From positions 16,887,001 to 16,951,000 of the forward strand of contig CM075777.1 of the NCBI GenBank assembly GCA_037974665.1: a stretch of 64,000 nt of DNA, in the 5' to 3' direction. Shown here piece after piece: positions 1 to 64,000 of the stretch (position 1 is the stretch's first letter; every line of letters begins with the position of its first letter). The translations under genes and the position numbers were made by a program. This DNA comes from Ehretia macrophylla. Lineage: Eukaryota; Streptophyta; Magnoliopsida; Boraginales; Ehretiaceae. The notes below the pieces were generated by a model that had not been told where the DNA came from, made no database searches, and saw nothing but the letters and a program-made list of their open reading frames with translations.

Positions 1-1319
1 TGCCAAGGACTTTTAAAACCTTTTTGACATAGTAGACGAGCTTAGAATTGAACCAAACTTATATAGCAGCTAGATTAGGCAGTTTAGAGCAAATGTTGAT
101 TTGCAGTGCTAAGGCTAATTCTAATGTTTTGACCATCCGATTTAAGCATTTCTAAGATGTGTCTGAAAATCACTGGTGCAGGGGCAGTTCGTGCAGTTGC
201 ACAGAAAAGGTTGTAACTTGTTGATATAACTTCGAATTGAGATCCCTTTGAGGCTAAACCCATCTACATTCGATGAACTACATTTTTGTGGAGTTTAAGA
301 GTTTTTGGAGAACAATTAGGCTGGTAACCGAAGTAGTAAAGTCAAGCCAATGTAGACTAGAAATTCAACTTATCTTGCTACAGATTTAAGATGCCTTGAT
401 GGTTGGTTCTAGTGAATAATGAGAAATTTTAGGTAGTAAGAAGCTTAATGGTGATGAGTGGTGGTTATGTGTGAATGTTCAATTGAATTAGAGATAGTTA
501 CTTGACATCTAGTGAATCAAGAGAAATAGTAGTTTCGTGAATGCTAGTATTAGCTATGAAAGAGAGTTATTGAAAGTTAGGAAACTCAAGAATGTGGTCA
601 AGTCTTGTAAATTAAGTTAAGTGATTTTAGTGCTTTGGATGGTTTAGCTTGGTAATCTTAGTTTAATGAATGTAAATAATGTTCCTAGCGAAGTTAAATG
701 CTTTAGTACCCCGTATGTGCTTAATGAGATGTTTGAGAACGAATGCAAGATTCATGAATTAAGGAGCGTCATAATAGTTATTTATGTAGTTAAAGTAGTT
801 TAGTGCAATGTTGTTAGAAGTTTGAACATGATTTAGTTGAGTTGTTATTGAGTAATTAACATATTCTAACTTAGTAATTAAAGTGTAATATTAAAGCATA
901 CTATCTAGTGCCTTTAATGTATTTTGTGTTAAACTTGGTTTGAATGCTATTTTCTTGAGTTTTAATTGTAGTAAGAGTTAATGAAATATAGTTAGATTGA
1001 GTAAAGTGTAAGTTGTCAACTAAAGTTAACCTTAAAGAGTGTGTGCTAGTTTAACTGCAATCAAATATAACTTGTTCTTAATTATGAATTCTATTTGAAT
1101 TCTAGCTATAGTGCATGCAATTGGAGAAGGTATGAGGGGATTCTTGGCTTAATCCAAGGTAAGGGAGTCTTCAACCCTTTTGTGCATCTTAGTTTATTTT
1201 ATTATTTTTAGATTACATGATTTAACTAATTGATAAAGTTTACATATACCATTTATTTGTTATCTCGTGGTTACTCGTGTTTGTTTGATATTATCTTGTG
1301 AATTCTTAAATTCGTGTCG

Positions 1320-1399
1320 GGTTGCGCAACCTTTTCGGACATGGTAGCATCGAGAAACATGGGCAGCATCGGGCTTGCCGTGCTCCCTCGACTACCATG
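1320..1399 (+). other. Conserved palindrome and 60-nt hairpin of family-L LTRs
   Basis: The palindrome GGTTGCGCAACC (1320-1331) is followed by arms CATGGTAG (1340) and CTACCATG (1392-1399), which can pair over 8 bp, with an inner TCGAG/CTCGA pairing. The same block recurs at the same spacing in the other LTRs of this family. Confidence 0.7.
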
Positions 1400-2082
1400 G
1401 TACCTATTCTTTTTCTCACCGAGTATACTCCACTACACCAGAGGCGTGGTTCACCTGCTGGGCATATGGACCTACCTCAGGAGAAAAGGGTCGTAGGATC
1501 GGGGTACATCTGGAGTACCCCATTTTGGAGGAGTAAGGGTTTTGCCGACACTTGCTTGAAGATCTTGGCTCGTGGCTCGTGATTGAAGACAAACATGGAA
1601 CCGTATCTTCTTTTTATTTATAAGTGGTTAAATACTTGTCTAATTAACTTTGTTATTTTGTGTTATATATGTTATTATTCTTGTTGCATCTCATGAAAGC
1701 ATTCATCGGTATGTTGCATCACCTCCCTCACTGCACCCTCGTTTCTAACACCTTTCAGGATCAGTGCTTTAAGCAAGAAATGAGATTGCTTCCTGTATGA
1801 CCTGCTTGCTCTATCACTGTGTAAAACAAGGAAAAATGTGTACATTATATGCCTGTATACTATTTGAGATGTTATGTTCATGTATGTATTTGTGTTATCT
1901 TAAGAAATGTAATATTAAAGTTTTAGTCTTAGGTGATAGTTAGGTGCTAGTGGTTTGTAATAACTTCAATTGTTTACTCTTCTGATTAGTTGACTTGCAT
2001 GCTGATAGGGATGAAACAGATTGAAGTTGTGGATTATGGTCTCGTGGTTGTACGTTGTAGTTTGTAGGTTTTTGATTAGTCC

Positions 2083-2090
2083 TATAAATA
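2083..2090 (+). promoter_or_regulatory. LTR TATA box
   Basis: TATAAATA sits about 110 bp before the LTR end, followed by AGGGGAAACTC. The same motif occurs at the matching place in other family-L LTRs, for example near 9730. It is the likely core promoter of the retroelement, placing the hairpin block in U3. Confidence 0.6.
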
Positions 2091-2200
2091 GGGGAAACTC
2101 CGTCCGTTTTTCCTAAATTTTGTGCTCGGGGTTTGAAATTTGGGTTGAGAATAGTTTGATTAATAGTAGTCCCAATTTCGTGATGGATCGGGGCGTTACA

Positions 2201-3573
2201 CGGTTAGTCCCTATTGTTGGTAAAATATTTCACCAATTAGTCCTTATTGTTTAAAAAGTCTTCTAGTTAATCCTTAGTGTTAACTAATTGTTAAAAACTT
2301 AACAGATTTCAAGGGTATAATAGTCATTTTATCAAAAATTTCTTTTAAAAAAAAAAATTGGATTAATTTTAAAATTTCTCGTACTTAAAACGAGAATTAT
2401 ACCACTAGATCAAATGATTAGTAGCAGATAGCTACAATTTTGAAATACAATATAACATTTTTAAATTAATAGCGTTGGAACTACTAAATTTTATTAATTT
2501 GGCGAAATATCAATTTATTTATCGAGATATTTTAGTTTTTTTTGGCTTAATAGTATATATTATATTCATGGTATCTTTTTTGAAAAGTGACTTATATATT
2601 TTGAAAGTAATCCCAGAACTTTTAGGCCATTACACACAATTAAATAAAGATAAGATTCATAGTCAATGTATGATGTACTTTTTAACTAATTATTAATTTA
2701 TGAAATATTTGGGTTGATAAAATACAAAAAAAATATTTTAAATGTATTATCTTATAATTTTATCGAAATTATTAATTTTTTACACTGGTTCTAAGTTGGG
2801 ACCGAACATTTTTATTATTTAAAAGAGATTATTAATTTATCAAAAATTAATTAAAAAGGTTCTAATGTACTTGAAACTTGTTACCCTACCCGTTGCTAAC
2901 AATATTTGCCGCGTTTATCAATTGGTTACATATTCTATAAATAACACTACATTGCGAATCTTGTTGGCACTAATACATGTCAAATTTTGACTTTTTCCTT
3001 CATCTAACGTGTAAATATGAAACTCCACCTTTCTCATAGAAAAAAAAAATGAAAACATGCCACTCAATGATCAGTACATGTTCTGGACTATTGGCATAAT
3101 TTACTATAAATTTAGTAATTGATCACTTTTAAGGGCAAAATGGATATTTTAATCTTGATATTATAGTATGGTTTGGGTCCCTTATGATATTTTGCATATC
3201 AGGGTTAATAAGGTCATTAAAAATTAAAACATAATTAATATTTTTCTGGTGGAACATCAAATCGATCAACATCATTGTGTGGGCCCTATAAACATATAAT
3301 GTAGTTAGTGATAGATTAGTAATTACACATTAACACTAAATTAAAAAAAAATCATGAGTCGTTGATCTAATCACCGGCTCCAATTGAGCACCCCGGGTTC
3401 CCCGTTCCCCGTACAGGAAAATGACCCATTGTGGTGTTGGTCATGCACAACGCAAGCTGTTTGGGTCAGGTCCTGATGTTGCTTCAATTGCAAACTGAAG
3501 ATAAAACTAGATATAATAATTAGGACTAAAATGCATGATACTCGTCTTTGTTGGAAAACTCTTCAATCAGTCT
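2201..3573. other. Intergenic, no gene seen
   Basis: AT-rich DNA without a credible coding region. The first 140 bp contain runs of the type TTAGTCCCTATTGTT and TTAGTCCTTATTGTT that resemble the arms of a MITE, but I cannot close an inverted repeat. The rest is unassigned. Confidence 0.5.
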
Positions 3574-3696
3574 GACGAACTAGTTCGCATTAGTGTTGGG
3601 TGGGTTCACACATGTGAAAGGCGGACCAATCATATAAACGGACTGAAGTCCAATCCATCTTTTTTTTTTTTTTTTGAACTTGTATAAATAAATTAT

Positions 3697-4372
3697 AGGG
3701 TAAAGTGCATCATATCCCTTATACTTTAGTGAAAGTACACAACACCCTCATATAGTTTAAAACCCCCTAAATTAGTCCATGCGTTTTTTAAAAGTTTACA
3801 ACACCTCATACTGTTAATTAAAATACGTCATATTTAACGGATTTTGTAAAAAAGACGTAAATACCCTCAATCTTTTTTTATTTCACTTTTTTGTCCTTTT
3901 CCCTTTTGCTTATACCAAAAAAATAAAAGAAAAAGAAATATATATATATATATGGGCTGGGTGTAAGGGTAGGGACTGGGATAGGGGTTACGGGTTGGGG
4001 GGTGGGGTGGTGGTTGACGGGCTGGGGAGGGTTGGGAAGGTAAGGGGGTGGAGGGGGTGAGGGTAGATGGGTGGTGTTGGGGAAAATGACTATTTTTGTT
4101 TTTATTTAATTTTTTTGTTTTTTTTTAATTTTCTAAAAAGGGTAGTTTTGTCAATTTTTATAATTATTTAATGGATAAATTCATTAAAAATTATTAAAAA
4201 TCTTACTTAACGCGTGTGAAATACACTCTTCGTTAAATTTAACGAATTTTTTAACGGCTGGGGGTGTTGTGCATTTTTAAAAAATCACAATGACTAGTTT
4301 ATGGGGGTTTTAAACTATAGAGGGGTGTTGTACACTTTTGATAAAGTATAGGGGGTTTGGTACACTTTACCC
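3697..4372. mobile_element. Mutator-like MITE, copy 1 (9-bp TSD ATAAATTAT)
   Basis: The element starts AGGGTAAAGTGC and ends CACTTTACCC, with arms of roughly 150 bp or more that are inverted repeats of each other. It is flanked on both sides by ATAAATTAT (3688-3696 and 4373-4381), the 9-bp target duplication expected of Mutator-type transposons. The core (3955-4080) is very G-rich on the plus strand. No transposase is encoded. The same element sits at the same site in copy 2, so it inserted before the segment duplicated. Confidence 0.85.
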
Positions 4373-4505
4373 ATAAATTATGTGTCATTTTAATTGGGAA
4401 TAAAAGGTTTCTATTTTTCGAAAGGTTGTACACTCGTCTCATGCGTCACTTCCGCCAATGATCGTTCACTATTGATTGTAAAACGACCATATTATCCCTC
4501 ATTTT

Positions 4506-4805
4506 AAGGGACAACAAACATTCCTTAATGGAATTGTTGGTAGAAGTGGTTATGATGGAGGTGCAATAGGCAATGGATATGGTAGAAGTGGAGGTGATAG
4601 TGGCGTAGGAGGAGCACATGGAGAAGGATACAAAGGTGGAGAGATGTGGTGGTGGTCAATTGTGTTAATGGTTGGGAAGAACTGGAAAGGAAAGGAGAAA
4701 AAGGGAAGGAAAAGAGTAAAGGAAAGAAAAAGGAGAAAACATCTATGGATATTTTTGTCTTCAAATATGTGGAAGCACTTCAAAATTTGCATTTGTGACC
4801 ATTGA
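4506..4805 (+). pseudogene. Glycine-rich open frame, copy 1, start codon lost
   Basis: An open frame rich in Gly followed by a Lys/Arg-rich tail and a hydrophobic stretch ends at TGA 4803. It aligns in frame with the 92-codon frame at 46875. The ATG there is AAG here. The two copies differ by one in-frame 3-bp indel, but the substitutions I compared are nearly all amino-acid changing, which argues against present selection on a protein. Probably non-coding; recorded because the frame survives in both copies. Confidence 0.2.
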
Positions 4806-5060
4806 CCATTTAGTCTAACAGTATGATATTTGTTTTAAATACCAAGAGTCTCGAAATTCATTCTTGTTTGTAATATTTTAAGTGATTTAAAATAATTTAC
4901 ACAACTCTTAATTAGAATGAAATTTGCATTTGTGAGCCCGGGACTATTAAGCCAAAAAAAAAAACTTGATAAAAGGTGTAACGTGAGTCTTCGTTGTCAA
5001 TTGAAATAACATAGGATGTACATGTCAATTAAAATAACATATGATTATTTGCCAATTCAA

Positions 5061-5548
5061 TAAAGTTTGGGGAAATAACATGCATTCTACTCACGAATAG
5101 GACAAAAATTAAATCTAGAACATTTTATATTGAATAAATAAAAAGGAATCATATATTTCTTCGATGATGGCTTATCGATCGCAATTGTTGACTTTCATCC
5201 GATAGGAGACTTACGTGATTGTGTTGTACTGTAAGTTCTCTATTGTCAAGTAATTCAAATTGGAAACTAAATATATAACTTCAAATTATATATCAGTGAT
5301 GACATAAAGTTTGGAGAAATAACATGCATTCTACTCACGAATAGGACAAAAATTAAATCTAGAACATTTTATATTGAATAAATAAAAAGGAATCATATAT
5401 TTCTTCGATGATGGCTTATCGATCGCAATTGTTGACTTTCATCCGATAGGAGACTTACGTGATTGTGTTGTACTGTAAGTTCTCTATTGTCAAGTAATTC
5501 AAATTGGAAACTAAATATATAACTTCAAATTATATTTCAGTGATGACA
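5061..5548. repeat. Tandem duplication, 2 x 244 bp
   Basis: Units 5061-5304 and 5305-5548 are nearly identical, both beginning TAAAGTTTGG and carrying the same internal text. Copy 2 of the segment has only one unit (around 47480), so this expansion happened after the segmental duplication. Confidence 0.9.
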
Positions 5549-6452
5549 TAAACTTTAGACTTACACATCTACGGTCTATCGAATGTTAATATATAAATTG
5601 ACAAAAAAAAAATGAATGTTAATATATACTAGTTGGTCGGACAACGGCCATTTTGCACCTTTTATCTTTTGTATTATCCTTAATCAAATGATTTTTTTAT
5701 ATTTCACCTTAATTTCACACATAATTGATCATTTGGTCATTGACTATGATTTGTAGAGTAAAAAACATGCCATTGCTTTCAAATTAATAGAGAAGATCCA
5801 CCAAATATAAAAAAGCTTAGAGCTGCCTAACAATTCCTATTTTTCTTTTCAATTTTCAGAAGTGAATATAGAAAGTGCAGATGGTGGATTAACACTCTTC
5901 CAATTAGCAAGTGCTAGTCTTTCAGTTGAAGTTGGAAGAGTGAACATTGTGAAACCTAGAGCCCAAGGAAGCTCTAAAGTGTGACTACTGTAATATATAC
6001 TTCCTCGACCAGTTTAAGACATATAAGCCACTAATTTCACACGAGTGACTGACCTCCCTCGAATGATCGGTGCTGATACAATTGTCTTAACATCAAGGAA
6101 GTTTTTTGTGAGGATAATTTCGTCAATAAAAATGGGGAAAATATGGATAAACAAACATCAAGCGATTCCTTGAATGCATGCTTAATTTGCATGTTGAACT
6201 CTGTGATCCAATAATCTCCATTTAAAATTCATGGTTAGATAATACAAACTAATTTATGTTAGTTTTGAATCTCTTAAGCTTAATGATAAAAATATATGTA
6301 CGCTTGATATGCCAATGAAGCCTTACTTGGACAAGTTAAAATTTAAATTCAAAAAGGGGAAAAAAATTCTTTAATTCTTGGTGTTAATAATGCATTTGTG
6401 TGTGTTGGTGTTTTGGCAAAAATAAGCAGTGAAGTTTGTGTTGCAGTTTTCC
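5549..6452. other. Duplicated intergenic DNA, no gene supported
   Basis: This is collinear with about 48190-49471. A 41-codon frame with the same stop (5862-5984; 48480-48602) is preceded by a splice-acceptor-like pyrimidine tract here, but almost every difference between the copies is non-synonymous and the acceptor AG is absent in copy 2, so I do not call an exon. Confidence 0.4.
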
Positions 6453-6546
6453 ACATTAACACTCCTATTCAATGTCTTGTTTGGCAATCGATGGATAGTA
6501 ATCAGAGTTGGGTTTTCAATTGAAGTGGGTTTCTTTCGTGAAGAAG

Positions 6547-6582
6547 AATTGCGAGGACGCAATTTGTTTAAGGGGGAGATGA
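6547..6582 (+). promoter_or_regulatory. Polypurine tract with adjacent hairpin
   Basis: AATTGCG-AGGA-CGCAATT forms a 7-bp stem directly upstream of the purine run TTAAGGGGGAGATGA, which abuts the LTR start TGTAACACC. It is the expected plus-strand priming site. The same hairpin precedes the tract in the other two elements of the family. Confidence 0.7.
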
Positions 6583-8953
6583 TGTAACACCTGAGACTTG
6601 TATCATATTCATAAATAACCGTAGCATATCTTATTGTGCATTTTAATGTGTTTCATTTTAATTTAAATATGCTTATTTGATGGTCACTATTCATAATAAA
6701 ATTTACTGTCTAAATTGCTTGGTTTAATATTTTTTCTAGATAGTATAACTTATAAAAGAAATCTAAAACTTGTTGTTTTGGACTTTAGAGGCCGGAAGTA
6801 TGCGTTTGAAAAATATTTTTTGCTTCTTTTGAATAGTGTTACGTAAGTGTAACATTAGTTTTAAGTTAATTGTCATTTAATTGGAGTTTATCTTAGTTTG
6901 ACCAAGTTTATGTTGGCATTTGACCTACTATATTAAAACACATACATACATATACTCAACATAGCACACCTATATACATTATAATCATCAAAAACAAAAA
7001 AAGAAAAAAAATCCCTAAAACTACCCCCCAAACCCGTCAACCCCAAGAAGGGAAAAATGAGGAGAAGTTTTGCTATTTTTTTTAAATTTGCTCAAAAACT
7101 CTTATCCTAAGCCTCTCTCCACCTCTTCTAAGGTTTCCTCTACCATCTTCAAAGCTCCTAGGTGAGGAAGTGCATCATTTTAGTTAAGTTTAAGTTTATG
7201 CCAAGTTTTTTTGAATTTTTGAATTTTGCTATTTCATGCCATAAATTACTTGATTCTTGCTAGATATAGTGTTATTACATTGTACAGTACATCCTTTTGC
7301 ATTGATTTAACTTAGAAGCATGTTTTTTTTAGCATGAATCACTTGAGGAAGATGATGAATAGTGCTGAAACTAGGGTTCCGAAAAAAATGCAATTTAATT
7401 CGATTCGAGCCTTCTAGTAGTTGCTAATTAGGTCCTTGAACATGAGAAAAATATTCGTTATACTTGCCATGTGAAAAAATTTGGGAATTTTAATCAAAAT
7501 AGGCTACTTTAATTGGGAATTTCTGGGTTAACTCGAATCCGGGCATGTTTTGAGATTATGGCTAGACTTTATTAAGTATTGAAGCCTTAAAAGTGCCTTC
7601 ATTTTGCTTGTTTGGGTTCTGGAATTGGTACTTGTAGTGTAAACGCACAAAGAGGAAATTGGAGATTTAATTGTAAACGAGGTTTAATAGGTGAACTCGA
7701 GGGCCCTTGGGGTGCCATAAGATGTGGTTTGAAGGATAAGATTATTCGTTTGGGAATCTTGAACCTTGCCTTTCGGTTTGTAGCTTAATAGGAAAGATTG
7801 ACAAAGGTGTTTCGGGTTGAAAGTGAATCTGGGTGCGTTCGGACATTAGGGCTAGTGTCTAGTAAGTGAGGAGGTGCTAGAAATGTATTCGCTTCGCTTA
7901 GTTGAGCTCCGATTAGAGTACTTGTAGTGTAATGCATAAAGAGGCAAATTCGGACTTTTCCAATATTGTACTTTAATGTGAGATTTCAAGGGCTTAAATG
8001 GTGCCATAAAGTGTCATTAGAGATGTAGTATAGTTAAATTTGAGGTTTGTGATCTTGTGTGAAGTTTAGAGCTTGTTTTGTAATCATTTAGAAGAAGATT
8101 TATTGAATTTCTTGTGAATTACTTGAATTAGATTCGTTAGTAGTTATTATATTGTTATATTTGCTCTAATTGATCATGATAGAGTTATATGTTATATAAG
8201 TGTGAAGTTTATGACCTAAGTACTAAGCATGTGAAAAGTGTCTAATTGAAGCTTATGCGAATTAGTTAAGCTTATCGCATAAGTAGCTATTTGAATTGTT
8301 ATACTTGCTATAATTGCTATATTTATCTATTGATTGAGTTATAAAATGTAAATTGGGAAATTGAGTATGATAACTTGAATTATCTTGTAATTAGCTAGAG
8401 TTGAGTTTAGACAAGTGGTTAGCTTGTTGAACATGTAAGTTGAAATGGGAACTAAAGGTGATTGGCTGCCATTTAGCTAATTACATGAAATTAGGGCCTT
8501 GTGCATGCTAATGCTAAAAAGCAAAGAATGCTTCTTGTCATATCCTCTAAGTTAGTTAAGATAATGCATGTCTAGAGATTTTAGAGTTTGATATCGTGAT
8601 ATGAACTTGTAGAACTAGCTAGTTAATTGCATGATTAGCATTCTTAACTCATGTTATTTGTGTATGGTCAATCGGATGAATGTAGAATGACTTTATTGCA
8701 TAACTGCCTAATTAGGAATTGAAGGGAATTGATGCCATGGGAGAAGGTTCAAATGGGAGTTTGGCTAAGTTTTGTATGTTTGGTTTCCTAAAGGTGAAGG
8801 AGTCTTTAACCCTTTTGTGCATCCTAGTATATTTCATTATTTTTAGATTATATGATTTAGCTAATTAATAAAGTTACATGTACCATTTATTTGTTATCTT
8901 GTAGTTACTCGTGTTTGTTTGATATTATCTCATGAATTCTTGAATTCGTGTCG

Positions 8954-9033
8954 GGTTGCGCAACCTTTTCGGACATGGTAGCGTCGAGAAACACGGGCGG
9001 CGTCGGACTTGCCGTGATTCCTCGACTACCATG
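8954..9033 (+). other. Conserved palindrome and 60-nt hairpin of family-L LTRs
   Basis: GGTTGCGCAACC at 8954-8965 is followed by CATGGTAG (8974-8981) and CTACCATG (9026-9033), exactly 60 nt from end to end as in the other copies, with inner TCGAG/CTCGA pairing. Confidence 0.7.
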
Positions 9034-9874
9034 GTGCCTATTCTTTTTCTCGCTGAGTATACTCCACTACCCTAGAGGCGTGGTTCACCTGCTGGGCATG
9101 TGGACCTACCTCAGGAGAAAGGGTCGTAGGATCAGGGTACATCCAGAGTACCCCAATTTGGAGGAGTAAGGATTTGCCAGCACTTGCGTGAAGTTCATAG
9201 TTCGTGGTACGAGATTAAAGACTTGAAGTGGAATCGTATCCTTTTTAATATGTGGTTAAATACCTGTTTACTTGGTTGTGTTATTTGGTGTTGGAAATAC
9301 TATTATTCTGTTGCATATCATGAAAGCATTCCTCGATATGATGCATCACCTCCCTCACTGAGTATACAACATGTATACTCACCCTCGTTTCTAACACCTT
9401 TCAGGATCAATGCTATAAGCTGGAAATAGGATTGCTTCCTGTGTGGCCTGCCTGCTCTATTAGTGTGTAGAACAAGGAAGAATGTGTACATTATATGCTT
9501 GTATGCTATTTGAGACCTTATGGTCATGTATGTATTCGTGTTATCTTAAGAAATGTAATATTAAAGTTTTAGTCTTGGGTGATAGTTAGGTGCTAGTGGT
9601 TTGTAATAACTTCAATTGTTTACTCTTCTGATTAGTTGACTTGCATGCTGATAGGGAAGAAACAGATTGAAGTTGTGGATTATGGTCTCGTGATTGTACG
9701 TTGTAGTTTGCAGGTTTTTGATTAGTCCTATAAATAGGGAAAACTCCGTCCGTTTTCCCTAAATTTCGTGCCCGGGGTTTGGAATTTGGGTTGAGAATAG
9801 TTTGATTAATAGTATTCCCAGTTCCGTGAGGGATTGGGGCATTACAAATGGTGTGTCGTTTTTGGCGTTCATTA

Positions 9875-10010
9875 CACTACAAAAAAAGTTTGCATTAGCT
9901 ACACTTTTTTTTTTTTTTTTTTGCGGCGGTTTTAGAAACCGCCACAAAATATGCATTTTCATGCACTTTCTGTGGCGGTTAAGTAAACTGCCGCTAATAC
10001 TACCTATAGC
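9875..10010 (+). repeat. CACTA left terminus with subterminal repeats
   Basis: After the terminal inverted repeat come two inverted motifs built on GGCGGTTT...AAACCGCC and GTGGCGGTTAAG..CTGCCGC (about 9921-10000). Such GC-rich subterminal motifs are the binding sites of the TNP-type accessory protein in characterised CACTA elements; binding here is inferred. Confidence 0.8.
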
Positions 10011-11396
10011 TTATGTCTAGTATTAAAAAAAGTTTATGTAAACCACCTCCTATAGACTAATATTAAAAATATGAATATACTTGAATATGATTTTAACTTG
10101 AAATATAATGCATACAACAATATAAATATTATGTGATGATGATTATAGTGGTTTTCAATTAAATTATTGAGTTTAAAACCATATTATTTATCTTTTAAGT
10201 ATTTTATACATTTTTTTATGAAAAGTATTATATTTCATTTTTTTATTCAATTTTATACATACATTTTATTAGTGAATTTTATTGTACTTCTAATGAAGGT
10301 AAATCTAAATTAAGCTCCAATAAAGCATTTACTTTGTTTTCAACCACCAAAAAATTGAGCATTAATGCTAATTTGATGTCTCAAAGCAAAATATGCCCTA
10401 ATTCTATGTTTACTGCATAAATACTCCAATATGGCACTATAACTCTTCACGTTTCTATTAAAAAACAAAAATGTAAACCGAGCATTTAAATTTTTCTAGG
10501 TGCCATAAACATTGAAGTTCACTTATCTATATTTTTGGTTGTATCAAAATATTACACTATACTCAAAGCGGAGCCATCTCTTAGTGAGTGAAGGTTGTAG
10601 TCCTCAGTCACCACAAATTTTTATTAAAAATATAAGCATTTTTTTGGATATTTTTAGGTTGAATTATCAATTTAGTCATTACCAAAAAAATTATCTATAT
10701 ATGAATATTAAATATGTGTTTCTAGTCCTCATTGAATAAAATACTTGAATCTCTTCTACATTTTTCATCTTTTGTTTGATAAAAATGAAAAACCTTGTTG
10801 TAATATAAGACTATTGGGAAAATAAAATAAAAATAAGAATGATGATAAATGTCTTTTCCACGGTACCACGCTTGTTGTTTATGGCTTATTCGATTGATGA
10901 TAAATGCGTTTCGCTCTTTGTGTCCAAGTGGAATCGAGAATCTATGATTTAAACTAGTTTTTGATGACTCATAATTAGACATTTGGTTCGTAGTTTTTGA
11001 TATATTTAAATGAAAGTTTTCGCGGTTAAATATTCTTATGTGCTTTAGTTTTATCCTAAAAGGGAAAATGGATGTAATACGTACTGGGAAGTTGAAATCT
11101 GGGAGTTGCAATTACACGCATGCTTATATTATTGGATTAAAAATCGTTATGTAATGTTGAATTGATTGAATGCATATAATAACCTAATTGTATTAGTTTG
11201 TCATCTTCTTTCCTCTGCATGTGCACCAACGTTTTAAAGGAAATCCATACTCCTAGTCTTTTAGGATACCTCTAAGATGCTCTGACTTGTTTTCTTGCTT
11301 CTGTATCAGTGTTTTCTAATCCATGTTAAGTAAACTAGTTTCCTAGTCTACAGGTGCAGCTTGACTGTGCAAAACAATCAACAAAATCTACTATAT
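10011..11396. other. CACTA interior, left piece, no gene seen
   Basis: AT-rich sequence without a recognisable domain. Open frames at 10512-10739 and 10722-11111 have no recognisable similarity. It ends at GCATC, the target site of the nested retrotransposon. Confidence 0.5.
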
Positions 11397-11401
11397 GCAT
11401 C

Positions 11402-11753
11402 TGTTATGGTTCAGGCAATTACAAGCCCAAATCAAGTGATGGATCGTGATCCAAGTGTAGTAGGGCCCAAAGCAAATAACGAACGCACAAGCCTAGGCCT
11501 TAGGAGAAGCAACATGGCAAGGACTTACGTGTACAGTTAGTTACATATAGAATATAAGAGGTAAAGAGCATGTGATGTATGAGGGGTATAAAAAGATAAA
11601 AACAGCATAGTGAAAGGCTAAGCAAGATCTATTTCAATTTCTATTGCAATTTTTTCTCTCCAATTTCTTATTTTGATCTCAAAACTATTTTCTTTCTTTT
11701 AGTTTCTTAAAGTTTTATGTTTAATACACTCCCTAAAATCCAAAAGTGTAACA
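11402..11753 (+). repeat. 5' LTR of the gene-capturing retrotransposon
   Basis: 352 bp, TGTTATGG...GTGTAACA, matching 17897-18270 with scattered substitutions and indels. TATAAAAAGATA near 11588 is a plausible TATA box. Confidence 0.9.
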
Positions 11754-11754
11754 T

Positions 11755-11773
11755 TGGTGCTTTCATTGAGAGA
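11755..11773 (+). promoter_or_regulatory. Primer-binding site (tRNA not assigned)
   Basis: TTGGTGCTTTCATTGAGAG starts immediately after the LTR end, the position of minus-strand priming. I recognise this as a common sequence after Ty3-like plant LTRs but cannot assign the tRNA with confidence. Confidence 0.65.
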
Positions 11774-13010
11774 ATGGCCGAAGGTGCCGGACTCAACGCC
11801 ATGGAGGACACGGTAACGAAGCTTATGCAAACTACAACACCAAATACTTGAAAGCTCGATGGCTTTCAACAAACACTTGGCAACCTCACTTCTAAGCTCA
11901 CAACGATTGATGGCAAACTCAATCAGTTGTAGCTCCTTTCAAAGAAATTCGTGGCACGAAATGCCCTTTCATCCACTTCTTCAATGGTCAACCATGGTGA
12001 GCCCACACACCATGATGAACGCATAAATTCTAATTTCAACAGACACGTGGTCCTCTTCTAAATCCAGCCACTACTTCTGTAACTCCCCGATCCCTCACGA
12101 GACCGGGGTCCAAATCCCAAACCCAAGGCACAAAAATTTAGGGAAAACGGACGGAGTCTCCTTTGTTTATAGGACTAATAAAAACCTGCGAATAATAGAA
12201 TACAACTACAAAATCATAATCGAACATTCTCATATACTTCAAATTCAACCACTAAGCTAAGCCTCGTCTCAAGGCCATCCAAGCCTTAGACTCAACAAAA
12301 TAGGTACACAAGCATGCATAGGCCTCAAATATTGAAATACTACGTTATAAAGTCAATTACCATACCATTTTAACTTTATCTCTTCAATTGACTTGTCTAT
12401 TAACCCAAGCAAACATGCACGCCCATTAAACAATGACATAGTCAATTAAGCTATTACAGGCCACCTACAAACCAAATACAAACAAGATCCAATATAATTA
12501 CAAGCCGAGTTTCTATAGTTCCAATCAAATTACAATTCAAACCACTTCACTAATTCACATGGATTCGCAGGTTTTAATAATGAAAGCCAACACAACCAAA
12601 CACGGTAACTCTCGAGCTTTCTCTGTATCACCTTGCGAAGGTGCTGAACTTGAAAGGTGTTAGAGACGAGGGTGAGTATACAACTGGTATACTCAATGAG
12701 AGAGATGATGCAACATACCGGGCATGCAACATGATATGCAACAGGACAAAAGCCTATTCAACATCAAATAACACAACAAAATAAACAAGTAATTAACCAC
12801 ATATCAAAAGGATACGGTTCCACTTCAAGTCTTCAATCTTGTACCACGAACTTCATGCAAGTGCCGGCAAACCCATACTCCAACAAGCTGGGATACTCCG
12901 GATGTATTCTGATCCTACCACCGTTTCTCCTGAGGTAGGTCCATATGCCCAGCAGGTGAACCACGCCTCTGGGGTAGTGGAGTATACTCAACGAGAAAGG
13001 GAATAGGCAC

Positions 13011-13070
13011 TATGGTAGTCGAGGGAGCACGGCAAACCCGACGCCGCCCGTGTTTGTCGACGCTACCATG
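13011..13070 (-). other. Conserved 60-nt hairpin of family-L LTRs
   Basis: The arms here are TATGGTAG and CTACCATG on the plus strand, 60 nt end to end. One outer pair is weakened to a G-T wobble on the sense (minus) strand. GTTGCGCAAC follows at about 13080. Confidence 0.65.
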
Positions 13071-13352
13071 TCCGACAAGGTTGCGCAACGCCGAATCATG
13101 ATCACAAGAGCCAAGTATATCAAATATCACATAAGAGGAACGACAAAGTAAGCCGTCCTCACAGTTAATCATAAATAACATGAAAAGACACAAGATAGCA
13201 AGTAAATAACGCTTATAAACTTGATCAACTACTAATGACTATAATCTAGAACTAATAAATTAAGTTAAGATGCATAGAATAGATGAAGGCTCCCTCACCT
13301 CTACCAAGCTCCAAAATGAGGATTGGCTTCACATCACTCTCAATCACCTTGA

Positions 13353-13494
13353 ACATAAAGTCAAACATTACTTCAATTACTCTTTAACTACAACATTCAC
13401 TAATTACCCAACTAAGTTAGTTAACATAAAGTCAAACATTACTTCAATTACTCTTTAACTACAACATTCACTAATTACCCAACTTGGTTAGTTA
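13353..13494. repeat. 71-bp tandem duplication within the solo LTR
   Basis: Two adjacent units starting AACATAAAGTCAAACATTAC differ only near their ends (TAAGTTAG versus TTGGTTAG). Confidence 0.9.
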
Positions 13495-16064
13495 ATTTAT
13501 AGTTTCACTTATTTAGCATACAATATCTATTAGAATTCTATTTTTAAAAATATACTACTTTTATATACTTTAACTTAACATATATTCCAAGTAGTCATTT
13601 CCCACAACATAACTCATATATTTATAAGCAACACGGCATTATAAACAAGATACAAACATATTTTAATGAGTTAGCCATACAACTTATTTCATGAAACTTC
13701 TCCAAACAACTACATATTACATACCAATACCATTTAAACTTGTATTTTAAATCATTTAAAAGTCAATTATAATAACTACATCAATTCAAATAACCAACTA
13801 TGCATCAAGCTCAACTAGTTCACATAAAATCCTACTAAAACCTTCCTACATGCTTAGTATTTAGGTCATAAGCTTCACACTTATATAACATATAACTCAA
13901 TCATGATCAATTAGAGCTAGTATAATAATAATAACTACTAGTGCAACTAATTCAAGTAATTCACAAGAATCCAACAAATCTCCTTCTAAATGCCTACAAA
14001 ACAAGCTCTAAACTTCACACATGAGAACAAATTCCAAACCTAACTTTACTACTCTTATATAGTCACATTATGATGCATACAAATGCAACAAAACCACCAT
14101 TTAGGTCATGTTAACATAAAACTCCGAAAAGCCCTTTAAGTAATTTGAACTACAACTATCTAATTCGATTATCTAAACCACGCCATAAATACATCTTAGA
14201 GGCTTCCTAATACATCTAAGATCATATACTTATTCAAACAAGCCAGCGCTAAAACTTCGCTTCGAAGAACCCTTCGTCTACTAAAACAATTTGACACCCA
14301 AATGAAACACAAGGTACAAGATCCACAAGTAAGTTATGCCATACTTCTAATGACACCTTATGGCACCAATTAGAACCACAAGACCTCACTTTATACTACA
14401 TCCAACATAAAAGTCCCAAAATCCCCTTTTTATGCATTTTAACTACAAGTACTCTAACCAAACCTCAATTTGGCACCATAAAGGCACATTAAGCACTACC
14501 ACACCTAATAAAGACTATCTACATCATTATATTCCATCCGGATTCACTTTTCGGATAAAGCCCCTTTGAATTCTAAGCTAATTATGCAAATTTCCTAAAG
14601 TTCCAATCAAGCCAATCACATCTAATCACTAATCTATGCTCATTAGAGCCTATATTACCTATAGATAGCATCGAATCAATCCTAGAATCAACTTTGCACA
14701 AAACCCTAAATATCACTAAAACATTTTCCATTTTCTCCAACAGAGGCTTAACTTAATCAATCCAGTTACCTATGCTATATACCTCCAAACTGACTGATTT
14801 TTATTTATAAACGTATCTCTTTGAGTGTAGATGACTTTAGCCTCAAGCGGAACTCAATTCCGATCTAAATTCCACAAGTTATGACCTTTTCCGTACAATT
14901 GCGCGAACTACCCCTGCACCAGCGATTTTCAAACACATTTCGGAAATAGCTAAATTGTGGGGCCAAAATGTTAGAATTTGCCTTAGCTCTAGAAATCCAC
15001 ATTTGTTCTGAACTGTCTAATCTAGCTTCCATATAAATTTAGTTCAATTCTAAGCACGTTTGTAATACCAAAACTACTTCGGAAGTCAGGGGCAGTGCAG
15101 TGTCCAAATCCGAATTTTGCTTGCTTATCATCTTCTTGTTATTTCTTGCATTTGAGCCAACAATAACCATTACTTTCGCCTATATAACATTCCTACACTT
15201 CATTTAGGATATTTAACAAACACCTAAAATACACAATTTCACTTAGTTAACAAAGCAACTCTACAACTAAAGATAGCATGCAAGAATTCATTCTATGAGC
15301 ACTAGAGAGTTCCTACAACCTTTAGCATACTAATACTTTAGCTTAACATACATTTCCAACATCTTTGAACACTTACATAAAACATAGCATGCAAACATAT
15401 AGTTGAATAATCCAAATAGAATGCAAATAATATGAATTCCATCACCTAGACATGAAGAATGGCATGAAAATTGATCTTACAAAGCTGATCTCTTCTTCTT
15501 CTTCTTCTCTTCTTCTTTCCTTTCTATCGTGTGTTGTGTGTGTGTGCTGAATTTATGTGTGGGTGTGTAATATACATATATTTTGTTTTGTTTTATTTAG
15601 TAAATAGGATATTAATTAAAGTCCAAAGTCTAATTGCGCTTCTAACTATGTAATATTAATTAGTTTGCTATTTGATTCTAATCTAACAAATTCAATTTCT
15701 TTTGCTAACCATTATCATATAATTAACATCTACAATACTTAAACACGCAAATGCATGCTAAACGAGACAAATGCATTTTTTTTTTATTTTTTTCAAGAGA
15801 TATGAAAAGTAATGATAACAAATATATGCAAACAATTAAAGTAATATGTAAATAATTAAAATAAGCATATTAATGTATGCAAGTAAATAAAAATAACTAT
15901 ATGTTCGAGGTCGGGGTGTTACAGCTTCAACCACAAGACCCTTTGCCGTCATTTTTCAACTTTGGCAAATAGCTCGAGTCCGACCTCCAAAACCTCGACA
16001 ACGAAGATAAGTTGGATACTCGATCCTCAATTAGCCTCGATGCACCTTTGATTACGAGAAATAG

Positions 16065-16825
16065 AAGGAAGAGATAAATTCTGGCTCATTTCAGCAATCC
16101 GAAGCTGTTAATTCAAGTTCACAAGATTGGAAGGCTTGTTTGAGGATACCACCACTAGATACTCGGCACAGAACGGAGGATATGACAACCACAAAGGGAA
16201 ACGAATTTGAAGACTGCTTTCTCAAGCTTGAGTTGCTTATGGGAATATATGAGAAAGGATTTGAAAGACCATCTCCGATCCAAGAGGAGAGTATTCCTAT
16301 TGCTCTGACTGGAAGTGATATCTTAGCTAGAGCTAAGAATGGAACATGGACAACCGCTGCCTTCTGCGTTCCTGCTCTAGATAAGATTGATCAAGATAAC
16401 AAGGTTATTCAAGTTGTTATTCTTGTTCCAACTAGAGAGTTGGCACTTCAAGTATCACAAGTTTGTAAAGAACTTGGCAAGAATTTGAAAATTCAAGTCA
16501 TGGTTACTACCGGTGGAACCAGTCTAAGAGATGACATAATGCACCTCTACCAACTGGTTTACTTGCTAGTTGGAACTCCAGGAAGAATTTTAGATCTTCC
16601 GAAAAAAGGGTGTTTGCATTTTGAATGATTGCTCGATGCTTGTAATGGATGAGACCGACAAACTTTTGTCACCAGAGTTCCAGCCTTCGGTTGAGCAGTT
16701 GATTATCTTTATGCCAGCAAATCGTCAAATTCTAATGTCTTCGGCTACCTTTCCAGTTACAGTCAAGGATTTCAAAGATAAATACTTGCATAAGCTACAC
16801 GTAATCAACCAAATAGATGTGGGTT
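16065..16825 (+). pseudogene. Captured DEAD-box RNA helicase fragment (DHH1/RH6-RH8-RH12 type)
   Basis: The frame reads NSSSQDWKA and [17 protein letters not shown], then PTRELALQ (motif Ia), [13 protein letters not shown] (motif Ib), VMDETDKL (motif II) and SATFPVTVKDF (motif III), in the order and wording of plant DHH1-like helicases, which act in mRNA decapping and storage bodies. It covers roughly the end of the N-terminal extension through RecA domain 1; domain 2 (motifs IV-VI) is missing. It cannot work. The Walker A segment reads AKNGTWTT, with the Gly-Lys of GKT lost, the DEAD box reads DETD, and one extra G near 16613 shifts the frame. Genes of this family normally have introns; none is present, so an mRNA was the source. 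It is joined at about 16822 to PPR sequence. Confidence 0.9.
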
Positions 16826-17070
16826 TAGGTGAGGCGGGTCATGGGATGGTAGTGAAGATGGGGTTAAGTGTTGATGTGTTGGTGAGCAATGCCTTGATTG
16901 CTATGTATAGAAAATTTGGGGTTGTTAAAGAAGCGTTGAAAGTGTTCGATTTTATGCCTGAGAGGAACTTGGTGACTTGGAATTCAAGCGTTGAAAGTGT
17001 TCGTATACTTGATGCTATAGAAAAAGAATTTGGGCTTAAACTTGGGACGTTTAGTTATAATTTGTTGTTG
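16823..17070 (+). pseudogene. Captured pentatricopeptide-repeat (PPR) fragment(s)
   Basis: In frame with the helicase tail, the sequence reads GHGMVVKMGL..SNALIAMYRKFG..EALKVFDFMPERNLVTWN, one to two repeats of the long PPR class found in organelle RNA-editing/processing factors. After an exact 18-nt direct repeat (16931-16948 and 16986-17003) it continues ILDAIEKEFGLKLGTFSYN, which may be a second PPR piece of the short class. Only 50-80 residues out of several hundred are present and there is no organelle transit peptide, so it is a fragment without function of its own. Confidence 0.75.
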
Positions 17071-17460
17071 ATTTTTTTTATTGATGAGAATCTCGCGATT
17101 GTTTCGTCGTTTGGTGCACCGGAGTATTACGTTGCTCGCAATCCTACAATTGACTTAGTACTAATATTAGTCATTGTATCACCTTTAAGTGAGACCTCTG
17201 GCTTTGATATGTTCAAGGTATTTGGTGCAATACCTGTCGCAACAAGCAGCTTTTTCAGATTATTGTCAACTAAATCATATGTGCTTCTCTATCCTAGTGG
17301 TGTTCGCGAGGCCATACATAACAAGGGCAAAAATTACAAATTATTCTGGCCTGATCAACCCAAATTTGTGAGAATAGCAGCAAAGTTTGGGGCAACAATC
17401 ATACCTTTTAAAGTTATTGGTAAAGATGATCTCGTACAATTATTTGGAGTTATGCTTTGG
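17071..17460 (+). pseudogene. Captured phytyl-ester-synthase/diacylglycerol-acyltransferase-like fragment
   Basis: From about 17200 the frame reads FDMFKVFGAIPVA, then LLYPSGVREAIHNKGK, YKLFWPDQPKFVR and AAKFGATIIPF, matching the C-terminal acyltransferase region of plastid esterase/lipase/acyltransferase proteins (PES1/PES2 family), which make phytyl esters and triacylglycerol in chloroplasts. The hydrolase half and the far C-terminus are missing. The stretch 17071-17190 is not identified and may be a separate piece. The frame is continuous with the preceding PPR and helicase-tail frame (16621-17466), giving one 281-codon chimeric frame. Confidence 0.75.
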
Positions 17461-17890
17461 CTATGACTGTGGTGAGATCATTAGTTGTATACCTTGAGAA
17501 GCTAAAATTTTCGAATGATACTGCATCCTCTTTTTGTTCTCTGCTTGAGACGCCATGGAAGCTTTGGTCATGCAGCGACTGCCCCTTTTTGAAGGATGCT
17601 GCTTCCACTGGTTGTGTTGTGTCACTACTTTTGGAGGAGCTTCATAACTACAACATAGTTGCTGTTGAAAGACAAAATCATGTGGAGCAGATATATCCAT
17701 CAAAGGCGTCTACTTTTGAAAACTCTTTTGGCACCTCAAGTAAGTTGTCCTTTGGGAGTACATCATTCCCATCAACGAACCTTGGAAGTAGCACTTTTGA
17801 GCTTGGTTCATTTTGCCTCATCTTGAGCTTGGAAGTATTTGAAGCCTACCATGATTTGAACCTTGAGGACAAGGTTCTCTCAAAAGGGGC
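17457..17890 (+). pseudogene. Unidentified captured sequence up to the polypurine region
   Basis: A 199-codon open frame starts inside the end of the acyltransferase fragment, runs through unidentified coding-like sequence (VVYLEKLKFSND; Cys-rich WKLWSCSDCPFL; a Ser/Thr/Gly-rich stretch) and continues into the 3' LTR, where it stops at 18056. I do not recognise the source. The part 17705-17830 also has an open minus-strand frame and could be an antisense capture. GAGGACAAGGTTCTC followed by AAAAGGGGC near 17863-17890 looks like the retroelement's own 3' end. Confidence 0.45.
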
Positions 17891-17896
17891 ATGTAA

Positions 17897-18270
17897 TGTT
17901 ATGGTTCAAGCAATTACAAGCCCAAATCAAGTGATGGATCATAATCCAGGTATAGTAGGGCCCAAAGCAAATAACGAACGCACAAGCCCAGGCCTTAGGA
18001 GAAGCAGCATGACAAGGACTATGCCTCATCATCTAGAGAATTACGTCTACAGTTAGTTACATATAGAATGTGAGAGGCAAAGAACATGTGATGTATAAGA
18101 GGTATAAAAAGATACAAACAACATAGTGAGAGGCTAAGCAAGAACTATTTCAATTTCTGTTGCAATTTCTTCTATGCAATTTCTTATTTTGCATCTCAAA
18201 GCTATTTTCTTTCTTTTAGTTTCTTAAAGTTTTCTGTTTAATATACTTCCTAAAATCCAAAAGCATAACA
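17897..18270 (+). repeat. 3' LTR of the gene-capturing retrotransposon
   Basis: 374 bp, TGTTATGG...GCATAACA, followed by the target duplication GCATC. It differs from the 5' LTR by several substitutions and a roughly 20-bp insertion near 18015-18040, so the insertion is old rather than current. Confidence 0.9.
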
Positions 18271-18275
18271 GCATC

Positions 18276-19686
18276 TTAACTTAGTTTCGTCTAAATTTTC
18301 TTTTATTCTATGTTAAGTAATTTTTTCAAGCAGTAATTTTCTTATTGATGTTGCTCCTTTCTACGTGTATTTAATAGATGGTTGCATAGGTAGACAAATT
18401 TTGACATATGGAAAGAGGTATGTCCTTGTTAATATTAGTATATCTTGATGATACTTCTTGGAAGTTTGAAATAAGATTTTCATTTGTTTGATTATCATGC
18501 TTTCAGAGATTCATTTTTCTTTGAATCCTATACTTTCAAATTAAAGGCTATCCTATACTTTCAAATTAAAGGCTATCTTATGTATCTCTCAATTTTGATA
18601 AGTTGATTAGAAAGCTCGGAAACTAGTTTACATTTCTTTTGCCCTTCTTCTTTTATTCGTTTTGTGGAAACAACTAATAGGGCATATGAGTACTACACCT
18701 TCACTTTTTTGTTGCATCTCATGTAATATATGAAATATCTCGACTTGTTAACGTTCTGCTTGTTTTGTAGGAACATCTTAAACAAAGTGATTAGTCCTTT
18801 GTATTCCAACTTCAGGTACTCAAAGCCTATTTTATTGCCTTTCATTTTTTCTTCACCTTCAACAATCCATATTTCACATCTCATTAGTCATTAGGCAGAT
18901 TTTGGAGTTTGTGGGAAGCTGATTTGATTTATGTTGGATGTATCTTTATAGTAAACTCATTATGTGTTTCAGGATGAGGATGACAGATTTATCTTGAATG
19001 CTCTGTTTTCGATCTCTTTACTTTTTGGTCTATCATCCAGTCTTATTGCCCCTTTCATTACCCTTTTGGTAATCTTTTGTTCGATTAAGTTTAATACAAA
19101 ATTTTCATGAGCCTTGTTATTTTTCTTTTATTTTGTTAACAGGATTTGAGTCTGTCCAATTTGAAGGAAAAATGGAAGATTGAATCTTTATCTAGTAAGA
19201 GTTATTTACGGTAAATTACTTATGGGTTATGCATATAAATTATTTTCATATATTTATATATCACATAAGTTAAATGAAATGCCTTTGTATTGACTAGTAT
19301 GGAGTAAGTAGGGGATTTTGTTGTACTGATTTGACCTAAGACTTGTGGATCCTATGCACGGTGGTGAAGATTGGTTATGGTGATGGTGCTCTGTTATATA
19401 GTTTGTGTTTATTGTGTTTATAAGTGTTGGTAAAGCAAAGGATCTTGTACAATGATGTGTTCTTGAGGTACATAGTTGTGTGTGAACCAGCCATGCATAA
19501 GTGTGTGAGTATTAGCCGCGCGCGTGTGTGTTTGCATAAGTTATATATGTAATTAATTATTGTGCTATAGGATTTAGGGATTAGGTGTGGGTGATATATA
19601 TATACATGCATTATACATATATGCATGTATTGTGTTTGAGCAAATGGATTGCGTGGTGTTAGTATTATGAGGGGGTAGAGGGTGAT
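18276..19686. other. CACTA interior, middle piece, no gene identified
   Basis: AT-rich DNA with short exon-like stretches after acceptor-like CAG, for example DEDDRFILNALFSISLLFG from about 18972 and GATTTGAGTCTGTCC from about 19143. These could be remnants of the CACTA's own gene or of a captured gene, but they are too short to name. A purine-pyrimidine run (TG/CG-rich) lies around 19510-19540. Confidence 0.4.
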
Positions 19687-21999
19687 TGTAACGCCCCGAT
19701 CCCTCACGAGACCGAAGCCTCGTTCTAATACCCGAGGTCATGAAAAACGAGAAAAAACGGACAGAGTCTTCCTTGTTTAAAGGGCTATTAGTTCACCTGC
19801 AAGCAGTAACTTATTCTCAAAATTACAATCCAACTCCAAGGTACAATCCCATTCACACAAGCATGCAAACTAACTAGGCAATCAAGTAAATCATAGAAGT
19901 TATTACAACCCATCTACAGTTATTAACCTATATAAGAATACAAACTTTACTTCATATTACAACATTTTAGACAATAGAAACATACACAAGGATTCATAAT
20001 CCCAAAACAAAACACATACAACCAGCAACTTGCCTTTCCTGCACATAGACCAGTACATAGCATCCAACCATAACTTTTCCTGAAACATGTTAAAACGAGG
20101 AATGAGTAACCAAAGTTACTTAGTGAGGGAGGTGATGTAATAAACCAGGGTATGTTTTCGTGAGATGCAACAAGATAAAAACATTAATAACACAAATAAA
20201 CAAGTTAATTAGACAAGTATTTAATCACGTATATAAAGGATACGGTTCTACTTGTCTTCCATCACGAGCCACAAGCCACGAGCCAAGATCTTCAAACAAG
20301 TGCTGGTAAACCCTTATTCTTCCAAAATGGGGTACTCCAGATGTACCCCGATCCTACGACCCTTTCTCCTGAGGTAGGTCCACATGCCCAGCAAGTGAAC
20401 CACGCCTCTGGGGTAGTAGAGTATACTCAGCGAGAGAAAGAGAATAGGCATCATGGTAGTCGAGGGAGAATGGCAAGCCCGATGCTGCCCGTGTTTCTCA
20501 ATGCTGCCATGTCCAAAAAGGTTGCACAATCCCGAAACCAATTCACAAGATTCAAGAACATCAATTAACACGTAAGAGGGTCGACAAAAGAGGTCGCCCT
20601 CGCATTTAATCACAATATAAGCCAATATATGCGAAATAACTATATAATCTCAAAAGAGGCGAACAACATATCTTTTCCCACAACCTCCTCAAATAGCTCA
20701 ATTACACTTTAGATAATCATATAAGTACATAATAACACATCTACAAGCATTATACGCATCAAAGTAGCCAAATACGACTTTTTTCCTTTCTTTGGCCAAG
20801 TCTTTCTTCTTCTATATGCATTTCGAAGTTACAAAACCATAATCTAATCATACTACATTCGTACTTAAGTCAAAAGACACCTATCAAGGCCATGAAAATT
20901 CGTTTTGGAGGCAAAAGCTCGAGAAGGTCCCGGGCGAGTTTTAACTACAACTACCTTATTCGGACCCCAATTTCACGCAACGAAAGCACCAAAAGTGCTT
21001 CCATTCCCCAAGGATACCTAATCCAAAGCTCAAATGTGCCCGGATTGTATTACGTAAAAAATCCCCTTTTTAGAGTTAGCTAATTTTGTAATTTTGCTTA
21101 ATTTCGGGTGATTCAACTTCACGTGGCCTCACAACTAGTTTTACTAAAGCCTAGAGCACCTAAAAGAACCCTCAATTCATTCTAATTAGCAAGTTTTATC
21201 AAAACCCTAAGTTTAAGCATTATTCATTATCTTCTTTACAATCTCAAGCTTCAACCGTGAATATAGCTTTTACACAACACAATCAAGATATATAAAGCTT
21301 GTAGAAGATATATTAAACAACATTTCAGCATAATATAGGCCAATAGCAACAATTCAAGAAATGTTGAAACTTTAACATAAACTTAAAACATCAAGAAAAT
21401 GCAAATCTCCCTCAAAAAGTAGTTGTAGATGCATGGAACAAGCTTGAGCTAGGTTGAAATTCCTTGTAGAAGCTTAGTTGACATCCAAGATCAAGATTAG
21501 AAGATGAAGAAATCCCCCTTTTCTTTGCCTAGGGCTATCGGGTTTTTGGGGGGCTCTCTTGGGTTTTATTTTTTTGTTTTTTTTTATCAATATAAGGCAT
21601 GCATATGTTATATTGTGTATATATGAATAAGCATGTGCAATTAATTAAATTCAAATACTACTAAATCTTGGTCAAACTAAGTTAAAAGTGCCAATTAATT
21701 GCTAGCTAATGTAAATCAAAGTTTACTCTTACGTAACATTATTCAACCGAAGTGAAAACCATTTTTTAAACGCATACTCCCAGGCTCGAAAGTCCAAAAT
21801 GACAAGTTTTTGATTCCTTTTATATGTCATTTGGTTTAAGAAAAATATTAAATCGAACAGTTAAGACTGTCAAATTTCTTATGAATAATGTCCTCTAATT
21901 AAAACAATTAAGCAAGAAAAAAAAGAAATGCACATAAAAATGCTCAAATCGATATGCAACAGTTATTCAAAAAGATGTGATGAAATTTCGAGCGTTATA
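19687..21999 (-). repeat. 3' LTR of the non-autonomous family-L element
   Basis: 2313 bp. The plus-strand text starts TGTAACGCCCCGATCCC and ends GAGCGTTATA. The conserved hairpin is at 20452-20511 (CATGGTAG / CTGCCATG), while the upstream palindrome is decayed to GGTTGCACAATC. Frames at 20314-21083 are LTR sequence, not genes. Confidence 0.92.
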
Positions 22000-22000
22000 C

Positions 22001-22036
22001 TCTCCCCACCTTCAACAAATTGCGTCATCGCAATTT
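22001..22036 (-). promoter_or_regulatory. Polypurine tract and perfect pre-PPT hairpin
   Basis: On the minus strand AAATTGCG-ATGA-CGCAATTT (22036-22017) is a perfect 8-bp stem with a 4-nt loop, followed by GAAGGTGGGGAGA (22013-22001) that abuts the 3' LTR. Confidence 0.75.
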
Positions 22037-23105
22037 CTTAAACTCAAAAGATTCCTCGATAGCTGTAACAGTTCTATTCGGTTTTGAAGGTAAAAAAGCA
22101 CGATACCCCAAAAGAAGAACACCAATACATACGCCAAGCGAGATTACCAATAAAATTTCCAATAAGAATACTAGAGAAATCTTCATAAGTAATCCTGAAT
22201 AAGTACTCCAATACGAGATCCGATTGCAAATGTTATAGATAACGTTATTATCATATATTAATGTCAAGATGAATATCAAGGGGATGTTCTATATAAGAAT
22301 TTCCAATAGAATTCCAATAAGCACACGAAATATGGATGTTGGATAAGTATGCCACTAAGAATTCCTAATAAAAATGTCATGGAGGTTACCATTTACGAAG
22401 ATTTGAAGAAGAATTCCAATCATGATTTATTATAAGAAGTCCAGTTGAAATTCCCATATGAGAATACCAAAATATTAAGTAGAATATCCGAGCGTAGTAC
22501 TAGAATTCCGATATAATACTTTATAAGAATTCTAATGATCAAGATCCAATGGTAAAAGAGAATACCAAGAAAGATTATAGAAGATGAATACCAACGATTA
22601 TTTGCTAAATAAAACCTCTAAGTACTAAATCCTTTTCATTGATCATCGATAGCCAGCTGGTTCATAATTCTCTCTTTCACTGGTCCACATCTTCAGATGA
22701 GCCATTACTGATCATCTCTTTATAGGGGAGAGTGTTCACTTACCATATCAACGAGTAATGCATGTATGTGGTAGATTTTACATATGATAAGCACTTATAC
22801 ACTTTATTACAAATAACTAAGGTAGGTAAACACTCAAGAAATCACTTACATGCATAACTAATCACATAAATAAGCATATCATATAAGTTTCACTTATTGC
22901 ACAAAGAGGTCACATAGGTGTACACACAATCACATGTTGCATAATCTTCCTATTTCACGTATTCATAACACATAAGAGCATATTTCACTCAAGTAAACAC
23001 AACCCTCATGCAAGCACATACTTATTCAAGACTCACTTCACAGGCACGCACTCAAGGTTCACTACCCAACAGGCCAAGGACCCTGTCCCGGCTGTGAGCT
23101 ATTAA

Positions 23106-23117
23106 GCTCTGATACCA
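23106..23117 (-). promoter_or_regulatory. Primer-binding site, initiator tRNA-Met
   Basis: The minus strand reads TGGTATCAGAGC four bases after the 5' LTR end, the standard 12-nt complement of the 3' end of plant initiator tRNA-Met. Confidence 0.9.
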
Positions 23118-24028
23118 CTTCTGTAACGCCCCGATCCCTCACGAGACCGAAGCCCCATTCCAATACCCAAGATCACAAAAAACGAGGGAAAACGGACAGA
23201 GTCTCTCTTGTTTATAGGGCTATTAGTTCACCTGTAAGCAGTAACTTATCCTCAAAATTACAATCCAACTCTAAGGTACAATCCCATTCACACAAGCATG
23301 CAAATTACCTAGGCAATTAAGTAAATCATTGAAGTTATTACAACCCATCTACAGTTGTTAACCTATACAAGAATACAAGATTTACTTCATATCACAACCT
23401 TTTAGACAATAGAAACATACACAAGGATTCATAATCCCAAAACAAAACACATACAACCAACAACTTGTATTTCCTACACATAGACCAGTACATAGCATCA
23501 AACCACAACTTTTCCTGAAACATGTTAAAACGAGGAATGAGTAACCAAAGTTACTCAGTGAGGGAAGAGATGCAGTAAACCAGGGTGTGTTTTTGTGAGA
23601 TGCAACAAGATAAAAACATTAATAACACAAATAAACAAGTTAATTAGACAAGTATTTAATCATGTATATAAATTATACTGTTCCACTTGTCTTCCATCAC
23701 GAGCCACGAGCCAAGATCTTCAAGCAAGTGCCGGCAAACCTTTATTCCTCCAAAATAGGGTACTCCGGATGTACCCCAATCCTACGACCCTTTCTCCTGA
23801 GGTAAGTCCACATGCCTAACAAGTGAATCACGCCTCTGGGGTAGTAGAGTATACTCAGCGAGAGAAAGGGAATAGGCACCATAGTAGTCGAGGGAGGACG
23901 ACAAGCCCGATGCTACCCGTGTTTCTCAACGCTACCATGTTCGAAAAGGTTGCACAATCCCGAAACCAATTCACAAGATTCAAGAACATCAATTAACACG
24001 TAAGAGGGTCGACAAAGGAGGCCACCCT

Positions 24029-25506
24029 TGTTAGGAATAATGCCCAAAAGCCAATAAATTATTTTTTTAGAATAATAGATAATGTGTTATTTAATTTATT
24101 AATTCATTTAATATGGGCAGTTTATTTATTTATTATAAATTTTTTTGATTAAATAAATAGAGTCCTTAGAGTACTATTTATAGATTCTATCCTTAGGAGT
24201 AAGGATATGAGTGATAGAATCTATAATCATAAATATATTCTAAAAGTTATTCACGATCATAGGATAAACTAATTGGGCATTAGTTTATCTAGGTAGATCG
24301 GATTACAGTCTACTAACCAAATTATATGAGATATCAGTTTGGGTGATTTATCTCATATCGTTATTGTAGATGTATAAGTACTTACTGTGAATAAGTAACT
24401 GGACTTGACCACCGATACAAGGAATTACATGGAATGTCAATAATTCATTGTATCATGTAATTATGCAATTAATCCTCAGACTTGAGACACTACGATTATC
24501 TCATGATTAGTATTGTCATGATTTGCTGGTGCGAATAAGTTAGTCTTAATCATGGATTAGACAATATATTCAGTATTTGTAATTTATTTCGTCATGGAGA
24601 AATGTGTGTGTAAATAAGAAAACTGTCAATTGGGAGTCCTATGCAATCTGATTAATTAAGTGACTTGAAATCCTTGGCCAAGGTGGAATAGTAGAAGTCG
24701 TTCCACAAATTATTCATTAGTCACTAATTAATTGGGTTTTGGCATATGGTCTAGTAAAAGAGTTTGACGACCTAATCCATGACTCTGGCTCGATCGGGAT
24801 AATTGAGACAGTAGGATTTGATTACAGATAAATTACTATTTGGGTTCGCGTACTTGCACTCCATCTTTAATTGGATAATCGCGATACACTATTAGGTGTC
24901 ACTCATGATTTGTAAATTAATTAGAAGAGTTCTAATTTAATTAATTAGTGGAATTGATTATTCGCTACCAATTAAATATGAACCCGAGAGGTCACACACA
25001 AATGGAATTTGCAGATTAATTGGATTAGAGAAAATATTAAATTAAACTTAGGATCGTCCTAAATATTAATTTAATTGGGCTCGTAGTAATTAGATGGTGA
25101 TCTGATTATTGTGGAGCCCAAGGCTGGTAAGTTTAAGACCAGCCCACTTATGGCTTAGGTCATATATGTTCCCTATATATAGTAGCGTTCTGACAAAGAA
25201 ATAGATAGCACAATTTATCAGTCAGAAAAATATATATGATTTCTCTAGAAACCTAGTGGGGGTAGAAATCCAATTAACAAATGCAGATTCTGTGTGGATC
25301 AATCTTAGAGGCTTCACATGTGGGGAGCTTGATTCAAATTCTATATCGAACTATGCTTCAAGACGTAATCCTAGAACTAATGCAGATTTAATTTAATTAG
25401 ATTAAATTATTATCAGATTTAAATCTGCGTAATTAAACATGAACAGACACATGATTAATTATTTCCGCTGTGCAATTATTTTAATTGTCATGTATATTTC
25501 CCAACA
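24029..25506 (+). repeat. Copia 5' LTR (1478 bp)
   Basis: It is near-identical to 31610-33041. TATATATAGTAG near 25175 is a plausible TATA box. It retains about 45 bp that are missing from the 3' LTR around 31858. Confidence 0.93.
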
Positions 25507-25507
25507 A

Positions 25508-25519
25508 TGGTATCAGAGC
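25508..25519 (+). promoter_or_regulatory. Copia primer-binding site, initiator tRNA-Met
   Basis: TGGTATCAGAGC begins one base after the 5' LTR. Confidence 0.92.
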
Positions 25520-27645
25520 CACCGTTCATGTTTGTTATGTGATTTAGCGTTTATGGCACATTTCCTATATCTCTTATGTTTAAAATTAAAGTTGTTTAAT
25601 TTTATAATAGCCTAATAAAAGTTATTCTTCCCTTATTTTATGAAAAAAATTCATAGGATATTATTATAGAAAAATTGTTTTTCTGTAATCTGGTTTTATT
25701 TTTATTTTTCCCAGATTTTTAATTGTGGTAAAAGTTGTTTTATTATTTAAAAAAAAAAACCTTTTTGCTCTCTCCCTCTGCAGTGGCTAGGCCACTGCTG
25801 ACAGCGGCTCATGACGCTATTGTAATAGCAGCGCTGGGCGCTGTTACTTCGGCGGACCCAGAGCGCGCCGCTGCACCCAGCAGCACCGTGTGGCGCTGTT
25901 GGGAATAGCAGCGCTGCAGGCAGCAACCACGCAGCAGTATCACAGCACAAAGAGGTAGCGCCGCTGCCAAGGCTGCCACCATGGCTGCAAGGTGCAGCCA
26001 TGGTGGAAAAAGAAAGAAAAAGGAGGGAGGGGGGGGGGGGGGGGAGGGGGGCACAGGGAAGAGAAAAGAATTTTTTTTTTTTTTTTGGGGATCTAGGGTT
26101 TGGACTTGGATCTGAATCCCCACATGGGATTCGAATCCAGGTCCAAACCCATGACCCAAGGGTTAGAGTTCATGGGTATAGGCTTGTCTTGTTTTATTTT
26201 TTTTCTAAATTGGGCTATTAAAGTTTTTGGGCCTTTTTGAGTTGTTTTTAAAATAGTATTTTTAAGTGATTGGGCTGAGTCTATTTTAATAAAAGGGATT
26301 GTTTTATTAATTTAGCCCAAAACTTTATTTTGATAAAACTCTATTTTATTTGAAGCCGAAAAATGATATTAAGAGATTTAATTAATAAATTGTTTATTAA
26401 TTATATTATATAAATAAAAGGTGTTTTTATTTATTTTAGAAAAATGAGATATTTTTTGCTTATTTGATAAATGGTTTATTAAATTTAGGCAAATAGATAT
26501 AATGAGATTATATCAAGGAAATTAATTGTGCCATATTCGTGGATTACCTATAATATTTATGATTGAATGCTTGGATGATCATGGAATAGAATGGATGAAT
26601 GAATGATGAATGAATATATGTTTATTTATTTATTTATTCATTTGGATTTTATGTAATTATTTAAATGGGGCTTACATGCCTCTTACCCATTTTGATAATG
26701 TAAAATCCCTATTCCCATTTATGTATCCCACTAGATTAGGAATCTATTTACATAAATGTAATAAGAAGATCAAGCAGGACGCATCAAGGAGTTGATGGAC
26801 CCGGTTCGCATAGGGAGTTTTGTGAAGACCAACAAGGAGTAGCCCAACTATTGGGCCCTAATTTTATTTAGGAATTCAACCCAGTGGCTCTGGTTGATAG
26901 TACTCCTAGTCCATGATCATCCTATTTATTTATATGCATTTATTTATTATGCGATATATATTAAATGCGTGGATGTTTCTAATTTAGTTTATATGATAAA
27001 TTGAAACCAGAAGCATGTGAAAAGTGAGACCTTAATTAAAGACCGGCAAATCTTCCCACTCCAAATATTAAGTTAATAATGATAGTAGCCTAAGAGTAGA
27101 TTATATCATTGTCTTCCATTATCATAGATTACTTTATGTGTTAGGCAAATGAATAGCTGACTGTGGACACATAGGGGCTATTTATTTGTATTAATACGTG
27201 AGCTAAGTCTTTAAAACATGAGATGTAGGAGAATTTAGATTCTTACTGGCTACCAAAAATCTATCATGTGAGGGGTCAGTATTGCATTGATCCAAATTTC
27301 CTAGGATAATGGGTTTGACTTAAACAATTCTTAGAAGACCAAAAATCTATAATGTGAGGTCAAGGGAATTGTAGGCAAGTAAATTAGGATTTGTATGTGA
27401 TGCATTGAATAAGGTGTTATTTAGTCTTGTATCACCAAGAATCTATAATGTGAGGTGAAACAAAAATTAATGGGCCCTCCCAATCCACTAAGAAAATCTT
27501 TTATTTGATTTTTCGTTTTCTACTAGGGAAGTGTGGGATCCAAAAAATTTAGTAGGGGTACTATTTGATTTAAAGACCCAAGTCATGTAGTTAATAATGC
27601 GTTATCTAATTTCAATTAATTATTTTCTGCAGTTACATGTAAAAA
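25520..27645 (+). other. Copia leader: GC-rich structured block and phased repeats
   Basis: 2.1 kb without a credible gene. 25780-26000 is a GC- and GCAGCGC-rich island in AT-rich surroundings, followed by a run of G (about 26029-26044) and a T run (about 26070). Near 27255-27465 a motif close to CCAAAAATCTATAATGTGAGG occurs three times at about 90-bp spacing. Frames on the minus strand at 25747-26159 are by-products of this composition. Confidence 0.7.
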
Positions 27646-28455
27646 ATGAATCCTCTTGCAACTATCCTAGATAAGAACTATTTGACCGGACCAAACTATG
27701 CTGACTGGTTCCGTAACTTGAAAATCATACTGAGTTCTGAAAAGATTGAGTACGAGCTTGATGGTCCACTTCCTGAAAAGGCTCAAGGGGCATCTGAAGA
27801 GGAACTGGAAACCATTAGGAAATGGCGTGATGATGCGTTGAAGGTCAAAAGCTACGTCTTGGCTTCAATGACAAATGAGCTTCAACGTCAACACGAGGAC
27901 ATGGAAGATGTCACTGAAATCATCAAACACTTACAAGAGTTGTATGGTGTAAAGAACAGGGTTGCTAGGTGTGAGAGGGAATTGTTCCGATTGAGGATGA
28001 GTGAGGGATGAGATGTCAATACGCATGTTCTTAAGATGATCGGTTTGATCGAGTGTCTTGAATCCTTGAATTTATCTATGGATTCGAACTTGCAGACTGA
28101 CTTGATACTTCAATCTCTACCTGAATCCTTCCATTCCTTTATTGTCAATTTTCAGATGAATGACATTGATCACACCTTACCTCAGCTCTTGAATATGCTG
28201 GTTATATACCAAGGGCAGATGAAAAGAAAAGGTAAGAAGACGGTGTTGGCATGTGCCTTTTCTTCATTTGTTAAGAAGCAGAAAAGGAATAAGAAGAAAT
28301 ACAAAAAGGCCCTTTAGGGCAAACCTACTGGAGGCGTGTCCAAGAAGAAGGGGAAGGTAGCAAAGCTAGGAACTTGTTACCACTGTGAGAAAGAAGGGCA
28401 TTGGAAGAAGAATTGTCCAGAGTACCTCAAGAGTTTGAAGGGAAAGGGCAAGGCC
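27646..28455 (+). pseudogene. Copia gag (nucleocapsid precursor), broken
   Basis: ATG 27646 starts MNPLATILDKNYLTGPNYAD, the usual start of copia gag of the UBN2 type, and ends with a CCHC zinc knuckle CYHCEKEGHWKKNC at about 28375-28420 that would bind RNA. The frame is kept throughout but is cut by TGA at 28009 and TAG at 28315. The first stop follows MSEG, the second follows a Lys-rich linker. Gag forms the particle that packages the element's RNA. It continues in the same frame into pol, as is normal for plant copia polyproteins. Confidence 0.92.
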
Positions 28456-31400
28456 TCTGCAGTTATGTCTTGATTGCTCATGTTTGAGATTAGTCTTTTA
28501 ATTAATCATGACTCTACTTCATGGGTGCTAGATTCTGGTGCCACTTCTCGTATATGTACTTCTGTACAGGAGCTGAGGAGAAGTAGAGCTTTGGGAGAAG
28601 GCAACGTGGTCCTGAAGGTAGGAAATGGAGCAATGGTTGCTGCGTTAGCTGTTGGGACATGTTGTCTTACTTTGTCATCTGAATTTACTTTCGTTTTGGA
28701 CAATTGTTTGTTTTTGCCAAATGCTTTGAGAAACATCATTTCCGTTTCAGTTTTAGTTCAAAGTGGTTTTGAATTTAAGTTTATGGATAATAGATGTTTT
28801 ATTTATTTGCGAAATAAATGTGTTGGCATTGGAAAATTGGTAAATGGGCTTTATATACTTGATATAAAGAGAAACGATAATAAAAATGAGCAATGCATGA
28901 ATGTACAAACCTTTAAAAGGTCTAGAGATACTATTAATTCTAAATGTTTGTGGCACTTAAGATTAGGTCATATAAGGGAAGCTAGAATCACGAAGTTGGA
29001 GAAAGAAGGACTTATAAGCGCATGTGGCCCAAGTCCATTCCCAGCATGTGAATACTGCATCCTAGGTAAAATGATCAAATCACTCTTTGTGGGACAAAGG
29101 CAAAGAGCTACAAACATTTTAGAATTAATACACACTGATGTGTGTGGGCCTTTTGGTGAATTGGCCCGATGTGATTTTGCCTACTTTATTACTTTTATTG
29201 ATAATATATCTCGGTATGGGTATGTGTATCTTATGAAATACAACTATGAATCCTTTGAAAGGTTCAAAGACTACAGAGCAACAGTAGAAAAACCAAATTG
29301 GAAAAAGGATTTAGGCTCTTCGGTCTGATCGAGGAGGAGAATACCTTAGTACTGAATTCCAGGAGTATCTCAAATAAAATGGTATAGTCTACCTGGAACA
29401 CCTGAGCTTAGTGGTGTGTCAAAAATAAGAAATAGGACTCTGTTAGACATGGTCAGATCAATGATGAGTTATACTGATTTACCTATTGGCCTTTGGGGTC
29501 ATGCTCTTCTCACTGCGGTATACATCTTGAATAGGGTCACTTCCAAATCAGTTGTAAGCACTCCTTATGAGATCTGGAGAAATAAGAAGCCCAGCTTTAA
29601 TCACATTAGAGTATGGGGTTGTCCTGCTTACATTAAAAGGCTTAAAATTGAGAAATTGGAAGCGAGATATGACAAAGTCAGATTCATTGGTTATCCCAAG
29701 GATTCATTGGGATACAACTTTTATTCCCCTACTAACCAGAGAGTCTTCGTTAGCAGACATGCCATAATCTTAGAGGAAGAGTTCATCCAAGAAGGTGGTT
29801 TGGGAAGAAAAATAGAGCTTGATGAGGGAAACATTGAGCAACCAATTGATCAGGTAGAAACCCAGGATTTGATCCAGGATGAAACTATTCAAGAAGAACC
29901 GATTGCTTTACCACAGATATGCAAATCTTTAAGGACTGTTCGTCCCCCCACAAGATATAACTACCTTCATAGCCAAGGACAAGAGTTGTTCACATTGAAT
30001 AATGGTGATCATGTTGATGATCCCATTACCTATGAAGAAGCTATTTTGATAGGGACTCAGAAAAATGGCTTGAAGCCATGAAATCTAAAATGGATTCAAT
30101 GCACACCAATCAAGTCTGGAATCTTGTAGACCCACCTGAGGGTATTGTACCTATTGGGTACAAACGGGTATATAAGAGAAATAGGGGTGCAGATGGGAAA
30201 GTGGAGACTTTCAAAGCAAGGGTAGTGGCAAAAGATTACCTTCAGAGACAAGGAGTTGACATTGAGAAAACCTTCTTGCCAGTAGCAATGTTCAAATCCA
30301 TTAGGATTTTATTGGCTATAGCTGCACACTATGATTATGAGATATGGCAGATGAATGTCAAAGCGACTTTTCTTAATGGCTTCATTGAAGAAGACATTTA
30401 TATGGAACAACCAATGAGTTTTGAATCCATGGGTGAAAGCCACAAAGTGTGCAAGCTAAAGAGATCCATCTATGGACTCAAACAGGCCTCAAGGAGTTGG
30501 AACAAATGTTTTGACGAGGTCGTCAGAACATTTGGCTTCATTAAGAATGAAGACGAGCCTTGTGTTTATAAGAAAGTCAGCAATAAAGCAGTTACATTCC
30601 TCATCTTGTATGTAGATGACATACTACTGATTGGGAATGACATTGGTATGATAACATCTGTCAAGGTCTGGTTATCAGGAACATTCTCTATGAAAGACTT
30701 GGGAGAAGTAACTTATATCCTAGGAATTCGAATCTATAGAGATAGATCAAAATGATTGATAGGTTTATCCCAGAGTATGTACATAGACAAGGTGTTAAAG
30801 AGGTTTAACATGCAGGATGCTAAAAAGGGGCTGTTACCTTTTAGACATGGCATTTATTTCTCTAGGGCTATGAGTCCTAAGACAGCTGAAGAAAGAGATA
30901 GGATGAATAGGATTCCATATGCTTCTGCAATTGGAAGTCTTATGTATGCTATGCTATGTACTAGGCCTGATATCGCTCATGCTGTAAGTGTTACTAGCAG
31001 ATATCAGTCTGATCCAGGTGAAGAACACTGGATAACAGTCAAGAATATCCTGAAGTACTTGAATAGGACTAAGGATATGGTCTTGGTATATGGAGGAGGG
31101 GAACTAAAAATCGAGGGTTTTACGGACTCAGATTTTCAGTCTGATGTGGATGATCGTAAATCCACATCTGGATTCATTTTCATTTGTAATGGAAGAGCTG
31201 TCAGTTGGAAGAGTTCCAAACAGAGTACGACTGCAGATTCCACTACAGAAGCCGAATACATCGCAGCATCAGATGCAACAAAAGATGCAGTTTAGATCAA
31301 AAAGTTCGTCTCGGAACTTGGAGTGGTTCTCTCCATTGAGGTCGCAATGCTTTTACATTGTGATAATTATAGGGCGATAGTGCAAGCTAAAAAACCAAGG

Positions 31401-31588
31401 TCTTACCAAAAATCCAAACACGTAGAGAGGCATTACCACATTATCTGAGAAATTGTGGGAAGATGTGACATAGTGATGTAGAAAATAGCTTCAACAGATA
31501 ACACTGCTGATCCGTTGACCAAGGCTCTGACTAAGCAGTCTTTGGATCGACACTTAGAGGGGATGGGTATGAGATACCATTCTGATTG
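28456..31588 (+). pseudogene. Copia pol: protease, integrase, RT, RNase H, broken
   Basis: In order: aspartic protease WVLDSGATSRIC (about 28520), pre-integrase CLWHLRLGHI (28940), integrase ELIHTDVCGPF and [19 protein letters not shown] (29120-29470), reverse transcriptase with YVDDILLIGND (about 30608, the catalytic YVDD), and RNase H with TEAEYIAASDA (31245) through PLTKAL. Defects: TGA at 28471, a frameshift near 29300 restored by about 29410, a frameshift near 30045, TGA at 30753 and TAG at 31293. The reading continues to about 31588, just before the purine tract and 3' LTR. It would have copied and integrated the element; it is now dead. Confidence 0.93.
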
Positions 31589-31609
31589 ACTTTAGTGCAA
31601 GTGGGGAAT

Positions 31610-33041
31610 TGTTAGGAATAATACCCAAAAGCCAATAAATTGTATTTTTGGAATTATGGATAATGTGTTATTTAATTTATCAATTCATTTAATATGAGCA
31701 GTTTATTTATTTATTATAAATATTTTGATTAAATAAATAAAGTCCTTAGAATACTCTTTATAGATTATATCCTTAGGAGTAAGGATATAAGTGACGGAAT
31801 CTATAATCATAAATATATTCTAAAAGTTATCTCCGATCATAGGATAAACTAATTGGGTGTAGTAGATATCAGTTTGGGCGATTTGTCTCATATCGTTGTA
31901 GTAGATGTATAAGTACTTATTGTGAATAAGTAACTGGACTTAACCACCGATACAACGAATTACATGGAATGTCAATAATTCGTTGTATCATGTAATTATG
32001 CAATTAATCCTCAGACTTAAGACATTACGATTATCTCATAATTAGGAATGTCATGATTTGCTGGTGCAAATAAGCCAGTCCTAATCATGGATTAGACAAT
32101 GTATTCAGTGGTTATGATTTATTCCGTCATGGAGAAATATGTGTGTAGATACGGAAACTGTCAATTGGGTGTCCTATGCAATCTGATTAATTAAGTGACT
32201 TGAAATCCTTGGCCAATGTGGAATAATGGAAGTCAGTTCATGATTTATTCATTAGTCATTAATTAATTGAGTTTTGGCATATGGTCGAGTAAGAGAGTTT
32301 GATGACTCAATCTATGACTTTGGCTCGATCGGGATAATTGAGATAGTAAGATTTGATTGCAGATAAATTACTATTTGGGTTCGTGTACTTGCACTTTATC
32401 TTTAATTGGGTAATCGCGATACACTACTAGGTGTCATTCACGATTTGTGAATTAATTAGAAGAGTTCTAATTTAATTAATTAGTGGAATTAATTATTCGC
32501 TATCGATTAAATATGAACCCGAGATGTCACACACAAATGGAATTTACAGATTAATTGGATTAGAGAAAAGATTAAACTAAATTTAGGATCGTCCTAAATA
32601 TTAATTTAATTGGGCTCGTAGTAATTAGATGGTGATCTGATTATTATGGAGCCCAAGGCTAGTAAATTTAAGACCAGCCCACTTATGGCTTAGGTCATAT
32701 ATGTTCCCTATATATATTAGTGTTCTGACAGAGAAATAGCTAGCACAATTTATCAATCAGAAAAATATATAGGATTTCTTTAGAAACCTAGTGGAGCTAG
32801 AAATCCAATTAGCAAGTGCAGATTCTGTGTGGATCAATCTTGGAGGCTTCACACGTGGGGAGCTTGATTCAGATTCTACATCGAACTACTCTTCAAGAGG
32901 TAATCCTAGAACTATTGCATATTTAATTTAATTAGATTAAATTATTATTTGATTTAAATTTGTGTAATTAAACATAAACGGATACATGATTAATTATTTC
33001 TGCTGCGCAATTATTTTAATTGTCATGTATATTTTCCAACA
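31610..33041 (+). repeat. Copia 3' LTR (1432 bp)
   Basis: It starts TGTTAGGAATAATACC after GTGGGGAAT and ends CCAACA. It carries a deletion of about 45 bp near 31858 relative to the 5' LTR plus scattered substitutions, so the insertion is not recent. Confidence 0.93.
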
Positions 33042-34463
33042 GCCTTCGCATTTAATCACAATATAAGCCAACATAAGCGAAATAACTATATAATCTCAAA
33101 AGAGGCGAACAACATATCTTTTCCCACAACCTCCTCATATAGTTCTATTACACTTTAGATAATCATATAAGTACATAATAACACATCTACAAGCATTATA
33201 CGCATCAAAGTAGCCAAATACGACTTTTTTCCTTTCTTTGGCCAAGTCTTTCTTCTTCTATATGCATTTCGAAGTTACAAAACCACAATCTAGTCATACT
33301 ACATTCCTACTTAAGTCAAAAGACACCTATCAAGGCCATGAAAATCTATTTTGGAGGCAAAAGCTCGGGAAGGCCTTGAGCAGGTTTTAACTAGAACTAC
33401 CCTATCTGGACCCCAATTTCACACAACGAAAGCACCAAAGGTGCTTCCATGCCCCAAAGATACCTAATCCAAAGTTCAAACGTGCCCGAATTGCATTACA
33501 TGAAAAATTCCCTTTTTAAAGTTAGCTAATTTTGTAATTTTGCTTAATTTTGGGTGATTCAACTTCACGTGGCCTCACAACCAGTTTCACTAAAGCCTAT
33601 AGCACCTAAAGGAAGCCTTAATTCATTTTAATTAGCAAGTTTTATCAAAACCCTGAGTTTAAGTACTATTCATCATCTTCTTTGCAATCTCAAGCTTCAA
33701 CCATGAACATAGCTTTTACACAACACAATTAAGATATATAAAGCTTGTAGAAGATATATTAAACAACATTTAAGAATAATAAAGGCCAATAGCAACAATT
33801 CAAGAAATGTTGAAACTTTAACATAAACTTAAAACATCAAGAAAATGCAAATCTCTCTCACAATGTAGTTGTAGATGCACAGAACAAGCTTGAGCTAGGT
33901 TAAAATCCCTTGTAGAAGCTTAGTTGACATCCAAGATCAAGATTAGAAGATGAAGAAATCCCTCTTTTCCTTGCCTAGGGCTGTCGGGTTTAGGGGGCTC
34001 TCTTGCGTTTTATTTTTTTATTTTTTGATCAATATAAGGCATGTATATCATATATTGTGTATATATGAATAAGCATGTGCAATTAATTAAAGTCAAATAC
34101 TACTAAATACTTTAATACTACTAAATCTTGGTCAAACTAAGTTAAAAGTGCCAATTAATTGCTAGCTAATGTAAATCAAAGTTTACTCTTACGTAACATT
34201 ATTCAACCGAAGCGAAAACCATTTTTCAAACGCATACTCCCGGCCTTGAAAGTTCAAAATGACAAGTTTTTGATTCCTTTTATATGTCATTTGGTTTAGG
34301 AAAAATATTAAATCGAATATTTAAGACAGTCAAATTTCTTATTAATAGTGTCCTCTAATTAAAACAATTAAGCAATAAAAAAAGAAATACACATAAAAAT
34401 GTTCAAATCGATATGCAACCGTTATTTAAAAAGATGTGATAAAATTCTGAGCGTTACATTGAC

Positions 34464-35520
34464 TGATAATGATAGCAGAGATCTTTGGTGCTGGCCATAT
34501 GTTAGTAATAATGCTTGTAACAAATGATATGTATGTGCTAGTGTGTGCTGGTAGCTTGAGTAAGTTTAGTCAACTATGTTAAGTAGTGTATTTCATTTTC
34601 CTTGATTAGGTCCTGCAATAGAGATGAAACAACTATGAAAACATAAGAGAAGATAGTATAAAGGCAAGGAAAAGATAAAAGAAGAAGATAGAACTATAGT
34701 ATGATTAGACTTATTATAATTTATAGAACTAATTTATATGCTTAAGTATGAAAACATCCGTATCTAACTATGTTATTCTATTTCTTTTTCTATTGTAAAT
34801 TGTTTACTTGATTTGCTTATCTCTTATTTTTGCAAGTAATATTATCTCCAGATGCGGACCCACCAGTTGTTAGAATAATGAACTATGAGTAAGATGTATC
34901 TCCATGCTCTGGTTTCTGCTTTCTTTTTGAACATTGAATTCAAAATTTTTTGTCATGCCGGATAGCTTAATTAACTTAAATAGTTCAACAAATAGTTTTT
35001 TAGAACCATTTTGGCATCAAATAAATTAGAAGTTGATACTTTAAGTATATCTGAAATCCAACAGGGTCTATATGCTTGATCTATTTTTATGAAATCAAGC
35101 TTTTTATAGTATTTTTTATTTCATTCTTTTGCAAATTGCTGAAGCAAATAAATTTTTAATAGTTGGTTTTTCATATTTTGCAGTAAAAGGAGCAACAGTG
35201 GTTGTGCTATTCCTCTGAGTCTACAATAGCTACAGAGTTTAAAAATTATATTGTCTTTTGCTTATTGTTGGTTTGTCCTCCATATCTGTCACTATAATGG
35301 AAACACGGAAAGAGTTAAACATTTGTAATTATATCATTGTGCAAGATATTGGTATACATATCTCATTTGGAGTTTGAAGTTTGTATGCAATCATTCTAAT
35401 TTCAATTTTTTGTTTTGTTATTATAAGGGTAATTACAAAAACTATTGCATATTCAGTTATTACTGTTTTCTTTTGCTTGATGCTTGCCTATAAGTTAATA
35501 TAATTATTTTTTAAAAACAA
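34464..35520. other. CACTA interior, right piece, no gene identified
   Basis: AT-rich intron-like sequence. A purine-rich stretch around 34620-34690 and an acceptor-like TTTGCAG near 35183 hint at gene relics, but no domain can be read. Confidence 0.4.
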
Positions 35521-35526
35521 TTTCAG

Positions 35527-35786
35527 CATAGGTGGCGTTTTTTAAAACGCCACCTATAATTTTTTAAAATATGTTCTACCATAGGCAGGGGTTCTCTAAC
35601 CGCCGCTAAAACTATTAACGGCGGTTCAAGAACCACCGCGAAAAGATTTGTTGTGCGGCGGTTGGTCGAACCGCCGCAGTTTCTATTTGCGACGCATGAA
35701 TTTACGACGGTTTATCAAACTGTCGCCTATTATTTACCGGTGGTTAACCAAAATAACCGCTGTTGATTATCACTTTTTTTGTAGTG
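35527..35786 (-). repeat. CACTA right terminus with subterminal inverted repeats
   Basis: The block carries GGTGGCGTTTT..AAAACGCCACC (about 35530), ACCGCCGCT..ACGGCGGTT (about 35600-35627) and GCGGCGGTTGG..AACCGCCGC (about 35656-35679), further degenerate GGTTT copies, and the terminal inverted repeat at 35772-35786. It mirrors the motif at 9921-10000. Confidence 0.85.
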
Positions 35787-37650
35787 TTAATTATATTAAC
35801 TCTGATATCATGTTTAATTTTCTTTTATAACAAGATGTGAATATTTGATATATTAGATTCTTTTCACCAAAAAATAAAGATATATTAGATTCTTATCATA
35901 GAATGATTATTAGATTCTTATCATACAAGAAGCAATAAAACATTATTGTAGTAATGAAATTAGTTTCTTTTTGTAGTAACATCAATCATCATTCATTAGA
36001 ATAACGGTGAAACTCATACTTTGACTTCAATATTATGGCTCTTTATATTCATAAGTCATCCCTCCAGCTTCAATTGGTACCCAAAGATCATATGAAATTT
36101 TTAGAATTTAGTTTTGGAAAGAAAAAAGAAAAACAATGAGAGATTTTGGGAGAAAAGTATTTTCCCTTACTTCTTGGTCTCTTCTTCAAATATTAGTATG
36201 GCTTTTTACATTCATAAGTCAATGCTTTTGTTTTTTTTTTTAATAGAACAGTTTGTTTTAGAAATTTTCAAAAACAAATTTTAAGAACAAAAGAATAGAA
36301 AATTTATTTTAGTAAAATTGTTCTCTAAACAAATTTTTAAATGAAAATATTCTTAAAATCATATATATGAAATTTTTAATTAATAAAGTAATGAATAAAA
36401 ACTAATTAATTAATAATTTAATTAATTTAATATGAAAGTAATTATTTAATAATTAATAGTTACATAGTGTTTAGAAGCACTTCTACTGTACAAGTGAATT
36501 CTATTGTTTGGAACTGTAAAATAGTTTTAAGTCAATTCTATAATTTATAGATATAAATTGTATTTGCAACACATATAGAATTAGAATTAAAAATTATATT
36601 TTACTTGAATACCCCTCCAACTTTATTCTATTGGAATTAATAAAATTTAAAAAATGATAAACAAGAACTTTTGAGCTATCCAATAAGCACTAGCATGAAT
36701 TAAAATCAAATAAGACAAGAATGACAATTGATGCCAAGTTTAGCAAAAAATTATTGATAAGGCATATAACAATTATACAAATACAAAGGCAATTATGAAG
36801 AAATTTGCAAGTCGAATTGAAACGAATTGCTAGAATAGAAATAAAAAGAACTCCCAATATGATTAAACCACAAAAAAATTTTAAAGGCGAATATTATACC
36901 AATCAAACGTGTATAATGACTATGCAATCAAGAAAAGGCAGGATTTAGCAATTGTACATAAAAGTAAACTCCGCTTACCTTTTACATGTATCTTGAATAA
37001 ACATTCCTTCATGTTGGATACCGTAAAATAATATTGAAGAAAAATATTATTCATGTCCTGATTTGTTTGATAAATTATCTTCTTCATGTTTTATTGAAAG
37101 AAGAAGGGTAAGGGAGAGGGTTAATTAATTTGATTTATTTTTTATTTTTTTATCTTCATTTTTGAGCCAAAGTTAAACTTAAGTGTAAAAAAAATCTAAA
37201 AGGTAATTTTGTTCTTAAAAGATAAACAACTAACTTAAAAAATATGAATTTATAAATTTCATCTCTTGATCAATGATTTGGGTAAAACTTGTTAAAATCC
37301 AAGATTTGCAAATTCTGAATTTTACAATTCTTTAAAGTGTTGTTTTCAAACATAAAAAAATTGAATTTGCAAATGAATTCTGCAAAATTTTGTAGAATTC
37401 ATTTGTTCCAAACAGTCTATAAAATTTTTAATTAATAATGTGTATTGGAAGGGGCGTGAGTGTGTGTGTAGAGGGAGAGGGGTGGGGGGAAAGGTAGGCT
37501 TAGGGAGTAAGAGAAGTGGTTGGAAAAAACAACAACAAATGGAAAATATGAACAAATATATAATTTCTTGTTCTTGACAACGTATTTCTCAAAACAGTTT
37601 TTCAAAACAATTAGCAAAAACAATTCATACCAAATAAGGTTTTTTTGGTT

Positions 37651-37655
37651 TAAAA

Positions 37656-37699
<44 letters not shown>
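37651..37699. repeat. A-run and (TA)n microsatellite
   Basis: About 13 A followed by roughly 18 TA units. Copy 2 lacks it at the matching place (about 51650), so it grew after the duplication. Confidence 0.9.
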
Positions 37700-37701
<2 letters not shown>

Positions 37702-37739
37702 AAAACAACTACAAACAATCTCTATTTGTCTCTATACTT

Positions 37740-37990
37740 AGAGGTGGCATTTAGGTTGGGCCAACACAAGCCCAAGTCAGCCCAACATACGAAAATTCTG
37801 ACCCAGCCCAACTCGGTTGAAAATAGGTTCGACTCGGTCCAACTTACCATATATAGGTGGGTCGAGCTGGGTTATATAATTTTTGGCCCAATCTATTTGA
37901 GCCCAAACCCAGCTCAACCTAGCCCAGTTAGAAGGCTCATATCGAGCCCAACTCAGGCCCAACACAAATTAAGCACAATTAGCTTATTTA
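37740..37990. repeat. Dense GCCCAA/TGGGCC motif cluster, copy 1
   Basis: Many copies of GCCCAA, CAGCCC and TTGGGC occur within 250 bp, with a TATATAGGTGGG in the middle. The matching cluster in copy 2 is 51690-51990 and has expanded with AGCTCGAAGCTCAA-type units. Confidence 0.7.
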
Positions 37991-38348
37991 TTAAAAGAAA
38001 TTAAAATATTATGCTTTATGTATTCAATGTAAGTCATAGTAACAATTTTTTTTGTTAAAACAAACTATCAAGTTGTAATAACTATATTTTTTTAACAAAC
38101 TAATAATAACAAGTAGCAAATTATTTCTTAAGTTGATATTAAATGACTTATTATAAAAAAAATTATGATATTGCAAGTTTGCAACTTGCAATTTTAAATT
38201 CTTTCATATAATTTTTTTAAAAATATTTTAGGTACAATTTTTTGTTATTATTTTATAATCGTACATATAATTTTACCAAAATGGTCTCTTATCTTATTAA
38301 TTTGTGACAAATTCATCTCTCATCTTCAAATTGTGACATATTAGTCAC

Positions 38349-39484
38349 TCATATGTGATTATTGTCTATATTGTCATTTGAGTACATTACATAGTGGTTG
38401 CACAACCATTTGGGCATGATATTGTTGGGGAAGCCGAGCGACATCGGGCTTGTTGGTATACCTCAGCTACCATGGTTGCCCAATCCCTCGCCCGTTTGGT
38501 TCGGAGATTGTCAGGAGGTGTTGGGTCGTAGAAGTTTGGGGTACATCCAGAGTACACCCACTAGAGTGTTTTCGGTTTATGCCGACACATTTAAGATGTT
38601 CGTGGTTCGTGGATCGGGGTTCATGATTGAAGATCAAGACTTGAAGTGTATGGAATTACTGAAATTGTATCTTTTAAAATGTGTGGTATTTTATTGTCTA
38701 ATTGTCTTCTTATTGTCTAGTTGTTATACTGTGCTAACTGTTGAATTGCACAAACTCTTTTTTTTTTCTTTCCAAAAACACCCCGATTTATTGTATCTTT
38801 CTCCCTTACTAAGTAACTTTGGTTACTCTTCTTGGTTTTTACATGATCCAGGAGGTACAGTTAGAGTAGTTGTTGTTACCTTAAGTGTTGTGTTGCTTAT
38901 CTTACTGAGGTTGGAGTGCCTATATGCTAGCCTTGTAAAGAATATGTCGAAGATGTGATTATGATACGTTTGTATTCTATTCGAGCCTTTATGATCTTGT
39001 ATGTATTTGTGTTGTCTTAAGGAATGTATTATTAAAGCTTTAGACTTGTATGATAGTTAGATACCAGTGGGCTTGTAATAACTTCTAGTGCTTTACTTTA
39101 TCGCTTAGTAGTTTGCATGCTTGTATGGTTTGATGAAAACGTATTGAAGGACTTAAAATATAAGAAAGTTAAGTAGATAATATTAGAGTGATATGATAAG
39201 TAAAATTATAAGGATAAAACTTCACCAATTAATGAATGCATGCTTGTATGCTATAGCTTATGGTAGTAGAAGGGTCGGATGGCCATAGTGAATAAAATGT
39301 TGTTGTGATATCAAGAGATGGGGTTGATTGAGGATGTTGGATTATGGTTTGGTAGTTGTACTTACTGCGTGCACGTTTGGTTAATCCTATAAATAGTGAA
39401 AACTCTGTCTATTTTTCTCTCGTTTTTCTTGACCTCGGGAATGGGATCAAGGCCTCCGGTCCCGTGAGGGATTGGGGTGTTACA
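38349..39484 (+). repeat. Truncated 5' LTR
   Basis: It matches 44696-45825 from CTCATATGTG onward and ends GGGGTGTTACA. The hairpin region is 38415-38474 (arms weakened to CATGATAT / CTACCATG) and the TATA box CCTATAAATAG is near 39388. The 186-codon frame at 38398 is LTR sequence, not a gene. Confidence 0.88.
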
Positions 39485-40524
39485 AGTAGTATTAGAGCTT
39501 AACAGCTCACAGCCGGGACAGGGTCCCCGGTCTGTTGGGTAGTGAACCTTGAGTACGTGGATGAGAAGTGAGTTTTGAATAAGTATGTGCTTGCATGTGG
39601 ATTTGTGTTTATTCGAGTGAAAATGTGTTTTTATGTTCTAGATTTGCGTGGAATAGGAAGATTATGTGATATATGATTTTGTGTGCACCTATGTGCCCTA
39701 CTTGCATAACATGTAAAGATTGTGTGATACGTGTCGTTATGTGATTCATCGTGTATCTAAGTGATCTCTTGACTGTTTATTTACCTTGGTTTCTTGTAAT
39801 AATATGTATTAAATGTTTATCTTGTGTGAAACCCTCCACATACATGTATTACCCTTCGAAATGGTAAGTAAACATTCTCCCTTATAAAGAGATGGTTGAT
39901 GGTAAATCTCCCACGTGTTGAGACCAACATGAATGAGTAGCACTGATCAGATATCTCATATTTGGCACCAGGCCCTTGGAATTCTTATTGTGTAAACTTC
40001 TAGAAGTCTTATCTAAAGGTGTTCAACTGGTAGTCTCCTTATTCGGGGCTTCATAAATAGCATTCTTTTTAGTATTTTATTGAGGATTCATGGCGGAATA
40101 CTTATTTGGTATTCATAACTGCTGGCCTTCTCTGGAGTTCCTATTTGGAAATTTTATTGGAAGTGTTTCTCCGGTATTTCTACAAGCATTGCTTGATGGC
40201 ATTCGTATATGGACTTCTTATTAGTATTTTCACAACATCTCTAAATGGGATTCCTATGCAGATTTCTAAAGGGTATTTTCTTTGAAGCCTTTATTTGGCT
40301 ACCTTTCTGGGATTTCTCACGCTATATTGTCATGGTATTTCTTCGGGATTCCTTGTATGGTATTTCTTCTGGTATTCATACGAAGAGTTCTTATTAGTAC
40401 TCTTATTGGATTTCTTGGTAGTGCATTTCTTTGGCTTCAAGACCAGTTAGAGCTACTGCAATTGTTAAAGAATATTTTGAGCATAAAAAATTACGAGGAC
40501 GCAATTTGTTGAAGGAGGGGAGGG
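39485..40524 (+). other. Internal region without genes: decayed primer site and degenerate repeat array
   Basis: AGTATTAGAGC at 39488 is a mutated form of the initiator-Met primer site. CAGCCGGGACAGGGTCC and TGTTGGGTAGTGAACC (39510-39550) are conserved with the minus-strand element. From about 39960 to 40440 variants of TGGAATTCTTATT / GGTATTTCTT recur every 15-40 bp. Then comes the hairpin AAATTACG-AGGA-CGCAATTT (40488-40507) and the purine tract GAAGGAGGGGAGGG (40511-40524). Confidence 0.75.
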
Positions 40525-41550
40525 TGTGACGCCCGAGACTTTCATCATATTCATAAATAATTGTTCCCTATCTTTTGTTTATTTCAATGTGCATCTAATT
40601 ACTTGAAAATGTGATATTTAGTGGTTACTATTCATTATGGGAATTTGACAGTTTAATTTGTCCGATTTAATATTTTTCCTAGGTAGTATGACTTATAAAA
40701 AGAATCAGAAACAAGAGATTTTGAGCTTTAGATGTCGAGAGCGCGCATTAGGAAAATATTTATTGCGTTGCATGAATAGTGAAATCTTAGTTAATTGAAC
40801 TAGTTAGATTTTTAATTGAGTTTTGGCTTAGCTTTGACCAAGTTTTTATAAGAAATTGACTTAAATTATCAACACACACTTATAAGATATACATATTACA
40901 TTACATACATACACATAACATCACAAACAAAAGAAAAAATTTCCCTTATGTCCCTCCCATAGCCGACGGCTCCCCAAGGAGAAAAGAAGAAGAAATCTTC
41001 ATCAAGCTTTGCAAATTGGCCTTCTAGCTTGAGTTTGGTGGTGTGTTGAAGCTACCTAGAGCAACTACAAGCCTCCTACACCTTGTATATGTGAGAGAAT
41101 TTGTATATTTATCCATTTATAAGTTTATGTCAATTTATGAAATTTCTAGATTTGTCGATTATAGCTTGTGAATTGCTTGAATATGGTAAAATACCTTATT
41201 TACATGCTACTTAGACCTTGCTTATGTAAGTTGATAGCTTGTTTTATGATTTAATGCAAAGATTTAAATGTAGAAGAAGATGAATAGTGTCATTATTAGG
41301 GTTTTGTTAAAATTTGCTTATGGGATTGAATTGGTGTTATCTATAAGTGCTTTAGGTGTTAATGAACATAGATTATTGATTGTGTGTAATTGGTTTGCCC
41401 GAAATTGGATTAAAATGTGAAATTGGCTAAAATTCAGAAGGGGATTTTCGTAAAATGATAATCCGGGTACAATTGAACATTAGATTAGGTACCTACTATG
41501 CGGGAAAGCACTTTTGGTGCTAACGTAGCATTGAATTAAGGGGCGGTTAG

Positions 41551-44323
41551 TGTCACGCCCCTACCCTGACTTATCGCTAGGTTAAGGCCGAAACATGACG
41601 TGTCAATGCTTAACCCCTGTAAGATTTGAAAGTAGAAACCTGAATAGTTATAAATGTCCACAAGAAATTCAAAAATACTCCAAGAATTTTCCCCAAAACA
41701 TCGGCCATAAAGGTTTACATCACCCTATTATATGTTACACTTCCCAAATCCACCTGTCAACATTTCAAACCTAGGTTTACTAAGTAGATTAATCGACTTA
41801 GCTAGGTATCTAGTTGACCAAAAGAACATTACCATAGATTAAATAGTTTAATTATACAAAATCATGCTTATTACAACAAAGAGTACATCTTCACAAGCAA
41901 ACATGTAGGTCACATAAGTAGGAATCCAACTCAGCATATCAATGAAGCTTGCAACCATATAGGAGCTTGCTCGGACTAATCTTCACCTGAAATTGTTAAA
42001 AGAGGGGTGAGCTAGATCCTCGCATATAGCTCAGTGAGGAGGTAAACGAGGACGGATTTTCGAAAAGGCTTTATTTTTTCGAAAGCTTCTTTCTAAAACT
42101 GTGTTGTGCATATATCACATGTATCAAGAATACAACCAATCTTAATAGGAATACTAAACTTAAACACGACAAGAATCAAACTTAATACCAAGCAAGCAAC
42201 TCTACTCTCCGAGGGTTGTACCAAGTGAGAGTAGATCAAAGGATATCATATCAGGAACTTGTTAAAGATGGCTAGTCTCGGAACTTCTTGTCAAATCATC
42301 TTTATCAATATCACAACTTCATATACCAATCATGATAATGTAATCTAGATATACACCCAAACAAAGGCCATGGTAGCCTGTCCATCCTGGCAAGCCTAAT
42401 GCCGCCCAGGTGATACAGGAACTTCTACCATGGGGTCCATTAGATTGCTTAATTGTGTCAAATATATACCTTCTATCTCTCCAAGTGACATCCCAAATGA
42501 GAGAGGAATTCAAAATAGCAAACAGGCTCGAAAGCAACAAAGTAGGTTGTCACCGATTAGTAATAGTAATCAGAACATAATAGTGAAATCATGATTCAAA
42601 TAGAGTTCAGATAATACATAATCATGCAAGTGGAGGTCAGCGAGGAAAGTTACCTCCATCATTCAAATGTATACATAATCCAAACTTAATCAAGCATACT
42701 TATTATATATCAAACAAGTAGACATGTGAACACTTTGCATTTAGAATTCATAAAACATAAAGTGGAGGTTAACAAGGAAAGTTTCTTTATTACACAAGTG
42801 TTTAACCATGTAACATCCGAACATATAGTGATATGTGCATCATTTAGATAACCATGAAACCAATACTCATCATGCTTAACCATATTAATACCATGTAGAA
42901 GAACTCAACATAGCCATATACCAAAGGAGGGTATAAGAATACCTTAAAACAACTCAAAACGACAATAAAATGTAATCACGAACGAAACTATAAAACATCC
43001 TCAACCCTTCTGCATTAGCCTAACTTAAACAATTAATTTACCTACTTTCCCAAACTTTAATTACTCTGATTTTGGTCTAGAATCGAAGCTTATCGAATGT
43101 GGATAACTCTAAAATCAAACGAAACTCAATTCAGAGTTGAAATGAATAAGATATGGCCTCCGAAAAACATTGCGCAAAGTTGTCTGTCGTCCGGTTGACT
43201 GATCCAGTCAACCGGATCCGACTTGACTTGCACGGCAGTGACTTCCAGGCAACTATCCAGTCGACCGGATCCGACTTTAGTCGCCCAGACCTAACATCAA
43301 AATATATAAATTTGTATTTTATTGCTTCTTTTGCTCAACCTCTTAACTCTAAACCTTAGTCATTTCACCCAAACACAAACTCTACCATTTTATAACCTCA
43401 AAATCACAATTATCATGTTATAACATCATCCACAAATCAACCAATAATTCATAGAATATCCAAAGTATCATCTAAGCCCTAATGTCCTTAACTCCTAATT
43501 TCATCTATTGCAAACAAACCCAACCTTCAAACACATGTATACAAACTCACCCAACTCATTTCAAACTCATAAACTCTTCAAGATCATCAAGCATGTGTAT
43601 AGCAAGTATAACCCTAGCTTACACTACCCATTCAATTCAAACAATATGCCCAACCAAGTTCAACTTTATCACCAAGCATATTCATCACTATTATCATGTT
43701 CAATATGTATATAGAACATAAAACACACCTTGAATGGCTTTGTAAAGCTTTTTAGAAAAAACTTCCCTCACCTTAGATTTGAGTGAAAATGCAAGAAATG
43801 GGCCTAGGAAAAGCTTGTATATGCAAGAAATAGCTTGAAGATAACTTGTGCTAGCTTGGAAATACTTCTCTCTTCTTCCTCTTCTTCTTCTTTCTCTTTT
43901 CTCTCTTCTTTCTTCTCTCCCCTTCTTCTGATTGTGTGGGTATGTGTAGTGTGTGTGTTGATCATGTATATGTGTGTGTTATGTGGTGTGAGTGTGTTTT
44001 TATTAGGTAGGATATTTTCTTACAAAGCCAAAAGACCAACATGCCCCTTTAACTAATTAAAATCTACTAGCTTGCCATATAGTTGTGTTCTAACTATTTT
44101 GGTTAGCTAGTGCAATTGGGTAGAGTTTAATTAATGCCTACGTTATCTAAAACAATGAAATACACATAGTTGAATTTAGATGCACGTCAAACGAGGCAAA
44201 TGCACGAAGAATGATGTAAATGCACATTAATTAATATAAATGTATATTAAATGGTGCAAAAAAATATATAAAATGCTATAAAATGCATATGAGCTCTATA
44301 CTGGCTCGGTACGGGGTCTCACA
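41551..44323 (-). mobile_element. Solo LTR of a related family, nested in the 3' LTR
   Basis: 2773 bp. The minus strand starts TGTGAGACCCCGTACC and ends GGGGCGTGACA. Flanks are GTTAG (41546-41550) and ATTAG (44324-44328), a 5-bp duplication with one change. It has no internal region. The body is diverged from family L, but it keeps the hairpin block in minus orientation (42369-42432), marking it as a sister family. Pyrimidine-rich TCTTCTTCC runs (43870-43930) and a TG-rich stretch (43935-44000) lie near its start. Frames at 42319-44056 are not genes. Confidence 0.9.
42369..42432 (-). other. Hairpin block of the sister LTR family
   Basis: The outer arms CATGGTAG/CTACCATG are identical to family L, but the inner stem is CCTGT/ACAGG plus CCTGG/CCAGG, replacing TCGAG/CTCGA. 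Pairing is kept although the bases differ. Confidence 0.7.
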
Positions 44324-45944
44324 ATTAGGGTATTGTAGTTAAAAGTGACTCAGGGCCTTCCCGAGCTTTTGTCTCCAAAGCGAGTTTTTAGGGCTTGAAT
44401 AGGTGTCTTTTAACATCCTTAGGGATGTAGAATAGTCGGTTTGTGGAAATTGTACCCTGAATTTCTTATGGGAGTAAAATTGTCTTTAGTTGGCAAAGGG
44501 GAAATGCACTTAATTGTAGTTAAATGTTTGTGACCGACTTCTATGTGATTGGTTTGATGCTAATTGGAGTTTAGTTAAGTTGTTCTAACATTTCATGAAT
44601 TGAGTTGGACATGTCTCCTTTGATCTTATATGTTAATTTCGTTTTTAATGTTTATATTGTAACTATTTATTAGGGCGGTCTACTTTATCGACCCTCATAT
44701 GTGATTATTGTCTATATTGTCATTTGAGTGCATTGCATAGTGGTTGCGCAACCATTTGGGCATGGTAGTATCAGGGAAGCCAGGCAGTATCGAGCTTGCC
44801 GGTATACCTCAACTACCATGGTTGCCTAGTCCCTCGCTCGTCTGATCCGGATATTGCCAGGGGGTGTTGGCTCGTAGGATTTTATGGTACATTCAAAGTA
44901 CACCCACTGGAGTATTTTGGGTTTATGCCGGCACATTGAAGGTGTTCATGGTTCGTGGATCGAGGTTCGTGATTGAAGACCAAGACTTGGAGTGTATAGG
45001 ATTATTGAAATCATATCCTTTTAAAATGTGTGATATTTCATTGTCTAATTTTCTTCTTATTGTCTAGTTGTTACACTGTGCTAACTGTTGTATTGCACAA
45101 ACTATTTTTTTTTTTTTAAATGCCTTAGTTTACTGTATCCCCCTTTCTCACTAAGTAACTTTGGTTAATTATTCCTCATTTTAACATGATCCAGGAGGTG
45201 CAGTTAGAGTAGTTGTTGTTGCCTTGAGTGCTGTGTTGCTTATCTTATTGAGGTTGGAGTACCTATATGCTAGCTTTGTAAAGAATATGTCGAATATGTG
45301 ATTATGATACACTTGTATTCTATTTGAGCCTTTATGATCTTGTATGTACTTGTGTTGTCTTAAGGAATGTATTATTAAAACTTTAGACTTGTATGATAGT
45401 TAGATACCAGTGGGCTTGTAATAACTTTTAGTGCTTTACTTTATCGCTTAGTAGTTTGCATTCTTGTATGGTTTGATGAAAGCATATTGAAGGACTTAAA
45501 ATATAAGGAATTTAAGAAGATAATATTAGAGTAGTATAATAAGTAAAATTATAAGCATAGAACTTCACCAATTAATGAATGCATGCCTGTATGCTATAGC
45601 TTGTGGTAGTAGAAGGGTCGGATGCCCATAGTGAATTGAATGTTGTTGTGATATCAATAGATGGGATCGATTGAGGATATTGGATTATGGTTGGTGGTTG
45701 TACTTACTATGTGCAGGTTTGATTAGTCATATAAATAGGGGAGACTCTATTCATTTTTCTCTCGTTTTTCGTGATCTCGAGAATGGGATCAGGGCCTCCG
45801 GTCTTGTCAAGGATCGGGTATTACAGACGGACTGGTTCGCATTAGTGTTAGGTGGGCCTCATACATGTAAAAGGTGGACCAATCAGATAAACGGACTAAA
45901 GTCCAATCTGTCTTTGTTTTATTGAACTTGTATAAATAAATTAT

Positions 45945-46748
45945 GGGGTGAAATGCATCATATCCCATGTACTTTAGTGAAAGTGCACAATACTTTCATA
46001 TAGTTTAAAAACCCCCTAAACTAATCCAACTGTTTTTTAAAAGTGCACAACATCCCCCCCATTAAAAAATTCGTCATGTTTAACGGATTTTGTAAAAAAA
46101 ACATAAATACCCTCAATCTTTTTTTATTTCTCTTTTTTGTCCTTTTCTCTTTTGTTTATACAAAAAAAATAAAAGAAAAAGAAATATATATTTATATATA
46201 CACAAAAAAAAATACACACACACAAACACACACACATATATACATATATATACATATGTATATGTATATACATATACATATGTATATACATATGTATATG
46301 TATATACCATATGGGGAGGGGTGACGGGCTGGGTATAGGGGTAGGGGGCTAGGTTGGGGGTGACAGGTTGGGGGATGGGGTGGGGGTGACGGGATGGGAA
46401 GGGTTGGGGGTGGTTGACGGGTTGGGAAAGTAAAGGGGTGGAGAGGGTGGGGGTAGGGGAGGGGTGGTGTTATGGAAGATGACTATTCTTATTTTTTATT
46501 TATTTTTTAAAAATGGTAGTTTGGTCAATTTTTATAATTATTTAATGGATAAATTCATTTAAAATTATTAAAAATCTTACTTAACACGTGTGAAGTACAC
46601 TCTTCGTTAAATTTAATAAATTTTTTAACTGCAGGAAGGTGTTGTGCATTTTTAGAAAACTATAAGGACTAGTTCAGGGAATTTTTGAACTATAGAAGGG
46701 TGTTGTACACTTTCAATAAAGTATAGGGGGGTCTAATGCACTTCACCC
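45945..46748. mobile_element. Mutator-like MITE, copy 2 (same 9-bp TSD)
   Basis: Flanked by ATAAATTAT at 45936-45944 and 46749-46757, with the same ends as 3697-4372. It is longer (804 bp) because a TA/CA/TATG microsatellite has grown in the core (about 46185-46305), followed by the G-rich block (46312-46470). Confidence 0.85.
46185..46305. repeat. Compound TA/CA/ATGTAT microsatellite
   Basis: TATATTTATATATACAC, CACACACAAACACACACAC and ATACATATGTATATGT-type units follow one another. Copy 1 has only a short (TA) run here. Confidence 0.9.
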
Positions 46749-46874
46749 ATAAATTATGTGTCATTTTAATTGGGAATTTATATTTTTCAAAAGATTGTAC
46801 ACTCGTCCCATGCGTCACTTCTGCCAATGATCATTCACTATTGATTGTAAAACGACCATATTATCCCTTATTTT

Positions 46875-47153
46875 ATGGGACAACAAACATCCCGTAATGG
46901 AATTGTTGGTGGAAGTGGTTGTGATGGAGGTGCAATAGGCAATGGATATGGTAGTAGTGGAGGTGATCATAGTAGTGCAGGAAGAGCACATGGAGGAGGA
47001 TACAAAGGTGGAGAGATGAGGTGGTGGTCAATTGTGTTAATGGTGGGGAAGAACAAGAGAGGAAAGAAGAAAGAGGAAAGGAAAAGAGAAAATGAAAGAA
47101 AAATGAGCAAACATCTATGGATATTTTTGTCTTCAAATATGTGGTATACTTGA
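46875..47153 (+). CDS. Possible glycine-rich small protein (doubtful)
   Basis: A 92-codon ATG frame: a Gly-rich N-terminal half (GGSGCDGGAIGNGYGSSGG), then WWSIVLMVG, then a Lys/Glu/Arg-rich tail. There is no clear signal peptide. The paralogous frame at 4506-4805 stays open with one in-frame indel but lacks the ATG. Differences between the copies are almost all amino-acid changing and there is no promoter or splice evidence, so it is probably a fortuitous frame in purine-rich repeat DNA, or the relic of a glycine-rich protein gene. Confidence 0.2.
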   Translation: MGQQTSRNGIVGGSGCDGGAIGNGYGSSGGDHSSAGRAHGGGYKGGEMRWWSIVLMVGKNKRGKKKEERKRENERKMSKHLWIFLSSNMWYT

Positions 47154-47646
47154 AGCACTTCAAAAATGCAAACTGATCATTTAGTTTAGTGGTATGATTC
47201 TTGTTTTAAATGTCAAGAATCTCAAGATCCATTCTTATTTGTAATATTTTAAGTGTTTTAAAATAGTTTACACCGCTCTTTTTTTTTGCTAATCAAGCAA
47301 ACTATCCTTTACAATTTACACCACTCTTGAATTAGAAAGAAATTTGCATTTGTGAGCGCGTGACTATTAAGCCAAATAAAAAACTTGATAAAAGGTCTAA
47401 CGTGAGTCTTCGTTGCCAATTGAAATAACATAGGATGTACATGTCAATTAAAATAACATATGATTATTTGCCAATTCAATAAAGTTTGGGGAAATAACAT
47501 GCATTTTACTCACGAATAGGACAAAAGTTAAACCTAGAACATTATATATTGAATAAAGAGGAATCATATATTTCTTCAATGATGGCTTGTCACAATTGTT
47601 GACTTTAATCCGATAGGAGACTTACGTGATTGTGTTGTACTTTAAG

Positions 47647-48130
47647 TGGAAAAATCTCATATTTAGTCTTTATTATTTGAAAAAAAATTTAATTTGATCT
47701 TTATTATTTAAAATATTTTAATTTAATTTCTATTATTTTATTAAAAGTTTAATTTTATCCTTATTATTTAAAGTTTTTAATTTCGTCTTTATTATTTTTA
47801 AAAAAAAATTAATTTCGTTCTTATTATTTTAAAAAAGTTTTAAATTCATCCCTATTATTTCTCAAAAAAATTTAATTTAGTCTTTGAATAATATGAATGA
47901 ATTTGAAACTTAAGAAAATAATAGATGCGAAATTAAAAATTTTTAAAAATATTAGGGACGAAGTTGAATTTTTTTTTAAAATAATAGGGACTAAATTGAA
48001 ACATATTAAATAATAGGGATGAAATTAAATTTTTTGGTGAAACAATAGAGATTAAATTAAGATATTTTAAAAAATAAAGACTAAATTGAAACACTTTACA
48101 AATAATAGGGACTAAATGTAAAATTACCCC
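47647..48130. mobile_element. 484-bp Mutator-type MITE (TSD TACTTTAAG)
   Basis: Flanked by TACTTTAAG at 47638-47646 and 48131-48139. Copy 1 has the empty site in both its tandem units (TACTGTAAG near 5229 and 5473). The arms consist of repeated modules like AATTTCGTCCTTATTATTT, mirrored by AATAATAGGGACGAAATT on the other side, giving inverted halves of about 220 bp. No coding capacity. Confidence 0.88.
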
Positions 48131-49671
48131 TACTTTAAGTTCTCAATTGTCACGTAATTCATATTGGAAACTAACTTCAAATTATATATCAGTGATGACA
48201 TAAACTTTAGACTTAAACATCTACGGTCTACCGAATGTTAATATATACTAGTTGGTCGGACAACGACCATATTTCACCTTTTATCTTTTGCATTGTCCTT
48301 AATCAAATGATTTTTTTTTTTCACCTTAATTTCACACATAATTAGTCATTTGGTCATTGACTATGATTTGTGGAGTAAAAAGCATGCCATTGCTTTCAAA
48401 TTAACAGAGAAGATCCACCAAATACAAAAAAAGCTTAGAGCTGCCTAACAATTCCTATTTTTCTTTTCAATTTTCGGGAGTGAATGTAGAAGGTGGAGAA
48501 GGTGGATCGACACTCTTCCAATTAGCAAGTGCTAATCTTTTAGCTGAAGTTGGAAGAGTGAACATTGTGGAGTCTAGAGCCCAAAGAAGCTCTAAAGCCT
48601 GATTGATGTAATATATACTTCCTCAACCACTTTAAGACAAATAAACTACCCATTTCACATGAGTATCTAGCCTCCCCGAATGATCGGTCCTGATACAATT
48701 GTCTCAACATCAAGAAAGTTTTTTGTGAGGATAACTTCGTCAATAAAAATCAAGAAAGTGTGGATAAACAAGTTATGACATCGCGCGATTCCTTTAATGC
48801 ATGCTTAATTTGCATGTTCAACTCTCTGATCCAATAATCTCCATTTAGAAATCATTGATAGATAATACGAACTAATTTATGTTAGTTTGAATCTCTTGAG
48901 CTTAACGACAAAAATATATGTACGGTTGATATGCCAATGAAGCATTACTTGGACAAGTTAAAAATTTGATTCAAAAAGGGGAAAAATAATTCTTTAATTT
49001 TGTAGGAGTCAACGTTAATGCATGTCTCTCTTTTTTTTTTTGTTGCTAAATTAGCAAAGTGAATCATTAAACTCAATAAGTTCATACAAAAAGGCAAGTC
49101 TCCCAAACCCTTTAACTAGAGAGTTGGGTACTATTAGGATTCTAAAATTTACAAATATCAAGATTAATACAAGATTTTTTATATTTACTTTCTATTTTTG
49201 TTTTGTGTCCAATTACAAAACTGATCTTACGTATAATAGTATTTTCAGAATCTCTTGTCTGGTCATACACGCGTCTGTTTCTTTCACACCAAAGGTGATA
49301 AATTGGAGTAGAAAAAAACAGGAAAAGAATTTGGGATTGAAGAGAAATTGCATGTCTGTTCTTTGAGCGGCCACACAGGGTGGGTGTTACCGAATTCTTG
49401 GTGTTAATAATGCATTTGTGTGTGTCGGTGTTTTGGCAAAAATAAGCAGTGAAGTTTTTGTTGCAGTTTTTCAGACAGTGGCTAAAAAATGAATAGAATA
49501 ATATAGTGAGATTTGAAGAAATTTAGGTAAATAAGTAAATAGATACTCGATAGAGAGAATAAAGAAAAAGAAAGGTAAAAGATTAGGTAACAGACTTCAA
49601 TGATGTGTGTCGGATTTTGGAAGATAGAGTAAATCAAGTGAGGGAAAATACAATGGTGTGTCGTATATTTG

Positions 49672-49690
49672 GTGTTCATTAATTATATTA
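49672..49690. other. Empty CACTA target site
   Basis: GTGTTCATTAATTATATTA here corresponds to GCGTTCATTA[CACTA element]TTAATTATATTA in copy 1. One TTA is present instead of two. Confidence 0.92.
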
Positions 49691-51424
49691 ACTCCAAGAT
49701 CATGTTTAATTTTCTTTTATAACAAGATGTGAATATTTGATATATTATATTCTTATCATAGAATGATAAAACATTATTGCAGTAATGAAATTAATTTCTT
49801 TTTGTATTAACATAAATGATCATTCATTAATTAGAATAAAGATGAAAATCATACTTTGACTTCAATAGTATGGCTCTTTATATTCATAAGTCATCGCTTC
49901 AGCTTCAATTGGTACCCAAATATCATATGAAATTTTTAGAATTTAGTTTTGGGAAGAAAAAAGAAAAACAATGGGAGATTTTTGGAGAAAAGTATTTTCC
50001 CTTACTTCTTGGTCTCTTCTTCAAATTAACGTATGGCTCTTTACATTCATAAGTCAATGCTTCTGTTTTTTATTTTATTTTATTATTTTTTTTTTTTGTA
50101 GAACAGTTTTTCTTAGAAATTTTCAAAAACAAATTTTAAGAACAAAAGAATAGAAAATTTGTTTTAGTAAAATTGTTCTCTAAACAAATTTTTAAATGAA
50201 GATATTCTTAAAATCATATATATGAAATTTTTTTTGTTAATAATTAAAATTAAATATTTCAAAACTATTAATTAATTAAAAATAATAAATTAAATAATAA
50301 AAACTAATTAATTAATAATTTATTTATGAATTAAGTTAATAAACAATAAAGTAATGAATAAAAACTAAATTAATTAATAATTTAATTAATTTAATATGAA
50401 AGTAATTATTTAATAATTAATAGTTACATAGTATTTGGAAGCATTCTACTGTACAAATGAATTCTTGTTTGAAACTGTAAAATAGTTTTAAGTCAACTCT
50501 ATAAATTGTAGATATAAATTGCATTTACAATACATATGAAATTAGAATTAAAAATTATATTTTACTCGAATACTCTTCCAGCTTTATTCTATTGGAATTA
50601 GTAAAATTTAAGAATGATAAACAAGAACTTTTAAACTATCTAACAAATATTAGCATGAATTAAAAGCAAGGAAGACAAGAATGAGAATTGACGCCAAGTT
50701 TAGCAAAAAATTGTTGAGAGATACAGCAATTATACAAATACAAAGGCAATTATGAAGAAATTTGCAAGTAGAATTGAAACGAATTGCTAGAATAGAAATG
50801 AAAAGAACTTCCAGTATGATTAAACCACAAAACAATTTTAAAGGCGAATATTATATCAATCAAACGTGTATAATGACTATGCAATGAAGAAGAGGCAGAA
50901 TTTAGCAATTGTACATAAAAATAAAGTCCACTTACCTCTTACGTTTATCTTTAAAAAACCTTCCTTCATGTTGGATACCGTAATATAATATTGAAGAAAA
51001 ATATTATTTATGTCTTGACTTGTTGATCAATTATCTTCTTCATGTTTTGTTGAAAGAAAAAGGGTTAGGAAGAGGGTTAATTAATTTGATCTATTTTTTT
51101 ATTATTTTATCTTTGTATTTGAGCAAAAGTTAAACTTAAGTGTAAAGAAAAATCTAGAGGGTAATTTTGTCCTCAAAAGACAAGTAACTAACTTAAAAAT
51201 ATGAATTTACAAATTCTACCTCTTGAACAATGATTTGGTTAAAACTTGATGAGATTCAAGATTTGCAAATTCTGATTTTTGTAATTCTTTAAAGTGTTGT
51301 TTCCAAACATAAAAAGAATTGAATTTGCAAATGAATTCTGTAAAATTTTGTGCAATTCATTTGTTCCAAACAGTTTATAAATTTTTTAATTAATAATGTG
51401 TATTGGTAAGAGTGTGAGTGTATG

Positions 51425-51510
51425 TGTAGAGGGCGAGGGCGTAGGCGTAGGCGTGGGCGTGGGCATGGGCGTGGGCGTGGGCGTGGGCGTGGGGGTGGGG
51501 GGAGAGGTTG
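51425..51510. repeat. GGGCGT-type minisatellite
   Basis: About 12 tandem variants of the hexamer GGGCGT/AGGCGT, ending in a G-run. Copy 1 has only a short GTGAGTGTGTGTGTAG stretch at the matching place (about 37450). Confidence 0.9.
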
Positions 51511-51689
51511 GTTTGGGGAGCAGAAGAACTGGTAAGAAAAAACAACAAATGGAAAATATGAAAATATATATAATTTCTTGTTTTTGACAACATATTTCTC
51601 AAAACAATTTTTCAAAAAAATTAGCGAAAACAATTCATACCAAACAAGTTTTTTTGAAAACAGCTCTAAACAATCTCTATTTGTCTCTA

Positions 51690-51990
51690 TAATTAGAAGT
51701 GACATTTGGGTTGGGCTAACACAAGCCCAACTCAGCCCAACACACGAAAATTCAGACCCATCCCAGTTCGGTTAAAAGTAGACTCGACTCGGCTCAACCT
51801 ATTACATATAGGTGGGCCGAGTTGGGTCATATAATTTTTGGCCTAGCGCATTTGAGCCCAAGCCCAACTCAGTCCAACCTAGCTCGAAGCTCAACTCGAA
51901 GCTCACCCTAGCTCGAGCCCAGTTCAAGTCTAGCTCGAACCCAAATAAGACTCATCTCAAGCCTAACTTAGACCCGACACAAATTAAGCA
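51690..51990. repeat. GCCCAA/AGCTCGA motif cluster, copy 2
   Basis: The counterpart of 37740-37990, extended by short imperfect tandem units around AGCTCGAAGCTCAAC and GAGCCCAGTTCAAG. Confidence 0.7.
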
Positions 51991-52294
51991 CAATTTGAGC
52001 TCATTTATTAAAAGAAATTAAAATATTATACTTTATGCATGCAATGTAAGTCATAGTAACAATTTCTTTTTTGTTAAAACAAACTATCAAGTCGGAATAA
52101 CTATATTTTGTTTAACAAACTAATAATAACAAGTAACAAATTATTTCTTAAATTGATATTAAGTGACTTATTATCAATTTTTTTATGATATTGCAAGTTT
52201 GCAACTTGCAACTTTAAATTCTTTCATATTATTTTTTAAAAAATATTTTAGGTACAATTTTTTGTTATTATTTTATAATCGTTCATATAATTTT

Positions 52295-52641
52295 ACCAAA
52301 ATGGTCTCTTATCTTATTAATTTGTGACAAATTCATCCATCATCTTTAAATTGCGACATATTAGTCACTCATCTTTCGGTCTGTGACGTTGTTGGTCTTT
52401 TTTGTGAAAAACGTTAAAAATCTAATGGGGAACTAAAAAGAGTTGTTTGTCGATTTTGCCCCTGCTATTTTTGAAAAGTAGTGGTCATGTTTAACTCATG
52501 TGAGTTTCCCGTTAGATTTTTAACGTTTTTCACAAAAAGGACCAACGGCGTTATAAAATGAAATATGACGGACTAATATGTCAAGATTTAAAAATGAGGG
52601 ACAAATTTGTCACAAATCAATACGTAAAAGGACTATTTTGA
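52295..52641. mobile_element. Long-arm foldback MITE
   Basis: ACCAAAATGGTCTCTTAT... at the left pairs with ...GTAAAAGGACTATTTTGAT at the right. The arms of about 150 bp flank a short centre with GTTAAAAATCTAA / TTAGATTTTTAAC. Possible 7-of-9 target duplication (TATAATTTT / GATAATTTG). Copy 1 retains only the left arm (from about 38274). Confidence 0.7.
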
Positions 52642-52848
52642 TAATTTGCTCCCAAAAACATATGTTATTCGTCCAACGATGGGGATCAATAGGGTCAGTA
52701 AAATAAGATATTTCAGGACCATTACGACATCCGTGGAAACAATAGAACCATAATATGGGGTACGATCGAATAATGCCACTAATCGACCCCGCCCCCAATC
52801 ATTTACCACTATGATTTTGTATCTTGACCAAAATAGGACTCATCTAAA

Positions 52849-53189
52849 GCCTCCGTTTGTTTGCCATAAAATAATGTGATGGTAAAAAAAAATTATTAAA
52901 AAATAAATTATTTTTTGATGTTCAATTATTACACTGAAAAATATGTTTTAGTGGGAGGGTGTGGATAACGGGGGTTGAGTGGGGTGTGTGGGGGTTGGGG
53001 AGGGAGGATGAGGTGGAGTGTGGAATATAAAATATTTTCATTTTTTTTAAAAGATAAAAATATTTTTATATTTTACTTAACTGCATATTTTTTTTTAATT
53101 AACTTATTTTACGGTACTACTAAACACTGAAAAATTTAGATATAGATAACATTTTCCTGAAAAATTTGTTTACGGCAAACAAACGGAGC
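52849..53189. mobile_element. MITE with CTCCGTTTGTTTGCC ends
   Basis: The inverted ends are CTCCGTTTGTTTGCCATAAA and, on the other strand, CTCCGTTTGTTTGCCGTAAA, about 340 bp apart. A G-rich block (52960-53010) lies between. No clear target duplication; superfamily uncertain. Confidence 0.65.
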
Positions 53190-53698
53190 ATATAACACAA
53201 AAAAGTTATCAATGTGTTTCACGCAAAGGAAACTGGGCAGACCCACATGTTTCAAAAGCTGATCAAGAGTCGATGCAGATCTTTAATTTGATGGAGGATT
53301 GTTTCGCCACTAGGAGCACAAAGCTAAATTAGTGACAAGACTCAATAATCCTGCTGACTCCGATAAATTATTTTAACTAGGATCACGGACATAGAATTTA
53401 CTTAATTTATCTATTTCTCGGTACAATTATTTATTTCAACACATGTTTTAAGTTAGTGTATAGTAACATGACATTCACAATATTTATAACAAGTTTTGAG
53501 TTAGAATCTCGATGGATATATCTGTATATATGTATGACTTTAAGCCTTTCTTTGAATAAAACTTGGACTTAGTATTTTTGACAACAATAAATTACTACCT
53601 AACTACTCCACCTAACTCTTAGGGCCCAAAATGTGATATAAGACTTAATTAAATTTATTCCAAATACATAGCAAAAAAAGAAGGGTGAAAAACTTAGA
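53190..53698. other. Intergenic, no gene seen
   Basis: Unassigned AT-rich DNA between two MITEs. Confidence 0.5.
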
Positions 53699-53707
53699 TA
53701 GAAAAAA

Positions 53708-54190
53708 GGAAAAATCTCGTATTTAGTTTTTATTATTTGTAAAGTGTCTTCGTTTAATCCTTATTATTTAAAATGTCTCAATTTAATTTTTATTGTTTCT
53801 CTAAAAGTTTCAATTGCATCCTTATTGTTTAAAGTTTTCAATTTCGTCCTTATTGTTTCTAAAAAAGTTTCAATTTCGTCCATATTATTTTTAAAAAGTT
53901 TCAAATTCTTCCCTATTTTTTTTCAAAAAATTTAAGTTAGTCATTGGATAATAACGACGAATTTGAAACTTTAAAAAAACAATAGGGATGAAATTGAAAC
54001 TTTTTAAAAATAATAGGGACGAAGTTGAAACTTTTGGTGAAACAATAGGGACTAAATTGTGACATATTAAATAATAGGGATGAAATTGAAACTTTTGGTT
54101 AAATAATAAGGACTAAATTGAGATATTTTAAATAATAGAGACTAAAATAAGACATTTTATAAGCAATAGAAACTAAATGTAAATTTTCTC
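53708..54190. mobile_element. 483-bp Mutator-type MITE (TSD TAGAAAAAA), sister of 47647-48130
   Basis: Flanked by TAGAAAAAA at 53699-53707 and 54191-54199. It starts GGAAAAATCTCGTATTTAG like its sister and has the same modular inverted arms (TTTCAATTTCGTCC... / ...GGGACGAAGTTGAAAC). Length is equal within 1 bp. Confidence 0.88.
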
Positions 54191-54260
54191 TAGAAAAAAC
54201 ATAATAGGCTAAAAATACAAGACAAATCAGCAACAACATAGTAAAAGTTTGAATCCAATT

Positions 54261-54809
54261 CTAAAGTTCTTCAAGGAATGATTTCAAATTCTTAACCGAT
54301 GAACCACTTTTGTGCATAGATTCCCTTGCCAAATCTTTCCATTTCTTAGCTTTTCTTCTCAGTTCTTGCCCAACCTCTCTGCCATCCATAACCATCTATA
54401 TGCACGATCTCATCACTCTCAGCTAAACCATCTTCATTTGATGTTACCCTAATTCTTGTCCTCCACACATCTTGTATCAGCTTAGCATTTGTTGCTTGAT
54501 CTGTCCACTGAGGAAAAGCCACAACTGGCACACAACAAGCTAAGCTTTCCAATGTAGAATTCCATTCACAATATGTCACAAAACATCCCAAAGATGGATG
54601 TGTTAGAACCTCAAGTTGTGAACACCATGGCACTATGATACCTTGTTTCTCCAATTCTTCCATGCAGCTTAATTTCTCTTCTTCCTTTTGCTCTTCTCCA
54701 TTTTTTTCACCTCTTATCACCCACAAAAATGGCCTTCCAGTCTCCAACAACGAGCTTGGAATCTCCTCCATTTGGCTTTTCAGCAGATTCAACACTCCCA
54801 AATGATACA
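54261..54809 (-). pseudogene. UDP-glycosyltransferase pseudogene, C-terminal part (UGT75-like)
   Basis: The minus strand reads MEEIPSSLLETGRPFLWVIRG, then the PSPG box WCSQLEVLTHPSLG...VPVVAFPQWTDQ that binds the UDP-sugar. Such enzymes glucosylate flavonoids, hormones or xenobiotics in the cytosol; the wording is closest to group-L/UGT75 enzymes by recall. Defects: the N-terminal acceptor domain (about 270 residues) is missing; just upstream of LNLLKSQ the conserved VSFGS is present but out of frame; the PSPG segment reads FVTYCEWNS, where His and Gly are normally invariant (FVTHCGWNS); and a frameshift near 54400 puts the C-terminal part (EVGQELR to the stop at 54261) in another frame. Homology runs right up to an LTR-like start at 54810, which probably truncated the gene. 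Confidence 0.9.
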
Positions 54810-55600
54810 TGTTGAGCCAATTAGTTTGATTGGCGATTGATTAATTGATTAGAGATTATTAAGACCATTATTGATTGGCTATGTTTTGCAAAACTTATGA
54901 TATTACCATACTTGTGCTTTTTTTTACCTTTTTATATTGTGCAAAAAAATCTTATGGTATCTTACCATATGAGAAGAAGATTTGTGTTAATTAAGGAATG
55001 ACATTTATGGCATATTTACAAGTAAATGAGGAATAGGTTTTGAGTCAAGGCTTTTTCTTGCAGCCCAAGATGATTTGCAGCAGGAAGTGAGTATTTATAT
55101 GAGGCAAAAGGTCACAGCAAAGATGTGAGCAGACATAGGCAGAAACAGAGAGCTACACGAGAAAATATAAGAGCGTTTTCTGTCCAGTGTTCCAAGTGAT
55201 GTTGCAACACGATCTGTGTTTCAGTCTTTTATTGTATTAAGTGTTGCATTTTTATTTTGTTTGACAGTAAGACATGAGTGATTTGTATGAGTCTTTGAGT
55301 GATTAGATTACTGTCTCTTTTATTCATTCTTTGGGAGAATAAGTTGTAGTTCTCGGGAGAGAACGTTCCAAGTCGGGAGGAGCTCGCCAAACCGAAGTTC
55401 GTTAAGGAGTTCTTCATCTAGACGTCAAAGGTCAAGAGGGAGTCTTTAATTGTGTAAGTCCATTGATGTTGTAATTTGTTGTTCTTAATTAACAGGTTTG
55501 TTGGACTAGGGGAGGTCCCGTGGACGTAGACCGCACGGTTGAACCACGTTAAATCTTGGTGTTCTTTATTTCTGTTATAATTTTATTATTTTGAGTCCAC
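54810..55600 (+). mobile_element. Copia-type LTR, probably solo or truncated
   Basis: It begins TGTTGAGCCAATTAG directly at the broken UGT edge and carries late LTR text typical of plant copia elements (GGGGAGGTCCCGTGGACG, AACCACGTTAAATC, TTCTTTATTTCTG at 55510-55575). The right end is uncertain. If it ends at 55611 (GGATTACA), flanks ATACA and ATACT agree at 4 of 5. Confidence 0.55.
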
Positions 55601-56564
55601 AAAGGATTACAATACTTCTTCTCACAATGATTCTCTCAATCTATGTGAAAGAAATGTATTACAAAGATTTTGTGATAGAATGAATGAAAGTTGTAACTCC
55701 TATTTGAGTTTGATATTACACTTTAGAAAAATGATTTGAATGCTCAAAAGAAATGATAAAGATAGCTCAAGATTTCTCAATAAGAATGATATGAAAGCTC
55801 TTTGATAATCTGAAAATTATGGCTTGGAGAGATGATATTGAAGGAGAGAAGGCATGGCTTAAAAAGAGGGAAAGATTAGACAAAAATCGGATTTTAAGCA
55901 AGATTACCGGATTTTCCCGTTAAGTCATCCGGGCGCTGAGGCACTTATCCGGGCGCCCGGAAGGAGCATGTATCGCCCGAAAAAGTCGTTTCTGCCGGGC
56001 GTTGCACCTTCTATCCGGGCGACCGGAAAATGCCGGTAACGCCCGGATGCCATAAAAATGCTGAAAAATGTATTTTTAGCCCAGAGTTATTTGGGCATAT
56101 TGAAAAGGAATTTTCTTAGCATTTTTTAAACATCCCAAAAAATTTCAAACGGTTGAAAGGAATTTTTATAAAATGATTTTAAAAACAAGAGTTTGAAAAA
56201 TATTTTTTTCATGAAGGATTTTTTCAAATAAGAAAACAATTGTTTTGAGAAATTTTGAGCGATACAAATCATACTTAGGCAAGCGACAACTTTTAAGGCC
56301 GGTACCCCTTATGTCACCTACTTCTCCTTCCTTGTGACTCCCTCTTTATCTGCGAGACAATATCTTGAATTTTTTAGGGCTTGGATACAATTTGATAGTT
56401 CTTGGTCTTTGATCCAAAAAGCTTTCTATTCTTGACTGAAACAACTTAATCCAATGTTGGTGTAGACTTGCTTTGGAACGAAGGTCTTACAAAAAAAATG
56501 CTAAAGCACAATTAAGATGTTTTGTTATTATCAAAATAAAGATTATAGACTTTTTAGGCCAACA
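55601..56564 (-). mobile_element. LTR-like block, minus orientation
   Basis: The minus strand begins TGTTGGCCTAAAAAGTC at 56564 and continues CTTTATTTTGATAATAAC, as copia LTRs often do. Its far end, near 55600-55690, has text of the AAGTATTGTAATCC type. A GC-rich stretch with several CGGGCG and the palindrome TCCGGGCGCCCGGA lies at 55915-56050. No coding sequence. Borders and lineage uncertain. Confidence 0.45.
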
Positions 56565-58237
56565 CATTCATATCATATGAGGACAACAAAAGTAGGTTGC
56601 CTATCTCCCGGCTTCATCAATAATCAATTAATTAACATCATTTCAACAACATAACATCAATTAATCAAATAGACAGCTAACAATTAAGTTAGATGACAAA
56701 GTAGGCCACCCAACTTAACATACATTAAACCACACAACCAAACCCGAATCTATCCAACAACAACCCAAGATTCAACCACTCAAACACTACCCAAACAACC
56801 AAAGACAATATTTCAACATTTAAAGAAAGACTACACAAACTTCCAACAATCATAACTTATATTCTACTAATCTAATAACCTCCAAACCAGTTTCTATCAT
56901 TCACCCACTTAAGCATCTACATTATCCCCCTCAAAAACCAACCATAACCCATCCAAAACAAGCCCAACAGACCTAATTCCTCAATGCACTAAGGCCGAAT
57001 TTTCTGGACTTTCACCACGACATTCAAGTCAAAAATTCGGCATTGCAACATTACTACCCCATAATTAACAAACTTTTAGAAGCCACAACTAACCAATTCC
57101 AACCACTACAACAACAATTATTCAACAATGAACTCAAAATCCAACTTTAACACCCGGATTATAAAAATACATGCTACTACCGTTTAAAACTATATAAACA
57201 CACATAACAATCCTTAGCATCCACTGAGCAACAATCTAACAACAGTTTAACATTTCATCGGATAAAAAATTCAATTATATGAAAATGACACAAAATAGCA
57301 TTTTGAGATCTAGAATTTTTCTCTGACCTTTGATGCAAACTAAGGTTAAAAAAGGTAGAATGGATGCCCAACAAGAAATTTCAAGCTTTGAATGACTCAA
57401 TTGGGCTTTGAAATGCAAAATCTATGAGAAAAATGCTTTAAAAAAACCTTGAAAATGCCTTCATCTTTCTCCTCCAAGGAACCACGGTTTTGTGTGTGTT
57501 TTTGGGGTATTTTTGGCTGATTTTTAATGTGTGTTGATAGTTATAATCAAAGGTCAATGTAAGATAAGTTGGTCAAAGTTGAAAAACATAGTTATTTTTA
57601 GTTGTTTTTGCCAAAAATAGTAAATAAATACTATCTAACTTATACTATATATTTAGTAGGACTATTTTTGAGGATCACTAATATTCCTATACATATATTT
57701 ACATACAGTTGAAATAAAACGCTTATTTTTGCAAAAGACAATTAAAAGTCATATTATTTATATTTCAAATGTCTTTTAAATGCATTTTTCAATGGTGCCA
57801 TTTTAGAAATATTTAAAATGAAATACTATTTGTATTTAATATATGCTAGGTCAATGAAAGTCAACGCAAGAATCGTTTTGTGCAGAAATCACTATTGTAG
57901 CTTAAAAATGTACCTTTTCGCTCGTAGAATTTATTTAAATTACTAATCAGTTTCAGAAATAATTTTTATTAAAATATGGGCCTACTAATAATAGAGTACA
58001 AGGTTTTCAATCACTAATAAGACCAGTTTCACAATTATAGCGGACGTGTTTTAAAAATACTATTCATAAAACTCGACAATAAAAAATTTCAATGCCGATT
58101 TTGATGAAAATTTCATGAATGCACATATAGCATGTAATAGGATTTTAAATCACTAAACTAGTGCATTTTAACTCATATAACACATATACAGGTCAAAACA
58201 CGCAAATTCATGTATAGACAAAATCTAGGGTTTCACA
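56565..58237 (-). mobile_element. Probable Ty3-type LTR, minus orientation
   Basis: The minus strand begins TGTGAAACCCTAGATTTTG at 58237, the TGTGA-ACCC pattern of the LTRs elsewhere in the window. The body is A/C-rich on the plus strand (56640-57250) and has no gene. The far end is not defined and no target duplication was found. It cuts the neighbouring RT in the middle of the palm region. Confidence 0.4.
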
Positions 58238-60840
58238 ATTCCAGAGGACCATCTTTATCTTATTGTAACCTTTGAAGACATCCATAAAAGAGAGAAGTTC
58301 GAACCCCGCGGTGGCGTCTACCATTTGGTCAATTTTAGGTAAGGGAAAACAATCTTTCGGACAAGCCTTGTTGAGGTCGGTAAAGTCAATGCATAATCTC
58401 TATTTGCCCATTGTCTTGGCGACCAACACCACGTTGGACAGGTAGGTCAGGTATAAGATCTCATGTATGTGACTGGCATCGACCAGCTTGCCCACCTCTC
58501 CGGCTATGATCTTTTGCTTGTCATAATGGAAGTGCCTACGCTTTTGCTATACTAAGTAGTAATTGGGGTCGGCATTCAGGTGATGCTCAATTACAGACGG
58601 GTCAATACATGTCATATCCGAAGCAGACCAAACAAATATATATTCATTGTTTAAGATGAATTAACTTATACCTTTCTTAAGGTCATCGGGAAGCTCGCTC
58701 CCGATCTTAGCCTTCTTGTTTTCCTCCGAGAGCTCGATCTCTTGCAAGTCCTTAGCCGGACTTCCTCTATTTGCATCCCTCATTTCCTCGAACAAATCTA
58801 GTCCCCAACCTACTTGGTACTTTGGCCGGAGAAAACTTTCATAGCACTCCCGAGCTGATAACTAAGATCTTCTCATTGTGGCAATGTCTCACAAAGTCGA
58901 GAACTTCAAAGCCTGATGGTATGTGGAGGGGACCACCTTGAAGTAGTTTAAAGTGACCCGTCCCAAGATACCATTGTAGGCTGAGTTACAGTCCATGACA
59001 ATGAAATTGGTCTACATAGAGGACCTCTTGTTACCCTCGTTCAGGGTTAGGGTGAGGTTAATTACCTCTTCAGTTCTGTGGTCGTGCCGTGAATCTTGCA
59101 AGAGTCCCCTTCAGTGGCCTTAGCCGACCCTGGACCAACCCCATCTGTTAAAAGCCTTCAGGAAAATGACCTCTGTCGAGCTCCCTGTGTCTACCATCAG
59201 TCTCCTGACAGTGATGTTAGTTATCTCGGCACTAATCATCAAGGGATCATCATGCGGCTGTATCACCCCTTCAAGGTCGTTTGAGGAGAAAGTGATTAAC
59301 TCCAATCCTCCAACCACTCCCATGGTTGGCCCATATTCATGCCCGACCCGGATGTGCCATTTCCTACCTGCCGAGGTCTCACCACCCGATGCCAAGCCTC
59401 CAATGATTATTTCGATCATGGCAAGTCCACCACCCTGAGGCTATCTTGGGGGGCTTCTCTCCCTCTCCTTGCCTCCTCTTTGGTCGAGATTTCGAGGTGA
59501 CTGGTTGTCTATTTACCTCCTTAGGTGACCTCAGGCTATCAAAGCCTCGATATCCTACTTCAGGTCCTTGCATTCATCGGTGGTGTGTCCGTAATCCATG
59601 TGATAGTGACAATATTTGGTCTTATTACGCTTTTTGGATCGATCGCGCATCATAGGCGTATAGGGCAAGTGATTCTGATGCTGAATCTCCATCAGGATTT
59701 GCTCCCTTGGAGTGTTGAGTGGTGTGAACATGGTGAACCTCTGGCTTTGCTTTAGCTGTTGTTATCGTTGTTTGCCTTGGTCATTTTGGGCCTTGTTCCC
59801 GTGCTAGGCCCGAGAGAGGGTTTCTCATTTTTTCCCACCTTTCTTTTCCTTGTCATTATCTCTCATGGTCTGGTAGATTTCCTCAAAATAGATATACCCT
59901 TCGGCCCGTACCATCAACTCGGATACAGTGTCCACTAGGTCAATAACCAAGGAAGAGGTGAGTGGCCCCTACCTGAGCCTGCTTTGATAGGCCATGAATG
60001 CCATTGAGTCCTCCAAGTTAGGGATTCTTCGTTAAATTGAGCTGTGTAGGCCCTCAAGCCTTCTTCTTTCTGTTGTTTTACTAATAACAATGATGAAGTA
60101 TGGCGGGTCACACGCCGGTTCCCTGCGAAGTGAGACAAGAATACCTCGGCTATCTAGTGAAAGTTCTCAATCGAGCCAGGACAAAGCTTCTGGAACCAGT
60201 CCAGTGCATTACCCACCAAGGTGGTCGGGAATGTTTTTGTCTTTATCCGGTCCGTCATATCATGTAGAGTTATATGGTGATCGAAGTTCAGCAGGTGACT
60301 GGTAGGGTCCCCGTCCCGTTATACATCACCAGGTGGGGTATCTGGTTGCCCGCAGACAGAGGCATAGCCAGGACCTCTGGAGAAAGGGGGCTGACACCAA
60401 GTTGGTTAATAACTTTGGCTGTGGCAGACGCGGTCTTAGCTTGCTCGGGATCCATATGAGGTCCCCTGTTGCTCCTAGCTCCTTCAGGTCGGCTAATTGG
60501 CGCGGGAGCTTCTTCATCCTGAACCCGAGCCTACCCTAGAGCAGGGATGCGGAATTGGGACCTAATTTGCTGTGGTAAGGAGGCTGGGGGACGGACTAGC
60601 CCACCGCTAGCCACGTTACCTACTCCTTAAGTTCTTCAAACATCTAGAATAACATCCTCATTTACGGAGTCATAGGCTCGTCACCCTCAGGTAGGGTGGT
60701 TTGCGAGGCTAAATATATACGTTGGTTTATTCCAACGTCTGTCTGGGTTAGGTTTTGGCTAGGCGCTTGTATGGTTTCGAGACCCTCGCTCGAGATGGGT
60801 GAGTCCTCTACCGGTGAGTTGTGGCTCCTAGTCTGTACCA
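58238..60840 (-). pseudogene. Ty3/gypsy (Tat-like) gag-protease-RT remnant
   Basis: Read right to left on the minus strand: gag (NALDWFQKL and FAGNRRVTRHTSSLL, about 60270-60060; AYTAQFNEES), a zinc-knuckle-like CHYHMDYGHTTDEC (about 59570-59612), retropepsin RLMVDTGSSTEVIFL (about 59165), then the start of RT with LANVVLV-type text, CIDFTDLNKACPKD (about 58385) and LLSFMDVFKGYN (about 58265). It stops before the catalytic YxDD, cut at 58237. RNase H and integrase are absent. Many stops and frameshifts. The protease-RT wording and the CHH-type knuckle fit the Tat lineage; this is from memory of the family, not a search. Confidence 0.85.
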
Positions 60841-60885
60841 TAGTGGTTTCTCAGTGGGTGGTGGGAAAAGAATAAGATTGTTCTT

Positions 60886-60904
60886 TCCCACAAACGACGC
60901 CAAA
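60886..60904 (-). promoter_or_regulatory. Primer-binding site of the Tat-like element
   Basis: The minus strand reads TTTGGCGTCGTTTGTGGGA, close to the TTGGCGCCGTTT primer-site motif that follows 5' LTRs of Tat/Athila elements. It lies between the LTR and gag. Confidence 0.7.
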
Positions 60905-61384
60905 CTATTAAGGGTGTAAACTTCCAATTACCCGAGCTCACTGCCTGACGTCAACTCTCGAAGTTGCACAAGGAAAGGAAAGAAAAGTGGGGGTGATGAC
61001 TTGTATTTCCCCTCGGGTATGAGAGTGATTAATTTGTCTGAGCTGAATGATTGGGTAGTTGAGAATATTAATGACTCGAATTCAGTTACCTCATAAATGT
61101 GGGAAAGAGTTCTATATATACTAATCTGGGACTCGGGCAGCAATTAATGCCTAATGCTACCCGACACGCTACCGGTATGCCCGCGCCGAATGTCCATTGG
61201 AGAAAGCTATTACCCATCGGACAAAGCTATTATACCCCGGTCCGAGCCCGATATCTACTTTATGTCACATTTGGACGGCTGTTATGACCGTTGGCGTTTA
61301 CACGGGTCAAATACGGATCGGATTATGTGTCAGGTCGGGAGGTGATCTGGATGCGCTGTCTTTGGCTCGGGTTCCTCCTCGTCA
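60905..61384 (-). repeat. 5' LTR of the Tat-like element
   Basis: It begins on the minus strand near TGACGAGGAGGAACC (61384) and ends near GTTTACA (60915). TATATATAGAAC (61109-61120) is a good TATA box, and two TATTACCC/CGGACAAAGC-like repeats lie at 61195-61240. Exact ends are uncertain by about 10 bp and no partner LTR is in the window. The short overlapping frames here are not genes. Confidence 0.7.
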
Positions 61385-61385
61385 G

Positions 61386-62609
61386 TGTTGGGTGTATTAT
61401 TGATATTTTATTTTAGCACCTTTTCACTTAAATTTTGTTAGTTCTTGAGTCATTTATGAGCAATTGGATTGGTTTTGTATTTGATTTGCGACGTAAGTGA
61501 TTTCCCTACGAAAGTCTAAGTTTTGAGGCACAATTGAAGAAGAATGGCTAAAGGCGAGCTTTCATGCGGCGTGTGAAGAAATTGAAAAGAAATCACAAGT
61601 AGCGCAGTCATAGCACAACTACGCAGTATCACATGAAATTTAAGGGCAATCTTATAAAATAGCGCGAAAAGAAGCAAACCCTAGCATAAAAAGAAGAAAA
61701 CACATGTTTGAAAAAAGAGCTTTTGGGAGGCGACTGGTTTTGGGAAGAAATAAACGTTCCAGAGAAAGGAGAAAGCGAAGGATTCACGAGTTAAAGATGG
61801 AGAACAATTCGGAGACGGACCTCTACCACGATTCTTCTCCAAATCCTAGTTTTCTCTATCTCTCTTATCATGAATTATACCATGTCTTGGATTTTATTTA
61901 ATTTCTTTATGATGTTCTAAGTTAATTTTCTATGGTTACAATGTAGCCAGATTATGAATATTTGATACTTTTGGTTTTTATTGATTAATGAACTATTTCG
62001 TATATGCGTTGAGTATTTTATATTGAGTTTAATACTTGTGATTGCCTGATCAACAATGACATGAGTCGTGATTTAGTTTGAGACTGAAAAGTGATAACTA
62101 AATTAGACCACGTGTGAAATATCATTAAATCGTCATAAGCTAGAGATAGTTATGAGATCTAGTACATCGCTTGAATTTCTAGGGCTTAATGCGTTCCATA
62201 AGTTCACAGTTATTACAGAAATGTAGTTAGCTTACTTATTGGGATGAGTTATTGATACTTGAGAAAGATTAATATCTACCTTAGCGAAATTGCTGGCAAC
62301 GTAGGTAATAGACGTCAATTGATTTAAATCAATAGTTTCAAGTATGATTAATCTTGGTGAAATCGGAATCCCTAGAGCCTCTTAATTATTGAATTACCAT
62401 CTTTTGTTAATTTCGTAATTGTTTTAGTTGCTATTTTATAAGTTCTATAATTTTTTTAGTCGTTAGTTACAAATTCTCAATTCGTGATTATCCAAATAAA
62501 GTTAGAGTTATACCAATTTCTGTACTTAATAATCACAATCCTCAAAAGAACGATCTTTATTTATCACTTTATTACTTATTACGTTATGTACACTTACTTT
62601 AGAAATCAC
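61386..62609 (+). mobile_element. LTR-like sequence, possibly Athila/Ogre type
   Basis: TGTTGGGTGTATTATTG followed by ATTTTAGCACC and GTTCTTGAGTCATTTATGAGC resembles the start of long Ty3 LTRs. Text such as CATGAGTCGTGA and CTAGAGCCTCTTAATTATTG (62030-62400) fits the late part. No coding domain and no confirmed right border. The 65-codon frame at 61704 is not supported as a gene. Confidence 0.3.
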
Positions 62610-64000
62610 ACAACAGTCAGCTACCATTTTATACGAGCGAAGGTAGCATTGTTGATCTAACTCTGAAACATATTCTCAGGACCAGTCAGTTAATATATCT
62701 CTCTACAAAGTCCTTAGTAACAACTCGATTCAAGCAATTTATGTTCAATTTTGTGGTTTTTGTAAAAAGTTACGAGTTTGAGTTTTACCGATTATATTCA
62801 TAATATATGTTATATGACCTTAGACCTTCCTTAAATAAAAAAATAAATAAAAAAACTTCCTATCACCAGCTTTAATCGAGGGAGGGTGTTAGCAATAATT
62901 ACCACATTACCAAAATGGGGAAATAGATTTGTTCACATTTAATAAAATAGATCAGATTTGCAAATATTTTGTAGACAATAATTTTCATCACATGTTATAT
63001 AATATATAATTTAGATTTCCAAATATTTGATAAAGTATTGTATTTGTGAGCGGAAATATGCTAGTATATTTTTCTTATTTAATTATTATTTTTATTTAAA
63101 AAAATATATAAATCATATAATATATATTAAAAAATAACATTTATATAAATTAATTTTATAATTTTTTACACTTACAATAAACCTATCGGTATATGTCACT
63201 AAATTCAAAGATGACGATATTTTTTCACTCTATATTATGCAATGATCTAAATCCAGACAAATGAAGCATAGTGTAACATCGATTTGTCAACAGCATACTT
63301 CCTTGGAATGGTCAGCTTGGGAAAACTTTATCCTCAAGACTTTAAGCTGATGAGACGGCCTCAATAATAGCCATTATGAAGGCACTTCACGTGACCATAA
63401 CGAGTGGCTTGATAGTCAGTTATTGAATAAAAATTTTAAATTTTTGGAATTATTTTGTAAGATTCTTGGTGTCGATTAGAGATATATATATATATATTTT
63501 GCTATGCCGATTATATTTATTTATATGTGACTCATTATTCAATTTATTGATTCACTCATATCTCACCTCAATTTTTTTAAATGTGTAAATTAAAAAATTA
63601 AATTAATGGTCATTAAAAAAAATATTTATATATAAGTATTAAATTATGTAATTAATCACATTGAATAAAATTTTTTTATCCGTCCGTGCTCTTATCTTAG
63701 GGTCAAATCATGTATGTAGTTCATCGATGACTCGCTTATCTCAATGTTAGTATAATCAAACTGCAATCAATTTGAATTCCTAAAAAATCTCGGTTGAGGC
63801 AGTCTTAGAAGTAATTATTGGAAGAAAATTAAACTCTGAGTCATGTATTTAAAACTACTTCAAGTTGGACAACACGTGAAGAGGTGTTAAAATATACAAC
63901 ATCTTTCACTAAAATCCAAAACTAACTTATACAATCTGAAACGACTGTTTTTAACACCAATTAATCCCATTGTAGGCTAGTGATTGAATACAAATAATCA
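62610..64000. other. AT-rich sequence, nothing identified
   Basis: No gene, repeat border or RNA gene could be recognised. It includes short AT microsatellites (about 63482-63500). Confidence 0.5.

Follow-up and report, generated by a model that had tools for sequence, protein, structure and literature searches.

An LTR retrotransposon copy without detectable pol in Ehretia macrophylla carries joined host-gene pieces, and its relatives carry other combinations

Positions 11402-18270 of a 64,000-nucleotide stretch of the Ehretia macrophylla genome (the whole of which is here called the window) hold a genuine LTR retrotransposon copy without detectable pol, a finding that holds with corrections to the sequence-only reading that preceded our analysis (Table 1). 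The borders that had been described as firm were all recovered. The LTRs are paired direct repeats with TG...CA ends (both TGTTA...TAACA) that agree at 323/352 aligned positions and are enclosed by a 5-bp target site duplication (TSD), with a primer binding site (PBS) after the 5′ LTR and a polypurine tract before the 3′ LTR, 7 nt upstream of it. The PBS complement, CTCTCAATGAAAGCACCA, is compatible with the 3′ end of a tRNA, which we take to be tRNA-Thr. Scanning the whole window against Rfam and for tRNAs returned nothing.

Table 1. Features of the element and its flanks, in window coordinates.
Feature	Position	Strand	Comment
5′ TSD GCATC	11397..11401	.	matches 18271-18275
5′ LTR, 352 bp	11402..11753	+	TATA-like box at 11587
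PBS TGGTGCTTTCATTGAGAG	11755..11772	+	adjoins 5′ LTR
Start of gag-like frame, element's own, decayed, several stops	11774..12077	+	also in other copies
Nested solo-LTR-like insertion, 3846 bp	12078..15923	-	TGTAAC...GTTACA ends
Element's own 5′ region, continued	15924..16003	+	common to L017 (83%) and DHH1-type copies
88-nt piece	16004..16091	+	in DHH1-type copies L044, L045, L047; no match in L017
DHH1/DDX6-type helicase fragment	16095..16819	+	from spliced mRNA
PPR fragment, PLS type	16822..16985	+	only 16922-16985 common to L017-type copies
18-bp repeat of 16931-16948	16986..17003	+	junction of PPR and piece X
Piece X	17004..17173	+	end is site of 798-bp in-frame loss relative to L017, L045
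Acyltransferase fragment (DAGAT)	17190..17442	+	Pfam
Piece U	17443..17800	+	91-94% identity in 10/11 PES-type loci
Element's own 3′ tail	17801..17896	+	polypurine run AAAAGGGG 17882-17889
3′ LTR, 374 bp	17897..18270	+	TATA-like box at 18103
3′ TSD GCATC	18271..18275	.	perfect match to 5′ TSD

In agreement with the claim that pol had been replaced, Pfam found no reverse transcriptase, integrase, protease or RNase H domain in six frames of 15924-17896 or three plus frames of 11754-12077. The frame that follows the PBS gave weak, sub-threshold Pfam matches and is gag-like by its position and our own reading. With intact gag-pol absent, the copy appears to be a non-autonomous LTR element, one in which a diverged pol might still lie below Pfam detection. 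Most of gag and all of pol had been taken as replaced by cargo, but over half of the interval, 56%, is a later insertion that had been overlooked. We considered this 3846-bp middle as captured cargo and rejected the idea on the evidence of its ends, its TSD (ACTTC at 12073-12077 and GCTTC at 15924-15928, a 4/5 match) and its relatives elsewhere in the window, one of which adjoins an initiator-Met-type PBS; a Pfam search of its six frames gave nothing at E 0.1. Without the insertion the element is about 3.0 kb long, and maize Bs1 too has a size of about 3 kb.

The cargo proper occupies 16004-17800 and consists of pieces of a DHH1-type helicase, a PPR protein and an acyltransferase, together with unassigned pieces (the 88-nt piece, X and U); as had been read from the letters, all assigned pieces of this copy lie in sense orientation. 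The helicase piece matches the Pfam DEAD domain (E 7.8e-24), and its best PDB relatives are CGH-1, DHH1 and DDX6/p54 at 175-208 bits, the next helicase scoring 98. The PPR piece reaches 42-46 bits against PLS-type designs, and an NCBIfam search returned helicase models and a weak PPR match. The acyltransferase fragment, which we take to be PES-like, scores 24.3 bits against DAGAT as a trimmed piece (cut-off 22) and 21.2 bits, under the cut-off, when the whole ORF is used. Neither Pfam nor NCBIfam gave a match to piece U, the PDB yielded none of significance, and its predicted structure, with a mean pLDDT of 45, was not used as evidence. The longest cargo ORF, at 290 codons, exceeds those of all 500 shuffles (maximum 143).

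The helicase piece shows most clearly how cargo was acquired. Its probable donor, L048, lies on contig 3 of the 1.58-Gb host genome, a different contig from that of the element, and matches the cargo in five exon pieces at 91-94% identity, the first of only 23 bp. Within the matched stretch the donor has four introns with gt/ag at all ends; none is present in the cargo, where their positions fall at about 16115, 16178, 16412 and 16652. The match breaks off at a point where L048 has no splice donor. Since all four are precisely missing, it was spliced mRNA that was captured. The core of the earlier claim, an intronless chain of host-gene pieces in the manner of Bs1, is upheld, with intron loss and origin from spliced mRNA demonstrated for the helicase piece only. 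A literature search found no published exon data for plant DHH1 genes.

Decay is visible in the same piece. Walker A has changed from GTGKT to GTWTT (motif from 16332), DEAD reads DETD at 16648, and there is one frame change near 16600; with its Walker lysine lost, the captured helicase is, as judged from its residues, dead. That lysine is kept in the donor and lost in 3/3 helicase copies read, which argues for one capture followed by copying. Departures from residues shared by DHH1 and CGH-1 (18/92 and 11/36 positions) were considered as proof of decay and rejected: at such positions comparable with DDX6, DDX6 itself departs at 9/65 (cargo 13) and 5/36 (cargo 11), which leaves the changes in Walker A and DEAD as the signs of decay relied on here.

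An LTR query of the host genome returned 37 matches, two inside the window, and brought out a multi-copy, modular family with varying cargo. The PPR-PES core is present in 11/11 PES-type loci (L012-L022), in which another 5′ cargo replaces the helicase; one of them, L022, has no U and an incomplete PES-like piece. The alternative 5′ piece had no Pfam match and presumably resembles a sucrase/ferredoxin-like protein. By their flanks the 11 loci represent 8 insertions, 5/8 with exact or one-mismatch 5-bp TSDs and 3/8 without a clean TSD, and LTR ages range from 0.31 to 1.90 My (10 measured). The helicase form occurs at three further loci, one of them complete and lying between divergent LTRs. In L045 the helicase, PPR, X, PES-like piece and U are 90-95% identical to the window copy, and its LTRs, 257-258 bp in length, are both of another type. 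The PPR-PES core thus recurs while 5′ cargo and LTRs are exchangeable, two 5′ cargoes and two LTR types having been observed. Other LTR relatives carry DUF3754 and cullin pieces or, separately, MORC-like, C2 and antisense ribosomal L1 pieces. One cargo piece of L026 is antisense, so sense order is no rule for all relatives. No pol domain was found in 10 ORFs of the four relatives scanned.

We propose that the window copy is very probably an old, decayed member of a non-autonomous LTR family in which a chimera of host mRNAs arose by template switching, was copied, and later exchanged 5′ cargo and LTRs. The family would retain only its LTRs, primer site, gag start and 3′ tail. We infer that particles provided in trans took up spliced host mRNAs along with the RNA of the element, and that reverse transcriptase switched to the host mRNAs and back during minus-strand synthesis, which would yield sense-joined pieces; the order of events is likewise a reconstruction. 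The cassette would then have been propagated like ordinary element RNA. Later switching, or recombination of co-packaged genomes, may have swapped the 5′ cargo (helicase or other piece) while the PPR-X-PES-U core was kept, and the same events may have transferred the cassette between divergent LTR types. Template switching is, on good grounds, the probable origin of the chimera.

Other routes to the same structure can be weighed against these observations. Entry of the gene pieces in genomic form, whether through repair of a double-strand break or through recombination of DNA within an integrated element, would account for the 18-bp templated filler between PPR and X, an exact second copy that is found in 6/11 PES-type loci and is not readily due to chance (0/300 shuffles reached at least 16 bp). 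Templated filler at junctions is typical of end joining, and the filler, though counted in favour of our account, is compatible with that process too. Yet the four precisely absent introns refute genomic-DNA capture for the helicase, and the same chimera recurs in many LTR-paired insertions, several with TSDs; we consider this route very improbable. Still less credible is the serial insertion of separate LINE-type retrocopies into an LTR element, which would explain an intronless helicase but not why the match stops within a coding stretch of the donor, without poly(A) and with a change to PPR homology a few bases on. A more serious competitor, though an unlikely one, concerns only the later exchanges of 5′ cargo and LTR type, which might have come about when integrated copies recombined as DNA and not by switching during reverse transcription. 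Copies can indeed be near neighbours, as the helicase copies L044 and L046/L047 lie within 80 kb on contig 9, but L045, with both LTRs of the other type, requires one step if reverse transcription regenerates the LTRs and two coordinated exchanges as DNA.

It could also be supposed that selection acts on the chimeric ORF as a new gene, a claim made for maize Bs1, and that the protein of this ORF explains the persistence of the family. L017 has an unbroken frame of 826 codons, and 6/11 PES-type loci have a frame of >430 codons within the interior. The mean pairwise dN/dS of 0.76 (21 pairs, 7 insertions), however, falls within the range of a neutral simulation (median 0.65; 5-95%, 0.44-1.01), synonymous and nonsynonymous variants stand in the same ratio among those shared by insertions (10:26) as among singletons (57:146), the helicase lacks its Walker lysine, and the deficit of stops in the window copy (0 where 1.9 were expected) falls short of significance (P 0.15). 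Selection on the chimera was accordingly rejected and a new gene is improbable. With the helicase dead and the long ORF of other copies neutral-looking, what we observe is cargo traffic, not a demonstrated new gene.

As in maize Bs1, an LTR element reported to contain pieces of three unrelated host genes (PMC13317346, as far as its available text goes), several unrelated pieces (helicase, PPR, acyltransferase) lie between the LTRs of an element of about 3 kb. Unlike Bs1 as described there, the Ehretia element has other donors, a multi-copy family, a constant core with exchangeable 5′ cargo, two LTR types and no sign of selection on its chimera; the different donors argue against membership in the Bs1 family itself. 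The sequence-only reading, partly supported overall, was mistaken in calling transducing LTR elements rarely documented, since LTR gene capture is common in plants. Captured genes number 672, 1343 and 424 in rice, sorghum and maize, many decaying in rice and many expressed in sorghum; the accessible portions of that study describe host genes within LTR elements, as here, and their spread, but not multi-donor mixing in one cassette (PMC3726574). Retroduplication in pepper, tomato, potato and rice likewise involves capture of spliced mRNA by LTR elements and elements without pol: 1398-3898 genes lie inside LTR elements across six species, two or three genes per element occur, and about 72% of retroduplicated NLRs are in elements without gag or pol, with mobilisation in trans presumed; the available sections describe no common chimeric core with swapped partners (PMC5664825). 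Veju (PMC13317346) and BARE-2 (PMC1950507) also gained foreign or other-element sequence in reverse transcription, but the incoming material in those accounts, where accessible, is unknown sequence or another element, whereas the Ehretia family exchanges assigned host-gene cargo. Pack-MULEs and Helitrons, too, capture and carry many gene pieces, but according to the accessible text at the DNA level, whereas here donor introns are gone and the termini are LTRs (PMC13317346). Searches of viral-contig and genome-contig collections, which are of an unsuitable kind, returned no relatives. What is new is the modular exchange among many copies.

Within one genome, relatives bear other combinations of host-message pieces in place of element genes, at least one piece having been spliced. 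Whether the lineage is a standing exon-shuffling system, in which a constant core of mRNA pieces has its 5′ cargo and LTRs repeatedly swapped between co-packaged RNAs, seems to us evenly balanced; if it is, a single genome would hold several cargo sets (the helicase form, the alternative form, a DUF3754-cullin form and a MORC-C2-ribosomal form) that differ in how far their spread has advanced. The spread of a long chimeric ORF without detectable protein-level selection counsels caution against naming such ORFs new genes. LTR gene capture is usually viewed as a set of finished single events; here related copies preserve different states in one genome, and since the same core occurs with different partners and LTRs, a comparison of junctions can reveal from sequence in what order, and by what mechanism, capture took place.

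The element is a well-bounded LTR retrotransposon copy, as the sequence-only reading had held: the LTR pair, the perfect GCATC target-site duplication flanking it and the primer site directly after the 5′ LTR were all confirmed. Both LTRs start with TGTTATGG and end with TAACA, a polypurine run lies 7 nt upstream of the 3′ LTR, and the pair aligns with 323 of 352 positions identical and two gaps (21 and 1); K2P is 0.0886, which gives an age of ~3.4 My at a rate of 1.3e-8 substitutions/site/year and of 6.3 My at 7e-9. The interior had been taken as one chain of host cargo, which holds for its downstream part only; the long upstream stretch has its own ends, target duplication and relatives and is a later insertion, without which the element measures ~3.0 kb. 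This insertion ends in TGTAAC...GTTACA, is flanked by ACTTC/GCTTC and gave no Pfam match in the six frames scanned; stretches resembling it are present elsewhere in the window, where 8 occurrences of its 13-base end pattern, allowing up to 2 mismatches, compare with 1.38 expected. A relative at 23122 shares this end, which there adjoins, on the minus strand, GAAG followed by TGGTATCAGAGC, a primer-type site that we take to be of the initiator-Met type. We read the insertion as a putative solo LTR of a long-LTR family.

Features of the window element and its cargo
Feature	Position	Orientation	Remark
5′ LTR	11402-11753
Later insertion	12078-15923
Cargo	16004-17800
Helicase core, DHH1/DDX6-type	16095-16819	sense	donor match ends at 16819
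Donor exon borders	~16115, 16178, 16412, 16652
PPR piece	homology from 16822	sense	begins within a few bases of the end of donor match
18-bp repeat of 16931-16948	16986-17003		at end of PPR piece; no exact repeat of at least 16 bp in 300 shuffles
Acyltransferase fragment	after unassigned piece X	sense	24.3 bits, cut-off 22
Unassigned piece U, then element's own tail	downstream of acyltransferase fragment
3′ LTR	17897-18270

Other repeats were seen in the window. The stretch 19687-34456 is a nested structure: its inner part is a Copia element, with RVT_2 between LTR-like repeats at 24028-25506 and 31609-33041, and the surrounding repeat has two ends that resemble LTRs of ~2.3 kb from an element whose primer site is of the initiator-Met type. 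A 244-bp tandem duplication (5060-5552, copies 99% matching) adjoins repeats also present at 46326-48999. On the minus strand lie a UDP-glucosyltransferase gene piece (54349-54840; Pfam 3.6e-15) and, at 58211-60850, decayed frames that to us look like a Ty3-type retrotransposon; the one ORF scanned there, 59123-59440, gave no Pfam match.

The helicase piece was traced to a probable donor gene that has introns. In a host-genome search covering 1.58 Gb in 20 contigs (window at G000:C14:16887001-16951000), it matches contig 3 as separate exons at 91-94% identity, and the probable donor (L048) was chosen by best multi-exon identity. Other matches were genes on contig 13 (four exons, 81-89%) and contig 1 (two exons, 78-80%), and single exons on contigs 6 (94%) and 8 (80%). 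The exon match behind the first donor border is 23 bp long; the remaining borders are placed by exons of 64-242 bp. Since gt and ag stand at the ends of all four donor introns, four introns are precisely absent from the cargo, which bears out for the helicase the proposed loss of parental introns. At 16819, where the match stops, L048 has no splice donor, so the capture seems to end inside an exon. Every assigned cargo piece in the window copy is in sense, as first read. The window helicase has lost the Walker A lysine, and its DEAD motif reads DETD.

Searching the LTR against the host genome, a check proposed with the first reading, established that the element is multi-copy, with at least 37 matches, 2 of them in the window; 18 stretches around matches outside it were fetched. 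Eleven of these (L012-L022, the PES-type loci) share with the window copy the gag start (78-83%) and the PPR end, X, PES-like piece, U and tail (88-97%), except that in L022 U is missing and the PES-like piece is incomplete. In L017 a different 489-bp piece replaces window 16004-16921 (88-nt piece, helicase and 5′ PPR), and a further 798 bp of PES-like region is present that the window copy is without. Because three pairs of loci have identical 12-bp flanks and were counted once each, the eleven represent 8 insertions; in five of them the 5-bp duplication is exact or has one mismatch, and 3 have no clean one. The 5′ LTR of L022 is seemingly split by a 13-kb insertion. LTR ages in the 10 loci measured are 0.31-1.90 My. 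Insertions with the same flanks recur two or three times on the same contig, ~0.1-1.8 Mb apart (L009-L011, L012/L013, L014/L019, L017/L018), reflecting either segmental duplication in the host genome or duplication in the assembly.

Intronless helicase copies also occur on contigs 7 and 9. One of them, L045, the only other complete helicase copy, matches at 87-95% from the gag start through the 88-nt piece, helicase, PPR and X to the PES-like piece, U and tail; the 798-bp stretch is included, so its loss is not shared by L045. The LTRs of L045 are 257 and 258 bp long and differ at 17 of 257 positions (flanks CAGAA/TAGAA, 4/5). BLAST did not match them to the LTR of the window copy, and a global alignment was only distant (score 80 versus a shuffled maximum of 24.5). 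The partial copies L044 and L046/L047, the latter read as one copy split by ~9.7 kb, have by eye L045-like sequence at the LTR position. The Walker lysine is kept in the donor and gone in the window copy, L044 and L045, which points to a single capture followed by copying.

LTR relatives carry other cargo. L009-L011 (contig 7) have common flanks and are one insertion; the LTR of L009 shares 85-90% identity with the LTRs of the window copy and of L017, and the L009 cargo includes DUF3754 (2.4e-23) together with a piece of a cullin (7.5e-13; PDB match cullin-3). The LTR of L026 is more remote (76-79%), with MORC-like (3.4e-6), C2 (1.4e-7) and antisense ribosomal L1 (4.6e-10) pieces. L023, L024 and L025 have a single LTR each within the fetched stretches; adjoining that of L023 (contig 10) is a RING-H2 finger frame (3094-3588; 8e-15), either another capture or a sign that the LTR lies within a gene. 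Two near-identical contig 1 loci (L027:6204-7514, L028:5329-6639) have a transposase-like frame, in our reading Harbinger-like, next to where the gag region of an LTR copy starts.

Among the PES-type copies, L017 has the long frame intact; in others it is interrupted to varying degrees. Pairwise dN/dS ranges from 0.42 to 1.76 (28 pairs, 8 insertions); with L022 omitted and one locus kept per duplicated pair, the mean is 0.76 (21 pairs, 7 insertions), and simulation under neutrality gave a median of 0.65; the synonymous share is equal in shared and singleton variants. We conclude that the chimeric cargo appears neutral.

We presume that a Brassica acyltransferase gene with an LPLAT domain is of PES type. 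As that gene has 14 exons in a 2106 bp CDS (PMC8138439), the PES-like stretch of L017, open over 972 nt, is hard to explain without splicing and may also have come from a spliced message. Across the family, one piece comes from a spliced donor, the same core recurs in many insertions with alternative pieces at the 5′ side, and there are two LTR types. Element and host RNAs may have been co-packaged, and the pieces would then have been joined by template switching. The PPR reaches 100 bp further upstream in the window copy than in L017, suggesting an ancestral core with a longer PPR whose 5′ part was replaced in the L017 lineage.

Transducing LTR elements had been called rarely documented; the capture of genes by LTR elements of plants is in fact well documented. 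Bs1 has three donors and template-switch chimeras are also known (PMC13317346), Bs1 and LTR-mediated retrogenes are treated in PMC8764390, and 1398-3898 genes lie within LTR elements in six species, two or three per element being noted (PMC5664825). A literature search of partial coverage found no paper containing four of the five terms for this cargo combination.
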